Origin: Verrucomicrobiaceae bacterium
GTDB lineage: Bacteria; Verrucomicrobiota; Verrucomicrobiia; Verrucomicrobiales; Verrucomicrobiaceae
Direction of reading: 5' to 3'
Length of the DNA stretch: 64,000 bases
NCBI GenBank assembly: GCA_019694165.1
Contig: JAIBCL010000032.1
Location: 1-64,000, forward strand
Shown here: piece after piece, positions 1 to 64,000 of the stretch
Layout of the letters: each line of letters begins with the position of its first letter
Numbering within the stretch: the first letter of the stretch is position 1
Program-made: the position numbers and the translations under genes
Notes under the pieces: model-generated
What the model was told of the DNA's origin: nothing
The model's input: only the letters and a program-made list of their open reading frames with translations
Database searches by the model: none

Positions 1-1
1 C

Positions 2-82
2 GAAACCTTCTACAACCCCGTGCGCCTTCACAGCGCCCTGGGCTTCCAGTCACCCGCCTCCTTCGAACAATCCATCCAATAA
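2..82 (+). CDS. IS3-family transposase, C-terminal end (partial)
   Basis: An open frame entering from the left edge ends at TAA 80-82 and reads ETFYNPVRLHSALGF followed by QSPASFEQSIQ. The pattern Y-N-x-x-R-x-H-S-A-L-G-x-x-S-P-x-x-F-E is the usual C-terminus of the DDE integrase-type OrfB transposase of IS3 elements. Only 26 codons are present, so the catalytic residues lie outside the window. The right end of the insertion sequence should fall shortly after the stop, but no terminal inverted repeat can be confirmed without the other end. Confidence 0.75.
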   Translation, partial: ETFYNPVRLHSALGFQSPASFEQSIQ

Positions 83-151
83 AACCAACCCAACTTTCCG
101 TGTCCTCGTTTTCGAAGAAAGATCACTCGATGACGTCAGAGCAAGCGAACA

Positions 152-332
152 AATTCCCCCTCACCCCAGCCCTCTCCCCATGGGAGAGGGAGCAGGACGA
201 GCTGCCGCTCGGTTGCGCGAAGCATGATCAAGAGCGTCCGACGGGACAAGAATGTCCCTGCTCCCCGACTTTGGCGCGGCAGCGCCATCGTCTCCCTCTC
301 CCCTTGGGAGAGGGCTGGGGTGAGGGGGAATT
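152..332. repeat. Family A palindromic repeat, copy 1
   Basis: The arms are AATTCCCCCTCACCCC followed by AGCCCTCTCCC on the left and the reverse complement on the right, enclosing about 120 bp. The inner part carries smaller conserved palindromes, GGGACAAGAATGTCCC and TGGCGCGGCAGCGCCA. It fills most of the 290 bp between the transposase remnant and the PAP2-like gene. Any transcript through it could fold into a very long hairpin. It belongs to a six-copy family in this window. Confidence 0.9.
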
Positions 333-374
333 CCGGCGTTCGCTAACACGCTTCGAACCAAACCAACTCTCAAA

Positions 375-1034
375 ATGAACACCCGCCTCCGCATCGCCCG
401 GCTTCTCATCGTCATCGGCGGACTCGCGATCTGGTTTTGGACGCAGTCCCTCATCGGTTCGAAATCGCCGCCCGCTCGCGATGGCGGCATCGGCGACGCG
501 ATTCTCGACTGGACCGCGCCCTGGAACGCCTGGCTCAACGCGCATCCCGGGCCTGCGAACGCGCTGCTCATCGCCAGTTCGCTCGGCATCGACGCACTCG
601 GCCTCTTTCTCATCGGCATCACCATTTTCGGACGCACCGTTCGGCCATTCCTCGGTCTCATCATCCTCTTCAGTCTGCGGCAAATCTGCCAGTCGCTCGT
701 CAGTCTCCCGCCCATCGAAGGCATGATCTGGCGCGATACCGGCGTGCCGACGCTGCTCGTGACCTACGGCGTCTCGAACGACCTCTTTTTCTCTGGCCAC
801 ACCGCCCTCGCCGTCTTCGGCACACTCGAACTCGCCCGCCTCGGCAAACCGCCGCTCGTCATCCTCGCCATCCTCCTCGGTCTCTTCGAGGTCAGTGCCG
901 TGCTCGTTCTCCGCGCGCACTACACGGTGGACGTGTTCGCCGGTGCGATGACCGCGCTGTTCGTGGGTTTGATTGCCGAGAAGATCGCGGCACCCGTGGA
1001 TCGGTGGCTGGACGGAATCGCGCCATCGGGATGA
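375..1034 (+). CDS. PAP2-like membrane phosphatase/phosphotransferase (PAP2_C type)
   Basis: The 219-residue protein has an N-terminal membrane anchor (about residues 7-24) and four or five further hydrophobic segments. The second and third PAP2 motifs are clear: NDLFFSGHTA (catalytic His142) and RAHYTVDVFAGA (His182 and Asp186). This spacing and the RAHYTVDV form resemble the sphingomyelin synthase-like PAP2_C group, which moves phospho-head groups between lipids or removes phosphate from them at the membrane. The lipid substrate cannot be told from sequence. It stands alone on the plus strand after repeat copy 1 and is convergent with the following secreted protein gene. Confidence 0.7.
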   Translation: MNTRLRIARLLIVIGGLAIWFWTQSLIGSKSPPARDGGIGDAILDWTAPWNAWLNAHPGPANALLIASSLGIDALGLFLIGITIFGRTVRPFLGLIILFSLRQICQSLVSLPPIEGMIWRDTGVPTLLVTYGVSNDLFFSGHTALAVFGTLELARLGKPPLVILAILLGLFEVSAVLVLRAHYTVDVFAGAMTALFVGLIAEKIAAPVDRWLDGIAPSG

Positions 1035-1164
1035 GACGGTGGTCCCTTGTCCAGCCCGCAGATCTCGGCGTGCCACACCCGGAAATACGCGCGCACAGAT
1101 GACTTGGCGCGTTTCCGATCCGCGCGGGCTGCCGCACCGGGTGCGGGCCGGGGATATCTGTGTT

Positions 1165-1941
1165 TTACCGCCCGTTCGCGTTCTCGCGCAACTGCCACGG
1201 GATCGGGCCTTCCTCGGACGGGAATTGATCGAATAGTCCCGCGTCATTCGCGAACGCGGACGACAACACCTTCCACCGGCCTTTGGCGTCCTTCTTGAGT
1301 TCCGCCTGAAATTCGCGCTGCTCGACGTTCGCCGCCATCGCGGGATCTGCCGGCTTCTTTTGATCCGGCGCCAGCTTCAAAAAGCCCTGATAAACCGCCC
1401 AGCTTCCCGCCATGCGAATCTCGCCACCGTCGTAAGCGGGCGAGATGCCGGTCAACTCCTTCACGGCTTCGTCCACGGCCTTCACCACGGCTTTGCCTTC
1501 CGCCGAATCGAACGCGGGGAAAGTCAGCGGCACCTGCTTCAGCACCTTCGTGAACTTCACATCCTTCGGCGACTTCAGCACGAGCTGTCCGGGGCCGTGT
1601 TCGTCGAGTTCGCCCTCGCCTATGAGCAGCCGGCCCTTCTCCGCCTTCATGAGCTGTTCTTCAGATCCCGGCTGGTCCTCGATGGTGTAGTGATACGTCA
1701 GATGCAGCACGCCATCCTCGCGCACGATGCCCCACAGCCTGCCGCTGGCGGTGGCATTCTCGTCTCCGCTGCTCTGCGTGCCGCGCACGTCGTGCGCCGT
1801 GATCATCAGGAACACATGATGCTCCGAGTCCTTCGCGTCCTTTTCGAAGCACAGGACCTTGGTTCCAGGATTCTGAGCTGATACGCACGAGAAGACACCG
1901 GTGATGGCCAGGGCGAAAGCGCGAATGCGGCGTGATTTCAT
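1165..1941 (-). CDS. Secreted hypothetical protein
   Basis: I do not recognise the family. From ATG at 1941 the 258-residue product begins MKSRRIRAFALAITGVFSC and continues VSAQ, a typical Sec signal peptide with cleavage near residue 23. A TTG 66 bp upstream would extend the frame but would bury the signal peptide, so it was not used. The mature part is polar and has no obvious catalytic motif, with one aromatic segment near MAGSWAVYQGFLKL. It is the last minus-strand gene after the MocA-like gene (102 bp gap) and may share its transcript, but nothing in it suggests a role in molybdenum cofactor biology. Confidence 0.6.
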   Translation of the reverse strand: MKSRRIRAFALAITGVFSCVSAQNPGTKVLCFEKDAKDSEHHVFLMITAHDVRGTQSSGDENATASGRLWGIVREDGVLHLTYHYTIEDQPGSEEQLMKAEKGRLLIGEGELDEHGPGQLVLKSPKDVKFTKVLKQVPLTFPAFDSAEGKAVVKAVDEAVKELTGISPAYDGGEIRMAGSWAVYQGFLKLAPDQKKPADPAMAANVEQREFQAELKKDAKGRWKVLSSAFANDAGLFDQFPSEEGPIPWQLRENANGR

Positions 1942-2043
1942 GGGAAGAAACAAGGCGCTGGTGAGTCCAGCAGCGGCTTTTGTCCGCCCATTCTCGAGAA
2001 AAGACAAGGGCTTGGATCGGCAGCGTACCCGGAAGCGGCAGCA

Positions 2044-2628
2044 TCACCCGCCCGTTGCAGCCTGTGCTCGCACCAGATCAGCGGGGGTGTCGAGATCGAA
2101 CTTGCCGGCGGGGAAGGGCAGGCGAATCGTCTCAAAGAGGTGCCGGCAAATGAGCGACTTGGCTCCTTGCGCGCCAGTGAGTCCGCAGAGCGTGGTGAAA
2201 AGTGATCGGTCGAACAAGGCAGGCACGCCGACAGTGCCTTCGTATTCGCTGGCGACGATGCGGTGGTGACTGGTGATGCGTGCGCCGATGAGGGCGCGCA
2301 AGGTCTCTGTGGTGACAAATGGCTGATCGCAGGTCATGAGCAGCAGTGCGCCGGCATCGATGCGAGTGGCTGCGAGGCGGACGGAACTGCTCATGCCTTC
2401 TGGCCATTGATCGTTTTCGACGATGGTAAGCGGCAGATCGGCGATGGTAGGACGGATGATTTCGGCGTTCGCACCGAGGATGACGGTGACAGGCGCGCCT
2501 GTGGCGATGGCTTGCTGAGCGAGGTGACGGAGCAAAGGCTGGCCGTGCCAGTCGATGAGTTGTTTGGGCGAACCGAGACGCGATGACGAGCCGGCGGCGA
2601 GGATCACGATGTGTGTACCGGCGCTCAT
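2044..2628 (-). CDS. MocA-like molybdenum cofactor cytidylyltransferase
   Basis: The 194-residue product has the nucleotidyltransferase signature VILAAGSSSRLGSPKQL at residues 8-24 (LAAGxSxRxGxxK), a second motif ENDQWPEGMSSSV and the metal-binding MTCDQPFV segment. Enzymes of the MocA type add CMP to molybdopterin, making the MCD cofactor used by Ior and xanthine-dehydrogenase family hydroxylases. MobA-type GMP transfer is the alternative, but the xdhC and hydroxylase neighbours favour MocA. The ATG at 2628 overlaps the xdhC stop by 4 bp (ATGA), indicating translational coupling. Confidence 0.8.
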   Translation of the reverse strand: MSAGTHIVILAAGSSSRLGSPKQLIDWHGQPLLRHLAQQAIATGAPVTVILGANAEIIRPTIADLPLTIVENDQWPEGMSSSVRLAATRIDAGALLLMTCDQPFVTTETLRALIGARITSHHRIVASEYEGTVGVPALFDRSLFTTLCGLTGAQGAKSLICRHLFETIRLPFPAGKFDLDTPADLVRAQAATGG

Positions 2629-3800
2629 GCCACCGGCTCGTGAATAGGACCGTCGCGTTCGCTGAGGAAGCCGCCGGCGTGTCGGGCGAGCGCGGCCTGC
2701 ACGCCGCTGATGAGTGAAAGCGCAACCTCCGCCGGTGCCTCGGCCCCAATGTCGAGGCCGGCCGGAGCGCGGAGTTTGGCGAGCTGGGCGTCGGTGAGCG
2801 TGAGGCCGTCGGCGCGGAGTTCGTCGAGCAGGCGATTCGTGCGAGCCTTTGGTCCGATCTGACTGAGATGGCAGGCGCTCGAAGGCAGCAGCACGCGGAG
2901 CCAGGCCTTGTCCTGCTCGTAGCTGTGCGTCATGACGATGACAGGCGAGCCATCGAGCTGTGAGGCATCGAAGGTTTCCGCGCGCTGGCATTGCACGACA
3001 TCGACATGCGGAAAACGCGTGCGATTGGCAAAGGCGGGTCGCGCATCGGTGATGGTGACACGCCAGCCGAGTTGTTGCGCGATGGTGGCGACAGGAATGG
3101 CGTCATCGCCCGCGCCGAAGATGAACAGTGACGGCGGCGGCACGATGGTCTCGATGAGCCAGCTCGCTTCATCGCCGCCGGGAAGGCTGGAGGTTCCGGT
3201 TTTCACGCGGCGCTTGGCGTGCTCGGTGAGTGATGCATCGAGCGCACTGCGTAAGGCGGGTCGCAGGATGGTGCTCGTGACTCGGCCATCGGGCCAGCAG
3301 AGCGTGCGGTCGATGGTTTTGAAGCTGGTGATCGCGCTGTCGCACTCGCAGGCGGAGTGTGTGCAGTCGCTGCAAGTGTCGCCTTTTCCGGCTCGCACGG
3401 CGAAGACGGTGGCGATGCGGCCGGACTTCCGCTCGCGATGACAGGCGGTGAGGAGGGCGAGCAATCCATCTGCATCATCGTGCGACAGCGGCTCGATCAT
3501 CACCTGGACGACGCCATTGCAGCCGAGGCCGAGGCCAAAGATGATGTCTTCGTTCGAGGTCGAATCGTAGGTGACGAGCAGCGAATGACCGGTCTCGATC
3601 ACGCGCATGGCACGCTCTTTGACATCGCCCTCCAGGCAGCCGCCGGAGATCATGCCGGCGGTGCTGCCCGAGGACGAGATCAACATGCGCGCTCCCGGCC
3701 GGCGATACGCAGAGCCGCTCACATTGACCACGGTGGCCAGTGCGAGCGGTTCCGGATTCGTCTGCTGCGCGAGCGCGAGGATGGCGGCGAGTTCGTTCAT
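2625..3800 (-). CDS. xdhC: XdhC/CoxI family molybdenum cofactor insertion protein
   Basis: The product of 391 residues has the N-terminal XdhC_CoxI domain (about residues 8-75) with the hallmark SGGCLEGDV, and a C-terminal Rossmann-like XdhC_C domain starting LFIFGAGDDAIPVA and including VTITDARP. XdhC proteins bind molybdenum cofactor, help its sulfuration and deliver it to the hydroxylase apoenzyme. The start was set at MNELAAIL (3800). The linker between the two domains has a four-cysteine cluster, CSDCTHSACEC, which I do not associate with standard XdhC and which could bind metal. It is followed by mocA with a 4 bp overlap; the structural subunits lie upstream beyond repeat copy 2. Confidence 0.85.
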   Translation of the reverse strand: MNELAAILALAQQTNPEPLALATVVNVSGSAYRRPGARMLISSSGSTAGMISGGCLEGDVKERAMRVIETGHSLLVTYDSTSNEDIIFGLGLGCNGVVQVMIEPLSHDDADGLLALLTACHRERKSGRIATVFAVRAGKGDTCSDCTHSACECDSAITSFKTIDRTLCWPDGRVTSTILRPALRSALDASLTEHAKRRVKTGTSSLPGGDEASWLIETIVPPPSLFIFGAGDDAIPVATIAQQLGWRVTITDARPAFANRTRFPHVDVVQCQRAETFDASQLDGSPVIVMTHSYEQDKAWLRVLLPSSACHLSQIGPKARTNRLLDELRADGLTLTDAQLAKLRAPAGLDIGAEAPAEVALSLISGVQAALARHAGGFLSERDGPIHEPVA

Positions 3801-3931
3801 GGGTGTGTTTGAGCCTTTTAACTTACTCGCGCAGGACGCGCCATATGATTGGCTACGCATCGCTTAGAGCCGATCCGCCGACTGATTGGTCAGCCATGTA
3901 CGGCAATCGAACACGCAAAAGCAGTCGGTTA

Positions 3932-4109
3932 ATTTCCCCCTCACCCCAACCCTCTCCCCAAGGGAGAGGGAGCAGGACGAGCTGCCGCTCGACTGAGTAA
4001 AAGAGGACACAGCGCATCCGGCGGGACAGGAATGTCCCTGCTCCTTGGTTTGGCGCGGCAGCGCCATCTTCTCCCTCTCCCACGGGGAGAGGGCCGGGGT
4101 GAGGGGGAA
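3932..4109. repeat. Family A palindromic repeat, copy 2
   Basis: It has the same arms as copy 1 (TTCCCCCTCACCCC on the left, GGGGTGAGGGGGAA on the right) and the same inner palindromes, GGGACAGGAATGTCCC and TGGCGCGGCAGCGCCA. It occupies the 370 bp gap between the molybdopterin-subunit gene and xdhC, so a hairpin here could separate expression of the structural genes from the maturation genes. Nothing else is recognisable in this gap. Confidence 0.9.
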
Positions 4110-4170
4110 GTCTTCCGTTCCCAGAGAAGGTCAGCGATCGCCAATGCACTTTTACCTGAAGGCATTGGCG

Positions 4171-6351
4171 CTAGCCGCTCATGGTCACGCCGGGGAAGAA
4201 CGGCAGCGTGCGGATGCGTTTGCCGGTGAGCTTGAAGTAGGCCGCCGCGATCGCGGGTGCGATAGGCGGCACGCCGGGCTCGCCCGTGCCGCTGGCTGCA
4301 GCGCCGCTGTTGATGATCTGCACCGTGATGACCGGGGCATCCTTCATCTTGGCAGCGGGGTAGTTGCTGAAGTTCTTCGCGCTGGCCACGCCTTTGCTGA
4401 ACGTGACCTGCCCCCACATCGCGGCGCTGAGACCGTGCATGATGCCGCCCTGCATCTGGGCTTCGACGCTGTTCGGATTCATCGCGAAACCGCAATCAAC
4501 GACACAGGCGACACTGTGAACTTTGATGGACGTCGTCGTGGGCATCGAAATGTCCACGACCTGCGCCACGATGCTGCCGAACGATGGTGCGAGCGCAATG
4601 CCGCGGGCGTGACCGGCGGCGACGGGCGTATTCCATCCGCCGAGTTGCGCGGCGGCATCGAGCACGTCGAGGCTGCGCGCATCATTCGCGAGGAGCTGGC
4701 GGCGCAGCAAATAAGGATCGTAGCCGAGAGCGGTGGCGATTTCGTCGATCGCGGTCTCCATGACGAAGGCGTTGAAGGAGTTGCCCACGCTGCGCCAGTA
4801 GCCGACGGGGATCGGCGACGTGTGCTGCACGTATTCAACGAGGCGGTTCGGCAATGCATAGCTGCGACCCACAACGCCCTCGGTGCCCGCGCTGTCGCCC
4901 TTCGCGCCGAGCACGACACCGCGCTGGTTCGAGATCGACGGCACCACATTGCGAATGTGGAGCGCGGTGATGTTGTTCGCGGCATCGATGCCCACACGCA
5001 CGCGGCTCACGGCCATCGGGCGATAGTAATCGCGCCCCATGTCCTGCTCGCGCGAGTACATGAGCTTCACCGGTTTTCCGAGTGCGATGGCGACTTGCAG
5101 CGCTTGTTTCACATAGTCCTGCTCAAACTTGCGACCGAGGCCGCCACCCATGAGCATGACGTTCACCTTGAAGGCGCTGGCAGGCAGCGTGGGCAGCAGC
5201 GCCTGAGCGGTCTTCAAGCAACTGTTCGGAGCCTGCGTCGGCACCCACAGCTCGCACGAGGTCGGCGTCACACTGGCGGTGCAATTCAGCACCTCCATGC
5301 AGCAGTGTGCGAGATACGGGAAGCTGTAGTTCAGCTCCAACGTCTTCGCTGCGGTGGAAAGGCCCGCTGCTCCTGTGCCCGCCGTTTCCGCTGTGTAAAC
5401 AGCGCCCGAATTGTCAGCGCCGGCCACGTAGGGCTTCGTGCTGTTCATCAAGGTGCTCGCGGTAGTGGCGAAGTTCGTGCTGTTTTGCGTGAGGTAGTCC
5501 GTCGGATAATTCCACGACACGCTGAGGCTGTTCGCCAGATTCATCGCGGCCCAACTGTTGGTCGCGACCACGGCGACCGCCGAGTCCAGCGCCACGACAG
5601 CCAGTGCGCCGACTGGCTTGGTGATCGGCAGCTTCGGCGTGCCACCGGCGACGGGGCAGTTCTTGATCGCCGCGAAGACCATGCCGGGCACGACCACGTC
5701 GAGACCGTATTTGGCCTGGCCGTTCACCTTGCCATACAGATCCTTGCGCGGAACGGCGGTGCCGAGCACGCGGAATGAGGTCGATGGCACGAGCACCACG
5801 GTCGCGGGCACCGGCAGCGTGGCTGCGAGCGGCGCGAGCTGGCCGTAGGTGAGCGAGGCGTTGGTCGTGGTGTTGATCACAGCGCCGTTGTTCACCGCGC
5901 ACACCGAGGGATCCACGCCCCATGTTTGCGCGGCGGCATTCACGAGCAGCGTGCGCGCTGTCGCGCCAGCCGTGCGGAAGGTCGTCATGCGACGCGACAC
6001 GCCGCTGCTGCCGCCCGTGAGCCACGACAGCGACGCGGTGATCGGCTCGACGGCGATCTTTTCCCACGCGACGAACAAATCCTCCGCCACACCCATCGCG
6101 AGGCCCGACCAAATGCCCTGGCCCATCTCGCCGCCGCCGACGAAGACCGTGACGGTCTCATCAGCACCGATGTGGATGTAGTTCGTGATCGGCGTGCCAG
6201 CGCCCGCGGCTTCGGCGCGGTTTGCTCCGGCTTCAAAACTGAATGCCAGCAGCAGTCCGCCGGCCTTTTTTAAAAACGAGCGGCGATCCATCTCGCTCGC
6301 GTGGGTGATTTTAACTTCTTCCTGATGAAGATGAATGGTGCGGTCACTCAT
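4171..6351 (-). CDS. Molybdopterin-binding subunit of an Ior-type molybdenum hydroxylase
   Basis: The product is 726 residues, close to the length of isoquinoline 1-oxidoreductase beta subunits. It has an N-terminal Tat-like signal (MDRRSFLKKAGGLLLAFSF), cofactor-binding glycine segments GGGEMGQGIWSG and GGGLGRKFEQDY, and the C-terminal GTGEPGVPP motif whose Glu (about Glu691) is the catalytic base in this family. The enzyme would hydroxylate a heterocycle or oxidise an aldehyde, using water as oxygen source and passing electrons to the 2Fe-2S subunit encoded 25 bp upstream. ATG 6351 was chosen because AGGAGGA lies at the right distance before it. The Tat motif implies periplasmic function. 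The substrate is unknown. Confidence 0.88.
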   Translation of the reverse strand: MSDRTIHLHQEEVKITHASEMDRRSFLKKAGGLLLAFSFEAGANRAEAAGAGTPITNYIHIGADETVTVFVGGGEMGQGIWSGLAMGVAEDLFVAWEKIAVEPITASLSWLTGGSSGVSRRMTTFRTAGATARTLLVNAAAQTWGVDPSVCAVNNGAVINTTTNASLTYGQLAPLAATLPVPATVVLVPSTSFRVLGTAVPRKDLYGKVNGQAKYGLDVVVPGMVFAAIKNCPVAGGTPKLPITKPVGALAVVALDSAVAVVATNSWAAMNLANSLSVSWNYPTDYLTQNSTNFATTASTLMNSTKPYVAGADNSGAVYTAETAGTGAAGLSTAAKTLELNYSFPYLAHCCMEVLNCTASVTPTSCELWVPTQAPNSCLKTAQALLPTLPASAFKVNVMLMGGGLGRKFEQDYVKQALQVAIALGKPVKLMYSREQDMGRDYYRPMAVSRVRVGIDAANNITALHIRNVVPSISNQRGVVLGAKGDSAGTEGVVGRSYALPNRLVEYVQHTSPIPVGYWRSVGNSFNAFVMETAIDEIATALGYDPYLLRRQLLANDARSLDVLDAAAQLGGWNTPVAAGHARGIALAPSFGSIVAQVVDISMPTTTSIKVHSVACVVDCGFAMNPNSVEAQMQGGIMHGLSAAMWGQVTFSKGVASAKNFSNYPAAKMKDAPVITVQIINSGAAASGTGEPGVPPIAPAIAAAYFKLTGKRIRTLPFFPGVTMSG

Positions 6352-6376
6352 GGTGATGTCCTCCTGGTTCTTGGGT

Positions 6377-6844
6377 TCAGGGTTTCGGCGGATAAGCACC
6401 AAACTCACCCGTGCCGGCGCGCTTGATGGCCTTCTTGATGCGATTGTAAGTGCCGCACACGCAGATGTTCGGCATGGAGTCGATCGCTGCGTCGGTGGGC
6501 TTCGAGCCCATCGCCGCCGCGCGCATGATCATGCCGCTCTGGCAATAGCCGCACTGCGGCACCTGCTCGGCGATCCACGCTTTCTGGATCGGATGGCTTT
6601 GTCCGTCAGCGGACAGGCCTTCGATCGTGGTGATCTTCACCTGGGTGACTTCCTTCACGGGCAGCTTGCAGCATTTCTCCGCCGAGCCGTCGATCCAGAC
6701 ATTGCATGCGTTGCACACTTCGATGCCGCATCCGTATTTCGTGCCGGTGAGACCGAGCACGTCGCGCAACACCCACAGAAGCGGAGTGTCACCTGGCACG
6801 TCCACATTATAGGACTTGCCGTTCACATTGATGGTATAAGCCAT
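6377..6844 (-). CDS. 2Fe-2S subunit of the Ior-type molybdenum hydroxylase
   Basis: The 155-residue product is the right size for the small subunit of two-component hydroxylases. The plant-type cluster ligands are Cys39, Cys44, Cys47 and Cys59 (or Cys58); the second cluster has CGYCQSG (Cys98, Cys101) and [13 protein letters not shown] (Cys128, Cys130). It transfers electrons from the molybdenum centre to an outside acceptor. Two details depart from the norm: the usual CxxxxCGxC glycine is Asn (CGIEVCNAC), and there is an adjacent cysteine pair, EKCCKLPV, where one Cys is usual. It has no signal of its own and would be exported with the Tat-bearing large subunit. It heads the minus-strand operon. 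Confidence 0.88.
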
Positions 6845-7111
6845 GTTGAGTTGAGGTGTTGGTTTGGCGAAAACGTCGGACTGGAAGTCGCGCGGAAGTG
6901 TTTTCGGACGCCATATTCTCAAAATTCGAAATTCGTGGCGATCCGAAAACGAAATTCCTTCATTACCATTTGGTAACAAAGGAAGGACGACGGCCTCCTG
7001 CAAACCAAGCTTCGTTTGGAGTTCCATGCGCGTCATCGCAGGCAAGCCGGGAGGTGAAACTGCGGTTCACCGGCTTTGCACGACAGACGAATCTGGCTAA
7101 CGAAGAGTGCC
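6845..7111. promoter_or_regulatory. Divergent control region with TTACCA-N2-TGGTAA palindrome
   Basis: This 267 bp gap separates the hydroxylase operon (minus) from the porin gene (plus) and must hold both promoters. A perfect 6+2+6 inverted repeat, TTACCATTTGGTAA, lies at 6963-6976, in an AT-richer stretch than its surroundings. It is a plausible operator for a dimeric regulator acting on one or both genes; no regulator gene lies next to it. Confidence 0.45.
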
Positions 7112-8323
7112 ATGCGCCCTCGTTTGCCTCTCATTGTTGCGGTCGCCGTGCTAATCGCCCGGCCGGGTGCCGTCGCGGCCGGAGAGATCGCGGCGGAGGC
7201 TGCGTCGAAGGATTTGAGCGGGGCGGTCGGCAGGAGACAAATGTCCGTCTTCGATCAAGTCTGGAACGCCACCGAGCTGTATCGCGACGAGTCGAATCCG
7301 ATCGTCCAGGACCTCGACATCACGGGCCGCTTCCACGACCAGTACCATTGGTCCGAGGGAGGCGCGGCGGACGACGACGGCTGGGAGTCGCGGCGCTTTC
7401 GCATCGGGCTCGAGGCGCGCGTCTTGCATGACTTTACGCTAAAGGCAGAGATGACGAGCGCGCCGGACTTCGATCCTTTTTTCAATGGCTTCAGCGCCCT
7501 CGCCATCCAGTGGCATCCTGCGGATTCGTTTCTACTGACGGTTGGGAAGCAACCCGCGCGCTTCACATGGGATTACTCGACCTCGTCGAATCTGCATCCG
7601 TATGTGGAGCGCAGCCAGTTGCTCAATGAGTTCGCGCCTGATCGCTCGCCCGCCATCTCCATGCAGGGCAAGGCGGGCAGGCTGAACTGGTATGCCGCGC
7701 TGGTCTCCAATACGCCGGATCGTGAGGTGTCGCGTGAGTTTGGCACCTTCGACGGCGGTGCGTCTATCATCGCCACGCTCGGCTATGACCTGGCTGAAGT
7801 GTTCCGTACCGACGCCGCCGATGTGCGGCTGGAGTATCTGCACAGCGAGCACAATGAGCGCAGCACGATCTACAACCGCTTTGACGACTGCCTCGCCACC
7901 AGCCTCGTGCTGCGCGAGGGCCGCGCCTCGGTGGTAACGGAGCTTCTCGCCGGTCTCGGCGGCGACCATGGCGATGCCGTCGGCCTCAATCTCATGCCCG
8001 GCTGGTTTGTGAACGAGAAGCTGGAACTCGTCGCGCGCTATCAGATCGCCCTCTCGGATGGTGCCGCGGGCCTGACCGCGCAGCGCCGTTACGAGCGCCC
8101 GGCCGGCATTCCCTCGGGTGATCTCTACCAGGCCGCGTATGCCGGCTTCAACTGGTTCATCTACGGCCCGCGACTTCGGCTCATGGGCGGCGTGGAATAC
8201 GCCGGCATGAACGGCCACGATGCCTGGACCGCCCTGCTCGGCGTGCGCCTCTACTGGGGGCCGGATTCAAGGACGGCCTTCCCCGTCGCCTATCCTTACA
8301 TGGACCGCCGTGGTGCGCACTGA
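7112..8323 (+). CDS. OprO/OprP-like porin
   Basis: From ATG 7112, preceded by GAAGAG, the 403-residue product has a signal peptide (MRPRLPLIVAVAVLIARPG, ending near VAAGE) and a mature part rich in alternating aromatic and polar strands, as in a 16-strand outer-membrane beta-barrel. Segments such as RRFRIGLEARVLHDFTLKAE and FLLTVGKQPARFTWDYSTSS are characteristic of the phosphate-selective porin O/P family, a name that does not guarantee phosphate as substrate. It is divergent from the molybdenum hydroxylase operon, so it might admit that enzyme's substrate, but this is only positional evidence. Confidence 0.7.
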   Translation: MRPRLPLIVAVAVLIARPGAVAAGEIAAEAASKDLSGAVGRRQMSVFDQVWNATELYRDESNPIVQDLDITGRFHDQYHWSEGGAADDDGWESRRFRIGLEARVLHDFTLKAEMTSAPDFDPFFNGFSALAIQWHPADSFLLTVGKQPARFTWDYSTSSNLHPYVERSQLLNEFAPDRSPAISMQGKAGRLNWYAALVSNTPDREVSREFGTFDGGASIIATLGYDLAEVFRTDAADVRLEYLHSEHNERSTIYNRFDDCLATSLVLREGRASVVTELLAGLGGDHGDAVGLNLMPGWFVNEKLELVARYQIALSDGAAGLTAQRRYERPAGIPSGDLYQAAYAGFNWFIYGPRLRLMGGVEYAGMNGHDAWTALLGVRLYWGPDSRTAFPVAYPYMDRRGAH

Positions 8324-8374
8324 TCCCGGATACAGGGACAGGAGATTCAACCCGAAACTCCAAAGCTGCCAGTA

Positions 8375-8395
8375 GAACGAGCGTCTCGCTCGTTC
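8375..8395. terminator. Perfect 9-bp hairpin downstream of the porin gene
   Basis: GAACGAGCG, a TCT loop and CGCTCGTTC form a perfect 9-bp stem 51 bp after the porin stop. There is no T-run, so it could be a factor-dependent terminator, an mRNA 3' end stabiliser or a short dispersed repeat. The rest of 8324-8583 shows nothing recognisable. Confidence 0.4.
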
Positions 8396-8583
8396 GGAAC
8401 TGGGAAATTCGAATTCAAGTCGCATGGAGGGACACCCGGATGAATCTTCCGGATCGGCCAGTTCGAATTCGCTCTCACCGCGTCACCACCGCATCCGGCC
8501 GGACCTTCTGTAAGAGCCTGTCCGGCAAATGCCCTGAATCATCATAGCCAGGCAAACGAAAGCGTGAGAGCAAACAGAAACGT

Positions 8584-8771
8584 CCCCCTCACCCCAGCCC
8601 TTTGCTGGACTTCTTTTGAAGCATCTTCTCCAGCCATCTCGCTGTCGCTCGGTTCCCCAGGGGAGAGGGAGACAAGGGCGCTCCCGCGCCACGGCGAAAA
8701 TAGTGTTTTGTCATTCGAGCGGCAGCTCGTTTTGCTCCCTCTCCCTGTGGGAGAGGGCTGGGGTGAGGGGG
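8584..8771. repeat. Family A palindromic repeat, copy 3, interrupted in its left arm
   Basis: The right arm (CCCTCTCCCTGTGGGAGAGGG then CTGGGGTGAGGGGG) is intact. The left arm starts CCCCCTCACCCCAGCCCT and is then broken by about 52 bp (about 8602-8653) before it resumes with TCCCCAGGGGAGAGGG. The inserted piece holds its own small inverted repeat (GCTGGA and TCCAGC around CTTCTTTTGAAG). The copy lies between the porin gene and the decayed kinase gene. Confidence 0.85.
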
Positions 8772-8974
8772 TAGAGTTCTCGTGGTTCAAGTGATTTACC
8801 GGACAGGCTCCAAGAAGGCGATGGCTGCGAGAGTCTGTGGGCCGGGTGTGTGCTGCAGCACTCGTGTGGTCGCTCCTCAATACCTCCGTCGCAGCACCGC
8901 TGGGATCTACCTCTCGCGTCCGATGGCCGCTGCGCGCGCGGAGGGCGTCAGCGCTATAGGGCGACGCGGCTGGA

Positions 8975-9982
8975 TCACCCTGGAACGAATAGGCTTCCAG
9001 CTTCGGGAAAGCGGCGGCCAGCGTGGCCACCTGCGAGGCGGCCTCTCCTGGTTTGAGATCAAGACCGAGATCGGTAAGGCCGCTCCACGTCTTCATGGCA
9101 GCGAGACCTTCCGCCGTCACCAGAGTGCATCGGAGGCTCAGCGTGTTGAGCTTTTTCAATCCCACCAGCAGCGGCACCTCCTTCAAGTGGAGGCGCTTGA
9201 TCCCTTTGATCCCAGCCAGCGGCGGGAGGCCATTGATCGGGGCCTAGCGTCGCTCGTCGGCAGAGAACTCCAAATACACCGCAGTCACCTCAAATCGGCC
9301 GCGCGGCAGGTCGGCCGCAACGGTGATGCGCGGTGATCGCCAGCGCCTGCTCCGGCGGCAGACGGCCCTGGCTCTGGATCATCTGATGCACATCGGTGCC
9401 ATCGACGAAACCCATCACGAAGTAGTGGAGCGATGGGCCAGAAGGCAAGGCGGCTGATGGTAGGGCGGCTGGTCCTCCAGCCGCTGCGGAAGGCCGGGAG
9501 CCGTCCGCTGCGTCTCGTGTTGGATCGGAGGCTGAGAGCGTTCGGGCGGCGCTTGCAGGAGCAAGCGCCCCGCCTCCCAGCGCCCTACCTTCCAGCGCCC
9601 CACCTTGCGCAATCCTCCGCGCATCGATCTCACCGAAATCATACACAGGCACGATGGCCGGATGCTCCAGCTTCGCCATGATCTTCGCCTCGTTCTTGAA
9701 CCGCTGCGTGTAGCTCTCGTCCTCCGCATCGACCTCCGGCGGCAGAATCTTGATGGCCACCGAGCGATCCAGCGCCTTTTGCTTCCCGCGATACACCGCG
9801 CCCATCCCACCACGGCCGACGAGCGCCTCGACCTCGTATTGCGGCAACAGCTTGCTCAACTCCTCCGCACTCGGCGGCACCCACTTGAAGCCGCCGCCCT
9901 GCGTGCGCTGATAACCCGTCGGCGTCGGACCGGGGTTCAGCGGCTGCGGATCGGGTGCCGGCACATCGGGATCGTCGGGCAT
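8975..9982 (-). pseudogene. Broken Ser/Thr protein kinase with leucine-rich-repeat tail
   Basis: From ATG 9982 the frame encodes a proline-rich leader, then a Hanks-type kinase N-lobe: glycine loop VGRGGMGAVYRG (residues 55-66), VAIKIL with Lys78, and helix C Glu98. After VPVYDFGE a 60-odd-residue Ala/Gly-rich insertion interrupts the beta4-beta5 turn; the kinase resumes at LHYFVMGFVDGTDVHQM and the frame ends at 9290, after ALAITAH. No HRD catalytic loop or DFG follows. Another frame then reads on through an in-frame amber codon (9244-9246) into leucine-rich-repeat sequence (LPPLAGIKGIKRLHLKEVPLL and on to about 8975). This is the two ends of a receptor-like kinase gene joined by a deletion plus frameshift. 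It cannot be an active kinase. Confidence 0.75.
9438..9612. repeat. Repeat inserted in frame inside the kinase remnant
   Basis: This segment corresponds to the Ala/Gly/Pro-rich insertion in the kinase frame. It holds a stem-loop, CGGCTGG-TCCT-CCAGCCG (9466-9483), and several near-repeats of GGCGCTGGAAGGTAGGGCGC type on the minus strand. It looks like a dispersed palindromic element that entered the gene without breaking the frame at this point. The limits are approximate and there is no second copy in the window to define them. Confidence 0.5.
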
Positions 9983-10090
9983 CGGGAGCAGGAGTCGGGG
10001 AATATGGAGGGAGACGCGATGTTTTATCAACATCATGCGGACCGTGGCAAGGGCGAACTGGAAGCACCGAAAGAAGCCCGGGCGGCCTTC

Positions 10091-10606
10091 TCACGATGGC
10101 CGTGCAGCAGGGGTGGTGAGTGTGGCCGAGCCGTGATCCGCGCAACCCTGACGGGTGCCCGGCTCGATCCGTTTCACCGCATCGATGCGCCCGGCGGCGT
10201 ACGCTTCGAACACGCGGCGTATCTCATCGCGCACCCGGCGGAAGACCTGCATCTGTTCCTCATCGGTGCCGGTGGCGTGCGCGGGGTCGTCGAAGCCCCA
10301 GTGATGGCGGTTCGCCTGGCCGGGGAAAATGGGGCAGGCCTGATCGGCGTTGCCGCAGACGGTGATCACGGTTTCCACTTGTTGGGAGAGGAACTCGTCG
10401 AGGTGCTTGGATCGGTGCGTGGAGATGTCGATGCCGATCTCCTTCATCGCAGCCACGGCGAGCGGATGCACATAGCCGGCGGGCTTCGAGCCTGCCGAAG
10501 CGACGCGGAACGCACCGCCCGAAGCCGCGCGAAGAATGCCTTCAGCGAGATGACTACGGCACGAATTGCCAGTGCAGAGGACGAGGACGAGCGGTGATTC
10601 AGTCAT
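10091..10606 (-). CDS. arsC: Arsenate reductase, low-molecular-weight phosphatase type
   Basis: The product is 171 residues. The P-loop [10 protein letters not shown] (nucleophile Cys11) and the redox pair Cys84 and Cys91 in [10 protein letters not shown] match, within two positions, the Cys10/Cys82/Cys89 triad of the thioredoxin-coupled staphylococcal enzyme; DDPAHATG supplies the general acid Asp. It reduces arsenate to arsenite in the cytosol. The last 30 or so residues are longer than usual and carry no motif. The ATG at 10606 overlaps the aquaporin stop by 8 bp, so the two are co-transcribed with the aquaporin first. Confidence 0.9.
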
Positions 10607-11291
10607 GGGATGAACAACACGATTTCCTGCCGAAGAGTGTGCAGCACCCTTCGTCCCGCGTGGCGATGCACAGCGGCACGGCCAGCCCTGCGCCGATCAC
10701 GGGGCCGGCGAGGTAGAGCCAGAGATGCTCGATATGGCCGCTCAAGATGGCCGGAGCCAGCGAGCGCGCGGGATTCATCGAAGCGCCGCAGACCGGCCCG
10801 GCGAACATGGCCTCCAGCGCAATGACGCCGCCGATGGCGATGCCGGCGGTGATGCCCTTCTCCTTCGCGCCCGTCGAGACGCTGAGGATGGCGGACATGA
10901 GGAAGAAGGTGAGCACGATTTCCAAAACGAAGCTCTGCATTTCCGATCCGGCGGGCAGCGTGGCACCGAGCACGGCGCTCGCGGGAAAGAGCAGCTTCAA
11001 AAGTCCGCTCGCGGCAAATGCGCCGGTCAACTGCGCGCTCATGTAAACAGGCACCGACTTCCACGGAAAGCGGCCCGCAATCGCGAATCCGGCCGAGACC
11101 GCGGGATTCAAGTGCGCGCCGGACACGTCGCCGACTGTGTAGATCATCGCCATCACGACGAGTCCGAAGGTCAGAGCGATGCCCGCGTGACCGATCACGC
11201 CGCCGGAGACATCGTTGACGATGATCGCTCCGGTCCCGGCGGTGACGAGCGTGAAAGTGCCAAATGCCTCGGCGATCCAGTTTTTTCTCAT
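10599..11291 (-). CDS. Aquaporin (MIP family), probably arsenite/glycerol type
   Basis: The 230-residue product has six membrane segments and both NPA boxes, [10 protein letters not shown] (62-64) and GASMNPARS (173-175) with the selectivity-filter Arg176. ATG 11291 was chosen because it places the first membrane helix at residues 5-25. Sitting directly upstream of arsC, it resembles the arrangement in which an aquaglyceroporin lets out the arsenite made by ArsC and replaces an ArsB or Acr3 pump, as described for AqpS in Sinorhizobium. The C-terminal tail is unusual: [13 protein letters not shown] carries two Cys pairs that could bind As(III). Water or glycerol transport is the alternative. 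Confidence 0.85.
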
Positions 11292-11455
11292 GGCCCCATG
11301 ATGTGCGGACCTCCCGGGACTGCCAACGCAAATGAATGTGACGCCTTTGTCACGCAGGTGGTTTTGATTCAGCGGACGGCAGATAGCAAAGATCACACGT
11401 CAACGAGAACGAACATCGACATCCCCGAAATCCGAGAACCCAACAAAAAGCAATC
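11292..11455. promoter_or_regulatory. Divergent ars/pst control region with PHO-box-like repeat
   Basis: Between the aquaporin start (minus) and pstS (plus), ATGTGAC and TTGTCAC lie at 11336-11342 and 11347-11353, separated by GCCT. Two 7-bp half-sites with an 11-bp period are the layout of a PhoB box (CTGTCAT-N4-CTGTCAT), here about 100 bp before pstS. The same bases also form the inverted repeat GTGAC-N6-GTCAC, so another dimeric regulator is possible. Confidence 0.4.
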
Positions 11456-12274
11456 ATGACACACAAATCCATCCTCAAATTCGCCGGCCTTGGCACCCTC
11501 GCTCTTCTCGCCACCGCATCCTCGCAGGCCCAGACGCTCCGCCTCCGCGGCTCGGACACGCTCGGCGCAAAGCTCGTCCCGCAGTGGGCGGAGGGCTTCA
11601 AGAAGGCTGGCAACAACGTCAGCTTCGACATTGCAGCCGAAGGTTCGTCCACGGCCTTCACGAACCTCGCCTCGGGCAGTGCTGAGATCGGCATGTCGAG
11701 CCGGAAGGTGAAGGAAGAAGAGCGCACGTTTTGCAAAACGAAGGGCGTCTTCCTGAAGGAGCACGAAGTCGCCTGGGACATGATCGCGGTGGTCGTGAAC
11801 AAGAACAATCCGGTGACCAATCTGACCAAGAAGCAGATCGCCGGCATCTTCACCGGATCGATCAAAGACTGGAGCGAAGTCGGCGGCGCACCGGGCGCGA
11901 TCTCCGTTTACACGCGCAACACCTCCTCCGGCACCTATAAGGACTGGATGACGCTCGCGATGAAGGGGAAGGACTACGCCGGCACGAGTCAGAAGATGGC
12001 CGGCAATGAGCAGATCGCCTCCGAAGTGGCCGGCAACAGGGGCGGCATCGGCTACGTCGGCCTCGCCTACTCGCATGGCAAGGGCGTGAAGGCGGTCTCC
12101 GCTGACGGGATCGCTCCGGCTCCTGCAAACGTGAAGGCCTATCCCTACAGCCGCCCGACCTACTTCTACACGAACGGCGATTCGACTGGCAAGACGAAGG
12201 AGTTCATCGACTTCTGCCTGAGCGCGGAAGGCTCGAAGATCGCCCAGCTCGTGGGCTTCATTCCCGAGAAGTAA
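11456..12274 (+). CDS. pstS: Phosphate ABC transporter substrate-binding protein
   Basis: The 272-residue product starts with a signal peptide (cleavage after about SSQAQ, residue 26) and the PstS opening LRLRGSDTLGAKLVPQWAEGF. Phosphate-binding segments AEGSSTAFTNLASG, MSSRKVKEEE and RNTSSGTYKDWM are conserved. It captures inorganic phosphate in the periplasm and delivers it to PstC-PstA. No lipobox Cys is seen, so it is probably soluble. It is the first gene of the pst series; pstC follows after 107 bp, and the possible PHO box lies upstream. Confidence 0.93.
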   Translation: MTHKSILKFAGLGTLALLATASSQAQTLRLRGSDTLGAKLVPQWAEGFKKAGNNVSFDIAAEGSSTAFTNLASGSAEIGMSSRKVKEEERTFCKTKGVFLKEHEVAWDMIAVVVNKNNPVTNLTKKQIAGIFTGSIKDWSEVGGAPGAISVYTRNTSSGTYKDWMTLAMKGKDYAGTSQKMAGNEQIASEVAGNRGGIGYVGLAYSHGKGVKAVSADGIAPAPANVKAYPYSRPTYFYTNGDSTGKTKEFIDFCLSAEGSKIAQLVGFIPEK

Positions 12275-12381
12275 TCACGAAACGGAACCGCCATTTGCAA
12301 AGCGCCCGGCCGGAGGACAGTCTCGACACCTCCCGCCGGGTTTTCGTTCTTGGAGCGATGCCGAGGGGCCGCCCGTAGCGC

Positions 12382-14316
12382 ATGAAGAAATCGGACAAAA
12401 CAAGCAGTCTGGGTTCAGCGGAGCTGATGCATCCGGCGCGTCTGTTTGGTCTCCGGATCAATGTGCAGCAGATCATCAAGTGGTTCTTCGGCACGAACGC
12501 GGGCATCGCCATCTTTGTGCTCGTGCTCATCATGCTTTCGCTGCTGCGCGAAGGTGCTGGGTTTCTGCCGACCTACCGCCGCGAGCTGGGCGTCTATCGC
12601 AAGGCGGGTCTCGAATACTGCGACTACGTGAAGAAACCGCTGACGGAGAATCAGGAGCTGCTCAGCAAGCTCAGACGCGCGCTGAATGCGGAGTTGAACA
12701 CGATCTCCAAGGCCGCGCGCGATCGTCGCGATGCCGCTCTGCTGGTAAAGCAGCACATCGAAGACAAATCCGCCCTCGCTCGCGAGCCGCTCGAGGAAGC
12801 GCTCGCTGCGAAGGAGCCGGTCGCGCCGGAGAAAATCGCCGCGCTGCGCAAAGCAGTCACCGAGGCGAATGCAAAGGCGATCGAGACAGAGATCATGCCC
12901 GCGCTTTTCACTGCTGAGGAACAGAAGCGACTGAAGAAAGATCTGTTGTCTCTTCAGCCCGATCAGGAAGATGCGCCACCGTTCATCAAGGAACTCACCG
13001 ACCTTGCTGCCGCAAAGGACGGCGAAGCGCGCGAGAAACACGCTGCCTTCGTCTCCGCTGTCGATGCTTTTGAAGAAGCCGTTGATCCCATCACAGAAGT
13101 TCACGATGCGATGGAGGAACTGGCTCTCGCGACGAAGGAGAAGGCCGTGCAGCTCCACATGGCGGAAGATGCAAAAGCCAAGCTGCTCGAAGCTGCGGCG
13201 AACGCTAAGACCGACTCGGAGAAGCAGGCCTTCATCAAGGACGCCGAGGCGACTTCGCTGGAAGAGATCGACTACAAGGCTGGCATCGAGCCTTTGCTCG
13301 CGAAGCTGCCGGAGATTGAGAAGTTGATGCCGGCGTATCGCGAGGCGGTGACGAAGGCCTTCGCTGATCTGCCGAAAAAGGTGGGTGATGCCGAAGCGCA
13401 GCGATTGCTCGACAAAGCGCGCTCGCAGCTTCCCACGCACCTGAAGCATCTCGACGACTCGCTCGCGCTCATGAAGCAATGGGACTACGCGAAGCCCGTG
13501 CCGAAGGTGCAGGCGACGGTCGCGTTTCTCTTCGGTGGCGACTGGATCACGAACAGCTCCTGGCAGGATTTCTACGGTGTCGTGCCCCTCTTCGTCGGCT
13601 CATTGCTCATCGCCGTAGTCGCGATGGTGATCGCGGTGCCATTCAGCATCGCGGCGGCGGTTTACACGAATCAATTCGCCAGTCCTCGTGAGCAGGAAAT
13701 CATCAAGCCGGTGATCGAGTTCATCCAGGCCATCCCGTCGGTCGTGCTCGGCTTCATCGGCATCTCGGTGCTCGGCGATCTCATCAAGGAGCTGAGCCAT
13801 CTGCCTGCTCTGGCGTGGATTCCCGGCTTTCCGGTGCAGGAGCGGCTGAACATGTTCAATGCCGGATGTCTCCTCGCGCTGATGGCGGTGCCCACGATGT
13901 TCAGCCTCGCCGAAGATGCGATCAACAACGTGCCGACTTCCTTCGCGGAAGCTTCTGACGCGCTCGGTGCGACCAAACTGCAAACCGTCTTCCGCGTCGT
14001 GATTCCAGCAGCGAGTTCGGGCATCGTCGCCGCGATCCTGCTCGGACTCGGCCGCATTCTCGGTGAGACGATGGTCGTGCTGCTCGTCGCCGGCAATCGC
14101 ATCGCCATCCCCGATTTCTCCGATGGCATCGGAACTGTCTTCCAGCCAGCGCACACGCTCACCGGCATCATCGCGCAGGAGCTTGGCGAGGTTTCGCGCG
14201 GCTCATCACACTGGCAGGCGCTCTTCATGGTGGGGGTGCTTCTCTTCTTCCTCTCGCTGTTGATCAACTACCTCTCACGCCTCGTCGTGCGGCGGTTTCG
14301 TCATTACAAGATTTGA
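12382..14316 (+). CDS. pstC: Phosphate ABC transporter permease with large coiled-coil insertion
   Basis: At 644 residues this is about twice the usual PstC length. The first membrane helix (about 40-55) is followed by some 320 residues rich in Ala, Glu, Lys and Leu with strong coiled-coil character (about 57-375); the remaining permease helices and the BPD_transp core begin near residue 395, including the EAA loop FAEASDALGATKLQTVFRVVIPAA. The insertion should lie on the outer face, where PstS docks. A similar but smaller expansion is seen in PstA. The 318 bp to pstA hold repeat copy 4. Confidence 0.9.
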   Translation: MKKSDKTSSLGSAELMHPARLFGLRINVQQIIKWFFGTNAGIAIFVLVLIMLSLLREGAGFLPTYRRELGVYRKAGLEYCDYVKKPLTENQELLSKLRRALNAELNTISKAARDRRDAALLVKQHIEDKSALAREPLEEALAAKEPVAPEKIAALRKAVTEANAKAIETEIMPALFTAEEQKRLKKDLLSLQPDQEDAPPFIKELTDLAAAKDGEAREKHAAFVSAVDAFEEAVDPITEVHDAMEELALATKEKAVQLHMAEDAKAKLLEAAANAKTDSEKQAFIKDAEATSLEEIDYKAGIEPLLAKLPEIEKLMPAYREAVTKAFADLPKKVGDAEAQRLLDKARSQLPTHLKHLDDSLALMKQWDYAKPVPKVQATVAFLFGGDWITNSSWQDFYGVVPLFVGSLLIAVVAMVIAVPFSIAAAVYTNQFASPREQEIIKPVIEFIQAIPSVVLGFIGISVLGDLIKELSHLPALAWIPGFPVQERLNMFNAGCLLALMAVPTMFSLAEDAINNVPTSFAEASDALGATKLQTVFRVVIPAASSGIVAAILLGLGRILGETMVVLLVAGNRIAIPDFSDGIGTVFQPAHTLTGIIAQELGEVSRGSSHWQALFMVGVLLFFLSLLINYLSRLVVRRFRHYKI

Positions 14317-14381
14317 AACAAGGATGGACCCGCATTCACACGAATCATGGCGCGGCGCGGTTTGGGGCGAACGATCGACTT

Positions 14382-14592
14382 CCCCCTCACCCCAACCCTC
14401 TCCCAACGGGAGAGGGAGCAGAGCGAGCTGCCGCTCGACCGAGCATTCGATTACTCAAGGACGATTGAAATGTGGCAAGCGCGTGAAGTGTCGAAGGGAA
14501 GACTCACAAATAGCATTCGACTTCAGTCACCCACTGGCGCGGCAGCGCTTTTCACTCCCTCTCCCTGTGGGAGAGGGCTGGGGTGAGGGGGT
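14382..14592. repeat. Family A palindromic repeat, copy 4, between pstC and pstA
   Basis: The arms TCCCCCTCACCCCAACCCTC and GGGAGAGGGCTGGGGTGAGG enclose a longer centre than in copies 1 and 2. The conserved GAGGGAGCAGAGCGAGCTGC segment is retained, but the GGGACA...TGTCCC palindrome is not evident. The copy fills most of the 318 bp gap inside the pst locus; nothing else is visible there. Confidence 0.9.
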
Positions 14593-14634
14593 GGCTTTCC
14601 TCCGGTATGCGTTTCCCAAAACTGCTTTGGAACA

Positions 14635-15771
14635 ATGACAACCGCCGCCGCCGACAGCACCCCGCACAATCCCTTCGCGAAGCGCCAGTCGCATCGCGAG
14701 CGGAATGAACTCGTCACGCGCTGGCTGTTGCGCCTCGGCACGTATGCCGTCCTCGCGGCCGCGGCGGCGATCTTCGCTCACATCTTCATCAAGGGAGCGC
14801 CCATCGTGCTGTCATCGAAGGCACCGTTCATCAACACCGCCTTCCTCACAAAGCTGCCCGAGACGCTGCACATTATCGAGGACAAGCAGGGCAAGCTTTA
14901 CGAGACCGACCCAAAGGGCTCCGATGTCATCAAGCAGCAGCTCGGCAACAATTTCCGTCAGGAGAAAACGATCTCGTATTCCGGCGGCGGCATTCTGGGG
15001 CCGATCATCGGCACCACTCTGCTGGTGATTGTCTGCATGGTCGTCGCGCTCTTCCTCGGCATCGCGACGGCGATCTATCTCAACGAGTATGCGAGCCACG
15101 GCCGCTTCATTGAGCTGGTGCGACTGGCGATCCTGAATCTCGCCGGCGTGCCGTCGGTCGTGTTCGGCTTGTTTGGTCTCAGCGTTTTCGTTTTGGGCGC
15201 GCCACGTTTCGTGAGCGAGCCGCTGGAGCGCTCGCTGCTCGTGATTCCGCTCGGCTTCACGAACCTCAGCTTCGAGGGCTGGGACACCAGCGTGCTCGCC
15301 GGTGGCTTCACCCTCGCGTTTGTCATTCTGCCTGTCGTCATCACTGCGTGCGAAGAGTGCCTCAAAGCCGTGCCGCAGGGCTTCCGCGAGACATCGCTCG
15401 CGCTCGGCGCCACGAAATGGCAGACGATCCGCAAGTGCGTGCTGCCATTCGCTCTGCCGGGCATTTTGACCTCGTCCATCCTCGGCATCGCGCGCGCTGC
15501 TGGCGAGACGGCACCGATCATGTTCACCGCCGCGCTCGCGTTCAAAGACAAACTGCCGTGGCAGGGAGAGAGCGGCCTGATGGGCACGCTGACGCAGTCC
15601 GTGCAGGCGCTGCCGTATCACATCTACACCCTCGCCGCGCGCATTCCGCAGAACGAATACTCCGAGCGCGCCCAATACGGTTCGGTGTTCGTTTTCCTCG
15701 TGCTCGTGATGAGCCTCGCCGCCGCGTCGATCCTGCTGCGTCGCAAACTCCGCGCCAAATACAAATGGTGA
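14635..15771 (+). CDS. pstA: Phosphate ABC transporter permease
   Basis: The product is 378 residues, against roughly 280-300 for standard PstA. After an extended N-terminus and a first helix (about 35-52) there is an extra outer-face segment of some 60 residues before the permease core at about residue 115. The EAA loop reads [20 protein letters not shown] followed by [12 protein letters not shown]. It forms the phosphate channel with PstC. Its TGA overlaps the pstB1 start by 7 bp, so the ATPase is translationally coupled. Confidence 0.92.
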
Positions 15772-16595
15772 CCAGTCCTCCCATCGCTCATTCTCGCCCG
15801 CAGGCTGCCACGGCTGTTGCTTCGTCGGTTCGCGCCGAGCCCTCGATCATCAGTGTCGAGGACATGGACTTTCACTATGGCAAAAAGCAGGCGCTGCATG
15901 GTCTCAATCTCCAGATTCCCGCACGCAAAGTGACTGCCTTCATCGGGCCGTCCGGCTGCGGAAAGAGCACGCTGCTGTGCTGCTTCAATCGCATCAACGA
16001 TCGCATCCCCGGCGCGCATGTGTCGCGTGGCGCGATCCGCATCAAGGGCAAGAACATCTACGACGACGATGTGGACCTGACGCAGCTCCGGAATCAGGTC
16101 GGCATGGTGTTTCAGAAGTCGAACCCATTCCCGAAGACGATCTATGAGAACGTCGTCTATGGCCTCCGCGTCCACGGCGTCAGCAAGCGCAGCGTGCTCG
16201 ATGAAGCCGTGGAGCGATGCCTGCGCTCCGCTGCGCTGTGGGATGAGTTGAAGGACCGCCTGCACGACTACGCGCTCGGTCTCTCCGGCGGTCAGCAGCA
16301 GCGGCTCTGCATTGCCCGCGCCATCGCATCGAAGCCCGACATTCTGCTGATGGACGAGCCATGCTCTGCGCTCGATCCGCTCGCCACGCTGAAGATCGAG
16401 GAACTCATCCACACGCTGGTGAAGGAGTACACCGTCGTCATCGTCACGCACAACATGCAGCAGGCCCGCCGTGTGTCCGACTACACCGCGTTCCTGTATC
16501 TCGGAAAGCTCATCGAGTTCGCGACGACGCAGGAGTTATTTGTGAATCCGCGCGAAAAGCAGACGGACGCGTATGTGCGGGGGCAGTTTAGCTGA
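15765..16595 (+). CDS. pstB: Phosphate ABC transporter ATP-binding protein, first copy
   Basis: The 276-residue product has Walker [10 protein letters not shown] (61-69), the Q-loop [12 protein letters not shown], the signature [15 protein letters not shown] and Walker [14 protein letters not shown], followed by the His switch THNM. The [14 protein letters not shown] stretch is specific to PstB. It hydrolyses ATP to drive phosphate import through PstC-PstA. ATG 15765 is used; GTG at 15768 is possible. The N-terminus is about 20 residues longer than usual. Confidence 0.92.
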
Positions 16596-16635
16596 AAGCG
16601 AGAATCAAGACGTGATGCACACCGCTGAACAAACT

Positions 16636-16816
16636 CCCCCTCACCCCAACCCTCTCCCCAAGGGAGAGGGAGTTGATGGCGCTGCCTCGGCGCTCGCGAA
16701 GGTGGTCCAGTCACTGCGTGTCTCTAGTGTTCGCGGGCCACTGCCCGCTATTCCAAGTTTGGCGCGACAGCGCAACCGTCTCCCTCTCCCACGGCGAGAG
16801 GGCTGGGGTGAGGGGG
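16636..16816. repeat. Family A palindromic repeat, copy 5, between the two pstB genes
   Basis: The arms CCCCCTCACCCCAACCCTC and GAGAGGGCTGGGGTGAGGGG enclose a diverged centre that keeps a TTGGCGCGACAGCGCAA-like inner palindrome. It takes up most of the 264 bp between the two pstB genes, making a second repeat copy inside the pst locus. Confidence 0.9.
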
Positions 16817-16859
16817 ATGATAGTCTTGCGCGTACTTCGATCTTCAAGCACGCCTTCTG

Positions 16860-17648
16860 ATGACAGCCACACCGTCCATTCCGAACGGCGCCCAGCTGCT
16901 CGTCCAGATCACCAACTTCTCCTTCGCCTACGGCAACAACGAGGTGCTGCACGACATCAACCTCGACGTCCCTCAGCGCGAGGTGACGGCGCTCATCGGG
17001 CCGTCCGGCTGCGGGAAAAGCACACTCCTGCGCAGCATCAATCGCATCAACGATCTCGTCGAAAGCGCGCGCATCGTGAAGGGGCGCGTCACACTCGATG
17101 GCGTGGACATCAACCATCCCGACGTGAACGTCATCAATCTCCGCCGTCGCGTCGGCATGATCTTCCAGAAGTACAATCCCTTCCCGCGCTCGATCTATGA
17201 AAACGTCATCTACGGCCTTCAAGTCGCCGGCGTGAAGGACAAGGCCGTGCTCGCCGAAGCCGCAGAGACCAGCCTGCGAGCCGCAGCGCTGTGGGATGAA
17301 GTCAAAGATCGCCTGCACGAGAGCGCGCTCGGCCTCTCCGGCGGTCAGCAGCAGCGACTCTGCATCGCCCGCACCATCTCCGTGAAACCGCAGGTCGTGC
17401 TCATGGACGAACCCTGCGCCGCGCTCGATCCCATCGCCACCGCCCGCGTCGAGGAACTCATCCAGCAGATCAAGGAGCGCTACACCATCGTCATCGTCAC
17501 CCACAACATGGAGCAGGCCCGCCGCGTCTCCGACCGCACCGCCTTCTTCTACCTCGGCCGCCTCGAAGAACTGGCCCCGACTGATCAGCTCTTCACGAAT
17601 CCCAAGTCCGACATTACCGCGAACTACATTACGGGGCGGATGGGGTGA
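16860..17648 (+). CDS. pstB: Phosphate ABC transporter ATP-binding protein, second copy
   Basis: The 262-residue product has Walker [10 protein letters not shown] (47-55), [14 protein letters not shown], signature [15 protein letters not shown], Walker [13 protein letters not shown] and His switch THNM. It is a close paralogue of the gene 264 bp upstream but clearly diverged, so this is an old duplication. Both copies keep every catalytic motif. Possible roles are a mixed ATPase dimer or separate use under different phosphate conditions. No phoU follows, although it is common at this position. Confidence 0.92.
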
Positions 17649-17721
17649 GTGCGTGATTTAGACGGGCGGCCAAATATTCGCTGTCGCCCATGCGTTGTCT
17701 GCGGCACACCCACACCTTCTC

Positions 17722-18195
17722 ATGAAAACCATCTGCCAATCCGCCCTGGTCCTTTTCTGCCTCATCACCACGTCCGCTCTCCACGCCGCGAACCCGCCTG
17801 GCTGGACGGATGATTTTGAAAAGGCTGCCGCGAAGGCAAAGGAAGAGGGCAAGGCCGTCTTGCTCGACTTCACCGGCTCCGACTGGTGCGGCTTCTGCAT
17901 GGCGCTGGACAAGGAGGTCTTCGACAGTTCGAAGTTCCGCTCGTGGGCGAAGAAGAATGCGGTGCTCGTCAAAGTGGACTTTCCGAAGAACAAGCGCCTC
18001 TCGCCAAAGACCAAGGAGCAGAATGATGAATTGAAAAAGAAGTTTCCTTTCAATGGTTACCCGACGATCACGATCGTGGATGCCGAAGGCAAGGCGCTTG
18101 GCAGCAAGAGCGGCTACCGGCCGGGCAGCGGACCGGCAGAGTACATCAAGGCGCTTGACGACATTCTCAAAAAGGGTGCCAGTGCGGCGCGGTGA
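17722..18195 (+). CDS. Secreted thioredoxin-family protein
   Basis: From ATG 17722 the 157-residue product has a signal peptide (MKTICQSALVLFCLITTSA, cleavage near LHAAN) and one thioredoxin fold with the active site SDWCGFCMALDKEVF. The cis-proline stretch is FNGYPTITIVDAEGK. The motif resembles the DsbD gamma/thioredoxin_7 group that handles thiols in the periplasm. It lies 73 bp after the second pstB and may simply be downstream of it. Partner proteins are not evident. Confidence 0.8.
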   Translation: MKTICQSALVLFCLITTSALHAANPPGWTDDFEKAAAKAKEEGKAVLLDFTGSDWCGFCMALDKEVFDSSKFRSWAKKNAVLVKVDFPKNKRLSPKTKEQNDELKKKFPFNGYPTITIVDAEGKALGSKSGYRPGSGPAEYIKALDDILKKGASAAR

Positions 18196-18275
18196 CCCGC
18201 CCGCATGACCTTCATCGTTCACGGCGGCTGAAATGAGGTTGAGAAGCACGCCCTGCCGAGTGATGGAGGCGGCCC

Positions 18276-19046
18276 ATGCCAGATGATGACAAGCAGCCGG
18301 GCGGCGGTCCGGGCGCGCCCGCAGAAGGAGACGCCGAGGAAATGCTCGAACAGGAGGCCTCCGCCTCGCTGTGGAAGGAGAACCGCCGGGTGCTCGCATT
18401 CGCCGCGTGCGTGCTTGTGTTTCTGACGGTCGCGCATTTCACGCCGCTGGAGGCCTGGCTGAAAAGCGGTCAGCAGTGGAAGAGCTACATCGACGAGTTC
18501 GGCTGTGTGGCGCATCTCGTCTTCGGCCTCGTGTGTACATTGGCGGTGATGCTTGGCATGCCACGGCTGCCGCTGTGCTCCGCGGCCGGTGCGGTGTTCG
18601 GATTCAAGGAGGGCCTGGCCATCTCCTGGATCAGTTCGACCCTTGGTTCCTACGGCTCCTTCCTCCTCGCGCGGTGGGGCGGCCGGCGCGTGGCGGAGCA
18701 GCGCCTGCAGCGCTGGCCGTGGCTGCTTGCGCTGTTGACCGCGCCGTCGTTGGGCCGTGTCATCCTCGTGCGCCAGCTTCTCGTGCCGGGCGTGGTGCTG
18801 AACGTGCTCTTCGGCATGACTTCGGTGCTGCACCGCACCTTTCTCGGCGGCACGCTGCTGGGCTACCTGCCGCTGAACATCGCCTTCACACTCGTCGGCA
18901 GCGGGCTGGGGAAGGAGAGCTTCGCCGACTCGCTCAAGCAGATCCTCGCCGCGCTCGCAGTGGTCAATGTCGTCGCCTGGATCGTGCTGCGGCTGGTGAA
19001 GAAGCGGCGGCAGCATCCGCCAGCAGCGTCAAATCGTGCGCGCTGA
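18276..19046 (+). CDS. VTT-domain (TVP38/TMEM64-like) membrane protein
   Basis: The 256-residue product has an acidic, Gly/Pro-rich cytoplasmic leader (1-35), a membrane helix near 40-57 and a VTT/SNARE-associated core with the re-entrant motif FGFKEGLAISWISSTLGSYG followed by SFLLARWGG. Members of this family act in lipid movement or membrane upkeep (DedA superfamily). The usual VTT Arg and Pro residues are visible in VILVRQLLVPGVVLNVLFGM. A second, distinct VTT protein is encoded at 33394. The ligand is unknown. Confidence 0.7.
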   Translation: MPDDDKQPGGGPGAPAEGDAEEMLEQEASASLWKENRRVLAFAACVLVFLTVAHFTPLEAWLKSGQQWKSYIDEFGCVAHLVFGLVCTLAVMLGMPRLPLCSAAGAVFGFKEGLAISWISSTLGSYGSFLLARWGGRRVAEQRLQRWPWLLALLTAPSLGRVILVRQLLVPGVVLNVLFGMTSVLHRTFLGGTLLGYLPLNIAFTLVGSGLGKESFADSLKQILAALAVVNVVAWIVLRLVKKRRQHPPAASNRAR

Positions 19047-19110
19047 GGCGCAAAATGTTTCCAGTGCCGCCGGTTGCGCGGGAGCGGGCACGGGGGTTTG
19101 ATGGCGCCTG

Positions 19111-19614
19111 TTGAACCAGGCTTCTTCCATTCCCGCTCTGCACAGCGCGCTCACGCATCCCATCATGGCGATGGTGGCGGTCATCGCCGCCTGCCTCATC
19201 GGGCGTGACTCGTATCCGCTGAACAACTTCCCGATGTACTCGGACCCCGGCCCGCAGCCCTCGCAGTTCACCGTGGTGGCGGATGGAGCGGATCAGCCGC
19301 TCGACATCCGCGCCATCACCGGCGAGACCTCGGCGAAAGTGGGGAAGAAATACGTCGATGCGCGCAACACCTTCGCGCGCGTGGCCGGCATCCGTGAAGG
19401 CGCGAAAGCCACGCCCGAGATCAAGCAGAAGGCCTGGCAGGCGGTGGCGGAGCGGCTCGAGCGGCTGGCCGTGCGACGCAAGAAGAAGCTGCCTGCGGTG
19501 CTGCGCCTCAAGATCGGCGACATCTATCAGGAGAACGGCTCCTTCCGCGAGGTGATCACGCCGGTGGCCGAGGCACATCTGACGGGAGGCGGCGCGAAGC
19601 CGGCAGCACCATGA
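19111..19614 (+). CDS. Small membrane-anchored protein paired with an HTTM-like protein
   Basis: I do not recognise a named family. The 167-residue product has one N-terminal hydrophobic segment (about 17-30, PIMAMVAVIAACLIG) followed directly by RDSYPLNNFPMYSD, then a soluble, charged domain. The N-F-P-M-Y-S-D motif just outside a membrane helix is found in proteins encoded next to HTTM-type genes. The start is uncertain: TTG 19111 gives the longest frame, and ATG 19165 would begin within the hydrophobic segment. It overlaps the next gene by 4 bp (ATGA), implying that the two products work together. Confidence 0.55.
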   Translation: MNQASSIPALHSALTHPIMAMVAVIAACLIGRDSYPLNNFPMYSDPGPQPSQFTVVADGADQPLDIRAITGETSAKVGKKYVDARNTFARVAGIREGAKATPEIKQKAWQAVAERLERLAVRRKKKLPAVLRLKIGDIYQENGSFREVITPVAEAHLTGGGAKPAAP

Positions 19615-20540
19615 GCCGCGCCTTTCTGCCGCAGCACGTCGGCCGCGTGGAGGGTTTTCTGCTCCGCGCGTTTCTCGCCACCGTCACGCTCTGGTCCATC
19701 TGGAAGCCCTCGCGCTACGATCGTGTGGAAGACGCCTCGGGCATCGCGGGGTGGGGCATCGACGTCGCCTGGATCGGCCAGCCAGGCGTACACGAGCGCG
19801 TACTTCTCGTCGCGGGCATCTGCGCCGTACTTTACGTCAGCGGCCTGTGGCTGGGGCGCATTCTCACGCTGCTGGGCGTAGGGGGCCTGGCCTGGTTGCA
19901 CCTCACGTACTGGACGCTGGCGAACTGCCAGGGCAACACGTTCCACGGCTCGCAGATGACGACCTTCGTGCTGCTGCTGCAGGTAGCGGCGTGCGTCATC
20001 GACATCGTGCGCCATCAGCGCCGGCTGCCGGCCACGGAGCGCTGGACGCACCTCGACGGCATGCTGCTCTACTTTTCCCAGTGCGCCATCGCCGCCGTGT
20101 ACGTGACCAGTGCGCTGACGAAGCTGGCCAAGACAAACGGCCTCTGGCTCTTCGAGAGCCACTACTTCGCCAAGAGCGTGCAGAAAGTCTGGCGGCAGCT
20201 CTACTACGACAATCCTTCCATCGGCGACGCCTTCGCCGGCGTCAGCCCGTGGGCCGCGTGGCTCGCCGCACATCCGGTGCAGGCGCGCATCCTCTTCGCG
20301 CCCGGTTTGATCCTCGAACTCTTCGGCTTCGTCATGCTGTGGAACCGCCGCTGGGCCTTCTGGTTCGGGGCCGTGCTCGTGATGATGCATGTGAGCATCG
20401 GCTTCATCATGCGGCTCTACTTCCCCGAGTTCGAGGCCATCGTCACCATCTTCTGTGTGAACGTGCCCTTCCTCATCGCAGCCATGCTCGGCAGGGAAAA
20501 GGCGCCCGCCCCTGCTTGTGCCATCCGTCCGGCGGATTGA
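19611..20540 (+). CDS. HTTM-like multi-pass membrane protein
   Basis: The 309-residue product has at least six hydrophobic segments and the layout of the HTTM (vitamin K-dependent gamma-carboxylase-like) superfamily: a tryptophan-rich first helix, the loop WTHLDGMLLYFSQCAIAAVY followed by TSALTKL, and a late helix with MMHVSIGFIMRL. No biochemical role can be assigned; bacterial homologues are mostly uncharacterised. The ATG sits inside the stop of the preceding gene (ATGA), so synthesis is coupled. Confidence 0.6.
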   Translation: MSRAFLPQHVGRVEGFLLRAFLATVTLWSIWKPSRYDRVEDASGIAGWGIDVAWIGQPGVHERVLLVAGICAVLYVSGLWLGRILTLLGVGGLAWLHLTYWTLANCQGNTFHGSQMTTFVLLLQVAACVIDIVRHQRRLPATERWTHLDGMLLYFSQCAIAAVYVTSALTKLAKTNGLWLFESHYFAKSVQKVWRQLYYDNPSIGDAFAGVSPWAAWLAAHPVQARILFAPGLILELFGFVMLWNRRWAFWFGAVLVMMHVSIGFIMRLYFPEFEAIVTIFCVNVPFLIAAMLGREKAPAPACAIRPAD

Positions 20541-20611
20541 GAACTAGCTCCCGAATGCCGGATCAGGGATGCGCCTGAATCGTCGCTTCACTCCTGGCAC
20601 GCCCGCTTCCG

Positions 20612-22387
20612 ATGCTCCGCCTGTTCTCCGCCCTGCTCCTGTGTTCATCGCTCCACGCCGCCGATCTCGTCACCGAAGGCTGGCAGCATCGCGTGTGGAC
20701 CGTCTATCCGGTCGAGAAGATCAAGGCGGACGAGGAGGTGGCGGCGGCTCCGAAGCTCGATGCCATCACCATCTCGGCAGCGCGCGATGAAAGGGAGCCG
20801 TTCGTCCTGCTGCTGCGGCCGGATGTGCCGCTGCGCGAGGTGGGCATCGTCGTCAGCGATTTGAAGCAGGCCGATGGCAGCTTGATCGCAGCCACACAAA
20901 TCAGCTCCCGGCGCATCGGCTGCGTGTTCATCGACGAACCGAGCGGCACGCGCATCAAGCAGCCAATGCCGTATCCGACGGGCACAGGCTTGTTTCCTGA
21001 TCCGTTGCTCGACAACAAGGGTGACGTGCGGCCAAAGCACAATCTCCAGTTCCTCGTCACCGTCCATGTGCCGCGGGATGCCCGCCCCGGCGCCTATGAA
21101 GGCGAGTTGCGGCTGAAGTTCCGGAAGGAGTCGTGGATGCCGGCCACTCTCCCGACGGAGGACGTGATCAAACTGCGCGTGAACGTGCGATCGTTCGCAC
21201 TGCCGGAGCATTCGCCTCTGCTGAACACGAGCTATGCGAATCTGCGCGAGCTGCCCGAGTCGCAGCGCACGCCGGAGCGCGTCGCGGCGATGCAGCGCGA
21301 CTTCATCGAGCACCGGCAGACGCCGGAGCCGCTGATTCCATCGCCGCGCATCAAGATCGACCAAGGCGTGCTCACCGTGGACAGTCGCGCGTGGGAGGAT
21401 GCCGTGGAGGGGCTCTTCGCCAGCGGCGGCACGCATGTAATGCTGCCGGTGTGGGGCTTCTACCCGGAGCCCGCTTTCGCGCAGGGACTCTACTTCCTCT
21501 ATCACTACCCCGCCGTGACGACGCAGAAGTGGCTGGGCGCGACGATTTGCGCGAAAGATCGCACGCTCACGCCGGAGTTCCGCCAGCTCTTCGGCACCTA
21601 TTTGAAACACATGCACGGCGTGCTCAAACAGCGCGGCTGGCTCGATCGCGCCTTCATCGGCACCATGGACGAGCCCTACACTTATCACCTCAGCGATCGG
21701 GAGAATGACACGCCAGCCAACAACTACGATGTCGTGCGGAACTTCGTCGCCTTCGTGCGCGAGGTGGCGCCTGGCCTTCGCACGTTTTGCACCGCCGATC
21801 CGGTCGAGGGTCTCATCGGCTCCATCGATCACTGGTGCCTGCGGAATCTCGATCATGCCGCCGCCGCGAAGGAGCGCGCGGAGAAGCACGGTGAGATTGT
21901 CACGTTTTGCGACAACTACCGCACCTTCATCGACTACCCCGCCATCAGTGCGCGCAGCTTCGGCTGGCTCGCCTGGCGGATCGGCGCGCGTGGCTGGCTC
22001 ACCTATGAGACGCTCGGGGCGTATCGCACCGCGTGGGAGGCGCCGCTGCTGGTGTATCCGATGTTCAGCGGCGCGACGGTGTGGGGCATGGGTCAGATGT
22101 TTTACCCCGAGCCGCTGACCGGCGCACCGCTGAGAAGCCTGCGCTGGGAACTCATGCGGGAAGGCTGCGACGACTACGAATACCTGTGGCTGCTGCGCGA
22201 GGCGCTCAAGTCGAAGCCAAACGCAGAAGCGCAAAAGCTGCTCGACACCGCCGCGCAAAGCATCGTCGCCGGTGGTGGAGACGCCGAGACGATGGCGAAG
22301 GCCCGGACGGCAAACGCGTCGAGCAACCAGACGGCGCACCAGATGAGGGAGAAGATTGCCGGGTGGATAGAGAAGCTGGCGGAGTGA
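20612..22387 (+). CDS. Secreted DUF4091-type glycoside hydrolase-like protein
   Basis: The 591-residue product has a signal peptide (MLRLFSALLLCSSLHAADLV), an N-terminal beta-rich part (about 20-200), and a (beta/alpha)-type middle with DEPYTYHLSDREND. The C-terminal DUF4091 hallmark is SLRWELMREGCDDYEYLWLL, preceded by the Trp-rich AWRIGARGWLTYETL. DUF4091 proteins are predicted glycoside hydrolases related to beta-galactosidase-like folds; the substrate is not established. The Asp-Glu in GTMDEPY is a candidate catalytic residue. It is the first gene in a carbohydrate-related block and is convergent with the beta-propeller gene. Confidence 0.75.
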   Translation: MLRLFSALLLCSSLHAADLVTEGWQHRVWTVYPVEKIKADEEVAAAPKLDAITISAARDEREPFVLLLRPDVPLREVGIVVSDLKQADGSLIAATQISSRRIGCVFIDEPSGTRIKQPMPYPTGTGLFPDPLLDNKGDVRPKHNLQFLVTVHVPRDARPGAYEGELRLKFRKESWMPATLPTEDVIKLRVNVRSFALPEHSPLLNTSYANLRELPESQRTPERVAAMQRDFIEHRQTPEPLIPSPRIKIDQGVLTVDSRAWEDAVEGLFASGGTHVMLPVWGFYPEPAFAQGLYFLYHYPAVTTQKWLGATICAKDRTLTPEFRQLFGTYLKHMHGVLKQRGWLDRAFIGTMDEPYTYHLSDRENDTPANNYDVVRNFVAFVREVAPGLRTFCTADPVEGLIGSIDHWCLRNLDHAAAAKERAEKHGEIVTFCDNYRTFIDYPAISARSFGWLAWRIGARGWLTYETLGAYRTAWEAPLLVYPMFSGATVWGMGQMFYPEPLTGAPLRSLRWELMREGCDDYEYLWLLREALKSKPNAEAQKLLDTAAQSIVAGGGDAETMAKARTANASSNQTAHQMREKIAGWIEKLAE

Positions 22388-22538
22388 TCGCCCTGCGCGC
22401 TGCAAGCCTTGTCCAAGATGCTTCCCGGATCAGCGAAAGAACGTCAATCTCCGTATCGACGGGAAACAAGGCGCACACCCCGCATCCCCTGTCGAGCCGC
22501 GGCCGGCCCTCGATCTTCGCGTCCGCCGCGGTGGCCGG

Positions 22539-23627
22539 TCATCGCACGCGACCGATGCCGAACTGATCACCCGCGCGCACGGGCTGGCCGTCCTCGAAGT
22601 CGATCTCCAGCAGCTTCTCGCTGGCGACGTGGCGGCCTTGCTCGTCCTCGAGCGTCGCGATCACCCTGTGCGTCGCCACTTCCACGACCTCGCCGCTTGA
22701 TGGATACGCGAGCTTCCCGTCGATGCTGAAGGTGATCCATCCCGGATCATCGCGGCACTCGATGCTGCCCCTCTGCTTCGGCGGCATCACGGTCGCGTCG
22801 AACCAGTGCATGCGCTTGTTGAAGGCGTCACACACCCACACCTCGCGCTCGTCGGGCGTGAGGCCCACGCCGTGGCTTGGGCAGCCGTGACGCTTCGGCG
22901 GGCCGAGCCCGAACCCCTGCACCTCCACACGATGGAGCTTTTGCTTCGTCACGAGGTCCCCCACCTCGAATCCGAGCAGCCCGTTCACATTCACAAAGCA
23001 TAGAGTGCCCTTGCCATTCACCGTGAAGGGCCGGATCGCCGATGAGAACGGGCCGGTCTCTTTGACGATCTCCCGTTTCGCCGCATCCACGACCCGCAAC
23101 ACAGGCGAGCGCAGGCCCGCGAGATACGCCGTCGCGCCGGAGGCGTCCACCACCGTGTTGTGCGCTCCCGCCCCCGGCGTGTCGATGCGCTTGATGATCC
23201 CGCCAGTCTCCGCGTTCAGCACGTTCCAGAAGTCCTTCTCGAATGAGGGCTGGTAAATCTCCTTCCCGTCCGCCGTCATCGACATGCGGTCGCACCCGCC
23301 CTCAGGCGTCTTTTCCCAGAGCTTCTTCCCGGTCAAGAGATCGAGACACGTCAGGGTGTGCGTCGTCGAGATGTAGAGGTGCTTCGTTCCCGCGTTCGCA
23401 CAGATGCCCTTGACGTTCCGCGGCGCCCCTTTGTCGTCCGGCACGGCGAACGGAATGCGCTTCACAAACTTATGGCCGTCATCCATGTCAAAGACGATCA
23501 CGCCGCTGCCACCCCACGCGAGATCATTGCGAATGCCCGGCGTGGCCACGTAGAGCAGATGCCGCCCGCCCTCGGCAAACGACGACAGCGCGAGCGAGAT
23601 CAAGACGAGGGTGAGCGCGTACTTCAT
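22539..23627 (-). CDS. Secreted YncE-like beta-propeller protein
   Basis: The 362-residue product has a signal peptide (MKYALTLVLISLALSSFAEG) and repeated blades with the pattern of the YncE/PQQ-like propeller: HLYISTTHTLTCLDLLTGKK, MTADGKEIYQPSF, VDASGATAYLAGL, LTPDEREVWVCDAF and FSIDGKLAYPSSGE. Such proteins usually serve as binding scaffolds, and no catalytic motif is visible. It lies 18 bp downstream of the DUF1080 gene on the same strand and is likely in its transcript. Confidence 0.75.
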   Translation of the reverse strand: MKYALTLVLISLALSSFAEGGRHLLYVATPGIRNDLAWGGSGVIVFDMDDGHKFVKRIPFAVPDDKGAPRNVKGICANAGTKHLYISTTHTLTCLDLLTGKKLWEKTPEGGCDRMSMTADGKEIYQPSFEKDFWNVLNAETGGIIKRIDTPGAGAHNTVVDASGATAYLAGLRSPVLRVVDAAKREIVKETGPFSSAIRPFTVNGKGTLCFVNVNGLLGFEVGDLVTKQKLHRVEVQGFGLGPPKRHGCPSHGVGLTPDEREVWVCDAFNKRMHWFDATVMPPKQRGSIECRDDPGWITFSIDGKLAYPSSGEVVEVATHRVIATLEDEQGRHVASEKLLEIDFEDGQPVRAGDQFGIGRVR

Positions 23628-23645
23628 GGCGGCGCCTGTTCGGGG

Positions 23646-24356
23646 CTACTTCAATGGAGTGATCGACAGACGTCGATATGCCACCGGTCCGTGGTCGCCC
23701 TGCACCGTGATCGGCCCCGTCGCCGCTTCTTCGGCAAACTGGCTGCCGCGCGTGGGCCCGGTGACCTCGACGTTTTCGTGAATGACCTGGCCGTTGTGCA
23801 CCACCTTGATGAACTTTGCGTTCTCTGTTTTCTTCCCCGCCCCGTCGAAACGCGGCGCGCGGAACGTGATGTCGAGCGTCTGCCACTCGCCCGGCGGCCT
23901 GCTTGCATTCACCTTCGGCGCATGGCCCTCGTAGCCTTCGTTGCCCTTGCCCCGGCTTGGATCCCAGCGCTGGTAGATCGCGCCGCAGTCATGCTCGGCG
24001 ACGTCCTTCTTCCCGAAACTGTCGAAGACCTGCACCTCGTAGCGGCCCTGTACATACACGCCGCTGTTCGATCCCTTCGGCACCACAAACTCCACATGAA
24101 TCACCGCGTCGCCGTGCTCGGGGATGCTCGTGAGGTTTGCGCTCTTCGCTGAAGCGTGGCTGAGCGAGACGCCTTCGCCCGGCTGCGTCGTGAACACCTT
24201 CGGGTTTGCCGCATCGACCGCCACCGCCCCGACGACCGACCACGGCCCGTGAGGTTCCCTCCATGCGCTGTAGTCCTTGCCATTGAACAAATTGACCTCC
24301 TCCGCGTGCACGAGCGTGAGCGAGGCCAGGGTGAGGAACGCGAGACGGAGTTTCAT
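23646..24356 (-). CDS. Secreted DUF1080 (3-keto-disaccharide hydrolase-like) protein
   Basis: From ATG 24356 the 236-residue product has a signal peptide (MKLRLAFLTLASLTLVHAEE) and a single DUF1080 domain: LFNGKDYSAWREPHGPWSVV, then GDAVIHVEFVVPKGSNSGVY followed by VQGRYEVQVFDSF, and GEWQTLDITFRAPRF. The fold is a concanavalin-like sandwich. Some DUF1080 members hydrolyse 3-keto-glycosides, but most are untested. It is transcribed with the propeller gene and divergent from the MFS carrier. Confidence 0.85.
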   Translation of the reverse strand: MKLRLAFLTLASLTLVHAEEVNLFNGKDYSAWREPHGPWSVVGAVAVDAANPKVFTTQPGEGVSLSHASAKSANLTSIPEHGDAVIHVEFVVPKGSNSGVYVQGRYEVQVFDSFGKKDVAEHDCGAIYQRWDPSRGKGNEGYEGHAPKVNASRPPGEWQTLDITFRAPRFDGAGKKTENAKFIKVVHNGQVIHENVEVTGPTRGSQFAEEAATGPITVQGDHGPVAYRRLSITPLK

Positions 24357-24586
24357 ATGAGACCCGATCAAACGCCGCCTGGTCCTTCTTCTCTCACCCG
24401 CTGCACATGGGCCGGGCGCTGCGGCTCCTCCCGGACACTCTTTGCCACCAAGCCGTAATCACCCGGCGGGGAGATCACGGGACATCCATGGCCGGCAATG
24501 ACATGACGGAATGCATGAGAAGATGCCTGAATCCCGCTTGACTCCTGAATCCTGAACTCTGAATCCTTCCGCCCACCTGCCAACCC

Positions 24587-26107
24587 ATGCCCATGAATTC
24601 CTCATCTTCGTCCCAGCGAGGCCACGTCGCCGCCCTCATCGCCGCATTCCTCGGCTGGCTCTTCGACGGATTTGAAATGGGATTGTTTCCGCTGATCGGA
24701 AAGCCCGCGCTGCAGGACATGCTGCCAGATGCGACGCCGATCGTGCAGGGCCAGTGGTTCACGGTGATCATCGCCGTGTTCCTGGTCGGAGCGGCCACGG
24801 GCGGCGTGCTGTTCGGCTGGCTCGGTGACAAGCTCGGTCGCGTGAAGGCGATGACGCTCGCCATCTTCACCTATGCCATCTTCACCGGGCTGTGCGGGTT
24901 CGTCAGCCAGCCCTGGCAGTTTGCAGGGCTGCGCTTCATCGCCTCGCTGGGCATGGGCGGAGAGTGGTCGCTCGGCGTGGCACTGGTGAATGAAATCTGG
25001 GCGGGCCGGAATCGCGCCTGGATATCGGGCATGATCGGCGCGGCATCGAACATCGGCTTCCTGCTCACGGGCATCTTGAGCCTCGGCCTGAACGCAAGCC
25101 TGGAAACGGTCACGCACTGGCTCGGCGGCCTGGGTCTCTCACAGGCTTCGTGCGATTACCTGCTGCACAACCGCGGCTGGCGCTTCCTTGCCGTCAGCGG
25201 CGCGCTGCCGGCGCTGATCAATTTCTTCATCCTGGTCTTCGTGCCCGAGTCCCATAAGTGGGAATCGGAAAAGAAGTCCGGCGCCACCTCGCACTGGGCC
25301 ACGATGGACCTGCTCGGCGTGTTGATCGCATGCGTCGCCGCGCTCGGCATCATCTACGTGTGGTCCCCGCATTGCACGGCTGGCAATTCCGCGGCCTTCG
25401 CCGTCACCGCGGTCGGTCTCGCCATCGCGCTGTGGGGCTACCTCCACCCGGTGCGGCAGTACATGAAGCGGTCCGTCGCCGCCGGCAGCACCCGGAGCGA
25501 CGAAAGCAGCACGGTCATGCGTCATCTCATTCTCGGCGCCGTGCTTGCAGCCGTTGCGCTGCTCGGCACATGGGGCTCGGCCCAGCAGGCCGCGCGCTGG
25601 GCCTCCGGCCTCGCGCCAAAGGGGTCCACGCTGCCGGTCATTGACTACGTCGTGATAGCCACCGCCATCGGTGCGATCATTGTGACGCTCGTCACTCCGC
25701 TCCTCGCCGACCGGTTGGGCCGGCGCGTTACGTACACGCTGCTGTGCATCGCGAGTCTCGGTGCCTCGCTCGGCTTCTTTCAAATCAACCATCCCTTCAC
25801 CGGCGACAGTGTCCCCGTCTCGCTGATGGTCACCGCGCTGCTGCTCGGCGGCATCACGGCCTCGTTCTACGGCTACTTTCCGCTCTACTTCCCCGAGCTT
25901 TTCCCCACCAGCGTGCGCGCCACCGGCCAGGGCTTCTGTTTCAATTTCGGGCGGCTCGTCGCCGCCATCGGTGCGCTTCAACTGGCGAACCTCGTCAAAC
26001 TGTTCGGCACGGAGGCCAACGCCTACTCCGCCCTCTCCTGCGTCTATGTGGTCGGCATGATCGTGATATGGCTCGCGCCGGAAACCAAGGGACATGAGTT
26101 GAAGTAG
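24587..26107 (+). CDS. MFS transporter, sugar/organic acid type
   Basis: The 506-residue product has 12 or more membrane helices. The MFS loop motif between helices 2 and 3 is GWLGDKLGRVKAMT, and the repeat in the second half is LADRLGRRVTYTLL; helix 4 has GMGGEWSLGVALVNE, a pattern of the sugar porter and aromatic-acid:H+ symporter groups. The ending LAPETKGHELK is the PETKG signature of sugar porters. The substrate cannot be fixed, but the location suggests a sugar or sugar acid. Confidence 0.85.
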   Translation: MPMNSSSSSQRGHVAALIAAFLGWLFDGFEMGLFPLIGKPALQDMLPDATPIVQGQWFTVIIAVFLVGAATGGVLFGWLGDKLGRVKAMTLAIFTYAIFTGLCGFVSQPWQFAGLRFIASLGMGGEWSLGVALVNEIWAGRNRAWISGMIGAASNIGFLLTGILSLGLNASLETVTHWLGGLGLSQASCDYLLHNRGWRFLAVSGALPALINFFILVFVPESHKWESEKKSGATSHWATMDLLGVLIACVAALGIIYVWSPHCTAGNSAAFAVTAVGLAIALWGYLHPVRQYMKRSVAAGSTRSDESSTVMRHLILGAVLAAVALLGTWGSAQQAARWASGLAPKGSTLPVIDYVVIATAIGAIIVTLVTPLLADRLGRRVTYTLLCIASLGASLGFFQINHPFTGDSVPVSLMVTALLLGGITASFYGYFPLYFPELFPTSVRATGQGFCFNFGRLVAAIGALQLANLVKLFGTEANAYSALSCVYVVGMIVIWLAPETKGHELK

Positions 26108-26200
26108 TCGCGACGCGCGAGGAGCGGCCGGCCACGTCTGACGTTCTACCGCTCCTTTTGCCTTGCCGGAGGGAAGGCGTGGTGGTTTAACAGGCGCGCC

Positions 26201-27850
26201 ATGTCGCTCGCCCTCGATCTCATCGTCATCCTCGCCTACTTCGCCACGATCATGGGCATCGGGCTCTCGCAGCGAAGCAAGAGCGCCAGTTTGGAGGGTT
26301 TCACGCTCGGCAATCGCGAGATCGCGTGGTGGGCGGTGCTCGCCTCGATCCTCGCCGCCGAGATCAGCGCGGGCACGTTTTTCGGCGCGCCGGGAGAGGG
26401 CTTTGCGCTGCGGAACTACACCTACATCCAGCTCATGGCCGGCTACCTCCTGGCGCGCGTGATCGTGAGCGCGGTGTTCACGCCGGCCTACTACCGGCAC
26501 GGCGTGGTGAGCGTGTATGAGTTTCTCGAAATCCGCTTCGGACCCAAGACGCGCCGGTGGGCGTCGGCCTTGTTTCTCGTCACGCGCGTGCTGGCCAGCG
26601 GCACGCGGCTGTGGGTGCCCACGGTGCTGCTCGTGCTGGCGTGGAAGACATTCGTGAACCCCGCCGTCACCCCGATGGGTGAGTTCTGGCTCTATGCGGC
26701 GGCGCTGGTGGGCATCACGGTGCTCACGTCGGTTTACACGGCGCTCGGCGGCATCCGCGCGGTGATCTGGACGGATGTGATCCAGGTCGTCATCCTGTTT
26801 TCCGCGCTCGGGTTCGGGCTGTGGTTTCTGCTCTCGAAAACGGGCGGATGGGACACGCTCCACGCGACCATCCTTCCACCCGCCGTGATAGACTGGGGCA
26901 GACCTGACCCTTCCCATCCCGGAGCGTGGGGCTGGATCAAGGGCGTGCTCGAGACCGAGTACACGGTGTGGGCCGCGCTGTTCGGCTCCACCTTCGTCAC
27001 GCTTGCCACGCACGGCACGGATCAGGACATGGTGCAGCGCATGCTCACCGCGCGGAACAAGCACCAGAGCGCCAAGGCCACCATCCTTTCCGGCGTGGCC
27101 GACATCCCGGTGAACCTCATGGTGCTCAGCATCGGCATCCTGCTCTTCGCCTACTACCAGCAGCACCCGGAGATCGTGCTGCCAAAGAACTACAAGGGCG
27201 CGACCGACAGCTCCCAGGCGTTTCCGTTCTTCATCCTCACGGCGATGCCCACGGGCTTGCGCGGTCTGGTGATCGCCGGCGTGCTGGCCACGGCGATGGG
27301 ATCGCTCAGCACGGCGCTCAATTCACTCGCCACCAGCTACGTGCGCGACTTCCACTTCCGCTGGTTTGGCGAGCCTCAGGACGACCGCGGCCGCGTGCGC
27401 GTGCTGCGCTTCGGCACGGTGCTCTTTGCCGTCTTCCTCATCTCCGTGGCGCTCGGTACGGCGTGGATCAAGGCGCACAATCCCAGCCTGCGCATCATCC
27501 CCATCATCCTCGGCATCTTCGGCTACACGTATGGCTCGCTGCTGGGCGTCTTCATGGTGGGCTTGTTCACAAAATCACGCGGCAGCGATCTCGGCAACGG
27601 CATCGCCATGCTCGCGGGCTTCATCGTCGTGGTCTGGCTCAGCGGCCTCGACATCGATCTCGCAAAGCTTTTCAACTCCGCCAGCGCATGGAAGCACCCT
27701 GACTGGGCGCCTGTGATCGAATTCCCCTGGCGCATCATGTTCGGGACCATCGTCACCTTTGTCATCGCCGCGCTCTTCCCCACGCCTCCGCACCGCCGCG
27801 GCGATCTGCTGCTGGCCGGTGACGGCAATACGGGCGGGACGGCCGCCTGA
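26201..27850 (+). CDS. Sodium:solute symporter (SSS family)
   Basis: The 549-residue product has about 13 membrane helices. The segment GFTLGNREIAWWAVLASILA followed by AEISAGTFFGAPGEGFA is the SSS N-terminal signature, and VYTALGGIRAVIWTDVIQVV is the family motif after helix 5. GTDQDMVQRML and MGSLSTALNSLAT support the assignment. It imports a sugar, amino acid or organic acid with Na+. It follows the MFS gene by 93 bp on the same strand, giving two carriers in a row. Confidence 0.9.
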   Translation: MSLALDLIVILAYFATIMGIGLSQRSKSASLEGFTLGNREIAWWAVLASILAAEISAGTFFGAPGEGFALRNYTYIQLMAGYLLARVIVSAVFTPAYYRHGVVSVYEFLEIRFGPKTRRWASALFLVTRVLASGTRLWVPTVLLVLAWKTFVNPAVTPMGEFWLYAAALVGITVLTSVYTALGGIRAVIWTDVIQVVILFSALGFGLWFLLSKTGGWDTLHATILPPAVIDWGRPDPSHPGAWGWIKGVLETEYTVWAALFGSTFVTLATHGTDQDMVQRMLTARNKHQSAKATILSGVADIPVNLMVLSIGILLFAYYQQHPEIVLPKNYKGATDSSQAFPFFILTAMPTGLRGLVIAGVLATAMGSLSTALNSLATSYVRDFHFRWFGEPQDDRGRVRVLRFGTVLFAVFLISVALGTAWIKAHNPSLRIIPIILGIFGYTYGSLLGVFMVGLFTKSRGSDLGNGIAMLAGFIVVVWLSGLDIDLAKLFNSASAWKHPDWAPVIEFPWRIMFGTIVTFVIAALFPTPPHRRGDLLLAGDGNTGGTAA

Positions 27851-28000
27851 GCCGCCAGCCGCCGCCGCTTGCCTTTATCAACTCAATTCTTGGCACGGGC
27901 CGGGAATGTTCACACACTCGCGATGGCGCGGCGGTCAAAGCCGTGCTTGCATCCCTCCTCGCCTGATTGGTCCATTCCACACCCCTCCAGCCCGCACGCC

Positions 28001-28357
28001 ATGAAAATCAACTTCGACAAAGCGCACAAGCTGATCTCAACCCTCGAAGACAAGCTGAATTCAACCTCGCAGCAAACAAGCCACGCGCGTCAGGTGCTCG
28101 ACGAATGGCGCCAGAGCGGCGAGAAGAAGCTCCGCAAGAAAACCGCGCAGGCATTGAAACTGGTGCGCAAGAAGGCCGACAGTTTCGCCAAGGCTCTGAC
28201 GCACCTGGAGGAGAATCTGGCGAAGTCGCTCGACCGCGTGGCCGAGGCGATCGAAAAGCCGGCTCCAAAGGCGAGACCGAAGGCCGGCGCCACAGCCAGG
28301 AAAACCGCCCGCAAGAGTGCGGCGGCAGCGCCCGGGCCGTCCGCGTCCGATGCTTGA
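28001..28357 (+). CDS. Small basic protein with histone H1-like tail
   Basis: The product of 118 residues starts at ATG 28001 (MKINFDKAHKLISTLEDKLN). Residues 1-85 are strongly helical with heptad spacing. The tail KPAPKARPKAGATARKTARK is Ala/Lys/Arg/Pro-rich, like the C-terminus of bacterial histone H1-like proteins, so binding to DNA is likely. No enzymatic motif is present. It is convergent with the next gene, the stop codons lying 20 bp apart. Confidence 0.65.
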   Translation: MKINFDKAHKLISTLEDKLNSTSQQTSHARQVLDEWRQSGEKKLRKKTAQALKLVRKKADSFAKALTHLEENLAKSLDRVAEAIEKPAPKARPKAGATARKTARKSAAAAPGPSASDA

Positions 28358-28376
28358 TCCGCCGTGGGCATCCTCC

Positions 28377-29033
28377 TCACTTGCCGCCGCCAGGTGGCGG
28401 CGGGGCGTGACATGACGCGGGCGACACGGCGGTGCCGTTTTCATCGTCACGGATGTCCTCGAAGGCGCGGCGCACCGTTTCGATCTGCCGCCTGTAGTGC
28501 TCGGCATCGCCGTAGTCGAAGAAGAAACGGTAGCGGCTGTGCATCGACTTGATGCGCAGCGCGTGCTTGATGGGGCACCAATACTGCTCCGTACGCGCGG
28601 CGATCTCCGTGGCGCAGGCGAGCACGCCGTTGACATAGGCGCAGTATTCGCAGTTCAGCTTTTCAGCCCAGTTCAGGTAGGACAAGTGGTGGCGGTCGAG
28701 CGCGATGTAATCGCGCCGGCACACCCTCGGAATGCCGTAAATGGGGAAACAGACGGCCTGATAGACCGTCATGAAAAGGTCCACGAGCGCGATGGGGATC
28801 ATGCACGACCAGATCACCGGCGTGGTGAGCAGGATCATGAAGCGCGAGTCGCGCACATAGGCCGAGAAGCGCTTTACCAGCCGCCGGTGCCGCGCACGTG
28901 CCTCCTCGGTGAAGCGCACCTTGCCCAGGCGCACCTCGTAGAGGAACTCCTGTTCCTTGCGCTGCAACTCACGCATCACTTCCTTTTCGAGCGTGCGCAT
29001 TTGTTCGAGGAGCGAGTCGAGCTTGTCGTTCAT
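28377..29033 (-). CDS. Conserved hypothetical protein with hydrophobic centre and Cys motifs
   Basis: I recognise only a conserved uncharacterised family. The 218-residue product has a charged coiled-coil start (MNDKLDSLLEQMRTLEKEVM), one or two hydrophobic segments near 68-98 (ILLTTPVIWSCMIPIALVDL), and a Cys-rich C-terminal part with LNCEYCAYVNGVLACATEIA and RTEQYWCPIKHA. The CxxC plus two more Cys could bind metal or an Fe-S cluster at the membrane surface. The last codons run through the GCC-GCC hairpin at 28384-28403. Confidence 0.6.
   Translation of the reverse strand: MNDKLDSLLEQMRTLEKEVMRELQRKEQEFLYEVRLGKVRFTEEARARHRRLVKRFSAYVRDSRFMILLTTPVIWSCMIPIALVDLFMTVYQAVCFPIYGIPRVCRRDYIALDRHHLSYLNWAEKLNCEYCAYVNGVLACATEIAARTEQYWCPIKHALRIKSMHSRYRFFFDYGDAEHYRRQIETVRRAFEDIRDDENGTAVSPASCHAPPPPGGGK
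28384..28403. terminator. CCGCCGCC-AGGT-GGCGGCGG hairpin at a convergent gene end
   Basis: A perfect 8-bp stem with a 4-nt loop lies 27 bp after the stop of the H1-like gene and inside the last codons of the opposing gene (PPPPGGGK). It has no T-run, so termination would need a factor or be weak. It could serve the plus-strand gene. Confidence 0.4.
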
Positions 29034-29085
29034 GGTGAGGTGGGCGGGATTCGGAATGCAGGCATGACAAATCTCAAACCCTGCA

Positions 29086-29760
29086 TCACCCCACCGACTC
29101 CGCCAGTTCCCGCATCGCCTCCTTCATGTCGGGCGGGCCGAAGGATGACGTGCCGCAGACGAAGAGATTCGCGCCGTTGCTGCGGGCGATGGGGGCGGTG
29201 GTGGTGTAGATGCCGCCATCGACTTCGAGGTGAAAGCCAAGACCATTTGCATCGCGGTAATCGCGTGCGGCGGCGAGCTTGGGCATGGTTTCCTTTTCCA
29301 TGAACGGCTGGCCTCCGAAGCCGGGGACGACCGTCATGATGAGAAGCAGGTCGATGTCGCGTGCGCAGGGGATCGCCGCTTCGAAGGGCGTGTCGGGATG
29401 CAGCGCGAGGCCGCATTGCAGACCGGCGGCGCGGATGCGCTTCAGCGTGTCGGCGACGGAGGTGTCGTAGCGGGCCTCGACGTGGATGGTGATGTTGTTT
29501 GCGCCCGCCTTGATGAATCGCTCAAGGTAGTGATCGGGCCGGTGGATCATGAGATGCACGTCGAGGTACATCCGCGTCTGCTTCCGCACCACCTGCACCA
29601 TCTGCGGGCCGAAGGAGATGTTATCGACGAAGTTCCCGTCCATCACATCGAGGTGCAGCCATTTCGCGCCGGCTTCCTCGGCGCGCTTCACTTCAGCGCC
29701 CACGTTCGACCAGTCGGAGGCGAGCAATGACGGAAGAATGAGATTCGTGTGGTGGTCCAT
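29086..29760 (-). CDS. rpe: Ribulose-phosphate 3-epimerase
   Basis: The 224-residue product is full length for Rpe. The TIM-barrel motifs are LPSLLASDWSNVGAEVKRAE, WLHLDVMDGNFVDNISFGP (metal-binding His and catalytic Asp), LDVHLMIHRPDHYLE, LIMTVVPGFGGQPF and HLEVDGGIYTTTA with the second catalytic Asp. It interconverts ribulose 5-phosphate and xylulose 5-phosphate in the pentose phosphate pathway. The start is ATG 29760 (MDHHTNLILPS). It is divergent from tadA. Confidence 0.95.
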   Translation of the reverse strand: MDHHTNLILPSLLASDWSNVGAEVKRAEEAGAKWLHLDVMDGNFVDNISFGPQMVQVVRKQTRMYLDVHLMIHRPDHYLERFIKAGANNITIHVEARYDTSVADTLKRIRAAGLQCGLALHPDTPFEAAIPCARDIDLLLIMTVVPGFGGQPFMEKETMPKLAAARDYRDANGLGFHLEVDGGIYTTTAPIARSNGANLFVCGTSSFGPPDMKEAMRELAESVG

Positions 29761-29850
29761 GGCACGCGTGTGATGAACGGCTGTTTGCCGCGCGGCGATC
29801 TCTAAACCATAATCCGCGCCTTGTTCAACCCTTCCTGACCGCCACGCCAC

Positions 29851-30381
29851 ATGTCCGACCCGCTCCTCGACCTCCTCAGCGACGACCACTTCATGCGTGA
29901 GGCGATCCGGCAGGCGCGCAAGGCGGCTTCGCAGGACGAGGTGCCCATCGGCGCGGTGATCGTGCATGAGCAGAAGATCATCGCGCGCGCGTGGAACCAG
30001 GTGGAGACGCTCAAGGACGCCACGGCACACGCCGAGATGCTCGCTCTCACGCAGGCGGAGAGCGCGATGGGCGACTGGCGGCTCAACGAATGCGATCTGT
30101 ACGTCACGAAGGAGCCGTGCCCGATGTGCGCCGGAGCCATCGTGCTGTGCCGCGTGCGACGCGTGATCTTCGGCTGCCCCGATTCGAAAGGCGGCGGGGC
30201 GGGCGGCTTCTGGAATCTGCTGCAGGCGCCGAATCTGAATCACCGCTGCGAGATCACGCCGGGCGTGCTGGCGGAAGAAACGGTGGCGATCCTCAAGCAA
30301 TTCTTCGCCGAAGCCCGTGCACGCCGCGCGAGCGGAGAACTGCATACGAAGGGGCTGAGCGACGGGACAATTGCGGGGTGA
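29851..30381 (+). CDS. tadA: tRNA-specific adenosine deaminase
   Basis: The 176-residue product has the deaminase zinc site HAE (His60, proton shuttle Glu62) and PCPMCAG (Cys90, Cys93). It converts the wobble adenosine of tRNA-Arg(ACG) to inosine. The CRVRRVIFGCPDSKGGGAGG stretch matches TadA rather than guanine or cytidine deaminases. It stands alone between rpe (divergent) and mazG (convergent), with family B repeat copy 1 and a terminator-like hairpin downstream. Confidence 0.9.
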   Translation: MSDPLLDLLSDDHFMREAIRQARKAASQDEVPIGAVIVHEQKIIARAWNQVETLKDATAHAEMLALTQAESAMGDWRLNECDLYVTKEPCPMCAGAIVLCRVRRVIFGCPDSKGGGAGGFWNLLQAPNLNHRCEITPGVLAEETVAILKQFFAEARARRASGELHTKGLSDGTIAG

Positions 30382-30424
30382 GATTTTGGGATGGCCGAAA
30401 GAAGCGAAAAAGGGAAAAGAACCG

Positions 30425-30523
30425 AGGTCTGCAAAAGCCAACCTCCTGTCATTCCAAACCATGATGACAGGAGAATGAATTCAACACGTCCAACTTCCGG
30501 ACTCGGAGGTCTTGCAACTGGCT
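30425..30523. repeat. Family B hairpin element, copy 1
   Basis: The core is CTCCTGTCAT (30443-30452), an 11-nt loop and ATGACAGGAG (30464-30473), followed by AATGAATTCAACACGTCCAA. It is flanked by GAGGTCTGCAAAAGCCA and GAGGTCTTGCAACTGGC. The same core, spacing and flank types are found in copy 2 on the other side of mazG. Confidence 0.7.
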
Positions 30524-30532
30524 CAACCATCC

Positions 30533-30570
30533 GCTGACGCCTCAGAGTCGCGCGTCAGCCCATTTTTTTG
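30533..30570 (+). terminator. Intrinsic terminator-like hairpin after tadA
   Basis: GCTGACGC (30533-30540), an 11-nt loop and GCGTCAGC (30552-30559) are followed by CCATTTTTTTG. A GC-rich perfect stem plus seven Ts is a good Rho-independent terminator for plus-strand transcription, although it lies about 150 bp after the tadA stop. Confidence 0.6.
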
Positions 30571-30606
30571 TTTCTTTCGTTTCTTTCGGCCAACCATTCC
30601 CGCCGA

Positions 30607-31401
30607 TCACTTCTCCGTCGCCTTCACCTGATCCCACACGGCATCCATCTCGGCGAGCGAGAGCTTGCCGAGCGGCTTGCCGTCCGTGAGGAGCCGGTCT
30701 TCCATAGCGTGAAAGCGGCGGACAAACTTGTTCGTCGCTGATGCGAGCGCGGCTTCGGACTCGACACCGAGTTTGCGGGCGAGATTCACGACGCTGAAAA
30801 GCAGATCGCCGATCTCATCGGTCACGGCTTCTTGTTTGCCGGACTTCACGGCCTCTTCGAGTTCGGCGGTCTCTTCCTTGATCTTGTCGAGCACCGGCGC
30901 CGCATCGGGCCAGTCGAAGCCCGCGCGCGCGGCTTTCTTCTGCACCTTCTGCGCTTTCATCAGCGCGGGCAGGCCCTTGCCAACACCGTGTAGGTAAGGC
31001 TCGTGCTTCACGCCTTTCTCAGTGCGCTTGATCGCATCCCATTGCGTGAGCACGGCGTCCGAGGTCTTAACGTCTGCATCGCCGAAGACGTGCGGATGAC
31101 GTCGGATGAGCTTTTCGGTGAGAACGTGTGCCATCTTGTCGAGATCGAACGCGCCTGTCTCGCTGGCGATCTCGGCGTGCAGCACAGGCTGCAGCAGGAG
31201 ATCGCCGAGTTCGTCGCAGATCAGCTCGGGATTGCCCTCGCCGATGGCCTCGGCGGCCTCGTACGCCTCTTCCAGCAGGTGCGGGACGAGGCTCGCGTGC
31301 GTCTGCTCGCGATCCCACGGACAACCGCCCGGCGCGCGCAAACGGTGCACCACTTCTCTCAATCGCTTCAAGGCATCCCCATCTCCGTTGCTCAAACTCA
31401 T
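30607..31401 (-). CDS. mazG: Nucleoside triphosphate pyrophosphohydrolase
   Basis: The 264-residue product has two MazG domains, as in the E. coli enzyme. The first reads CPWDREQTHASLVPHLLEEA followed by YEAAEAI and DELGDLLLQPVLHAEIA, the second IKEETAELEEAV and DEIGDLLFSVVNLARKLG; both keep the EExxE and ExxD metal-binding residues. It hydrolyses (d)NTPs to monophosphates and pyrophosphate, clearing damaged nucleotides. The start is ATG 31401. Both sides of the gene carry a family B repeat copy. Confidence 0.93.
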   Translation of the reverse strand: MSLSNGDGDALKRLREVVHRLRAPGGCPWDREQTHASLVPHLLEEAYEAAEAIGEGNPELICDELGDLLLQPVLHAEIASETGAFDLDKMAHVLTEKLIRRHPHVFGDADVKTSDAVLTQWDAIKRTEKGVKHEPYLHGVGKGLPALMKAQKVQKKAARAGFDWPDAAPVLDKIKEETAELEEAVKSGKQEAVTDEIGDLLFSVVNLARKLGVESEAALASATNKFVRRFHAMEDRLLTDGKPLGKLSLAEMDAVWDQVKATEK

Positions 31402-31466
31402 GTGCCGATCATGGCCGCGATCATCTGGTGCGCACGAAAAAAATCCCGCCGGAGATCCTGAGATGG

Positions 31467-31584
31467 TTGCAAAACCCAATCTCCTGCCCCCCATTCTCCT
31501 GTCATCACGACTTGGAATGACAGGAGAATGGGGGCAGGAGAATGAATCCACCAAATTCAAGTTCCGAACTCACAGGTTTTGCAA
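31467..31584. repeat. Family B hairpin element, copy 2
   Basis: TTGCAAAACC (31467-31476) and its exact inverse GGTTTTGCAA (31575-31584) bound the element. Inside is a 24-bp stem with one bulged C: the left arm (31481-31505) starts CTCCTGCCCC and ends TTCTCCTGTCAT, the right arm (31517-31540) mirrors it, and the loop is 11 nt. The core is shared with copy 1, but here the stem is extended by a C/G-rich block. The element lies in the 293 bp between mazG (divergent start) and trxA. Confidence 0.75.
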
Positions 31585-31694
31585 TTGGCTCGCCCAATCG
31601 CGACATTTTCCGTCGCGAGAATTGACACCAGTGCGGCCCGCGCCAAGTCTCGGGCGTAACCATCTGCACCTCTACTTTCAACCCATCACTCATC

Positions 31695-32024
31695 ATGGCC
31701 AGCGACGCAGTCCTCACGCTCAACGAATCGAATTTCGCCACCGAAATCCAGAACGCCACCGTGCCTGTGATCGTGGACTTTTGGGCAGAATGGTGCGGTC
31801 CGTGCCGGATGCTCGGCCCGATCCTCGACCAGCTCGCCACTGAAAAAGCCGGCGCGGTGAAGATCGGCAAAGTGAATGTCGATGAGTGCCCGAACCTCGC
31901 GTCGCAATTCAACGTACGCTCCATCCCCATGCTCGTCTTTTTCAAAGGCGGCCAGGCGAAGGACACCGTCGTCGGCGTGCAGTCCAAGGACGCGCTGGCG
32001 AAGCGGCTTGAGGCGCTTGGCTAA
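31695..32024 (+). CDS. trxA: Thioredoxin
   Basis: The 109-residue product has the canonical FWAEWCGPCRMLGPIL active site (Cys34, Cys37) and the cis-proline segment FNVRSIPMLVFFKGG. It is a general cytosolic disulfide reductant, and it is the type of electron donor needed by the ArsC encoded 21 kb away. It is divergent from mazG, and its TAA overlaps the stop of the convergent permease gene by 3 bp. Confidence 0.95.
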   Translation: MASDAVLTLNESNFATEIQNATVPVIVDFWAEWCGPCRMLGPILDQLATEKAGAVKIGKVNVDECPNLASQFNVRSIPMLVFFKGGQAKDTVVGVQSKDALAKRLEALG

Positions 32025-33337
32025 ACAGCAGCACGCCCCTTCACCCGGTCCACCACCACCGCCGCGAGCACCACAAGGCCAAGCACGACCTTCTGGGTGT
32101 AGCTCTCGATATTCGCCAGGTTCATGCCGTTCTGGATCACGGCGATGATGAGCGCGCCGATCAGTGTGCCGGCCATTTTGCCGCGTCCGCCGTTCAGGCT
32201 CGCGCCGCCCACGACAACGGCGGCGATGACGTAGAGTTCATACATCTGGCCGTAAGTGGGCGAGCCGCTTTTCAACTGCGATGCCATCACCACGCCGCCG
32301 AGTCCGGCCAGCGCTCCTGATGCGATGTAGGCGAGGAGCAGCACGCGCTTCACACGCACGCCGGAGACGACCGCGGCATCGCGATTGCCGCCGACCGCAT
32401 ACAGATGGCGGCCAAAGGTCGCGTGCTTCATCAGCAGATGTGCGAGCGCGTAAAGCAACAGCATGAGCAGCACGGCGTTCGGCATTCCCGCGAGATCCGC
32501 GCCGCGCCCGAGCCAGATGAATGAGTCCGGCACCTGATAGACCGACTGCCCCTGCGCGAGCAGATACGCGAGGCCGCTGGTGATGAGCATCGTGGCCAGC
32601 GTCACGATGAACGGCGCGATGTCGAGTCCGGTGATCACGATCCCCGACGCCGCGCCGATCAGGCCGCATACGGCGACCGCGGCGAGCGACGCCGCGATCA
32701 TGCCGCCCATCGTCGCATGCTCCGCACCGAACACGTCGCGGATGATCATGCAGCAAATCACCGCCGAGAGCGCGATGAGGCTGCCGACCGACAAGTCGAT
32801 GCCGCCGCCCACGATCACGAGCGTCATGCCGATGGCCAGAATGGCGATGACGGCGATCTGGTTGGCGATGTTGATCAAATTCCCCGCTGAGAGAAACGCC
32901 GGCCATTTCGAGCCGCTCGAGCGCATCAGCCGCGGCTTGCCCAGCACGGGAAAATCTTCCGCCACACTCGCAAACACGAGCCACGTCGCGGCGGAGGGAT
33001 TGCACGCGATCGCATCGAGCGGTCTGCCTTGCGTGGCGAGTCCCTGGAGCGCCTGCCGCGCGTCCTTCGGCTCTCCGGCCACTTGTTTCACGACGTTGAC
33101 GCCGCCGCGTGTCAGCGCGCCCGACAAAGCTTCGGCAAAAACTTTGTCATCAGCGAGATCGCGTGTGGCGATCAACACCCGCGCTCCGCTGCCGAAACTC
33201 CGCACAATGCTCTGCGCCAGCTCCTGCGCGGCGGCGGCATCGTTCGGCTGCTGGTCGCGGACGGTGAGCACGCTGAAGAGCGCGCAGAGCAGCAGGAGCA
33301 CGACGAGCATGCCGTAGTCATTGAGGCGGCGGACCAT
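32021..33337 (-). CDS. Sugar-type ABC transporter permease (RbsC family) with large outer insertion
   Basis: The 438-residue product carries the BPD_transp_2 core from about residue 150 on, with IVGGGIDLSVGSLIALSAVI (the RbsC/XylH signature), YAVGGNRDAAVVSGVRVKRV and VVVGGASLNGGRGKMAGTLI. RbsC proteins have about 320 residues. The extra 110 or so residues follow the first helix (about 10-28) and include ARVLIATRDLADDKVFAEAL and GEPKDARQALQGLATQGRPL, with alternating strands and helices like a lobe of a periplasmic sugar-binding protein. No ATPase or binding protein gene is adjacent. A GTG at 33373 is an alternative start. Confidence 0.8.
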   Translation of the reverse strand: MVRRLNDYGMLVVLLLLCALFSVLTVRDQQPNDAAAAQELAQSIVRSFGSGARVLIATRDLADDKVFAEALSGALTRGGVNVVKQVAGEPKDARQALQGLATQGRPLDAIACNPSAATWLVFASVAEDFPVLGKPRLMRSSGSKWPAFLSAGNLINIANQIAVIAILAIGMTLVIVGGGIDLSVGSLIALSAVICCMIIRDVFGAEHATMGGMIAASLAAVAVCGLIGAASGIVITGLDIAPFIVTLATMLITSGLAYLLAQGQSVYQVPDSFIWLGRGADLAGMPNAVLLMLLLYALAHLLMKHATFGRHLYAVGGNRDAAVVSGVRVKRVLLLAYIASGALAGLGGVVMASQLKSGSPTYGQMYELYVIAAVVVGGASLNGGRGKMAGTLIGALIIAVIQNGMNLANIESYTQKVVLGLVVLAAVVVDRVKGRAAV

Positions 33338-33393
33338 GGCGCGAGGATAAACGAGGGATTGCAAAGCCGTCACATTCTTTGTTTCATCGCCCC

Positions 33394-34047
33394 ATGTCGT
33401 CGCAGAAAGGCACCCGGCCCCTCGTCATCCTCGTGTTCGTGCTCCTCGTGTTGATCGTCGTGCCGTTCATGATTTGGGGGGCGAAGTTCGACGCGGCGCT
33501 GAGCCTCGACGGCGCACGCGGCTGGATGGAGCAATTCGGAAGCTGGGCCTGGCTGGCGGGCATGGTGCTTCTCGTGGCAGACATCCTGCTTCCGATCCCG
33601 AGCACGGTGGTGATGTCCGCGTTGGGCCTGATGTATGGCTGGCTGTGGGGCGGCGTCATTTGCACGGCAGGCTCGGTGCTCTCAGGCGTGGTCGCGTACG
33701 GCTCGTGCCGTTTGCTCGGCCGGCCGGCTGCGCGCTGGATCGCCGGTGAGGAAGGTCTCTCCCGTGGCGAGGAAGTATTCGCCACGGGTGGCGGCTGGCT
33801 GGTGGCGCTGTCACGATGGACGCCGGTGCTGCCGGAGGCCGTGGCGTGCCTGGCGGGCCTCATGCGCATGCGCTGGTCCACATTTCTGCTGGCGCTGATG
33901 TGTGGATCGCTTCCGCTCGGTTTCACGTTCGCGGCCATCGGGCATGCGGGTCAGGACAGGCCTGCGCTGGCGCTATTGCTCAGCGGCGTGGTACCGGTGC
34001 TGCTCTGGCTCGTAGCGGGCCGGCTGATGAAGAAGAGGGGACGGTAA
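33394..34047 (+). CDS. VTT-domain (TVP38/TMEM64-like) membrane protein
   Basis: The 217-residue product has an N-terminal helix (12-30) and the VTT core with ILLPIPSTVVMSALGLMYGW (Pro-containing re-entrant hairpin), GSVLSGVVAYGSCRLLGRPA and SRWTPVLPEAVACLAGLMRM. This resembles the DedA/VTT lipid-handling superfamily and is only distantly like the VTT protein at 18276. It is divergent from the ABC permease gene. The specific role is unknown. Confidence 0.75.
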   Translation: MSSQKGTRPLVILVFVLLVLIVVPFMIWGAKFDAALSLDGARGWMEQFGSWAWLAGMVLLVADILLPIPSTVVMSALGLMYGWLWGGVICTAGSVLSGVVAYGSCRLLGRPAARWIAGEEGLSRGEEVFATGGGWLVALSRWTPVLPEAVACLAGLMRMRWSTFLLALMCGSLPLGFTFAAIGHAGQDRPALALLLSGVVPVLLWLVAGRLMKKRGR

Positions 34048-34157
34048 ATCACGACGGCCGGGTGGTGGATCGCGGTTCGACCGGCACGGTTCAAAATTGC
34101 CCGCACCGCACACGACGCATGCGCACCATCAACCATCCACCATGCCTTGCCCGTCAG

Positions 34158-35486
34158 CTACCCGGCCTTCACCTTCACGCCCTTGCTCCTGTACTTTTCC
34201 TCAATTTCCTTCGCAAGCTGCGTGTAGCTGCGGCCATCGAGCAGGATGTCGATGTGCTTGAAGGGATTGCGAAAATCCGGCGGCTTCAGGCTGCCAGGGT
34301 AGGTGAAGCGGCCGTCGGGCGAGCGCTTCACTGCGGGATTGGCGAAGAACTCGCGCATGGCGCTGACTTCGCCATACACGGCTTCCATGTATTCCATGAA
34401 ACGCGTACCTTTGCCGTCGCCATCGAGATGGTTGAAGTAGTACACCAGCATGCAGGAGCGGTAGTAGAGCTTGAACATCGAAGTGGGCGTCGTGGTCAGG
34501 CTGTTCCATTTCGCGCGATCCATCGTCATGTGCTCCTCCACGTTCGGTATTTCCGCCCCGCCCGTGCGTTTCTCGCCGGACTTGATGTAGTCCTTCATGC
34601 CGCCCTCGTGTTGAGGAAAGAGGAAGCCGTTGGCCGTGTCAGGCAGCATCTCCGTGTACTCGGCGGCACCCTCCACGATCCAAGTGGGCAGGAACTGGAT
34701 GTAGTCGTCCATCACCTGATGCGTGATCTCATGCACGAGGGTGTCGTTCTTGAAATCACGCTTTTTGAAATAGGTCTGGCCGCGCTTCTCCAGGCCCAGG
34801 CTCGGAAAAGGCACCATGAAGACCTTCAGCGCGCCCATGTACACGCCGCCGGAATTCTCGGGCCCGCCCGCCTGAATGTAGTCCGCCCGTGTTTCAAAGA
34901 GCTTGGCCTGATACCGCTCGAGGCCGTCGGGCGGGCGGCAGTCGATGCCCCACGGGAGCTGGCTGATGAGCAGCCGCGTGGCTTCAAAGGTCTGCGCCAC
35001 CTCCGTCATCACGCTCTTGGCCAGCTTCGCCTGTGAGCTGAATTCAAACGTCTCGGTCTGATACACGAATTTCCGCTCGCCCGGATTCTCGCTCACGGGA
35101 CTGGCATCGATCGATTTTGCGGGAACATCGATCCTCCCCGGGAAACTTCGCTTCTCCAGCGGCAGCCGCTCCATGGCTTTTGCCCGAGGTTTCGGCGCTT
35201 CGCCCGCTTGGGCTGCGGACGTTTTTGCCGCCGCCGGGTCGCCCTGGCTCTTGATGAATGCCTGGTCCGCAGCGCTGAGTTTGGCGATGGCGAAAGGAAT
35301 GGTCTTCCCGTCCGCCATCCGGAGCTGCACGTTGCCGCCCTGAACGCCGGCGAAGGCGGCATCGACCTTGCGGCCCTGCACATCTGTCCAGGAGCGTATG
35401 CCGGAGCCAGCGGCGGGCTGTGCATGAGCGTGCAGCCAGCCCAGGAAGACCACGGCTGCAATGGCGCGAAGGGTTTTGATTTTCAT
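34158..35486 (-). CDS. Secreted SHD1-domain gluzincin-like metallopeptidase
   Basis: The 442-residue product has a signal peptide (MKIKTLRAIAAVVFLGWLHA, cleavage near HAQ), an SHD1-like module (about 30-80: RSWTDVQGRKVDAAFAGVQG then ADGKTIPFAIAKLSAADQAF), a Pro/Ala-rich linker, and a peptidase-like domain with LVHEITHQVMDDYIQFLPTW followed by IVEGAAEY. HEITH gives two zinc ligands and the catalytic Glu, and the Glu of VEGAAEY 20 residues on is the third ligand, the gluzincin pattern. SHD1 domains are typical of planctomycetes and verrucomicrobia. It is divergent from the ECF sigma gene, with 177 bp between. Confidence 0.75.
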   Translation of the reverse strand: MKIKTLRAIAAVVFLGWLHAHAQPAAGSGIRSWTDVQGRKVDAAFAGVQGGNVQLRMADGKTIPFAIAKLSAADQAFIKSQGDPAAAKTSAAQAGEAPKPRAKAMERLPLEKRSFPGRIDVPAKSIDASPVSENPGERKFVYQTETFEFSSQAKLAKSVMTEVAQTFEATRLLISQLPWGIDCRPPDGLERYQAKLFETRADYIQAGGPENSGGVYMGALKVFMVPFPSLGLEKRGQTYFKKRDFKNDTLVHEITHQVMDDYIQFLPTWIVEGAAEYTEMLPDTANGFLFPQHEGGMKDYIKSGEKRTGGAEIPNVEEHMTMDRAKWNSLTTTPTSMFKLYYRSCMLVYYFNHLDGDGKGTRFMEYMEAVYGEVSAMREFFANPAVKRSPDGRFTYPGSLKPPDFRNPFKHIDILLDGRSYTQLAKEIEEKYRSKGVKVKAG

Positions 35487-35663
35487 GGCGCGTTGCTGGG
35501 CGGGAATATTGCTGAGCGCACGGCCTTGGCAAGACTGGACACGGACTCTGCGCCTCTCACTCCGTCGGCATCACCTTCTGCACAAGCGCGACAGGGAGCC
35601 GCGGAAACCATTGCGGCGACGGACCGACAATTCGTGTAACCATCATCGCCCGCGGGCGTTTTC

Positions 35664-36302
35664 GTGGCAGAAGTGGACTCCGTGGAATGCCCGCCAGCCG
35701 AAGAAACCGATCTTGCCCTCTGGGTGGAACGAGCCCGCAGCGGCGACGAAGCCGCCGCGACAGCGCTTGTCGATGTGCTGTATCCGCTGGTGTGGCGCAT
35801 CGCACGGGCGAGACGCCCGATGCGCATGGCGGAGGAAGATCTCGCACAGGATGTGTTCAAGAAAGTCTTCGAGCGGCTGGATCACTACTCACCTCGCGGC
35901 GGCATCCCCTTTTCCCACTGGGTGGCCCGGATCGCCACTCGCACCTGTCTGGACGCGCTGCGCGCCGAGCGCCGCCGTCCGGAGCTGCGCTGGGCGGACA
36001 TGGCGGAGGACGAGGCCGAATGGCTCCAGCATCTCTGCTCGGCCACGGAGCAGCCCGCGCCCTCGCCCACCTCGGGCAAGGCAGCCCGCGACATGCTGCA
36101 CAAGCTGCTCTCGATGCTGCCACCGGACGACCGGATGGTTTTGCAACTGCTCGATCTCGAAGAACGCAGTGTGAAAGACATCGCCGCACTGCTCGGCTGG
36201 AGCGCTTCGCTCGTGAAGGTGCGCGCGTTTCGCGCACGCTTGCGCCTCAAGCAAATCGTCAACAAACTCAAGCTCGAACGACCCGATGAACTCGATGGAT
36301 GA
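35664..36302 (+). CDS. ECF-type RNA polymerase sigma factor
   Basis: The 212-residue product has sigma region 2 (LVDVLYPLVWRIARARRPMR then EEDLAQDVFKKVFERLDHYS) and region 4 (LSMLPPDDRMVLQLLDLEER, DIAALLGWSASLVKVRAFRA). The start codon is GTG, at 35664 or 35673, as no upstream ATG fits. The next gene overlaps and encodes a short membrane protein suited to be its anti-sigma factor. The extra acidic segment between regions 2 and 4 (WADMAEDEAEWLQHL) is longer than in most ECF factors. Confidence 0.85.
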   Translation: MAEVDSVECPPAEETDLALWVERARSGDEAAATALVDVLYPLVWRIARARRPMRMAEEDLAQDVFKKVFERLDHYSPRGGIPFSHWVARIATRTCLDALRAERRRPELRWADMAEDEAEWLQHLCSATEQPAPSPTSGKAARDMLHKLLSMLPPDDRMVLQLLDLEERSVKDIAALLGWSASLVKVRAFRARLRLKQIVNKLKLERPDELDG

Positions 36303-36582
36303 TCGCTGGAAGAACTGCACCCGCGCGGGCCGCGGCTCGCCGGAAGAGGCCGCGCCTCCGGTGCCGCCCGGATTTGCCGTGCGTGCCATGAGGGCCGCAC
36401 ATGCTTCGGGTGAAAACACCACGCTCGATTTGTGGTCGGTGCTTTCCCGGCGCGCGCTGGCCTTTGCCGCCGCGGTCATCATGCTCGCGGGTTCGCTCCT
36501 GTGGTGGCAGGACACTCAAGACGCCCTCGCATCCCCTGCCCTCGCGGACGATGCCATGCAACAAGTCCTCTGGCAGCCATGA
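36286..36582 (+). CDS. Short membrane protein, probable anti-sigma factor
   Basis: The 98-residue product has a polar N-terminal half and one membrane helix (about 55-73, RRALAFAAAVIMLAGSLLWW). There is no zinc-binding HxxxCxxC motif. It starts inside the sigma gene (ATG 36286, or ATG 36295) and ends by overlapping the next gene by 4 bp, so the three products are made together. Size, topology and position fit a regulator holding the sigma factor at the membrane; the sequence itself does not prove this. Confidence 0.55.
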   Translation: MNSMDDRWKNCTRAGRGSPEEAAPPVPPGFAVRAMRAAHASGENTTLDLWSVLSRRALAFAAAVIMLAGSLLWWQDTQDALASPALADDAMQQVLWQP

Positions 36583-37013
36583 GTTTCACCTGCTCCAACC
36601 GCTGCAAGATCACGCTCATGCTCGCCGCGCTCATCGTCGTGTGCGCGGCAGGAGGAGCCTGGATCGGATTCATGCTCGGCCGCAAACATGAGCGCGGACG
36701 GAATCAGCCCGTCGCCTGGAATCAGGAGGTGATGAGCGCGCTGCATCGCAAGCTCAGGCCGGACTCTGAACAGGAGCGGCGCTTCCAGGCGGCCGTGGAC
36801 AAGGCCGTCGCCTCCATGCAGACCGCCCGCGGCAATGCGATGCGCGAAACCGACGCGATTGTCGAGAAATTGATCGCCGACCTTCGCGCCGAGTTGCGCG
36901 AAGGACAGCGCGCCGAGTTTGAGCGCATGGTCAAGACGCGTGGGAAGGCCACGCTCGACCTCCTCAAGGTGGAAAAACGCACGGAAAAAAGCGACGCGTC
37001 CCGACGGCCATAG
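36579..37013 (+). CDS. Membrane-anchored coiled-coil protein
   Basis: The 144-residue product has one N-terminal membrane helix (about 10-34, ITLMLAALIVVCAAGGAWIG then FMLGRK) followed by a long charged helix (SEQERRFQAAVDKAVASMQT and LREGQRAEFERMVKTRGKAT). This layout, a signal anchor plus a helical periplasmic part with an L-x-x-x-Q-R-x-x-F-E-x-M motif, resembles Spy/CpxP/CnrX-type stress sensors. With the sigma factor and the small membrane protein upstream it could complete a sensing relay. It overlaps the upstream gene by ATGA. Confidence 0.6.
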   Translation: MSFTCSNRCKITLMLAALIVVCAAGGAWIGFMLGRKHERGRNQPVAWNQEVMSALHRKLRPDSEQERRFQAAVDKAVASMQTARGNAMRETDAIVEKLIADLRAELREGQRAEFERMVKTRGKATLDLLKVEKRTEKSDASRRP

Positions 37014-37178
37014 TGTGCCGCGGTGGCCGTGGGAATACCTGCACACAGCCTTGGCGCATCATCAACTTCGGCCACGGCGCCATCGCCGACGGCGCGCAAA
37101 GTATTTTCAATTCGATGTCACACCGTGACCTCGAACCGCCAATGACGGGGTGAATCCGCTTCAACCACTTCACCCTCC

Positions 37179-37781
37179 ATGCATTCCACGCTAACCTTTC
37201 CCATGAAGTTCACCGACCCTCCCGTCGATGCGTGCCCGGCCTCTTCCGCGCCTGCTGTTGCGACGGATCGCGTGGCATTCAGCATTCTGGTCCGGCAGCA
37301 TCATCGCAGCTTTCTGGCCTACGCGCGGGCTCTGCTGCATGATGAGAGCACGGCGGCGGACCTGGTGCAGGAGGCGCTGATCATCGCGTTCAGAAATCTG
37401 GCGAAGTTCGATGTGGCGGGTGACTTCCCGGCCTGGGTGCGCGGGATCATTCGGAACAAATGGCGCGAACTCGCTCGCGAGCGTCGCTGCGAGCTGCTGG
37501 ATGACGAAACGCTGCAAGGCATCGAGGCGCAGCATGCGGTGTGGCAACACGCGCTGGCGCTCTCGCAGGAGAAGAATCCGGTCTTCGCGAAGCTGGAGCA
37601 TTGCCTTTCACGACTGCCCGAGGCGCTGCGTGAGGCGATCGACGCCTGCTACTTTCAATCGCGCAACAGCGACGAAGCCGCCGTCGCGCTCGGAGCCAGT
37701 GCTGCATCGATTCGGAAGCGACTGGAACGCGCGCGCTCCGCCCTGCGCCTGTGCATCGAGGGCGAGACCTCACCGGCTTGA
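37179..37781 (+). CDS. ECF-type RNA polymerase sigma factor, second copy
   Basis: The 200-residue product has region 2 (FSILVRQHHRSFLAYARALL followed by HDESTAADLVQEALIIAFRN) and region 4 (CLSRLPEALREAIDACYFQS, EAAVALGASAASIRKRLERA). The region-2 type is close to that of sigma factors paired with large vWA or cell-surface proteins in this phylum. MKFTDPP at 37203 is an alternative start. The vWA gene follows after 23 bp. The two sigma factors are not close paralogues. Confidence 0.85.
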   Translation: MHSTLTFPMKFTDPPVDACPASSAPAVATDRVAFSILVRQHHRSFLAYARALLHDESTAADLVQEALIIAFRNLAKFDVAGDFPAWVRGIIRNKWRELARERRCELLDDETLQGIEAQHAVWQHALALSQEKNPVFAKLEHCLSRLPEALREAIDACYFQSRNSDEAAVALGASAASIRKRLERARSALRLCIEGETSPA

Positions 37782-37804
37782 TTAACCTCCAACCCATTTT
37801 CGTC

Positions 37805-40687
37805 ATGAACAACGATTCCCCTTCCCCTGCTGAATCCACTCCCGCGCAAGACCGCGCCACCGAGACGCTGCTGCGCGAATACGGTCGTCTTCAATCGAAC
37901 GACGACGAAGACTTCCTCGCCGCCTTCGAGCAGCGCCTGGCAAAAGAAGCCGAACCCGAAACCGCGCCGATGATGGCCCGGGCTGCCGCACCGTCTTCGC
38001 AGAAGAAACCCATGCAGCGCAGAATCTTCCACTTCGCCGCACTCGCTGCGGCGGCGTGTGTGCTCGTGACGGTCGCATGGCATCTCGGTCAGTCGCAAAA
38101 ACCGGCACAGACACCCGCGGTGGCACAGAAACTTCCAGCGTCTCCCGATGCCAAGGCCAAGGGGAATGCGAACGTCTCGGCATCGCCAGCGAATCCTTTG
38201 GCTGCGGGAAAGGAGACGACACCGCCAAACTCAGCGGCTCTATCCGCAACGCCGAAACCAAGCGTCGCGGTTCTCTCACCCATCATCGTAAAGGACTCAT
38301 CAAACCTGCTCGTGTCAGCACCGCCATCCAACGTGATGAATCGCTTCAAAGGCGTGGACCTGAAGAGTGAACTCGGACTCATCAGCGCCGGTTCGGAGAT
38401 TTTCGATGGCAGTGGGGGCGCGCGCACCACCCTGCTTCAATCATCGGGTGCTACCTACGACTACCAGCCGCCCACCGAATCTTCGCTCGAAGTAGAAGCA
38501 GGAGGTTTTGCGATGACGGGGACTTTGAAGGCTGACGCGAGTTCGTCTCCGCTGCTTCGCTCGCTCGACCATACGGATCAGGCTCCCAAAGCCACCGGTG
38601 CCAATAGCGCGAGTGCATTTGAGCCTGGAAGCGCAATGGGTGTCTTCGGCGGTGCAGTTCTTCCATCCAGCACACCGAGTAACTTCACCGGAGACCTCAC
38701 CATCAGCAGCGGAGCAGCTTCCACTTCGAGCCTCACCGATTTCACCACGTTTTCAGGTGTCGTGAGCGGGGCTGAATCATCCCGCCTAGCCTCTGCGACA
38801 AACGAGTTCGTTCCTACGACGGGGAGACGATTTGGCGGCGGCAGCAGTACTCTCGCCGCCTCCAGCGCGGACGCTTACACCGGCACGGCAACGATCACGG
38901 CGGGCACGTTGGTCGTTCCGACCAACCCCGCCTCGCCGCCACCGCCCTCTGGCCCCTCAGCCCCTTCACCGGTTCAACTCCAAGGTCTGGGATACATCGC
39001 GTCGACGGGTTCGACATTCACTGGCGGCACCACGATAAATGCAGGTAAGCTCGTTTCCGACTCAGGCAAGACCACCTTTACCAATAACGGATCAACAACC
39101 GTTACTTCGACAGTTACGGCTTCTGGCGCACTCACAAAGGTCGGCGCTTCCACTTTGACGCTCAACGATGGCAACCTCACCTTCACTGGCGGCAATTCAC
39201 CCTCATTCGGCAACAGCACCGTCACTCTCGGAAACGCCGCCGCCACTGCGGTTCCGGGTCTTCGGCTCTCCACTCCAGCCGACAACGTCTCAGCTGGAAA
39301 TCGCTACGATGCCGCGCCGGTGAATCCGTTTCTTTCGGCGCTCAGTCATCCGCTTTCGACCTTCAGCATCGATGTCGACACGGCGTCGTATGCGAACATC
39401 CGCCGCCTCATCCAAAGCGGAGCCGGCGTGCCGCCTGCTGCCGTGCGGCTGGAGGAGATGATCAATTATTTCCCTTACACCTATGTCGAGCCAAAGGGTG
39501 AGCATCCGATCGCGGTGAAGGTGGAGAGCGCCGCCTGCCCGTGGGCTCCAAGCCACCGGCTGGTGAAGATCGCGCTGAAGGCGAAGGAGATCGATCGCAA
39601 CCGACGCGCCGCGGCGAACCTCGTCTTCCTCGTCGATGTCAGTGGCTCGATGTCGAGCGAGGACAAGCTCGCGCTCGTGATCAAGAACCTGCGCGTGCTC
39701 ACCGCATCGCTGAACGCGGATGACACCGTGTCCATCGTGACGTATGCGGGCAATTCCGGCATCGCGCTGCCGCCGACGCTTGGTGACAAGAAACAGAAGA
39801 TCCTCGACACGCTCGCCAGCCTCAATGCTGGCGGCAGCACGAATGGCGCAGGCGGCATCATACAGGCCTACGAGCTGGCGAAGAAGCAGTTCATCAAGGA
39901 AGGCGTGAACCGCGTGGTGCTCTGCACCGACGGCGATTTCAATGTCGGCATCACCGGCAAGCAATCGCTCGTCGATCTCGTGAAGGAGCGCGCGCAAGAC
40001 GGCATTTTCCTGACCGTGTGCGGCTACGGCCAGGGCAATCTCAACGCCGCGATGCTCGAAGCCATCACGGACAAGGGCAACGGCATCTACCACTACATCG
40101 ACAGCGAGCGCGAAGGCCGCAAAGTCTTCCAGGACGAACTCTTCGGCACGCTCGTCACCGTGGCGAAGGACGTGAAGCTGCAGGTCGAGTTCAATCCCGC
40201 GCATGCGGCTCAATATCGCCTGATCGGTTACGACAACCGCATGCTCGCGAAGGAAGATTTCGCGAATGACAAAGTGGATGCCGGCGACATCGGCGCAGGC
40301 CATCGCGTGACAGCGCTCTATGAAGTCATCCCGACCGGGAGCGCCAGCGTGAGCGAGATTCCGCTGAAGTATCAAGCCACACCGCCCGCACCCGAGCCAC
40401 CGAAGTCATCGAGCCCCGAACTCCTGACCGTGAAGCTGCGCTACAAAGAACCAGCGGAGAATACCAGCAAGCTCTTCGACCAGCCGTTCACCGATGATCC
40501 GAAAGCCACCGCGAGCACCGACTTCGCCTTCGCCGCAGTTGTGGCCGAGTTCGGCAACTGGCTGCGCGGTGAACGCGCCGAAGGTCGCACACTCGCCCAA
40601 CTGATCGAAGCCGCCGAAGCCGCTCGCGGCGATGATCCGCATGGTTATCGATCCGAGTTCATCGAGCTGATGAAGCGCGTGAAGTGA
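37805..40687 (+). CDS. vWA-domain membrane protein with anti-sigma-like start and autotransporter-like repeats
   Basis: The 960-residue product begins with a cytoplasmic part of about 75 residues that resembles anti-sigma regions (LREYGRLQSNDDEDFLAAFE), then a membrane helix (about 78-94, IFHFAALAAAACVLVTVAWH). Residues 150-490 are Ser/Thr/Gly-rich and include repeats of autotransporter-associated type (GTATITAGTLVV, GSTFTGGTTINAGKLV, LTKVGASTLTLNDGN). A vWF_A N-terminal domain follows (NPFLSALSHPLSTFSIDVDT), then the vWA domain with MIDAS DVSGSMS (Asp611), and a C-terminal DUF3520-like domain. The YfbK-type arrangement is common; the repeat block is not. The start is ATG 37805. Confidence 0.8.
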   Translation: MNNDSPSPAESTPAQDRATETLLREYGRLQSNDDEDFLAAFEQRLAKEAEPETAPMMARAAAPSSQKKPMQRRIFHFAALAAAACVLVTVAWHLGQSQKPAQTPAVAQKLPASPDAKAKGNANVSASPANPLAAGKETTPPNSAALSATPKPSVAVLSPIIVKDSSNLLVSAPPSNVMNRFKGVDLKSELGLISAGSEIFDGSGGARTTLLQSSGATYDYQPPTESSLEVEAGGFAMTGTLKADASSSPLLRSLDHTDQAPKATGANSASAFEPGSAMGVFGGAVLPSSTPSNFTGDLTISSGAASTSSLTDFTTFSGVVSGAESSRLASATNEFVPTTGRRFGGGSSTLAASSADAYTGTATITAGTLVVPTNPASPPPPSGPSAPSPVQLQGLGYIASTGSTFTGGTTINAGKLVSDSGKTTFTNNGSTTVTSTVTASGALTKVGASTLTLNDGNLTFTGGNSPSFGNSTVTLGNAAATAVPGLRLSTPADNVSAGNRYDAAPVNPFLSALSHPLSTFSIDVDTASYANIRRLIQSGAGVPPAAVRLEEMINYFPYTYVEPKGEHPIAVKVESAACPWAPSHRLVKIALKAKEIDRNRRAAANLVFLVDVSGSMSSEDKLALVIKNLRVLTASLNADDTVSIVTYAGNSGIALPPTLGDKKQKILDTLASLNAGGSTNGAGGIIQAYELAKKQFIKEGVNRVVLCTDGDFNVGITGKQSLVDLVKERAQDGIFLTVCGYGQGNLNAAMLEAITDKGNGIYHYIDSEREGRKVFQDELFGTLVTVAKDVKLQVEFNPAHAAQYRLIGYDNRMLAKEDFANDKVDAGDIGAGHRVTALYEVIPTGSASVSEIPLKYQATPPAPEPPKSSSPELLTVKLRYKEPAENTSKLFDQPFTDDPKATASTDFAFAAVVAEFGNWLRGERAEGRTLAQLIEAAEAARGDDPHGYRSEFIELMKRVK

Positions 40688-40750
40688 TCACTGCATTTGT
40701 TCGCAGACTGCTGAGCAAGAAGCTCGTTTAGCTGAGCGAAGCAACAGCGT

Positions 40751-40890
40751 CCCCCTCACCCCAGCCCTCTCCCAAAGGGAGAGGGAGACGAGGGCGCTAC
40801 CGGGCCAAGAACACAAAGCAGGCATTGCGCAAGTCGCGCGGCAGCGCGTCCTACTCGCTCCCCCTTTGGGAGAGGGCCGGGGGGAGGGGG
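40751..40890. repeat. Family A palindromic repeat, copy 6 (short form)
   Basis: CCCCCTCACCCCAGCCCTC on the left and GAGAGGGCCGGGGGGAGGGG on the right enclose a centre of only about 80 bp, with GGGAGAGGGAGACGAGGGCG retained. It lies in the 242 bp between the convergent vWA and amylase genes, where it could stop transcripts from both directions. Nothing else is seen in this gap. Confidence 0.88.
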
Positions 40891-40929
40891 TGTTGCAAAC
40901 AACCGAGCAATCACTGCTCGCCCTTCGAC

Positions 40930-43900
40930 TCACGGCACCACCCGCACGCGATAAAACTTTCGCACGCCGCCCGCACTCGTGTCGAGATACGAAGTCGTAG
41001 CGCCACCGGAAGCGGGGATGTCGCCGGAAATGTCGATGAACGAGTTGCTCGCGAGCGTGGTGGATGCCTGCACGCGGTAGGTTTTGCCGGGGATGCTGGA
41101 CCACGTGACGTTGAAGCTGGTGGCGTTCGGGCGCGATGACGTGGTGACTTTGAGCGCGGAAGATTGCGAGAGCGGATTGGTGCCGGCTGCTTGTTCTTGC
41201 TCGTTCGTCATGCCGTCGCCATCTTGATCGCTGGTGGCTGACAGGAGAATGATCGGCGTGGTCTGTGAGGATGGATTGGGTGCGCCGGAGTCGGATTGCG
41301 ATGCGCTGGAACTGACTCCTGCACCACTCACCGCCGTGAGCGTGGCGTAGTATGTCGCGCCAGGAGTACCGTTGAAATTGAAACTCGTGGTGCCACCGGA
41401 CACACTGACATTGTTGGCGACATCGCTGCCGCCGGGCGTGGTGCCGATGCTGATGCGCCAGCTGGCGATGTTGTCATGTGCGCCGGCATTGCTGGTCCAT
41501 GAGAAGGTGCCCGTGCTGCCGATCATGTAATAGCTCGCTTGCGGTGCGCTCGATGGCGGCGGCGTGACATCGACGATCTTCAGGAACTGCGCGAGTTCGC
41601 CGTCATTCGTGATCGGATTCACCGTTCCGCCGCCGAGACCGACGAAGATGCCGTTGCTGTAGATGTCGGCTCCCGTGCGCGACGCACCCCACACGTTCGC
41701 AGTCGCATTGCTGCTGGCGAGATTGCGCACGTTGTAGAGGCGCGATCCGGAGTTCACGAGGCCGAGCAGGCTCCAAAGTGGATCGCCAACGCCGCCGCGG
41801 ATGTCGAAAGTGCTGCTGGTGGAGTAATGCGTCGTCGCGCCAGTTCCGGGGCTGGTGGCGTTGTGCTCGAAGAGATTCGCGAAGCACAGCACGACATCTT
41901 TGAAAGCGGGCGACGCATTCGCCTGTTCGTATTTGGCGATGGCGAAGATGTTGTCCGCAGGTGCACCGCCGCCGATCTTTTGATCAAGGTAATATTGATT
42001 GATCGACTTGATCGCGGGGCTGCTGAGTCGAGCCGAGTTCACGCGTCCATACCATTGAGCCATGCCGGTGTTGTTCGGCGGCTGAGTGCCGGCATACCAC
42101 CACTGCGCGCGGTTCCATTTTTTGAAGTGCGGGATGCGCTTCCCGAAGTTCAGTTCGTGATCGGTTTCAAAGCCGTCGTAGTGCCAGGTGCCGACGCCTT
42201 GATTGAAGTTCTGAATCCCCTGCTCTTGTCCGTAGAACGTCATCGGCAGTCCAGGCACAGCAGCCACGGCCGCATAGCGCGTCGCATTGAGCCACGCGTC
42301 ATTGTCCGGCAGCACTTCATCGTGGCTCGTGATGTTCAGCAGGATCGCGCCGGTGCGGTAGTTGCTGCGACGCGACTCAAACGCGCTCTGGATGTCGTAT
42401 TCCTTGTTCACATGGCTGCCGGTGAACGTGAAGACGAAGCTCTCGTTGAGAATGTCGAAGACGCGATTGCTGCGATAGCCGGGCTCACCTCCGTCGAGCG
42501 TCTCGGCCATGAACACAAAATTCCACTTCGCGCTGCGCGTGCGGTTGATGACGTATTCCCACAGCGGATTTGGCAAACCCTGACCGAAGTCGCAGCGGAG
42601 GCAGTCGATACCTTTGTTGTCAGCGGCGAGCCGCGTGGCGTAGCTGCCGCTGGTGGAATTCGTGAGCGAGTGACCTGTCTGCTGCAGCCAGTAAATCGGG
42701 TAGTAGCCGAGGTAGCGCCACAGTTTGACCACCTCGGGACCGATGCTGTTCCAGTCCATGAAATCGTCTTCGTTCTTGTGCGGCTCGCTGCCAGCCGTGT
42801 AGCTGTCATAGCGCCACTGCGCCGAGTAGCGACCGTAATACAGCTCGGCCACATCGCTCCACTTGCCGAAGTCATTGCGATCCGGCGCCACGGCTTTGTC
42901 TTTGTCGGCGAGACTCGTGAAATACGTCCCGGGCTGGCCGTAGTCGCCGGTGCGCGAATACCAGTTCGCCGGAATCGCCGTGCTCGTGCTGCCGGTGATG
43001 CCGAGATCCACGCCGCCCTGGCCATACACGGCATCCCACGCGGTGTGATTCGCCACGAAGTCGAGCATCACATTGATCGTGCCGACGGTGCCGCTGTAGT
43101 TGTCCGCCTTTTGCACGAACGTCTGAAACTCACTGAGCGCCGATGCTTCTGTGTTCGCGCTGCCGAGATAAGGGTTCACTGCGAAGAAGTTCTTCGTCGC
43201 ATACGGACTACCGGGCAAATAGGGGCTGCTCGTCGCGGGATCATTCTCCACGCCGAGTCCGCCGGTCGGATGGATCGGCTGGAACCACAGACAGTTCGTC
43301 TGGATCGTGTTGAAGTAATCGAGGCTCAACGGGTCATTCCCATCGCTGTCACCGTCAGCCACGCCGAGCAAATCGATGAACGTGCTGCGTCCCGCTTGAT
43401 TGTTCGCCGTCGCTTCGATCGTGAGCGGATTCACTTCGTAGAGCGTCATCTCCAGCGCCTTCTTCGGCGACACGACCACGGCATGATCGCGATCGCCGTA
43501 GTAGAACCAAGAGCCCGTCGGCGAGAAGCGATAGCGAACCGTCGCGCGATACGCACCGGTCTTCGTGACGGGCCTGAGCAATACCCACGTCGAACTGACA
43601 CCAAAGTTCGTCATCGGATAAGCACGGTAATAGTGAGTGTCGTTTTGACCGCATAGATCACGCGGCGGCGGCACGATGCCGTCGGCCACACCGTCGCCGT
43701 TGTTGTCCTGATCTGCCTTGTCACGACGGTTGAGGTTCGTCACTACCTCCACCTCCGTCGGTGGCGTGCCTGCATTGAAAGTGACGGCCATGCTCAGCGT
43801 CTGCTCCTCTCCGGCGATCTCGTCGATGAAGAACTTCGTCGTCTTGTATGGCCCGCTCACGCTGTTGACCGTGAAGTCGGTGATGCGCTGCACGCCGTTG

Positions 43901-44631
43901 ATCGTGTAGTTCGCGCCCGCGTTGTTGTTCCAGGACAGCGTCAACGCATCGGTGGCGAATCCCGTGTGAAACTTGTCCGGCGTCGCGGTCGAGGTGAGCG
44001 CATACCATTGGATCGTCTTGCCATCCTTCAGGTCGGGAATGGTCGCTGTCGCTGTGTTGCCCGCGACGGTCGCGCGCACGACCTGCGAGTAGGTCCAGCC
44101 TGAGTCCGTGTAGCGCACATACACTTTTTCTTCGGCGGAAGGCGTGCCAGACAGATTGATCGTGATGAGACCAGTCGTCGTGTTGCGCGACACACCCGTG
44201 ATCGCCACCGGCGCGCTGCTCAATTCCATCACGGTGATGAATGTGTTCGCGAGCCCCGGATTCTTCACGGTGAAGATGTAGCGCTTGCCCGCAATCACAC
44301 CGCCCGAGAGCTTCGACGGCGAATCCGCCGACGGCTGGTAATACATGATGGCCAGTTCATTCTTCGGGAAGATGAGATTGCCGCCGTAGTCCTGGTTCCA
44401 GTCATTGCCGGTGACCATTTTGAAATCGAAGTCGTTGTTCGCCGCCGCAGCGGTCCACTCAAATCGAAACCATTCCGTGCTGCCATCCGGCCCCGAGTAT
44501 TTGTAGCAGTCCGACACCGCGCCGAGGTCATAACCCGGACCTTCGCCGGGGAAGTTCACTTCGTTGGCGTTCCAGGCGAGGGCAACACCGGCTGCCAACC
44601 ACCAAAAGAGAGCGATCAGACGTGTTCTCAT
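40930..44631 (-). CDS. Secreted GH13-family amylase, multidomain (1233 residues)
   Basis: A signal peptide (MRTRLIALFWWLAAGVALAW) is followed by beta-rich modules (about 20-400) and a GH13 catalytic barrel (about 400-900). All four GH13 regions are present: DFVANHT (Asp524, His529), CLRCDFGQG (nucleophile Asp681), FMAETLDGG (acid/base Glu710) and NITSHDEVLPDND (His770, Asp771). Then come a fibronectin III-like module (about 1060-1140), a calcium-type DQDGDGMTNEQEQAAGTNPL segment and a C-terminal domain ending RKFYRVRVVP. It would cut alpha-1,4-glucans outside the cell. Only 13 bp separate it from the larger amylase gene upstream, so they form an operon. Confidence 0.88.
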   Translation of the reverse strand: MRTRLIALFWWLAAGVALAWNANEVNFPGEGPGYDLGAVSDCYKYSGPDGSTEWFRFEWTAAAANNDFDFKMVTGNDWNQDYGGNLIFPKNELAIMYYQPSADSPSKLSGGVIAGKRYIFTVKNPGLANTFITVMELSSAPVAITGVSRNTTTGLITINLSGTPSAEEKVYVRYTDSGWTYSQVVRATVAGNTATATIPDLKDGKTIQWYALTSTATPDKFHTGFATDALTLSWNNNAGANYTINGVQRITDFTVNSVSGPYKTTKFFIDEIAGEEQTLSMAVTFNAGTPPTEVEVVTNLNRRDKADQDNNGDGVADGIVPPPRDLCGQNDTHYYRAYPMTNFGVSSTWVLLRPVTKTGAYRATVRYRFSPTGSWFYYGDRDHAVVVSPKKALEMTLYEVNPLTIEATANNQAGRSTFIDLLGVADGDSDGNDPLSLDYFNTIQTNCLWFQPIHPTGGLGVENDPATSSPYLPGSPYATKNFFAVNPYLGSANTEASALSEFQTFVQKADNYSGTVGTINVMLDFVANHTAWDAVYGQGGVDLGITGSTSTAIPANWYSRTGDYGQPGTYFTSLADKDKAVAPDRNDFGKWSDVAELYYGRYSAQWRYDSYTAGSEPHKNEDDFMDWNSIGPEVVKLWRYLGYYPIYWLQQTGHSLTNSTSGSYATRLAADNKGIDCLRCDFGQGLPNPLWEYVINRTRSAKWNFVFMAETLDGGEPGYRSNRVFDILNESFVFTFTGSHVNKEYDIQSAFESRRSNYRTGAILLNITSHDEVLPDNDAWLNATRYAAVAAVPGLPMTFYGQEQGIQNFNQGVGTWHYDGFETDHELNFGKRIPHFKKWNRAQWWYAGTQPPNNTGMAQWYGRVNSARLSSPAIKSINQYYLDQKIGGGAPADNIFAIAKYEQANASPAFKDVVLCFANLFEHNATSPGTGATTHYSTSSTFDIRGGVGDPLWSLLGLVNSGSRLYNVRNLASSNATANVWGASRTGADIYSNGIFVGLGGGTVNPITNDGELAQFLKIVDVTPPPSSAPQASYYMIGSTGTFSWTSNAGAHDNIASWRISIGTTPGGSDVANNVSVSGGTTSFNFNGTPGATYYATLTAVSGAGVSSSASQSDSGAPNPSSQTTPIILLSATSDQDGDGMTNEQEQAAGTNPLSQSSALKVTTSSRPNATSFNVTWSSIPGKTYRVQASTTLASNSFIDISGDIPASGGATTSYLDTSAGGVRKFYRVRVVP

Positions 44632-44644
44632 TCCAACCGATGCT

Positions 44645-47600
44645 TCACGGATTCAACACCCGCACCTCGACGCGGTAAAAGCGCTGGGGGCGCGTGTTAG
44701 GGGCTGGGGTGCTGGCGGTGCCGTCGTCGGTGACGGTTTTCGTTGTGCCGTCGCCGGTGACTTCGCTGCCGAGGAGGTTCCACGTCGCGAGATCGTCGCT
44801 GTAGTAGATCTTGTAGCCGCGATTTGGAATCGTGGAGAAGCTCACGGTGAAGCCAGCGGGCACTTTTGCGACCCCAGGAACATAGACATCGGCTGCGTTG
44901 GGATTCGTGCCGAGAATGTATTCAGAGAGATTGTTCAAGCCGTCGCCGTCGGGATTGCCGGCTGCGCCATTGGCACCGCTCGCGTCGCCGCCGTTGAGAC
45001 CGTTGGCGAGTTCCCATGAGTCTGGCAGGCCGTCGCCGTCGGAGTCGCGCGTGAGTGTGGGACCGGTTTGGAAGCCAAGTTCAAACGTCATGCCGGTCGT
45101 GCCGCTGAGTTCGATCTGCTGCGTTTGTGCCTGATTGCGCATGTTGATCGTGTCGAAAGTCACGCCGAGACCGGGATCGTCGTCGATCGCGCCACTGTTC
45201 CATGTCGTGCTCGCCAATGGCTCGACATAGGCGCGGACGATGCCGTCCGCGCCGGTGGTAAGTGTCTCGATCTGCCCGCTGAAATTTGCCAGTGCGCTGA
45301 GATTCGTTTGCCCGGTCTTCAACAGATGGGCGAGATGCGGACTGAGGCCGTGGCGCGAATAGAGCGTCGTGATGCCACCGGTGAGCGCATACACGGCGCG
45401 CAGCGCATCCTTGTTTGGCTGCAGCGTGATTGTCTTCGTGATCTTGCCGTCGCTGCTGGTGAAGATGAAACCGTTCGTGGTCGCAGTCGCGGAGTAGAGA
45501 TCATTGTTGTAGCCGACGCTGTTCACGCCGCCGGCATACCAGTCTTTAAAGCCGCTCGTGCGATAGCTGCCGACCGCGCCATTGATCACATTCACCGCGC
45601 CTTCTTCTTCGGTCTCAAAGCCGGAGTAGCTCACCGGATTGCCGACACATTGGAATACTTTGCCATTGGCAATGTCACGCACCCACGCTGCGGTCATGCG
45701 ACCTCCGATGCGCTCGAAGAGGGCGAAGACGCGCTTGTTCAAGATCATGCATTCGGCTTCGCCATCGAGATCGACATCGGCGCTCTCGGTGCCGCTCGTG
45801 CTGTCATAAGTGCCCGCTGTCGCGGCATTTGCCCACGTCGTGACGCGCTGATAAACATAAGCCCATCGCGCCTGTGACTGCGCGGCCTTGCTGAAGCCCG
45901 CGAGACTTTGATTCGTCGTGTCGGGATAAACATAAGCGCCGGTGCTGAAGCGCGTGAGATCGTTCGACGTTTGATTGTGGAATGCGGTCAACCAAGCCGA
46001 GGCGTGGAAGGTGTTGCGAGCCAGTAGCCGAAGCGGATTCGTCGGCGAGAGAGCGCTGGCGCTGCTCCACGCCGTGTTCGACACCCCACTCACGCCGACT
46101 TGGCCCCACGGCAGCGACATTGGCGTCGCAGGCCGAATGTTGAACAGCTTCGCCGACAGACTCTCTTCGAGCCCTGGCTGGCCGAAGAACCAGTTGTCGT
46201 AGTTTTCCTGCGTGGCGTGATGAAGGAAGTCCTTCGACACATTCGCGAGCGTCGTCGTGCCGCGTTCGACGACGGGCCATGTGTCGCCGACGCCGTCGCG
46301 ATTGCTGTCCACGGCACCGGCGAGGATTTGCTGCGGCGTGACGAGCTGCACCCACGGATGCGACGCCATCCACGCGATGTTGAGATCGTAGGCATCAGCC
46401 TGCGCCTTTGTCGTGAAGTCGCTCCAATCGCAATGAAGCACCACCACCTGATCCTGCTGACTGCTGCGCGCGCGACGATTCAGCATCTGGCGGAGCGGCA
46501 GACCGAGACCGCCGTCGTTGTTGTCAAAGCGGAAGGCGCTCGTGGAGTCATTGATCACCACGAGCTTCGTCCCGTTCACGCGATTGATGCGATAGCCATC
46601 GCTGCCGAGCGAACTCGCGCGGCCGAACCATTTCTCGATGTGCCGCGACTGATCGGCAAAGGTCGCTGTGAACCCGCAGCCTTGGATCACGTTCATCGCC
46701 GTCGTGTCGAGCACGCGCTCGGGGGGATAAAGCACGGCGCTGCTCGGCGCGGAGCCATAGACATCGCTCATGAATTGCGAGGCATCGCTGATGCTCGCCT
46801 GCGTGTAGCTCTGCGGGAAATACGGCAGGATGTGATCGGCAAAAGTCGTGCCTGTGAATTGCACAATGCCGTTCGTCGCGAGCGTGCCGATGCGTGAGTT
46901 CAGCGACGGGCCATCGCGCCACGGTTTGTTCACGGCGGGATCGACCTTTGCCCACTGGATCGCACTCGCGAGCGTCGGCGTGATGTGCATGGCAAGCGGC
47001 ACGCCAAAGGCTTCATGCACATCGAGCGGACGATACCAGCCGCCGCCCGCGCCATTATTCAGAAGCGCCTGCACTTCGCTGCCGGGCAAAAGCGGGCGCG
47101 CCTCGTGGATTAGGCTGACGACCTTCGCGCGCTTCCATTTGTCGTTGTTCGTGCTCGTCGCGCTGAACCACGATTTCAACACGGCCTTGTCACCGGTGAG
47201 ACTGCTTTGATCGCGCCAGTAGCTGCTGGCCTGCACGTCATCGAGAATCGTGTCGCGGATGTCGCCGCGTCCGCCGATGTCGCCCGCGCCGACGGGACTG
47301 TTTTGCGTGCCGTCCTTCGTGGTGAAGACCTGAAAGTTGATGTTGTTCGGATCCTGATTCCATCCGGCGTCGATGAGCGCCTGTCGGCTGATGCTGAATT
47401 CGACCGCATCGAGATTGCTGTTGAACCACGCCTTCTTGAATCCATCCGCGTTCGCCTGCGTGCGGCGCACCACACCGACACCGGTGAGCGCCTGATTGTA
47501 AGCCGTGGTGTTGAGCGCGTGATTCGTATCGACGTAAACCGCGCCGTTGTCCGTCGCGTAGCAGGCGACCACGGCCTCCCATCGCATCTGCGTGCCGGTG

Positions 47601-50600
47601 TCCACTTCATCGGGCAGCGCATACTCGCCGACCGACGGGCTTCCGAAATCCATCACGACGTAGATGTCGAGATTGGCATCTTCCGCGTGCGCCTTCAGGT
47701 CCTGGAGATCGACGCGGAAATAGAAATTCCCGTCGCCACCGAGCGACGTGGAGCCGCCATCGTGCGCGTAGAAGGCCACGATGTCGCGGCTCGAGTCGTA
47801 GCCGTCGTTCGCTTTATAGACATCACTTCCCTGGTTGTTCGTGCCGTCGCCATCGTATTCATCGAGTGCGAGCAGGTCGTTGATCGTCCAGTCGGTGAAC
47901 TCCTGGTTGTTCGTCACGCCACCGATCACGATCGACGGCGACTTCGGTCCGATCGTGATGCTGCCGGGCGGCGGCGGAGGAATCGTGTTGTCTTCCTTCG
48001 GATTCGTTCCGTTGGCGAGTTCCTGGAGATTCGTGAAGCCATCGCCATCGGGATCGCCGCTGCCGCCGTTGATCGGATTGCCCGCGAGGCCGGTGCGCAT
48101 GTTCAGCGTGCCGTTGTCGAGCGGATCGAGGCCGTATTTCACTTCCCAGCCGTCGGGAAGGCCGTCGCCGTCCGTGTCGCGATTCAAAGGATCGGTCTCC
48201 GTCCAAAACTCGCCGCTGTCGTAGATGCGATTGTTGTTCGTGTCACCGGCGATGCGGCCGTTGCCATCCTTGTCTTCGCCAAAACCATCCGTCGCGCCGT
48301 CGCCATCAGTGTCGGGGTTGTTGGGATCAGTCTCGGTCCAAAACTCCCCCGGCTCTTGCACATGGTTCGGCCAGTTGCGGCCGAGATAGGGATTGTAGCT
48401 GACGGGCAAAGGCTCGCCGTCGCCGGTGTTGAACACGCCGTTTCCGTTCCGGTCCGTAAAACTCTCGCCCGTGTCCCATTTGCCGTTGCCGTTCGAGTCT
48501 ATCCAAGGTTCGCCGTCCACCCATCCGTTGTGATTGGCGTCCTCAATGCCGTCGGCAATGCCGTCGTGATCGCTGTCGGGATCGTTTGGATCGGTGACGC
48601 CGCCGCGCAATTGCTTGCTCCGATCGCCGCCCTCGCTCGCGGTGTTCACGCCAGGCACCTTGTTCAAATTGTCGAGCGTGTTGTAGAACGGCGGATCGAG
48701 ATCGCCGACGAAATTTGGCACGCCGTCGCCGTCCGTGTCGCGCGAGAGAATGGTCCCAAAATCAAATCTGCCGTTCCCGTTGGTGTCGGTGAACGGCTCG
48801 CTCGCTTCGCCTGTGTCATGGAGTCCGTTTCCATTGACGTCATTCCAGTCGAAGACGCCGTCTCCCGCCCCTGTGTTGTTGGGGCCGTAGCCGGTGTCAG
48901 TGAATGACTCGCCGACGATCGTCGCATTTCGCCAGCCGACTTCGAGCGCATCGGGCAGTCCGTCGCCATCGGTGTCAGGATTCAACGGATCGCTTTTGCC
49001 GAACGCATTGTGAATGTGCACCTCGCCGTTCGTCCACTGCTCGGCGTTTGGTTTGTATTTGGGATCGTCGGTCGGATAGCCATTCGGCAAAGGCGTGTCG
49101 GTTCCTTCGTCGGCATCGAGGAGGCCGTCGTCATCGTCATCGGGATCCGCAGCTGCGGCCGGAACGACCTGACGGAAGACGACCTTCGCGCGGCGATTGT
49201 CGAAACTCTCGCCAGTCGGTGAAACGACACGCGCCTCGAAGCGGAACTCGCCCTCGGTCATGCCAGACCACGTGAAGTCCCAGAACTTTGTGCTGCCTTC
49301 CGTCGTCACGACCGGCGTGCTGAAATTGATGGGACCGGCGGTGACGTTCATCGTCACACTCGTCGCGTCGGTGCCGGTGCTCACGCGCACGACGTAGCTG
49401 CGCTCGGCGGCGGAGGGCGATGCTTTGTCCGGCAGCACGATCTCGAAGGGCTTTCCATCGCTGTCGAGTTCCGGCGGTGTGATGATGGAGATGCGCGGCT
49501 TGTTCGATGGCGCGGCTTTGACGATGCGCTGCGTAACAAGATCGGGGTCCGGCGATGTGCGGTCAAAGGTGACCTCGATCTTGTGCAGGTAGTCGGGCTG
49601 GTCGTTGTAGAGATTCGGTAACGGGAACGCCAGTTCATGGTAGTTCGCATTGGCGTTGTAGTTGATCGTGAAATTGTCACGAGCCTGCGCGGTGCCGATC
49701 GTATCGTCGTTCGCGCCGATGCGGATGGTGAACTTGTTTATGAGCTGCGTCGTCGTCAGTCCGTCAGCGAGCGACTTCGTGAAGAAGACCTTCATCACAT
49801 AGTTGTCATCGACCGTGTCGCCATCCGTCTGCGGATAAGCGACGAAGACACGGTAATCCGGCCCTGCCGTGTTCACCGTGCGCTGCAGCGTCGTGTAGTG
49901 ACCGGCGGCATCGCTGAGCGCGAAGTCCTTGTAGGCGGCCGATGACACCTCGCGCAGGCGCACCTTGATCGTCGCGGTGCCAGTGGCCGGGATGTTCGAG
50001 TAATTGAGCCGCCACTCTTTTTGATACGACGAATTAATGTTCAGCGAAGGCGTCACCTCGCTCGCCTTCACCCACGACGTGATCGCGGTGCCGCTGGCGG
50101 GATTCACGTTGCTGCCATCCCACACGCCGTTTTCGTTGAGGTCTTGGAAAGGCTCGCCGGAGTCGTGATTGCCGTTCTTGTTCGAGTCGGTGTAGGGCTC
50201 GAAGCCCATGCCGTTGCCGTTCGCCACGCGCGTGACGCTGTCGTCATTCGACGGGTCGGTGTCGTCGATGTTATACCAAACTTCCGTCACACTCGGATCG
50301 GTGCGGACCACCACGCCATACGAACTGCCGCCAACGGTGTCGCCATTCGTCGTCGGGAAAGCCACTTCGCCACCGGGCGGCAGCGCATCGTAGTAGAAGG
50401 TCTGCGTGAAGGTGTTGTAGATGCTCGCCTGCCCATCGCGCTGGAGGAATGCGCGCGCACGGATGACATGGAAGCCTTCCTCGAGTCCGTTCACAATCGC
50501 GCCGTAGTCGTTGTGCGGACGATGCGCGACAGTGGTGAGGTTCCGCGGCGTCGTCTGGAATGTGGTCTGCATCTTCTGCTTGCGATCGACCGAGGCCGCG

Positions 50601-53227
50601 TTGCCGGGGAACCACGGCGGCGCGCCTTCCTTGTAGATGCCGATCTTGTATTTCGATGTGGCCGTGAAGTCGCCCGGCAGCGCGCACTTCCACCAGTCGG
50701 TGGTGCCGCCGTCGTCATTGTGGTCAAAGTTCATCTCGGCCGTCTTTGTTTTCCCAGCGCCCATGCCCGCCGCGCCTTCGGGATTCGAGCCATCGGTCGT
50801 GTAATAGAGGAACATCTTGTAGCCGCCGCCGACTGCGTTCGGCTTGGCCCAGAGTTGATTGCGCGAGGCGTCGTATTGATTGCGCGCCGGCGTGATGTTG
50901 CCGACGGGCGCGGAGGGATCGTGATAAAGGAAGATCGCCGTGTCTCCATCGATGAGCTTCGTGCCCGCGCCGTTCACGCGCGTCGTGGTCGTGTAAGTCT
51001 CCGCGCCGGGCGAGCCGGTGACATTGCGTGCACCCGTATCCACGGCGGCGAACAACTCGGGATGAATGCGGCTGACGAAAGTCGGCTGCTCGTAGCCTTG
51101 AAACACATCGGTCGAGATCGCGGGCGGATTGTCGCGCGGGTCGCCGAGCGCGTGGTTCGTGCCATTGAGATCCATGCCGCCATCGAGCTTCAGCAAAACA
51201 TTGGCCGCCGAGCCATCGACACGCGCGATGAAACGCACCGCCGAGCCGTCGGTGATGCGTGGCACCGTGGCGCTGTATTTGTAATCGGTGACGTTCGTGT
51301 CCGTCGGCAGAATAGGCTTCGCGGCATCCGGCAGCGTGGTGCCGTTGAACGCCTTGTCGCCGTTCGGTCCGTCTTTGCGCACATAAGACACGGTCGGGCA
51401 TTCGACTCCGCCCTGCGTGATCGTGATCGGCCTGCCGCCTCCATTCCTCCAGCCGAGCGCCGGGTCGGGATTCTTCCACGAGAAGATGAAGTAGCCGCCA
51501 CTCGGCACGACAACCGTGTTCAGCTCTTCCTTGAACTTGTAAAAGCCGCCGCCAACCCACGAGTAGTTGTAGAGATACGCGCCGGCCGGAAATGATGTGT
51601 TGAACGTGCGCGCCTGACCGCTCGCGTAGTTGTCATTAATCATGAAAAGCATCGTCACACCGTCGGAGTCGGCCATTGCGCCGTTCTCACGCTTGTCGAT
51701 GCGCTCGTAAGCGATGAAGTCGGCGTCACTCCACTTCCCCACCTGATAGCCGCGCGCGAATTGATCATGGATGTAAGTGAGGTTCGGCACGCGGCCGTCG
51801 CCGAACTGGCCGAGGAAGGCCGTGTTTGCGTGGCGAGGAAAAGCGCCGCCGCTCTCGCCGAGCGTCTCGGCCTGGTAGTTGCCGTCCGTGTAGATCAGCC
51901 CCATGCCTTCGCGGGTGAAATACATCGCGTGCTGCAGTTCACGACGCGCGGCGTAGTCGTTGTCGTGGCTTTGCGCGTGAGCCACTCCCACACTGGCAGC
52001 AAAACCGCCCGCGCCGGGCTGGTCGTAGCCGTTCAGGCCGTCGCTCGGATTGCCAAGCTTCGAGTTCAAGTTGTTGCGCAGCACATTGTCCACGAGGCGC
52101 ATCCCCGCGTCGATGTAGGGGCCGTAAGCTGGCGGCTCCCCGAGATGTTCGCCGAAAAGCATCGCGTCATCGCGACCCGCCTCGGTGTTAAAGACGGAAT
52201 CACGATGATTCGCATCGCTGAAGCCGCGCGTGATGTTGAACTGCCGCTGCACCTGGCCGCTGTAGCCGTAGTCGCTCGAGTCCTTGTCCGCGCCGAACGT
52301 GGCGCCGAAGAAGTCCGCGTGCACGTGCTTCACTGCATCGAGACGAAGCCCGTCGGCTTTGGTGCGATCGATCAGCCACCGCGCCGCGCGATTGAGGTAG
52401 TCCTGCACATACTCCTCGTACTTCGATTTGTTCGTCGTGAGGTAGTTCTGCGCCCACGCCTTTGCCTGAGCATCGCTCGCCGATGGCCCGAGATTCGCCG
52501 GCTGGCGCGCCATCGCGATGAGACCGCCGAAGCCGATGTAGTTCCCGTCCTTGTCATAGCAGTATTGCTCCGGCCGCTCGTAGTCGCGGATGAATTTGAT
52601 CTTCGGCCACGTGCTGCCTTCCGTTTTGCCGAAGTTCAGATTCGTCGTGCCCGGCTCCTGCGCGATGTCGATGAGATCCGCCAGCCCAAGCTGCTGCACC
52701 TGCCACGCATCGTTCCACGAGCGCGTGTTGTCCCATTTGCGATAAAACCCTTCCGTCGTCAGCCGCAGATGGAAATCCTCCGGCAGCATGCCCGGATACA
52801 AATCGACCGGCGTCGTCTCATTGTAGCCCGGCACGTCGAACGCGCGGTGGTTCATGATGTTGTCGAAGTAGATGCGGATGCCAAAGCGATGCGCCGTCTC
52901 CACCAGCCGCAGCAATTCCGCCTCCGTGCCGTAGCGCGTCTTCACCGAGCCTCGCTGATTCTTCGAGCCGAGATCGAACGGATCAAACATGTCATACCCC
53001 ACGCTCAATCCACCGCTCCCCTTTGTCGGTGGCGGCAGCCAGATCGCGCCATAGCCAGCTTCCGCCAGCTCGGGCATCTTGTTCGTGATCTCCTTCCAAG
53101 AGGTATTGAAGTATTGCACCATCGTCTCAGCACGGAGCGAAGAATCGAGCACGACGCATACAAGCATCGTCCCCACAAGGAGGCGGATGCTGCGGGTCGG
53201 GTTGAAGTGACGGATGATCCCGGACAT
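44645..53227 (-). CDS. Giant secreted amylase with GH13 and GH57-like modules (2860 residues)
   Basis: Signal peptide about 12-33. The GH13 domain (about 35-560) keeps FDNIMNH (Asp122, His127), GLRLDAVKH (nucleophile Asp297), LFGEHLG (Glu360) and AQSHDND (His421, Asp422). Residues 560-1350 are beta-rich sugar-binding and Ig-like modules. Residues 1350-1745 hold many TSP3-like calcium repeats (DTDGDGLPDALEVGW type). A glucodextranase-C-like/DOMON domain follows (about 1752-2040), then a second catalytic-looking domain (about 2032-2330) with MHITPTLASAIQWA, VLYPPERVLD (Glu2170 as likely nucleophile) and VLHCDWSDF, which resembles GH57/GH119. The last 150 residues form the CxP-like end domain. 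Predicted to degrade starch or related alpha-glucan. Confidence 0.85.
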   Translation of the reverse strand: MSGIIRHFNPTRSIRLLVGTMLVCVVLDSSLRAETMVQYFNTSWKEITNKMPELAEAGYGAIWLPPPTKGSGGLSVGYDMFDPFDLGSKNQRGSVKTRYGTEAELLRLVETAHRFGIRIYFDNIMNHRAFDVPGYNETTPVDLYPGMLPEDFHLRLTTEGFYRKWDNTRSWNDAWQVQQLGLADLIDIAQEPGTTNLNFGKTEGSTWPKIKFIRDYERPEQYCYDKDGNYIGFGGLIAMARQPANLGPSASDAQAKAWAQNYLTTNKSKYEEYVQDYLNRAARWLIDRTKADGLRLDAVKHVHADFFGATFGADKDSSDYGYSGQVQRQFNITRGFSDANHRDSVFNTEAGRDDAMLFGEHLGEPPAYGPYIDAGMRLVDNVLRNNLNSKLGNPSDGLNGYDQPGAGGFAASVGVAHAQSHDNDYAARRELQHAMYFTREGMGLIYTDGNYQAETLGESGGAFPRHANTAFLGQFGDGRVPNLTYIHDQFARGYQVGKWSDADFIAYERIDKRENGAMADSDGVTMLFMINDNYASGQARTFNTSFPAGAYLYNYSWVGGGFYKFKEELNTVVVPSGGYFIFSWKNPDPALGWRNGGGRPITITQGGVECPTVSYVRKDGPNGDKAFNGTTLPDAAKPILPTDTNVTDYKYSATVPRITDGSAVRFIARVDGSAANVLLKLDGGMDLNGTNHALGDPRDNPPAISTDVFQGYEQPTFVSRIHPELFAAVDTGARNVTGSPGAETYTTTTRVNGAGTKLIDGDTAIFLYHDPSAPVGNITPARNQYDASRNQLWAKPNAVGGGYKMFLYYTTDGSNPEGAAGMGAGKTKTAEMNFDHNDDGGTTDWWKCALPGDFTATSKYKIGIYKEGAPPWFPGNAASVDRKQKMQTTFQTTPRNLTTVAHRPHNDYGAIVNGLEEGFHVIRARAFLQRDGQASIYNTFTQTFYYDALPPGGEVAFPTTNGDTVGGSSYGVVVRTDPSVTEVWYNIDDTDPSNDDSVTRVANGNGMGFEPYTDSNKNGNHDSGEPFQDLNENGVWDGSNVNPASGTAITSWVKASEVTPSLNINSSYQKEWRLNYSNIPATGTATIKVRLREVSSAAYKDFALSDAAGHYTTLQRTVNTAGPDYRVFVAYPQTDGDTVDDNYVMKVFFTKSLADGLTTTQLINKFTIRIGANDDTIGTAQARDNFTINYNANANYHELAFPLPNLYNDQPDYLHKIEVTFDRTSPDPDLVTQRIVKAAPSNKPRISIITPPELDSDGKPFEIVLPDKASPSAAERSYVVRVSTGTDATSVTMNVTAGPINFSTPVVTTEGSTKFWDFTWSGMTEGEFRFEARVVSPTGESFDNRRAKVVFRQVVPAAAADPDDDDDGLLDADEGTDTPLPNGYPTDDPKYKPNAEQWTNGEVHIHNAFGKSDPLNPDTDGDGLPDALEVGWRNATIVGESFTDTGYGPNNTGAGDGVFDWNDVNGNGLHDTGEASEPFTDTNGNGRFDFGTILSRDTDGDGVPNFVGDLDPPFYNTLDNLNKVPGVNTASEGGDRSKQLRGGVTDPNDPDSDHDGIADGIEDANHNGWVDGEPWIDSNGNGKWDTGESFTDRNGNGVFNTGDGEPLPVSYNPYLGRNWPNHVQEPGEFWTETDPNNPDTDGDGATDGFGEDKDGNGRIAGDTNNNRIYDSGEFWTETDPLNRDTDGDGLPDGWEVKYGLDPLDNGTLNMRTGLAGNPINGGSGDPDGDGFTNLQELANGTNPKEDNTIPPPPPGSITIGPKSPSIVIGGVTNNQEFTDWTINDLLALDEYDGDGTNNQGSDVYKANDGYDSSRDIVAFYAHDGGSTSLGGDGNFYFRVDLQDLKAHAEDANLDIYVVMDFGSPSVGEYALPDEVDTGTQMRWEAVVACYATDNGAVYVDTNHALNTTAYNQALTGVGVVRRTQANADGFKKAWFNSNLDAVEFSISRQALIDAGWNQDPNNINFQVFTTKDGTQNSPVGAGDIGGRGDIRDTILDDVQASSYWRDQSSLTGDKAVLKSWFSATSTNNDKWKRAKVVSLIHEARPLLPGSEVQALLNNGAGGGWYRPLDVHEAFGVPLAMHITPTLASAIQWAKVDPAVNKPWRDGPSLNSRIGTLATNGIVQFTGTTFADHILPYFPQSYTQASISDASQFMSDVYGSAPSSAVLYPPERVLDTTAMNVIQGCGFTATFADQSRHIEKWFGRASSLGSDGYRINRVNGTKLVVINDSTSAFRFDNNDGGLGLPLRQMLNRRARSSQQDQVVVLHCDWSDFTTKAQADAYDLNIAWMASHPWVQLVTPQQILAGAVDSNRDGVGDTWPVVERGTTTLANVSKDFLHHATQENYDNWFFGQPGLEESLSAKLFNIRPATPMSLPWGQVGVSGVSNTAWSSASALSPTNPLRLLARNTFHASAWLTAFHNQTSNDLTRFSTGAYVYPDTTNQSLAGFSKAAQSQARWAYVYQRVTTWANAATAGTYDSTSGTESADVDLDGEAECMILNKRVFALFERIGGRMTAAWVRDIANGKVFQCVGNPVSYSGFETEEEGAVNVINGAVGSYRTSGFKDWYAGGVNSVGYNNDLYSATATTNGFIFTSSDGKITKTITLQPNKDALRAVYALTGGITTLYSRHGLSPHLAHLLKTGQTNLSALANFSGQIETLTTGADGIVRAYVEPLASTTWNSGAIDDDPGLGVTFDTINMRNQAQTQQIELSGTTGMTFELGFQTGPTLTRDSDGDGLPDSWELANGLNGGDASGANGAAGNPDGDGLNNLSEYILGTNPNAADVYVPGVAKVPAGFTVSFSTIPNRGYKIYYSDDLATWNLLGSEVTGDGTTKTVTDDGTASTPAPNTRPQRFYRVEVRVLNP

Positions 53228-53430
53228 TTGCGCGCTATTTGACCACGGTTGGCTTCAAATCCTCAATGAAAAACCGGCCGGTCAATCACGAGGCTCCCGG
53301 CAGGGGACGAAGGTGCCGGCCATTGTGTGCGACACCCCGGCTCCCGCCTCTAGACAAATGAACAAATGCAGAGGGTGCGCCGCCTCTAGAAGCCAAGGGG
53401 AGAAACGCATGAGCCGGCGTGACGGAGCGG
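53228..53430 (-). promoter_or_regulatory. Upstream region of the amylase operon with 10-bp direct repeats
   Basis: CGCCTCTAGA occurs at 53345-53354 and again at 53381-53390 (plus-strand reading), 36 bp apart, 118 and 154 bp before the amylase start. Both copies face the same way on one helix side to within about half a turn (36 bp is 3.4 turns). It may be an operator pair for a sugar-responsive regulator or a chance repeat. No -35/-10 pair can be named with confidence. Confidence 0.35.
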
Positions 53431-54132
53431 TCACGAGGTCGCTTCATTGGTGATCCATTTCAGCGCGTCAGGACCCGTCATGAAAAGGAGATCAAATATG
53501 CTCACCTGCGGATCATACGGCGGATGAAGCTGTGGATACTCGCGGTAGGCATAGTCGATGTACTCGAGGCCAATGCCCGCGGCCGCGAACTTCTCCGGCT
53601 CGATATAGGCGCGCGCCGACGGGCCGCTGATGTAATGCGTGGCTCCGACGAGCTTGAGGAGCTGGACCAGCCGGTCGGTCTTCGCGCCTTCGAGCTGGTA
53701 GTCGGACGAGCGGGCGAAGCGGGTGTGCCCGATGCCCAATAGCCGCGAGAGAGCTATGGTGGTGTCGATGGTGAAGTCTGCGAGGCGCTCGTCCCTGCGG
53801 CGGTAGAAGGGTTCCATCAACGGAGCCATCGCGCGGAAATGTGGCGCCTTTGCGTAGGCCTGGGAGATGGAACTCCAGTGCTTCCGCGCCCAGTCCTGGG
53901 TCCACTGGATGCGGATGTCCTTGATCGGCACGCCCTCCGTCACCACGCCCTTGGTTTCCACCGGAATGGTCAGCCAGATGGGGCCGTTGGCGGTCTTGAT
54001 GCGGTTGCGATTCCCCCAGCCGCCCTTTTCGTACTGAACGTCATCGTAGAAGACGAACAAGTCGGAGCGGCGGATGAGATCGAACAATCCTCTCCATGGG
54101 ATGTAGGCGGGCTGCAGGACGACGCAGGTCAT
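53431..54132 (-). CDS. WbqC-family protein
   Basis: The 233-residue product is full length for the family and begins with the typical VVLQPAYIPWRGLFDLIRRS, followed by FVFYDDVQYEKGGWGNRNRI, IWLTIPVE and a late HPPYDPQVSIFDLLFMTGPD. WbqC proteins occur in surface polysaccharide clusters and have been proposed to modify sugars, perhaps by amide formation, but their chemistry is not settled. The start is ATG 54132. It is the last gene of a four-gene minus-strand operon, 11 bp after the acyltransferase gene. Confidence 0.85.
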   Translation of the reverse strand: MTCVVLQPAYIPWRGLFDLIRRSDLFVFYDDVQYEKGGWGNRNRIKTANGPIWLTIPVETKGVVTEGVPIKDIRIQWTQDWARKHWSSISQAYAKAPHFRAMAPLMEPFYRRRDERLADFTIDTTIALSRLLGIGHTRFARSSDYQLEGAKTDRLVQLLKLVGATHYISGPSARAYIEPEKFAAAGIGLEYIDYAYREYPQLHPPYDPQVSIFDLLFMTGPDALKWITNEATS

Positions 54133-54143
54133 GAGTGCGGAGG

Positions 54144-54812
54144 CTAGAGCTTGAGTCCGCGCTCCACGCGGCGCATGGGATTGCCGATCCAATGGGTGCC
54201 AGCGTCGGTGATGGAGCGTGTGACCACGGTACCGATGCCGAGGATGCAGCGGTCCTCGACGGCGAGGTCATTGGCGACGAGCACGCCCGCGCCGAGAAAA
54301 CACTCGGCCCCGATGCGTACGCGGCCACACACGGTGGCGCGCGGCGAAAGATAAGCACACTCGCCGATGTGCGAGTCGTGGGAGACGATGGCGCCATTGT
54401 GCAGCAGCGTGCCCATGCCGATGATCGCATTCGCGTCCACAATGGCGCCCGGCAGAAAAATGCAGCCTGCGCCGATGGTGGCGGACGGATCGAGGCTGGC
54501 GGACGGATGCGCCACGACGGGCAGGCGGCGGCCGAGGGAAACGAGCTGGCGCATCAGCCTGCGGCGCAGCGCAGCGTGGTGGTAGCCGAGGCAGACAAAG
54601 AAGTCACAGCCGGCGAATTCGTCGCTGACATGGTCGGCGAAAGGCCGCGCTCCGGCACCTCCGGCCGCCAGGAAGTGATCATCGAAAAATATCTCCTCCG
54701 TGTATGTCATGCTCATGCGCGCGAGCCGGGCCACCTGCTCGCCCATGGCACCGAAGCCGACAAAGGCGGCGCGGCGGACGACGGCGGATGGAGCTGTGGC
54801 ATTGTCCGGCAT
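54144..54812 (-). CDS. NeuD-like sugar O/N-acyltransferase
   Basis: The 222-residue product has an N-terminal Rossmann-like part (AAFVGFGAMGEQVARLARMS) and a left-handed beta-helix of hexapeptide repeats (about 105-215: SASLDPSATIGAGCIFLPGA, IVDANAIIGMGTLLHNGAIV, SHIGECAYLSPRATVCGRVR). The catalytic His is expected in NGAIVSHDSHIG. Enzymes of this group transfer acetyl or other acyl groups to amino or hydroxyl groups of nucleotide-activated sugars. A 4-amino sugar made by the aminotransferase encoded at 60207 would be a fitting substrate. Confidence 0.8.
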   Translation of the reverse strand: MPDNATAPSAVVRRAAFVGFGAMGEQVARLARMSMTYTEEIFFDDHFLAAGGAGARPFADHVSDEFAGCDFFVCLGYHHAALRRRLMRQLVSLGRRLPVVAHPSASLDPSATIGAGCIFLPGAIVDANAIIGMGTLLHNGAIVSHDSHIGECAYLSPRATVCGRVRIGAECFLGAGVLVANDLAVEDRCILGIGTVVTRSITDAGTHWIGNPMRRVERGLKL

Positions 54813-54833
54813 GGGAGCGAGAGCAGCGGCGGC

Positions 54834-55793
54834 TCAGGAGCTGCGGGTAGTGTCGCCGATTGCGTAGGGCGGCTTGTTGTTTGTGCGATGAAAAATGCGG
54901 GCGAGATACTCGCCCATGATGCCGAGCACGAAGAGCTGCACTCCGGCGAAGATGCTCACGATGGAAGCCAGGAATGGGAAACCCGGGACGGAACCGCCGG
55001 TGGCGACGTAGCGCAGGAGCACGTACGCCTGCACACCTATGCCGAAGATCACGGCGATCCCGCCAAGAAAGCTGGCGAGCCGCAGCGGCGCGGTGCTGAA
55101 GCCCACGAGCACCAGCACGGCCTGGTTCAGCAGGCGCATAAAGGTGTAGCCGGACTTGCCGCGCGCCCGCTCGCGATGCTCGACAGTGACGGTGCCAAAG
55201 CGTGTTGTGCCCCACGAGAGGAGCACGTCGAGCAGGAGATTCGGCGCGTCGAATGCGGCAAAGGCCGCGCGCAGCTTCGTGCGCAGCGCACGGAAGGCGG
55301 AGATGTGCCGCGCTTCCGGCACGCCCATGGCGATGGAGAGCGCGCCCTTGGTGGCCACCGAAAGCAGGTCACGCACAAATCCGTGCCTGCCCTCCTCCGG
55401 CGTGCCGTAGACGACGTCGAAACCCTCTTCGAGCTTCGCAAGCAAGAGCGGGATGTGCTCGGGCGGGTGCTGGAGATCATCGTCAAGAGTGACGACCGTG
55501 TCGAAGCACGCAGAGCGCAGACCGCAGAGGAGTGCGTTGTGCTGGCCGTAGTTCCGCATCAGGCAAATGCCGCGCAGCCACGGCCGGCTGGCGGCCAGTT
55601 CCGTGATCACCTCCCAGCTCCGGTCGGGGCTGCCGTCATTGACGAGCACCACCTCGAAGGACTTGCCCGTGCGCTCGAGCACAGGTTGGAGCTGGGCGAC
55701 GAGGTCGGGCAACGTCTCCGCACTGCGATACACGGGCACCAGCACGGAGATGCCCTTCGGCAAGCTTGGAGATGTATCTTCCGCGGGTTCCAT
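54834..55793 (-). CDS. GT2-family glycosyltransferase, GtrB/ArnC type
   Basis: The 319-residue product has a GT-A domain (about 10-220: SVLVPVYRSAETLPDLVAQL, VLVNDGSPDRSWEVITELA, VTLDDDLQHPPEHIPLLLAK with the metal-binding DxD type) and two C-terminal membrane helices (about 235-300). This is the layout of enzymes that load a sugar onto undecaprenyl phosphate, as ArnC and GtrB do. The start is ATG 55793. It would supply the lipid-linked sugar to the GT-C protein encoded 20 bp upstream in the same operon. Confidence 0.85.
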   Translation of the reverse strand: MEPAEDTSPSLPKGISVLVPVYRSAETLPDLVAQLQPVLERTGKSFEVVLVNDGSPDRSWEVITELAASRPWLRGICLMRNYGQHNALLCGLRSACFDTVVTLDDDLQHPPEHIPLLLAKLEEGFDVVYGTPEEGRHGFVRDLLSVATKGALSIAMGVPEARHISAFRALRTKLRAAFAAFDAPNLLLDVLLSWGTTRFGTVTVEHRERARGKSGYTFMRLLNQAVLVLVGFSTAPLRLASFLGGIAVIFGIGVQAYVLLRYVATGGSVPGFPFLASIVSIFAGVQLFVLGIMGEYLARIFHRTNNKPPYAIGDTTRSS

Positions 55794-55813
55794 GGCAGAT
55801 GGTGTCACGCGCG

Positions 55814-57487
55814 TCACGGCTTCACCGGCTTGGGCTTGAAGGCAAGCCAGCAATTCGCCGCCGTCTCCACTTTCACGGGAGGCGCGAGGTGGTCGATGAA
55901 AGTCTGCCGCATGGCGGGCGGCACGCGCAGCCACTCCTCCGTGCGCCAGGTGGCAGGATCGTCCGTCACCGCCAGCGCATCGCCGTCAGCAGGCAGTTTG
56001 ACGAGGTGCACGGAGCTGTTCAGGAATGCGTTCATCACCTTGTCGCGCTCGTAAGGCCGCACCCACTCCGGGGCGATCAGGTAGCCGTGCCTGGATGCCT
56101 CGGGCCAGCCCATGTAGTGATGCCAGCCGGCGCTGATCGCGCGCCAGACGACCACCGTACCCGTGCTGCCAGCAGCGGGGTCTTTGAGCACCGCACCGAC
56201 GCCGGCGCTGACTTGTTCAAAGACGGCCTTGTCCTTTGGCTTCATCCAAAGCGTCTCGCCGTTCGGCATCGCCACCCGCACGCGTCCGTCTTTCTGCAGC
56301 AAGAGCTTGCCGCCGACCGCACCGCCTGTGCAGGCAAAGAGAATGCCCGCAATGAACAGCCGCGGCAACGGCTTGAAGCGCGCCAGCATCGCCACAGCCG
56401 GCACGATGAGCGGCGCGGAGTAAACCATCACATGATCCGGGTGATGGTAGTAAAACAGAAAACCGACGAAGAAAGACAGGGCCGCCAGCAGCACCATGCC
56501 GTCCGCCGCCGGAGGCCTGCCTCGTGCACGAGCCGTGCGCACCAGAGACACCACCGCCCCGCAGGCCACCAGCAGCATCAGCAGGGTGCGGGAGCCAATG
56601 GTGCCGATGCGGTAGCCCCAGGTGGCCTCGCGCACCCACGGCACAACGGCCCACGGATCGCCGAAGGTGTCGTAGCTCCCGAGCAGATCGAGGGGAAACA
56701 TGGCGTACTCGCGCCAGATTTCCGGCGGGAACACGAACCATGACACGATCACACGCGGCAGTTCGACGGCCAGGAAGCCGAACAGCACCGGCAGTTCCGC
56801 CTTCACCACCTGGTCCATGAAATGCGACACGATGCCGCTGCCGTCCCGCCGGAGTGAAAACGCGCGGATCGCATCCCACGCGATGATCGCCAGGCCGGCG
56901 CAGAGGAAGGAGCCGAACTTCGTGAGATTCAGCAGCCCCAGCAGCACGCCCGCGGCGAAGCCGGCCAAACGCGTGCGTTCATCCACCGGACTCAGAAAGC
57001 TGAAGATGGTGACGACCAATGCGAGCTCGATGTTCTGATAGGCCAGCGTGTTCGTACACGCGTGCCAGAGCGCCGGAGCCACAAGCAGGCACCAGAGCGC
57101 CCAGCGCATCCGCGTGCCCACACCCGATCGGCGCAGGAAATGCATCCCGCTCGCCGCGCCTACCGCGCCCGGCAGCACGCCGAACAGCGCGACCGTGTGC
57201 GCCGTGGAGCCGAAGATCTTCGCGGCGGCAGCCAGGTACCAGACGGAGAGCACGCCGTAGGAGTAGGCGGCATCCCGATAGATCATGCCGCCTTTCAAGA
57301 GGTGGTCCCCCACCCACAGCGGCCACGACGGCTCGCCGAAAAGCCACGTCTCATGCACGAAGAATGACTCGCGTAGTTGGAAGACGATCACGGTGAAGGC
57401 GGCCCACAACGCGCCGGCCAGCACAATCTCACCCCAAGCGGGGGATGCCGCTCCATCGGAGCCGGGGTCGCGCGTTTTGTTCTGCAT
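55814..57487 (-). CDS. Polytopic GT-C-like membrane glycosyltransferase
   Basis: The product is 557 residues, with about ten membrane helices. The first outer loop after helix 1 has FFVHETWLFGEPSWPLWVGD, with acidic residues where GT-C enzymes keep their catalytic Asp/Glu, and a soluble C-terminal domain of about 150 residues follows the last helix. It looks like an ArnT or dolichol-mannosyltransferase-type enzyme using a polyprenyl-phosphate sugar made by the neighbouring GT2. The start is uncertain (ATG 57487 used; ATG 57505 possible). It is divergent from the deoxysugar operon. Confidence 0.65.
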   Translation of the reverse strand: MQNKTRDPGSDGAASPAWGEIVLAGALWAAFTVIVFQLRESFFVHETWLFGEPSWPLWVGDHLLKGGMIYRDAAYSYGVLSVWYLAAAAKIFGSTAHTVALFGVLPGAVGAASGMHFLRRSGVGTRMRWALWCLLVAPALWHACTNTLAYQNIELALVVTIFSFLSPVDERTRLAGFAAGVLLGLLNLTKFGSFLCAGLAIIAWDAIRAFSLRRDGSGIVSHFMDQVVKAELPVLFGFLAVELPRVIVSWFVFPPEIWREYAMFPLDLLGSYDTFGDPWAVVPWVREATWGYRIGTIGSRTLLMLLVACGAVVSLVRTARARGRPPAADGMVLLAALSFFVGFLFYYHHPDHVMVYSAPLIVPAVAMLARFKPLPRLFIAGILFACTGGAVGGKLLLQKDGRVRVAMPNGETLWMKPKDKAVFEQVSAGVGAVLKDPAAGSTGTVVVWRAISAGWHHYMGWPEASRHGYLIAPEWVRPYERDKVMNAFLNSSVHLVKLPADGDALAVTDDPATWRTEEWLRVPPAMRQTFIDHLAPPVKVETAANCWLAFKPKPVKP

Positions 57488-57784
57488 ACGGGAAAGTGAT
57501 GGCATGGGGGCTGATCCAGGGCCGTGACCGCCAGAAAGCCGCGTGGATGCGATCTTTGCGACCACGAGCCTCGCACACCGCCTGCCCGCCCGTCGTCAGG
57601 CCGCGCTCCGTCCTGTCTTTCCAGCAGTGGCACGTTGGGCGAGTGAAGCGAGTAATCAAGTGCGGAAAAAACGGCGGGGGTTGGCACCGGTGCATGTTTC
57701 GGAATGAAGGAGCAGACCGCCCGGGTTTGCGGTTGCGGAATGCCATGCCGCTTGTATGCCTGCGCGCGCTTCACTTCTTCCTCG

Positions 57785-59215
57785 ATGACCGGTTCCGCAC
57801 CATCTCCCGGCAGTCTTTTTCTACAGTCCGCCCTGGCGGCGGAGGGGCATGGCCTGCCTGCGGCAGAGTTCGACGCGTGGTTTGCGGGCCGGCAGCGGGC
57901 GCATCGTTTCAAGCTGGAGCAGATTCCTTTCGCGGACCTGAAGAAGTGGTCGTTCCATCCGGAGTCCGGGAATCTCGTGCATGACAGCGGGCGCTTCTTC
58001 AGCATCGAGGGCCTGCGGGTGCGTACAAACTGGGGCAAGGTGCCCGAATGGGAGCAACCCATCATCGTGCAGCCGGAGATCGGCATCCTGGGCTTCATCA
58101 CGAAGCGCTTCGGCGGCATCCTGCATTTTCTGGTGCAGGCAAAGATGGAGCCAGGGAACATCGACATGATCCAGCTCGCGCCGACGCTGCAGGCCACGCG
58201 GAGCAATTTCACCTGCGTGCATCAGGGCAGGAAGCCTCCCTATCTGGAGTATTTCCTCGACCGGTCCGGCAGCCGGGTGCTCGTGGACGTACTACAGTCC
58301 GAACAGGGCGCGCGGTTTCTGCGGAAGCGCAACCGCAACATCATGATCGAGACCGACGAGGAAGTGCCTGTGGGCGACGACTATGTGTGGATGACGCTCG
58401 GCCAGCTTCTGCGTCTGCTGCGGCGGGACAACGTGGTGAACATGGACGCGCGCACCGTGCTCTCTTGCATCACCTACGCGCTCGACGGCGGCGAGCCGCC
58501 CGTCGCGACCACCGGCGGCCAGTTCGGACAGGCTCTGTGGCGGTCGTTCCAGGCCGTGGGGCGCGGGCTGCGGAGCAATGAGGAGGTGCTCAGCTGGTTC
58601 ACCCAGCAGAAGTTTGCCTTCGATCTCGATGCCGGACGCATACCGCTCCAGACAGTGCGCGGGTGGGAGCGCACGGACATGGAAATCCGACATGAGACCG
58701 GGCGCTACTTCAGTGTGATGGCCTGCGCGGTGGAGGCCGACAACCGCGAGGTGCCAAGCTGGACGCAGCCGATGGTAAAGGCCCAGCAGCAGGGCCTCAT
58801 CGCCTTCGTGGTCCGGGAGTTCGATGGCGTGCTTCACTTTTTGGTGCAGGCCAAGGTCGAGCCGGGCAATTTCGACGTGGTTGAAATGGCGCCGACGGTC
58901 CAGTGCATCACAGGCAGCTACCATGATGCCGATCCCGCCCTGCTGCCGCCATTCGTGCCTTACGTGCTTTCCGCGCAGCCGGAGAGCATCCTTTTCGATG
59001 CGCTGCAGTCCGAAGAAGGCGGACGCTTCTTCCGCGAGGAGAACCGGAATCTGATCGTGGCAGCCGGCCCGGACTTCCCCGACGACATCCCGTCGAACTA
59101 CATCTGGATGACGGCCGGTCAGCTCAATGAGTTTATCAAGTTCAACAATTTCGTGAACGTGCAGGCGCGCAGCCTGCTCTCCACGCTGAGTTTCGCGGAG
59201 CCGGACCGGTCATGA
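57785..59215 (+). CDS. NDP-hexose 2,3-dehydratase (EvaA/TylX3 family)
   Basis: The 476-residue product has two tandem copies of the hexose-dehydratase domain. Each has the pattern W-x-Q-P-x-x-x-x-x-x-x-G-[IL], [IF]-x-x-x-x-FG/FDG-x-LHFLVQAK-[MV]-E-PGN, then the APT segment, a DxLQSEEG/EQG-x-R-F block and VWMT-x-GQL. The N-terminal start SLFLQSALAAEGHGLPAAEF is typical of the family. It removes the C2 hydroxyl of an NDP-4-keto-6-deoxyhexose, giving an unstable 3,4-diketo intermediate that the next enzyme must reduce or aminate. Such enzymes are best known from antibiotic sugar pathways. ATG 57785 is used; an upstream ATG at 57704 is possible. Confidence 0.9.
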   Translation: MTGSAPSPGSLFLQSALAAEGHGLPAAEFDAWFAGRQRAHRFKLEQIPFADLKKWSFHPESGNLVHDSGRFFSIEGLRVRTNWGKVPEWEQPIIVQPEIGILGFITKRFGGILHFLVQAKMEPGNIDMIQLAPTLQATRSNFTCVHQGRKPPYLEYFLDRSGSRVLVDVLQSEQGARFLRKRNRNIMIETDEEVPVGDDYVWMTLGQLLRLLRRDNVVNMDARTVLSCITYALDGGEPPVATTGGQFGQALWRSFQAVGRGLRSNEEVLSWFTQQKFAFDLDAGRIPLQTVRGWERTDMEIRHETGRYFSVMACAVEADNREVPSWTQPMVKAQQQGLIAFVVREFDGVLHFLVQAKVEPGNFDVVEMAPTVQCITGSYHDADPALLPPFVPYVLSAQPESILFDALQSEEGGRFFREENRNLIVAAGPDFPDDIPSNYIWMTAGQLNEFIKFNNFVNVQARSLLSTLSFAEPDRS

Positions 59216-60177
59216 TCCCTTTGCACGTCGGAGTCCTTGGCTGTTCGAGCTTCGCCCGCCGGGCGATGATCCCGGCGCTGGTGCAAAGCGGCGTGGCGCA
59301 GTGCGTCGCGGTCGCCAGTCGTTCACATGAGAAGGCCGCGGAGACCGCCGCGCCCTTCGGCGCGGAGGCCGTGTGCGGCTACGAGCGGCTCATCGAGCGC
59401 GCCGACATCGACGCCATCTATGTGCCGCTGCCCACCGGCCTCCATGCGGAATGGTGCACGCGCGCGCTGGAAGCCGGCAAGCACCTGCTGGTGGAGAAAA
59501 CTTTCGCCTCCAATGCGGCGGAGGCCGCGGCGATGCTCGCTCTCGCGCGACGGCAAAACTTGCTGGTGATGGAAAACTTCCAGTTCCAGACGCATTCACA
59601 ATGGAGCCGCTTCCGCTCCTTCATGGACTCCGGCGAGATCGGTCATGTGCACCTCGTGCGCTCAACCTTCGGCTTCCCGCCGCTCCCTCGGGAAAACTTC
59701 CGCTGGAATGCCGCCTTGGGCGGCGGTGCTCTGCTCGACACCGGCGCCTACATGGCAAAGGTGTCGCAATTGCTGCTCGGGCCGGATCTCGAGGTACGAG
59801 GCGCTTCTGCGATCATGGACGCCGCCACCGGCGTGGACAGCCACGGAGAGGCGCAGTTCCGCAATGCACGGGGCCAGGTGGCGCAGGTGGCCTGGGGATT
59901 CGATTACTTCTACCAGTGCCGCGCGGAGCTGCTCGGCACGAAGGGCAAGGTCTCGCTGGGCCGCGTCTTCACCGCACCGCCGGACTTCGCGCCCGTGCTT
60001 TGCATCGAGACGCCGGAGGGCGTGCGGAATGAAACCCTGCCCGCCGACAACCACTACATCAACATGTGGCGCCGCTTCGCCGGTGCCATTGCCAACGGCG
60101 ACCACGCCGCACACTGGGACGCCATTGAGAGCCAGGCCCGGCTGCTGGATGCCATCCGTGCCGCGGTGCGGGCATGA
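59212..60177 (+). CDS. Gfo/Idh/MocA-type NDP-sugar 3-ketoreductase (KijD10-like)
   Basis: The 321-residue product has the NAD(P)-binding start VGVLGCSSFARRAMIPALVQ, the nucleotide loop VASRSHEKA, the catalytic Lys in LLVEKTFASNAAEA and the C-terminal fold typical of the family (GGGALLDTGAYMAKVSQLLL). The MENFQFQTHSQW stretch is a feature of the KijD10/TylCII-like C3-ketoreductases. It overlaps the dehydratase gene by 4 bp (ATGA), so the two enzymes work in sequence: 2,3-dehydration, then C3 reduction. Product stereochemistry at C3 cannot be read from the sequence. Confidence 0.8.
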   Translation: MIPLHVGVLGCSSFARRAMIPALVQSGVAQCVAVASRSHEKAAETAAPFGAEAVCGYERLIERADIDAIYVPLPTGLHAEWCTRALEAGKHLLVEKTFASNAAEAAAMLALARRQNLLVMENFQFQTHSQWSRFRSFMDSGEIGHVHLVRSTFGFPPLPRENFRWNAALGGGALLDTGAYMAKVSQLLLGPDLEVRGASAIMDAATGVDSHGEAQFRNARGQVAQVAWGFDYFYQCRAELLGTKGKVSLGRVFTAPPDFAPVLCIETPEGVRNETLPADNHYINMWRRFAGAIANGDHAAHWDAIESQARLLDAIRAAVRA

Positions 60178-60206
60178 ATTGAACGGAGAGATTCAAGAGT
60201 TCTGTG

Positions 60207-61355
60207 ATGAAAATACCCTTCAACATCCCCTATCTGACCGGCCGCGAGGAAGAGTACTTTCTCGCCGCGCTCAAGTCGCGCCGGCACTGCGGCAATCACG
60301 CCTTCGGCCAGAAGTGCGTCGAGCTGATGAAGCACAAGTACGGCTTTCATGAAGTATTCCTCACGCCGAGCGGCACGGCCGCGCTCGAAATGGGATGCCT
60401 GCTCGCAGACATCGGCCCCGGCGACGAGGTGATCCTGCCGTCCTACACGTTCAGTTCCACCGGCAATGCGGTGGTGCTCACCGGTGCGAAGCCCGTGTTT
60501 TGCGAGGTCGATCCCGACACGATGAACGCCGACGTGCGCCACATGGCCTCGCTCGTCACGCCGCGGACAAAGCTGCTGCTGCCGATCGACTACGCCGGCA
60601 TCCCGTGTGATCGCACCGCGGTCAATGCCCTGGCGAAAAAACACGGCCTGTCCGTCCTGGTGGATGCCGCACAGTCGATCCACTCCTTCGCGAATGGCAA
60701 ACCCTGCGGGGCCGACGAGGACATGGCGGCCTTCAGTTTCCACGAAACGAAGAACCTGGGCTGCGGCGAAGGCGGAGGTCTCGTGGTGAACCGCCCCGAG
60801 TGGGTGGAACGCGCGCGCTTCCTTCAGGAGAAGGGTACCGACCGCTCGCTCGTCCTGAGCGGCGTGCGCTCCAAATACAGTTGGGTGGACAAGGGATCGA
60901 GCTTCCTGCTGGCCGATCTGCTGGCCGCCTTGCTGCTGGCGCAGATCGAGGACGTGGAGATCATCACGAACAAGCGCAAGAAAGTCGCCGCGGCCTACCA
61001 CGCACTTTACGGCCCCTACGAGAAAGCCGGCGCACTGCGCATCCCTCATCCGCCGGCGGGCGCGGATTGCAACGGGCACGCCGTCTTCGTCATCTTCGAC
61101 ACCGCGGCGAACCGCGACCGCTTCCTGGCCCTGCTGCGCGAGAAGGACGTTCATGCCTACATCGGCTACCTGCCGCTGCACTCGTCGGTGATGGGGCGGT
61201 GCCATGGCTGCAGGCCGGAAGACCTGCCCCTGACCGAGGATCTCGCTGCGCGTATCGTGCGCCTGCCGCTCTACACGGACCTCGCGGACACCGGTCTCGA
61301 CCACTGCGTGGAAGCAATGCAAACGGTGCTTCAGGCCATGTACGGCACGGCCTGA
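60207..61355 (+). CDS. DegT/DnrJ/EryC1 aminotransferase, WecE-like
   Basis: The 382-residue product is full length. IPFNIPYLTGREEEYFLAAL followed by KSRRHCGNHAFGQKCVELMK matches the start of WecE/RffA, the dTDP-4-keto-6-deoxyhexose 4-aminotransferase, and FSFHETKNLGCGEGGGLVVN contains the PLP-binding Lys with WecE context. It is a PLP enzyme that transfers an amino group from glutamate to the C4 keto group. It follows the reductase gene by 29 bp. ATG 60207 is used, with GTG 60204 just before it; GGAGAG lies upstream. Alternatively it could act at C3. Confidence 0.88.
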   Translation: MKIPFNIPYLTGREEEYFLAALKSRRHCGNHAFGQKCVELMKHKYGFHEVFLTPSGTAALEMGCLLADIGPGDEVILPSYTFSSTGNAVVLTGAKPVFCEVDPDTMNADVRHMASLVTPRTKLLLPIDYAGIPCDRTAVNALAKKHGLSVLVDAAQSIHSFANGKPCGADEDMAAFSFHETKNLGCGEGGGLVVNRPEWVERARFLQEKGTDRSLVLSGVRSKYSWVDKGSSFLLADLLAALLLAQIEDVEIITNKRKKVAAAYHALYGPYEKAGALRIPHPPAGADCNGHAVFVIFDTAANRDRFLALLREKDVHAYIGYLPLHSSVMGRCHGCRPEDLPLTEDLAARIVRLPLYTDLADTGLDHCVEAMQTVLQAMYGTA

Positions 61356-61421
61356 TCCCCGTTCTCAAGAGGGGCAGCGCACCCGCGCACAGCGCCCCGC
61401 CACGGAGACGCTCCAGTCGGG

Positions 61422-62420
61422 TCAGAATCCCTTCGGAATCTGTTTCAGGGCGTCTTTGATCAGACGGTTGGCCTCGTCTTCGATGCTGTTGGTGTCTCCG
61501 CCTTTGGCGGGCTTCGAGGCTGCACCGGCGGCGGGAGGGTTCGACCAGTCGAGGCCTTGGGTGAACATCTTCACCGTGCATCCCGAGCCTGCCGGCTGGA
61601 CCATGATCGTCAGCTCAGCGCCATTGAGCTTGCGCTTGAGGATGGCGTTCGCCTTGCCCGTCAGGCTGCCGGAGGCATCCTTCCAGCCCTGCTCCTTGAG
61701 TCTTGCCGAGAAATCCTTGGCCACCGCGCTGACGGAGGCGTCCGCGCTGAATGCGATCTGCTGCACGATGGTTTTGTACTCGACATCGTGCGCGCCGGCG
61801 GGAAGCGGAAGCTGGCCGACCGGCATCTTGGGTCCCGTGGCAACCGCCGGTTCGTCATCACTTTTCTTCTTGCCGCCCTTCTTCGCAGACTTGGGCTCAG
61901 GTGCCTCCACGGCGGCGAATGCGCCTTTCGGCAGCGGCGCGGTGAAGGTCAGATCGACCTGCCACTTCTGCCCAAAGGCATCCAGTTCGCCCGGCGTAAC
62001 GACGTGTCCCGAGACCTCCGAGTCAGTTGCCTTGAAGTCCTGCACCTTGATCTCGCCAAGCGCGGAAAACGGCGACTTGGGATGCGCAGCGTGCGCCACT
62101 TCACATCCGAAAACACCGCCGTCTTTGAAAACACTGAGGATCAGGGCGCTGCCGAGCTTCTTGAAAGCAGCGTCGAAATCCGGCTTCTTCGATGATGAGG
62201 GATCCTTCTCGGTGAAAACCAGACGGATGGCCGCTTTGTCATTGAACGGCTCATGCGTCTGCACCACGAGATGCTGGATCTTGCCGTCCTTGCCGTCGCC
62301 CAGAAACTTCCCGCTGACCGTGGACTTGTCAGCGGCCGCCAGAGTGTGGAGCGAGCAGATCATCGTGGCGCTGAACAAGCAGGCCGCCGCCGGCAGCGAA
62401 AGGAGTCGTCGATTTTTCAT
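61422..62420 (-). CDS. Secreted protein with Lys-rich linker, unknown family
   Basis: I do not recognise a family. From ATG 62420 the 332-residue product has a signal peptide (MKNRRLLSLPAAACLFSATM then ICSLHTLAAAD), a first beta-rich domain (about 35-175), a Lys-rich linker (KSAKKGGKKKSDD), a second domain (about 195-270) and a polar tail. The second domain has the LKEQGWKDASGSLTGKANAI pattern of small alpha/beta domains found in repeated form in verrucomicrobial secreted proteins. It is convergent with the aminotransferase gene (66 bp gap). Confidence 0.6.
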   Translation of the reverse strand: MKNRRLLSLPAAACLFSATMICSLHTLAAADKSTVSGKFLGDGKDGKIQHLVVQTHEPFNDKAAIRLVFTEKDPSSSKKPDFDAAFKKLGSALILSVFKDGGVFGCEVAHAAHPKSPFSALGEIKVQDFKATDSEVSGHVVTPGELDAFGQKWQVDLTFTAPLPKGAFAAVEAPEPKSAKKGGKKKSDDEPAVATGPKMPVGQLPLPAGAHDVEYKTIVQQIAFSADASVSAVAKDFSARLKEQGWKDASGSLTGKANAILKRKLNGAELTIMVQPAGSGCTVKMFTQGLDWSNPPAAGAASKPAKGGDTNSIEDEANRLIKDALKQIPKGF

Positions 62421-62532
62421 GAGATCGGCAAGGCTCCTTGGCGCGCCGCAGGAATGCAACCTGTAATTTGAGCGAAGCGCCCTCCGCCTTTCAGTCTGAA
62501 TCAGGCCACCTCCGGCGCGATCCCCGGCGGGC

Positions 62533-63036
62533 CTACTCCGCCGCCGCGCCGATGAAGATCTCCGAGACCTTGCCGTCCTTGAACGTGAAGATCACCCCGC
62601 CATACACAGAGCCGGCCACGAAGGTTTTGCCCGCGATGCTCTGCTCCTTGTCGTGAAATTTCCCGTACGCCTTCGTCACATCCGCGATGGAACTGCCAAT
62701 CTGGATGCCGCGTGCCGTGACAAGCTTGCAGGGTGCCGTGGCGGTGATGCTCGCAAGGGTTTTTGCGCCACCCTTGGACTCCGACGCCATGTTCAGTTTC
62801 AAGCCGGCGCTCTTGAAGCGCCACTCTTGCACCCACTCGCCTGTCGCTTCCCACAGCGTGTCCTTGCCCTTGCTCTCAGGCTTGCCGACGAGCGCCGTCG
62901 TCTGAGAGGCCGTCTGCCCCAACTTGAGCTTGCCCAAAGACTCGCCCTCCAAGGGCATGTCCCCGGCGTGCAGCGCTGCGAGCCACGAAACAAAGGCGAC
63001 CATCCAGAAAGCGGTGGCGCGGTGAACGAATCTCAT
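62533..63036 (-). CDS. Small secreted protein with duplicated beta domain
   Basis: From ATG 63036 the 167-residue product has a signal peptide (about 1-25, ending LAALHAGD). The mature part has two short copies of a BamE/SmpA-like pattern: GKLKLGQTASQTTALVGKPE and IQIGSSIADVTKAYGKFHD, each followed by strands (VQEWRFKSAGLKLNM, VIFTFKDGKVSEIFIG). This G-x-T-x-x-x-V-x-x-x-x-G-x-P form is found in outer-membrane lipoprotein assembly proteins and other small secreted domains; no lipobox is seen. The function is unknown. Confidence 0.6.
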   Translation of the reverse strand: MRFVHRATAFWMVAFVSWLAALHAGDMPLEGESLGKLKLGQTASQTTALVGKPESKGKDTLWEATGEWVQEWRFKSAGLKLNMASESKGGAKTLASITATAPCKLVTARGIQIGSSIADVTKAYGKFHDKEQSIAGKTFVAGSVYGGVIFTFKDGKVSEIFIGAAAE

Positions 63037-63151
63037 GATCGGCGGAAGAGGCGGAAGCATGGCCCCGAACATGTGGCAATGCCGCAGCTTTGCCAGCAAA
63101 TCGTCAGGGACTTCATAACCGTCTCTGGTCGGAGTGCCTGCCGTCAGCGTC

Positions 63152-63823
63152 TCACCGCCCTTCCCAAAGCTTCACGGAGTCGATGTCACAAGTTCCGAAA
63201 TCGACGGCCTTGAAGTCGATCTGCGCCTGCCCCGTCATGTCGATGTTCTTGCTCTCGAAGACATGCTTCACGCCGTCAACCCGGAGCAGGATCGCACCCG
63301 TCTTCAGCTCGATGACGACGTCATGCCACTGGTTGAGCGCGAAGAGCGGCTTCTCGATCTCAAACTTGCCGGCATCTTTCTTGATGGTCAGCGTGGTCGC
63401 CTTCTCGCCAAAGCTGATCGTGTGGATGTGATGGCCCAGATCAAAGAGAGGAAAACCCTTCTGATAAGCCTTGGCGTCGTAACGCACGCGCACGGCACAG
63501 ACGAAATTCTCCGGCACCTTCTTGAGCCAGATGACCGGCTTCAGGCCCGCATGGGAGGGATCGTCGCTGGCCTTCTTTTTCTCCTGAAACTCCTTGGGCG
63601 ACTCGCTGCCGTGCAAAATGCCGTCCTTCACCACCCACGTCGTGTTCTGCCGCACCTCCCAGAAGTCTGGGTTGATAGTGCCGGCGTCAAAAGTGTCCTC
63701 ATATACGAGCTTCAGGTCCTTGAAGAACTGCGGCTGATAGGCGGCATCCGCCGCCAGCAGTCGCGGCGAAAATGAAATGGCAAGCACGGTCAAGACGACG
63801 GCAGGGGCAAAACGGCAGGTCAT
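63152..63823 (-). CDS. Secreted LamG/DUF1080-like protein
   Basis: From ATG 63823 the 223-residue product has a signal peptide (MTCRFAPAVVLTVLAISFSP, cleavage near LLAAD) and a concanavalin-like sandwich: LVYEDTFDAGTINPDFWEVR, TWVVKDGILHG, FVCAVRVRYDAKAYQKGFPL, WHDVVIELKTGAILLRVDGV. This resembles DUF1080 and other family-16-like carbohydrate-binding folds common in this phylum, but I see no catalytic Glu pair. It lies 119 bp from the divergent gene at the right edge. Confidence 0.65.
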   Translation of the reverse strand: MTCRFAPAVVLTVLAISFSPRLLAADAAYQPQFFKDLKLVYEDTFDAGTINPDFWEVRQNTTWVVKDGILHGSESPKEFQEKKKASDDPSHAGLKPVIWLKKVPENFVCAVRVRYDAKAYQKGFPLFDLGHHIHTISFGEKATTLTIKKDAGKFEIEKPLFALNQWHDVVIELKTGAILLRVDGVKHVFESKNIDMTGQAQIDFKAVDFGTCDIDSVKLWEGR

Positions 63824-63942
63824 GCGCGCGAAAACGTGCAACGCGCGGGGAGTTTTCAGCGGATCGCGCCCTTGACTTGTCGGGACATTGGTCCTCATCA
63901 CCCCCTCCGGACCAAACGCCGACCTGCAAGCCCTCGACCAAC

Positions 63943-64000
63943 ATGAGCCAGACCTCCACCTCCGCCGCCGACGGCAAAACTCGCTGCCACTGGTGCAGTT
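63943..64000 (+). CDS. Start of a gene, possibly DNA-3-methyladenine glycosylase I (partial)
   Basis: The frame from ATG 63943 runs off the right edge and encodes MSQTSTSAADGKTRCHWCS. The R-C-x-W-C/G segment after a short polar leader is how Tag proteins begin, the first Cys being a zinc ligand. With only 19 residues this is a guess from a short motif; another zinc-finger protein is possible. Confidence 0.4.
   Translation, partial: MSQTSTSAADGKTRCHWCS

Follow-up and report, generated by a model that had tools for sequence, protein, structure and literature searches.

Genes of the locus

The window analysed here is a 64,000-nucleotide stretch of contig JAIBCL010000032.1 of a Verrucomicrobiaceae bacterium (GCA_019694165.1), and positions 53431-61355 of it hold seven genes, all of which were intact when their open reading frames were checked and lay at the coordinates reported in a first-pass annotation of this DNA. 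Three are transcribed rightward (an EvaA-type dehydratase, a KijD10-type ketoreductase and a WecE-type aminotransferase) and four form a divergent operon (a multi-TM protein, an ArnC-like GT2, a NeuD/PglD-like acyltransferase and WbqC). The GC content of the cluster is in line with that of the surrounding DNA. The promoter scan returned one promoter-like site, which is chance level, and the terminator scan returned 9 terminator-like sites where 5.2 were expected. Among the genes of the locus no Wzx or GtrA flippase was recognised.

The first gene of the trio (57785..59215, + strand; likely ATG at 57785, with a longer ORF beginning at 57704) encodes an EvaA-type NDP-4-keto-6-deoxyhexose 2,3-dehydratase with tandem Nudix-like halves. 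Two PF03559 stretches cover its full length in Pfam (535 bits, E = 8.6e-162) and it matches the crystal structure of EvaA (4j7g) at E = 2.7e-126. The catalytic glutamates of EvaA pocket A are Glu139 and Glu190 (PMC8987622); equivalents of both are retained, with MEPGN and LQSEQG aligning at those positions. By family and catalytic residues we assign the protein to the EvaA type, in agreement with the 2,3-dehydratase previously annotated, and its conversion of the substrate to a 3,4-diketo-2,6-dideoxy sugar is predicted. There is one EvaA copy in this genome.

The ketoreductase (59212..60177, + strand) is an NDP-sugar C3-ketoreductase of the Gfo/Idh/MocA group, whose closest solved relative is the sugar 3-ketoreductase KijD10 (3rbv, E = 2.9e-70, well above other Gfo/Idh/MocA proteins). 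Equivalents of the catalytic residues Lys102 and Tyr186 of KijD10 are retained when positions are mapped by alignment. Its ATG at 59212 overlaps the TGA of the dehydratase by 4 bp (ATGA). Both the KijD10-like identity and the ATGA coupling claimed for this gene are borne out. The third enzyme (60207..61355, + strand), annotated as a WecE-like C4-aminotransferase, matches the dTDP-4-keto-6-deoxyglucose transaminase 4piw (E = 7.2e-86), carries the PLP lysine motif SFHETK and exceeds the cut-off of NCBIfam PRK11706 (413 bits, cut-off 375), all of which agree with that label; on TIGR02379 it scores 368 bits, below the cut-off of 434.85.

The genes of the divergent operon were identified with varying success. 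The GT2 glycosyltransferase (54834..55796, - strand), of ArnC/PgfS/GtrB type, matches ArnC (9hwj, E = 1.2e-48) over almost its full length and GtrB sll0501 at E = 8.7e-39, and scores 170.5 bits on PRK10714, under the equivalog cut-off of 529. It is related to ArnC, probably with a like type of reaction, yet is not ArnC itself; the ArnC match fits the lipid-linking role proposed for it, and loading of undecaprenyl phosphate is predicted. The left-handed beta-helix sugar N-acyltransferase (54144..54812, - strand) carries hexapeptide repeats and had been called NeuD-like. Its structure matches (4m98, PglD, pilin and perosamine N-acetyltransferases and VioB) uphold the acyltransferase part of that call, whereas on TIGR03570 it falls below the cut-off (142.5 bits, E = 1.2e-41, cut-off 160.8). 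The 583-aa protein (55814..57565, - strand) has 7 TM segments by hydropathy and can be described as a putative GT-C transferase. Its sole Pfam match, to PMT_2, is sub-threshold (11.6 bits, E = 0.32, cut-off 26.1), searches of the PDB and of the phylum gave no relatives, and the single-sequence AF2 model was poor (pLDDT 40); the firmer label of GT-C enzyme given to it earlier could not be confirmed.

WbqC (53431..54129, - strand; 232 aa from the likely start, with a longer TTG ORF extending to 54192) was correctly named, scoring 261.4 bits on PF08889 against a cut-off of 21.3. By sequence it found no relative in the PDB, BshC included. Its AF2 model, a confident one (pLDDT 87), has BshC (4wbd) as best structural match, with Z 12.8 over 216 of 232 residues, rmsd 3.5 and 13% identity, followed by an entry at Z 8.1; a search with Foldseek alone returned nothing at E <= 0.001. 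The structural similarity to BshC thus stands well above background across most of the domain, and we take it as a likeness of fold only. Of 14 annotated plasmid loci with WbqC, 8 have a sugar transaminase beside it, which in two cases is rffA/WecE. Because of the BshC-like model and these frequent transaminase neighbours, WbqC may amino-acylate the new sugar amine, and we propose it as an amide-forming (amino)acyl ligase. The WbqC family is without assigned function, and the BshC-like model offers a first concrete mechanistic hypothesis for it.

Distribution of the gene set

The nearest relative was Verrucomicrobia bacterium ADurb.Bin018, where the order of the trio is kept and identities are 74% for EvaA, 67% for the ketoreductase and 79% for the WecE-type aminotransferase. 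An ArnC/PgfS-like GT2 adjoins the trio in that genome, and one of its multi-TM proteins matches PMT_2. Another genome (G455) holds an aminotransferase, EvaA, the ketoreductase, a GT2 and a relative of the ADurb.Bin018 multi-TM protein in one locus. Of the 21 EvaA loci examined in Verrucomicrobiota, 19 had the ketoreductase together with EvaA, and a C4-acting enzyme follows the pair in all 19: a WecE-type transaminase in 3, a DesI-type transaminase in 10 and an SDR in 6. Among the 13 transaminase loci 5 had NeuD-like genes, versus 0 of the 6 SDR loci, which is the direction expected for N-acylation and is not significant (Fisher p = 0.13). Across the phylum sample EvaA was present in 7 of 388 genomes. 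Scanning genome contigs with a single protein found one relative, in a sample which covers lineages outside Verrucomicrobiota poorly. The gene at 61422-62459 was present in 12 of 40 family genomes; other window genes were seen at none of the 5 loci read around its relatives, and no empty insertion site could be defined.

EvaA-ketoreductase-transaminase cassettes were also found on uncultivated tailed-phage contigs (IMG/VR), several of them including NeuD or WbqC, and on T4-like phage contigs the cassette lies between tail and topoisomerase genes. Named phage records, 50,697 in all, contained no EvaA, so that the evidence for phages comes from IMG/VR contigs; these copies make one ask what use a virus would have for deoxysugar chemistry.

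In the EvaA tree, Verrucomicrobiota sequences fell outside the actinobacterial group. A single Verrucomicrobiota clade seen in the first tree dissolved into two groups and a divergent row once loci and phages were added, and since the backbone of the enlarged tree is also unresolved we claim no single origin. EvaA-type enzymes had been described in the first-pass annotation as mostly known from actinobacterial antibiotic clusters; the genes extend further beyond actinobacteria than this implied.

Proposed pathway and alternatives

Neither rmlA nor rmlB was found on this contig, which extends their reported absence from the window. The search of the rest of the genome that had been suggested located one full-score copy of each on contig C12: rmlB at C12:12233-13261 (477.6 bits) and rmlA at C12:346347-347201 (475.3 bits). 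With family scores, catalytic residues and the recurrence of the gene set in Verrucomicrobiota and on phage contigs, this supports the earlier prediction that the trio jointly yields an NDP-4-amino-2,4,6-trideoxyhexose. We confirm that an antibiotic-type deoxysugar gene set lies within a putative surface-glycan locus.

The best reading, supported by the sequences, is an order of 2,3-dehydration, C3 reduction, C4 transamination, acylation and lipid linking, in which substrates, stereochemistry, acyl group, acceptor and GT-C function are inferred. RmlA and RmlB would supply dTDP-4-keto-6-deoxy-D-glucose, EvaA would strip the C2 hydroxyl to give the 3,4-diketo-2,6-dideoxy sugar and the ketoreductase would reduce C3 to the gluco configuration; the 4-bp overlap of the two genes leads us to propose that the unstable diketone is consumed at once. 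The WecE-type enzyme would then aminate C4 in the galacto configuration, giving dTDP-4-amino-2,4,6-trideoxy-D-lyxo-hexose (2-deoxy-Fuc4N). The amine may be acylated by the NeuD/PglD-like enzyme and/or WbqC, the latter as a BshC-like ligase adding an amino acid, and dTDP-4-(acyl)amino-2,4,6-trideoxy-D-lyxo-hexose is most likely the end product before the lipid carrier. The ArnC-like GT2 would load the sugar onto undecaprenyl phosphate, and the multi-TM protein, in the putative role of a GT-C, would pass it to an envelope glycan or protein outside the membrane. We give a probability of about 0.7 to the main reading, in which both operons together produce a single acylated 2-deoxy amino sugar and attach it to an envelope glycan or protein; because they are divergent, that both serve one pathway is drawn from adjacency and not from shared transcription.

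It is improbable, in our view, that the aminotransferase acts on dTDP-4-keto-6-deoxyglucose itself, giving Fuc4N, while EvaA and the ketoreductase make a separate 2,6-dideoxy sugar. The aminotransferase does score as WecE, whose known substrate has a 2-hydroxyl, and six relatives have an SDR in its place, so EvaA and the ketoreductase can serve a neutral sugar. However, there is no C4 SDR in the window locus, the WecE-type aminotransferase accompanies the pair in ADurb.Bin018 and G455, and another transaminase holds the same place in 10 further loci and on phage contigs.

We hold it marginally less probable again that the trio contributes to a glycosylated secondary metabolite, as its counterparts do in actinobacteria, instead of to the envelope. 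All characterised 2,3-dehydratases come from antibiotic pathways (PMC8987622), and plasmid-borne actinobacterial clusters have EvaA-ketoreductase pairs with the same 4-bp overlap, several beside polyketide synthase or glycosyltransferase genes. Among the neighbours read here, however, none was recognisable as a polyketide, NRPS or natural-product glycosyltransferase gene; the divergent genes are an ArnC-like GT2, a NeuD-like gene, WbqC and a multi-TM protein, and the Verrucomicrobiota EvaA sequences lie outside the actinobacterial group, with relatives in glycan-type loci. An inactive remnant of horizontal transfer is very improbable, given open frames, intact catalytic residues and a GC content like that of the surroundings, although EvaA is rare in the phylum sample and 56 relatives lack it, among them the only genome of the same genus.

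The presence of this gene set in a putative envelope locus gives a specific prediction, namely a 2-deoxy-4-amino sugar in Gram-negative envelopes; crude search terms found no 2,3-dehydratase in an O-antigen or surface-glycan cluster in the open literature. We suggest only tentatively, and think it rather doubtful, that EvaA, the KijD10-like reductase, a C4 transaminase and an N-acyltransferase and/or WbqC form a widespread mobile module making N-(amino)acylated 4-amino-2,4,6-trideoxyhexoses for the surfaces of Verrucomicrobiota cells and of T4-like-phage-infected cells (or virions), with WbqC as a new BshC-like group of ligases that aminoacylate amino sugars.

Comparison with known systems

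EvaA of Amycolatopsis orientalis (dTDP-epivancosamine pathway, 4j7g) likewise has tandem PF03559 halves, matches over the full length and shares the Glu139/Glu190 equivalents. Unlike there, KijD10- and WecE-type enzymes come next here, in a glycan-type locus, and the second half has VEPGN and QSEEGG motifs which are eroded in A. orientalis EvaA (RVDGG). KijD10, from the kijanimicin L-digitoxose pathway, also matches over its full length with Lys102 and Tyr186 in common, but its product passes to an epimerase and a C4 ketoreductase, whereas here it would pass to a C4 transaminase. With WecE/RffA (enterobacterial common antigen, Fuc4N) the aminotransferase shares the PLP motif and a PRK11706 score above cut-off; it differs in its predicted substrate, which is without the 2-hydroxyl, and in its TIGR02379 score. 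BshC, a putative bacillithiol cysteine ligase on an amino sugar, has additional coiled-coil length which WbqC does not have. The Arn system (ArnB-ArnC-ArnT, 4-amino-4-deoxy-L-arabinose on lipid A) is alike in logic, with a 4-amino sugar, an ArnC-like GT2, N-acylation before loading and, here, a putative membrane transferase. However, Arn uses a UDP-pentose and has ArnT, whereas this locus would use a dTDP-2,6-dideoxyhexose, without ArnA, and a transferase which is not recognisable as ArnT.

The predicted sugar pathway and its setting

The first-pass annotation had described a deoxysugar gene set within a glycan-type locus and this proved to be right, as all seven genes of the cluster (53431-61355) are intact and the enzyme families were matched. 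On the forward strand lie an EvaA-type NDP-hexose 2,3-dehydratase (57785-59215), a ketoreductase (59212-60177) which overlaps it at ATGA, and a WecE-like aminotransferase (60207-61355). The reverse-strand genes, encoding a 583-aa multi-TM protein, a GT2 glycosyltransferase, a NeuD-like acyltransferase and WbqC, are separated by gaps of 15-22 bp. The GC content of the cluster is close to that of the remainder of the window, which belongs to a 7.8 Mb genome. The genome is placed in Verrucomicrobiota through the named relative ADurb.Bin018, one contig of which is identical to a contig of G448, a genome classed in the window's own phylum. On one side the cluster adjoins a 2860-aa ORF (44645-53227) with a start resembling a secreted alpha-amylase-type glycoside hydrolase and calcium-binding-like D-rich repeats. 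On the other is a 345-aa protein (61422-62459), kept in 12 of 40 family genomes at 54-68% identity, for which no Pfam or NCBIfam match was found.

The dehydratase contains PF03559 twice and matches the EvaA crystal structure. Mutagenesis found E139 and E190 of EvaA to be needed (PMC8987622), and their equivalents in the window protein align to MEPGN and LQSEQG. The second pocket of EvaA is supposedly inactive, and actinobacterial EvaA-type proteins have lost parts of its motifs; these are better preserved in Verrucomicrobiota (VEPGN/LECGN, SEEGG), with V/L-E-[P/C/A]-G-N and SEEGG retained in the second half of the window dehydratase and of nearly all its relatives in the phylum. Judging by these motifs, the second pocket may be active in the Verrucomicrobiota proteins. 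For the ketoreductase the best solved relative was KijD10, and the Lys 102 and Tyr 186 positions are kept in the window protein and in 20/20 aligned homologues.

The first-pass annotation had found no rmlA or rmlB in the window; single full-score copies of both were located elsewhere in the genome, on contig C12. The KijD10 family leaves C3 in the gluco configuration and the WecE family sets the C4 amine axial; the predicted product, by family stereochemistry, is therefore dTDP-4-amino-2,4,6-trideoxy-D-lyxo-hexose.

Related loci in Verrucomicrobiota and phages

EvaA was present in 7 of 388 genomes of the phylum sample, 17 of 346 genomes of another class and 0 of 56 genomes of closer relatives. 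The ketoreductase adjoins EvaA in 19 of the 21 loci read; of the others, one contig stops inside EvaA, and in the second (L107:3963-5264) the EvaA is divergent, with 33% identity and a very long branch, and no ketoreductase was detectable on its short contig. The third enzyme is WecE-type in the window, the nearest relative ADurb.Bin018 and one further genome (G455), DesI-type in 10 loci and an SDR in 6, so EvaA and the ketoreductase form a stable core and the C4 step is interchangeable.

Verrucomicrobiota EvaA formed one group in a 17-sequence tree (support 100/99). When phages were included (33 sequences) there were two groups and a divergent row on an unresolved backbone, with support of 90/88 for the window's group. 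This topology, from a tree without other phyla, does not indicate recent transfer from actinobacteria. Distant EvaA-like genes also lie among glycan/glycosyltransferase genes on plasmids of Hoeflea, an alphaproteobacterium (L051:7932-9212), and Rhodococcus (L052:2926-4227); the Hoeflea protein has VDLG in place of SEQG, the second catalytic Glu being absent at the aligned position.

A scan of IMG/VR found EvaA on 14 contigs, several of which are near-copies from the same lakes, leaving fewer than 14 independent cases. Three (L082, L084 and L086) are from tailed phages, since terminase, tail sheath, tail tube and topoisomerase II large subunit genes lie nearby. On the phage contigs (for example L086:7986-11958) EvaA and the ketoreductase overlap at ATGA and are followed by a DesI-type transaminase, then by a NeuD-like gene in L080-L082, L086, L088 and L093; WbqC lies a few kb further along in L083-L085. 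One phage contig carries a full-score rmlB, and no nucleotidyltransferase was found on the EvaA phage contigs. No EvaA-type gene was found in 50,697 named phage records.

Predicted attachment of the sugar and comparison with known systems

The WbqC domain is functionally uncharacterised, with a possible link to O-antigen (PMC5532660). An AF2 model from 13 sequences (pLDDT 87) gave no significant Foldseek match. VIA-align ranked BshC first (Z 12.8, 216/232 residues), followed at Z of about 8 or less by class I aminoacyl-tRNA synthetases, phosphopantetheine adenylyltransferases and pantothenate synthetases; all of these are Rossmann-like and use nucleotides, and several of them catalyse amide formation. 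BshC is a putative ligase of cysteine onto the GlcN-malate amine after the BshB deacetylase, its in vitro activity being unproven as of 2015 (PMC4360819). Within 4 kb of WbqC, 8 of 14 annotated plasmid loci have a DegT-family sugar transaminase and 2 of 14 a PIG-L deacetylase, the latter resembling the BshB situation. The BshC-like model and these neighbours fit, at the level of fold, a WbqC that would be an amide-forming ligase acylating the freshly made sugar amine. Many viral contigs also carry WbqC genes; the loci considered for this family were the window's (53431-54129) and L132-L147.

ArnC/PgfS-like GT2 genes lie beside EvaA and the ketoreductase in the window and in five other loci (L016, L031, L032, L102 and L106). 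Weaker GT2 genes lie in L096, L098 and L101, and three of the loci (L016, L031 and L032) also encode membrane proteins of PMT_2 type. These neighbours support lipid-linked transfer of the sugar, although GT2 genes are to be expected in glycan loci anyway. The window's 583-aa protein could not be placed by sequence searches (including PDB and phylum genomes), hydropathy or an AF2 model.

The proposed aminosugar pathway with attachment is thus supported, as a prediction, by family matches, kept residues and recurring loci. The cluster is predicted to act as Arn-type systems do, decorating with a 4-amino sugar, which here would be supplied by a deoxysugar pathway of antibiotic type. It lies outside the Arn system proper, because the ArnC equivalog cut-off was missed and neither ArnA nor ArnT was recognised. 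The enzyme families are known; their combination and setting are new.
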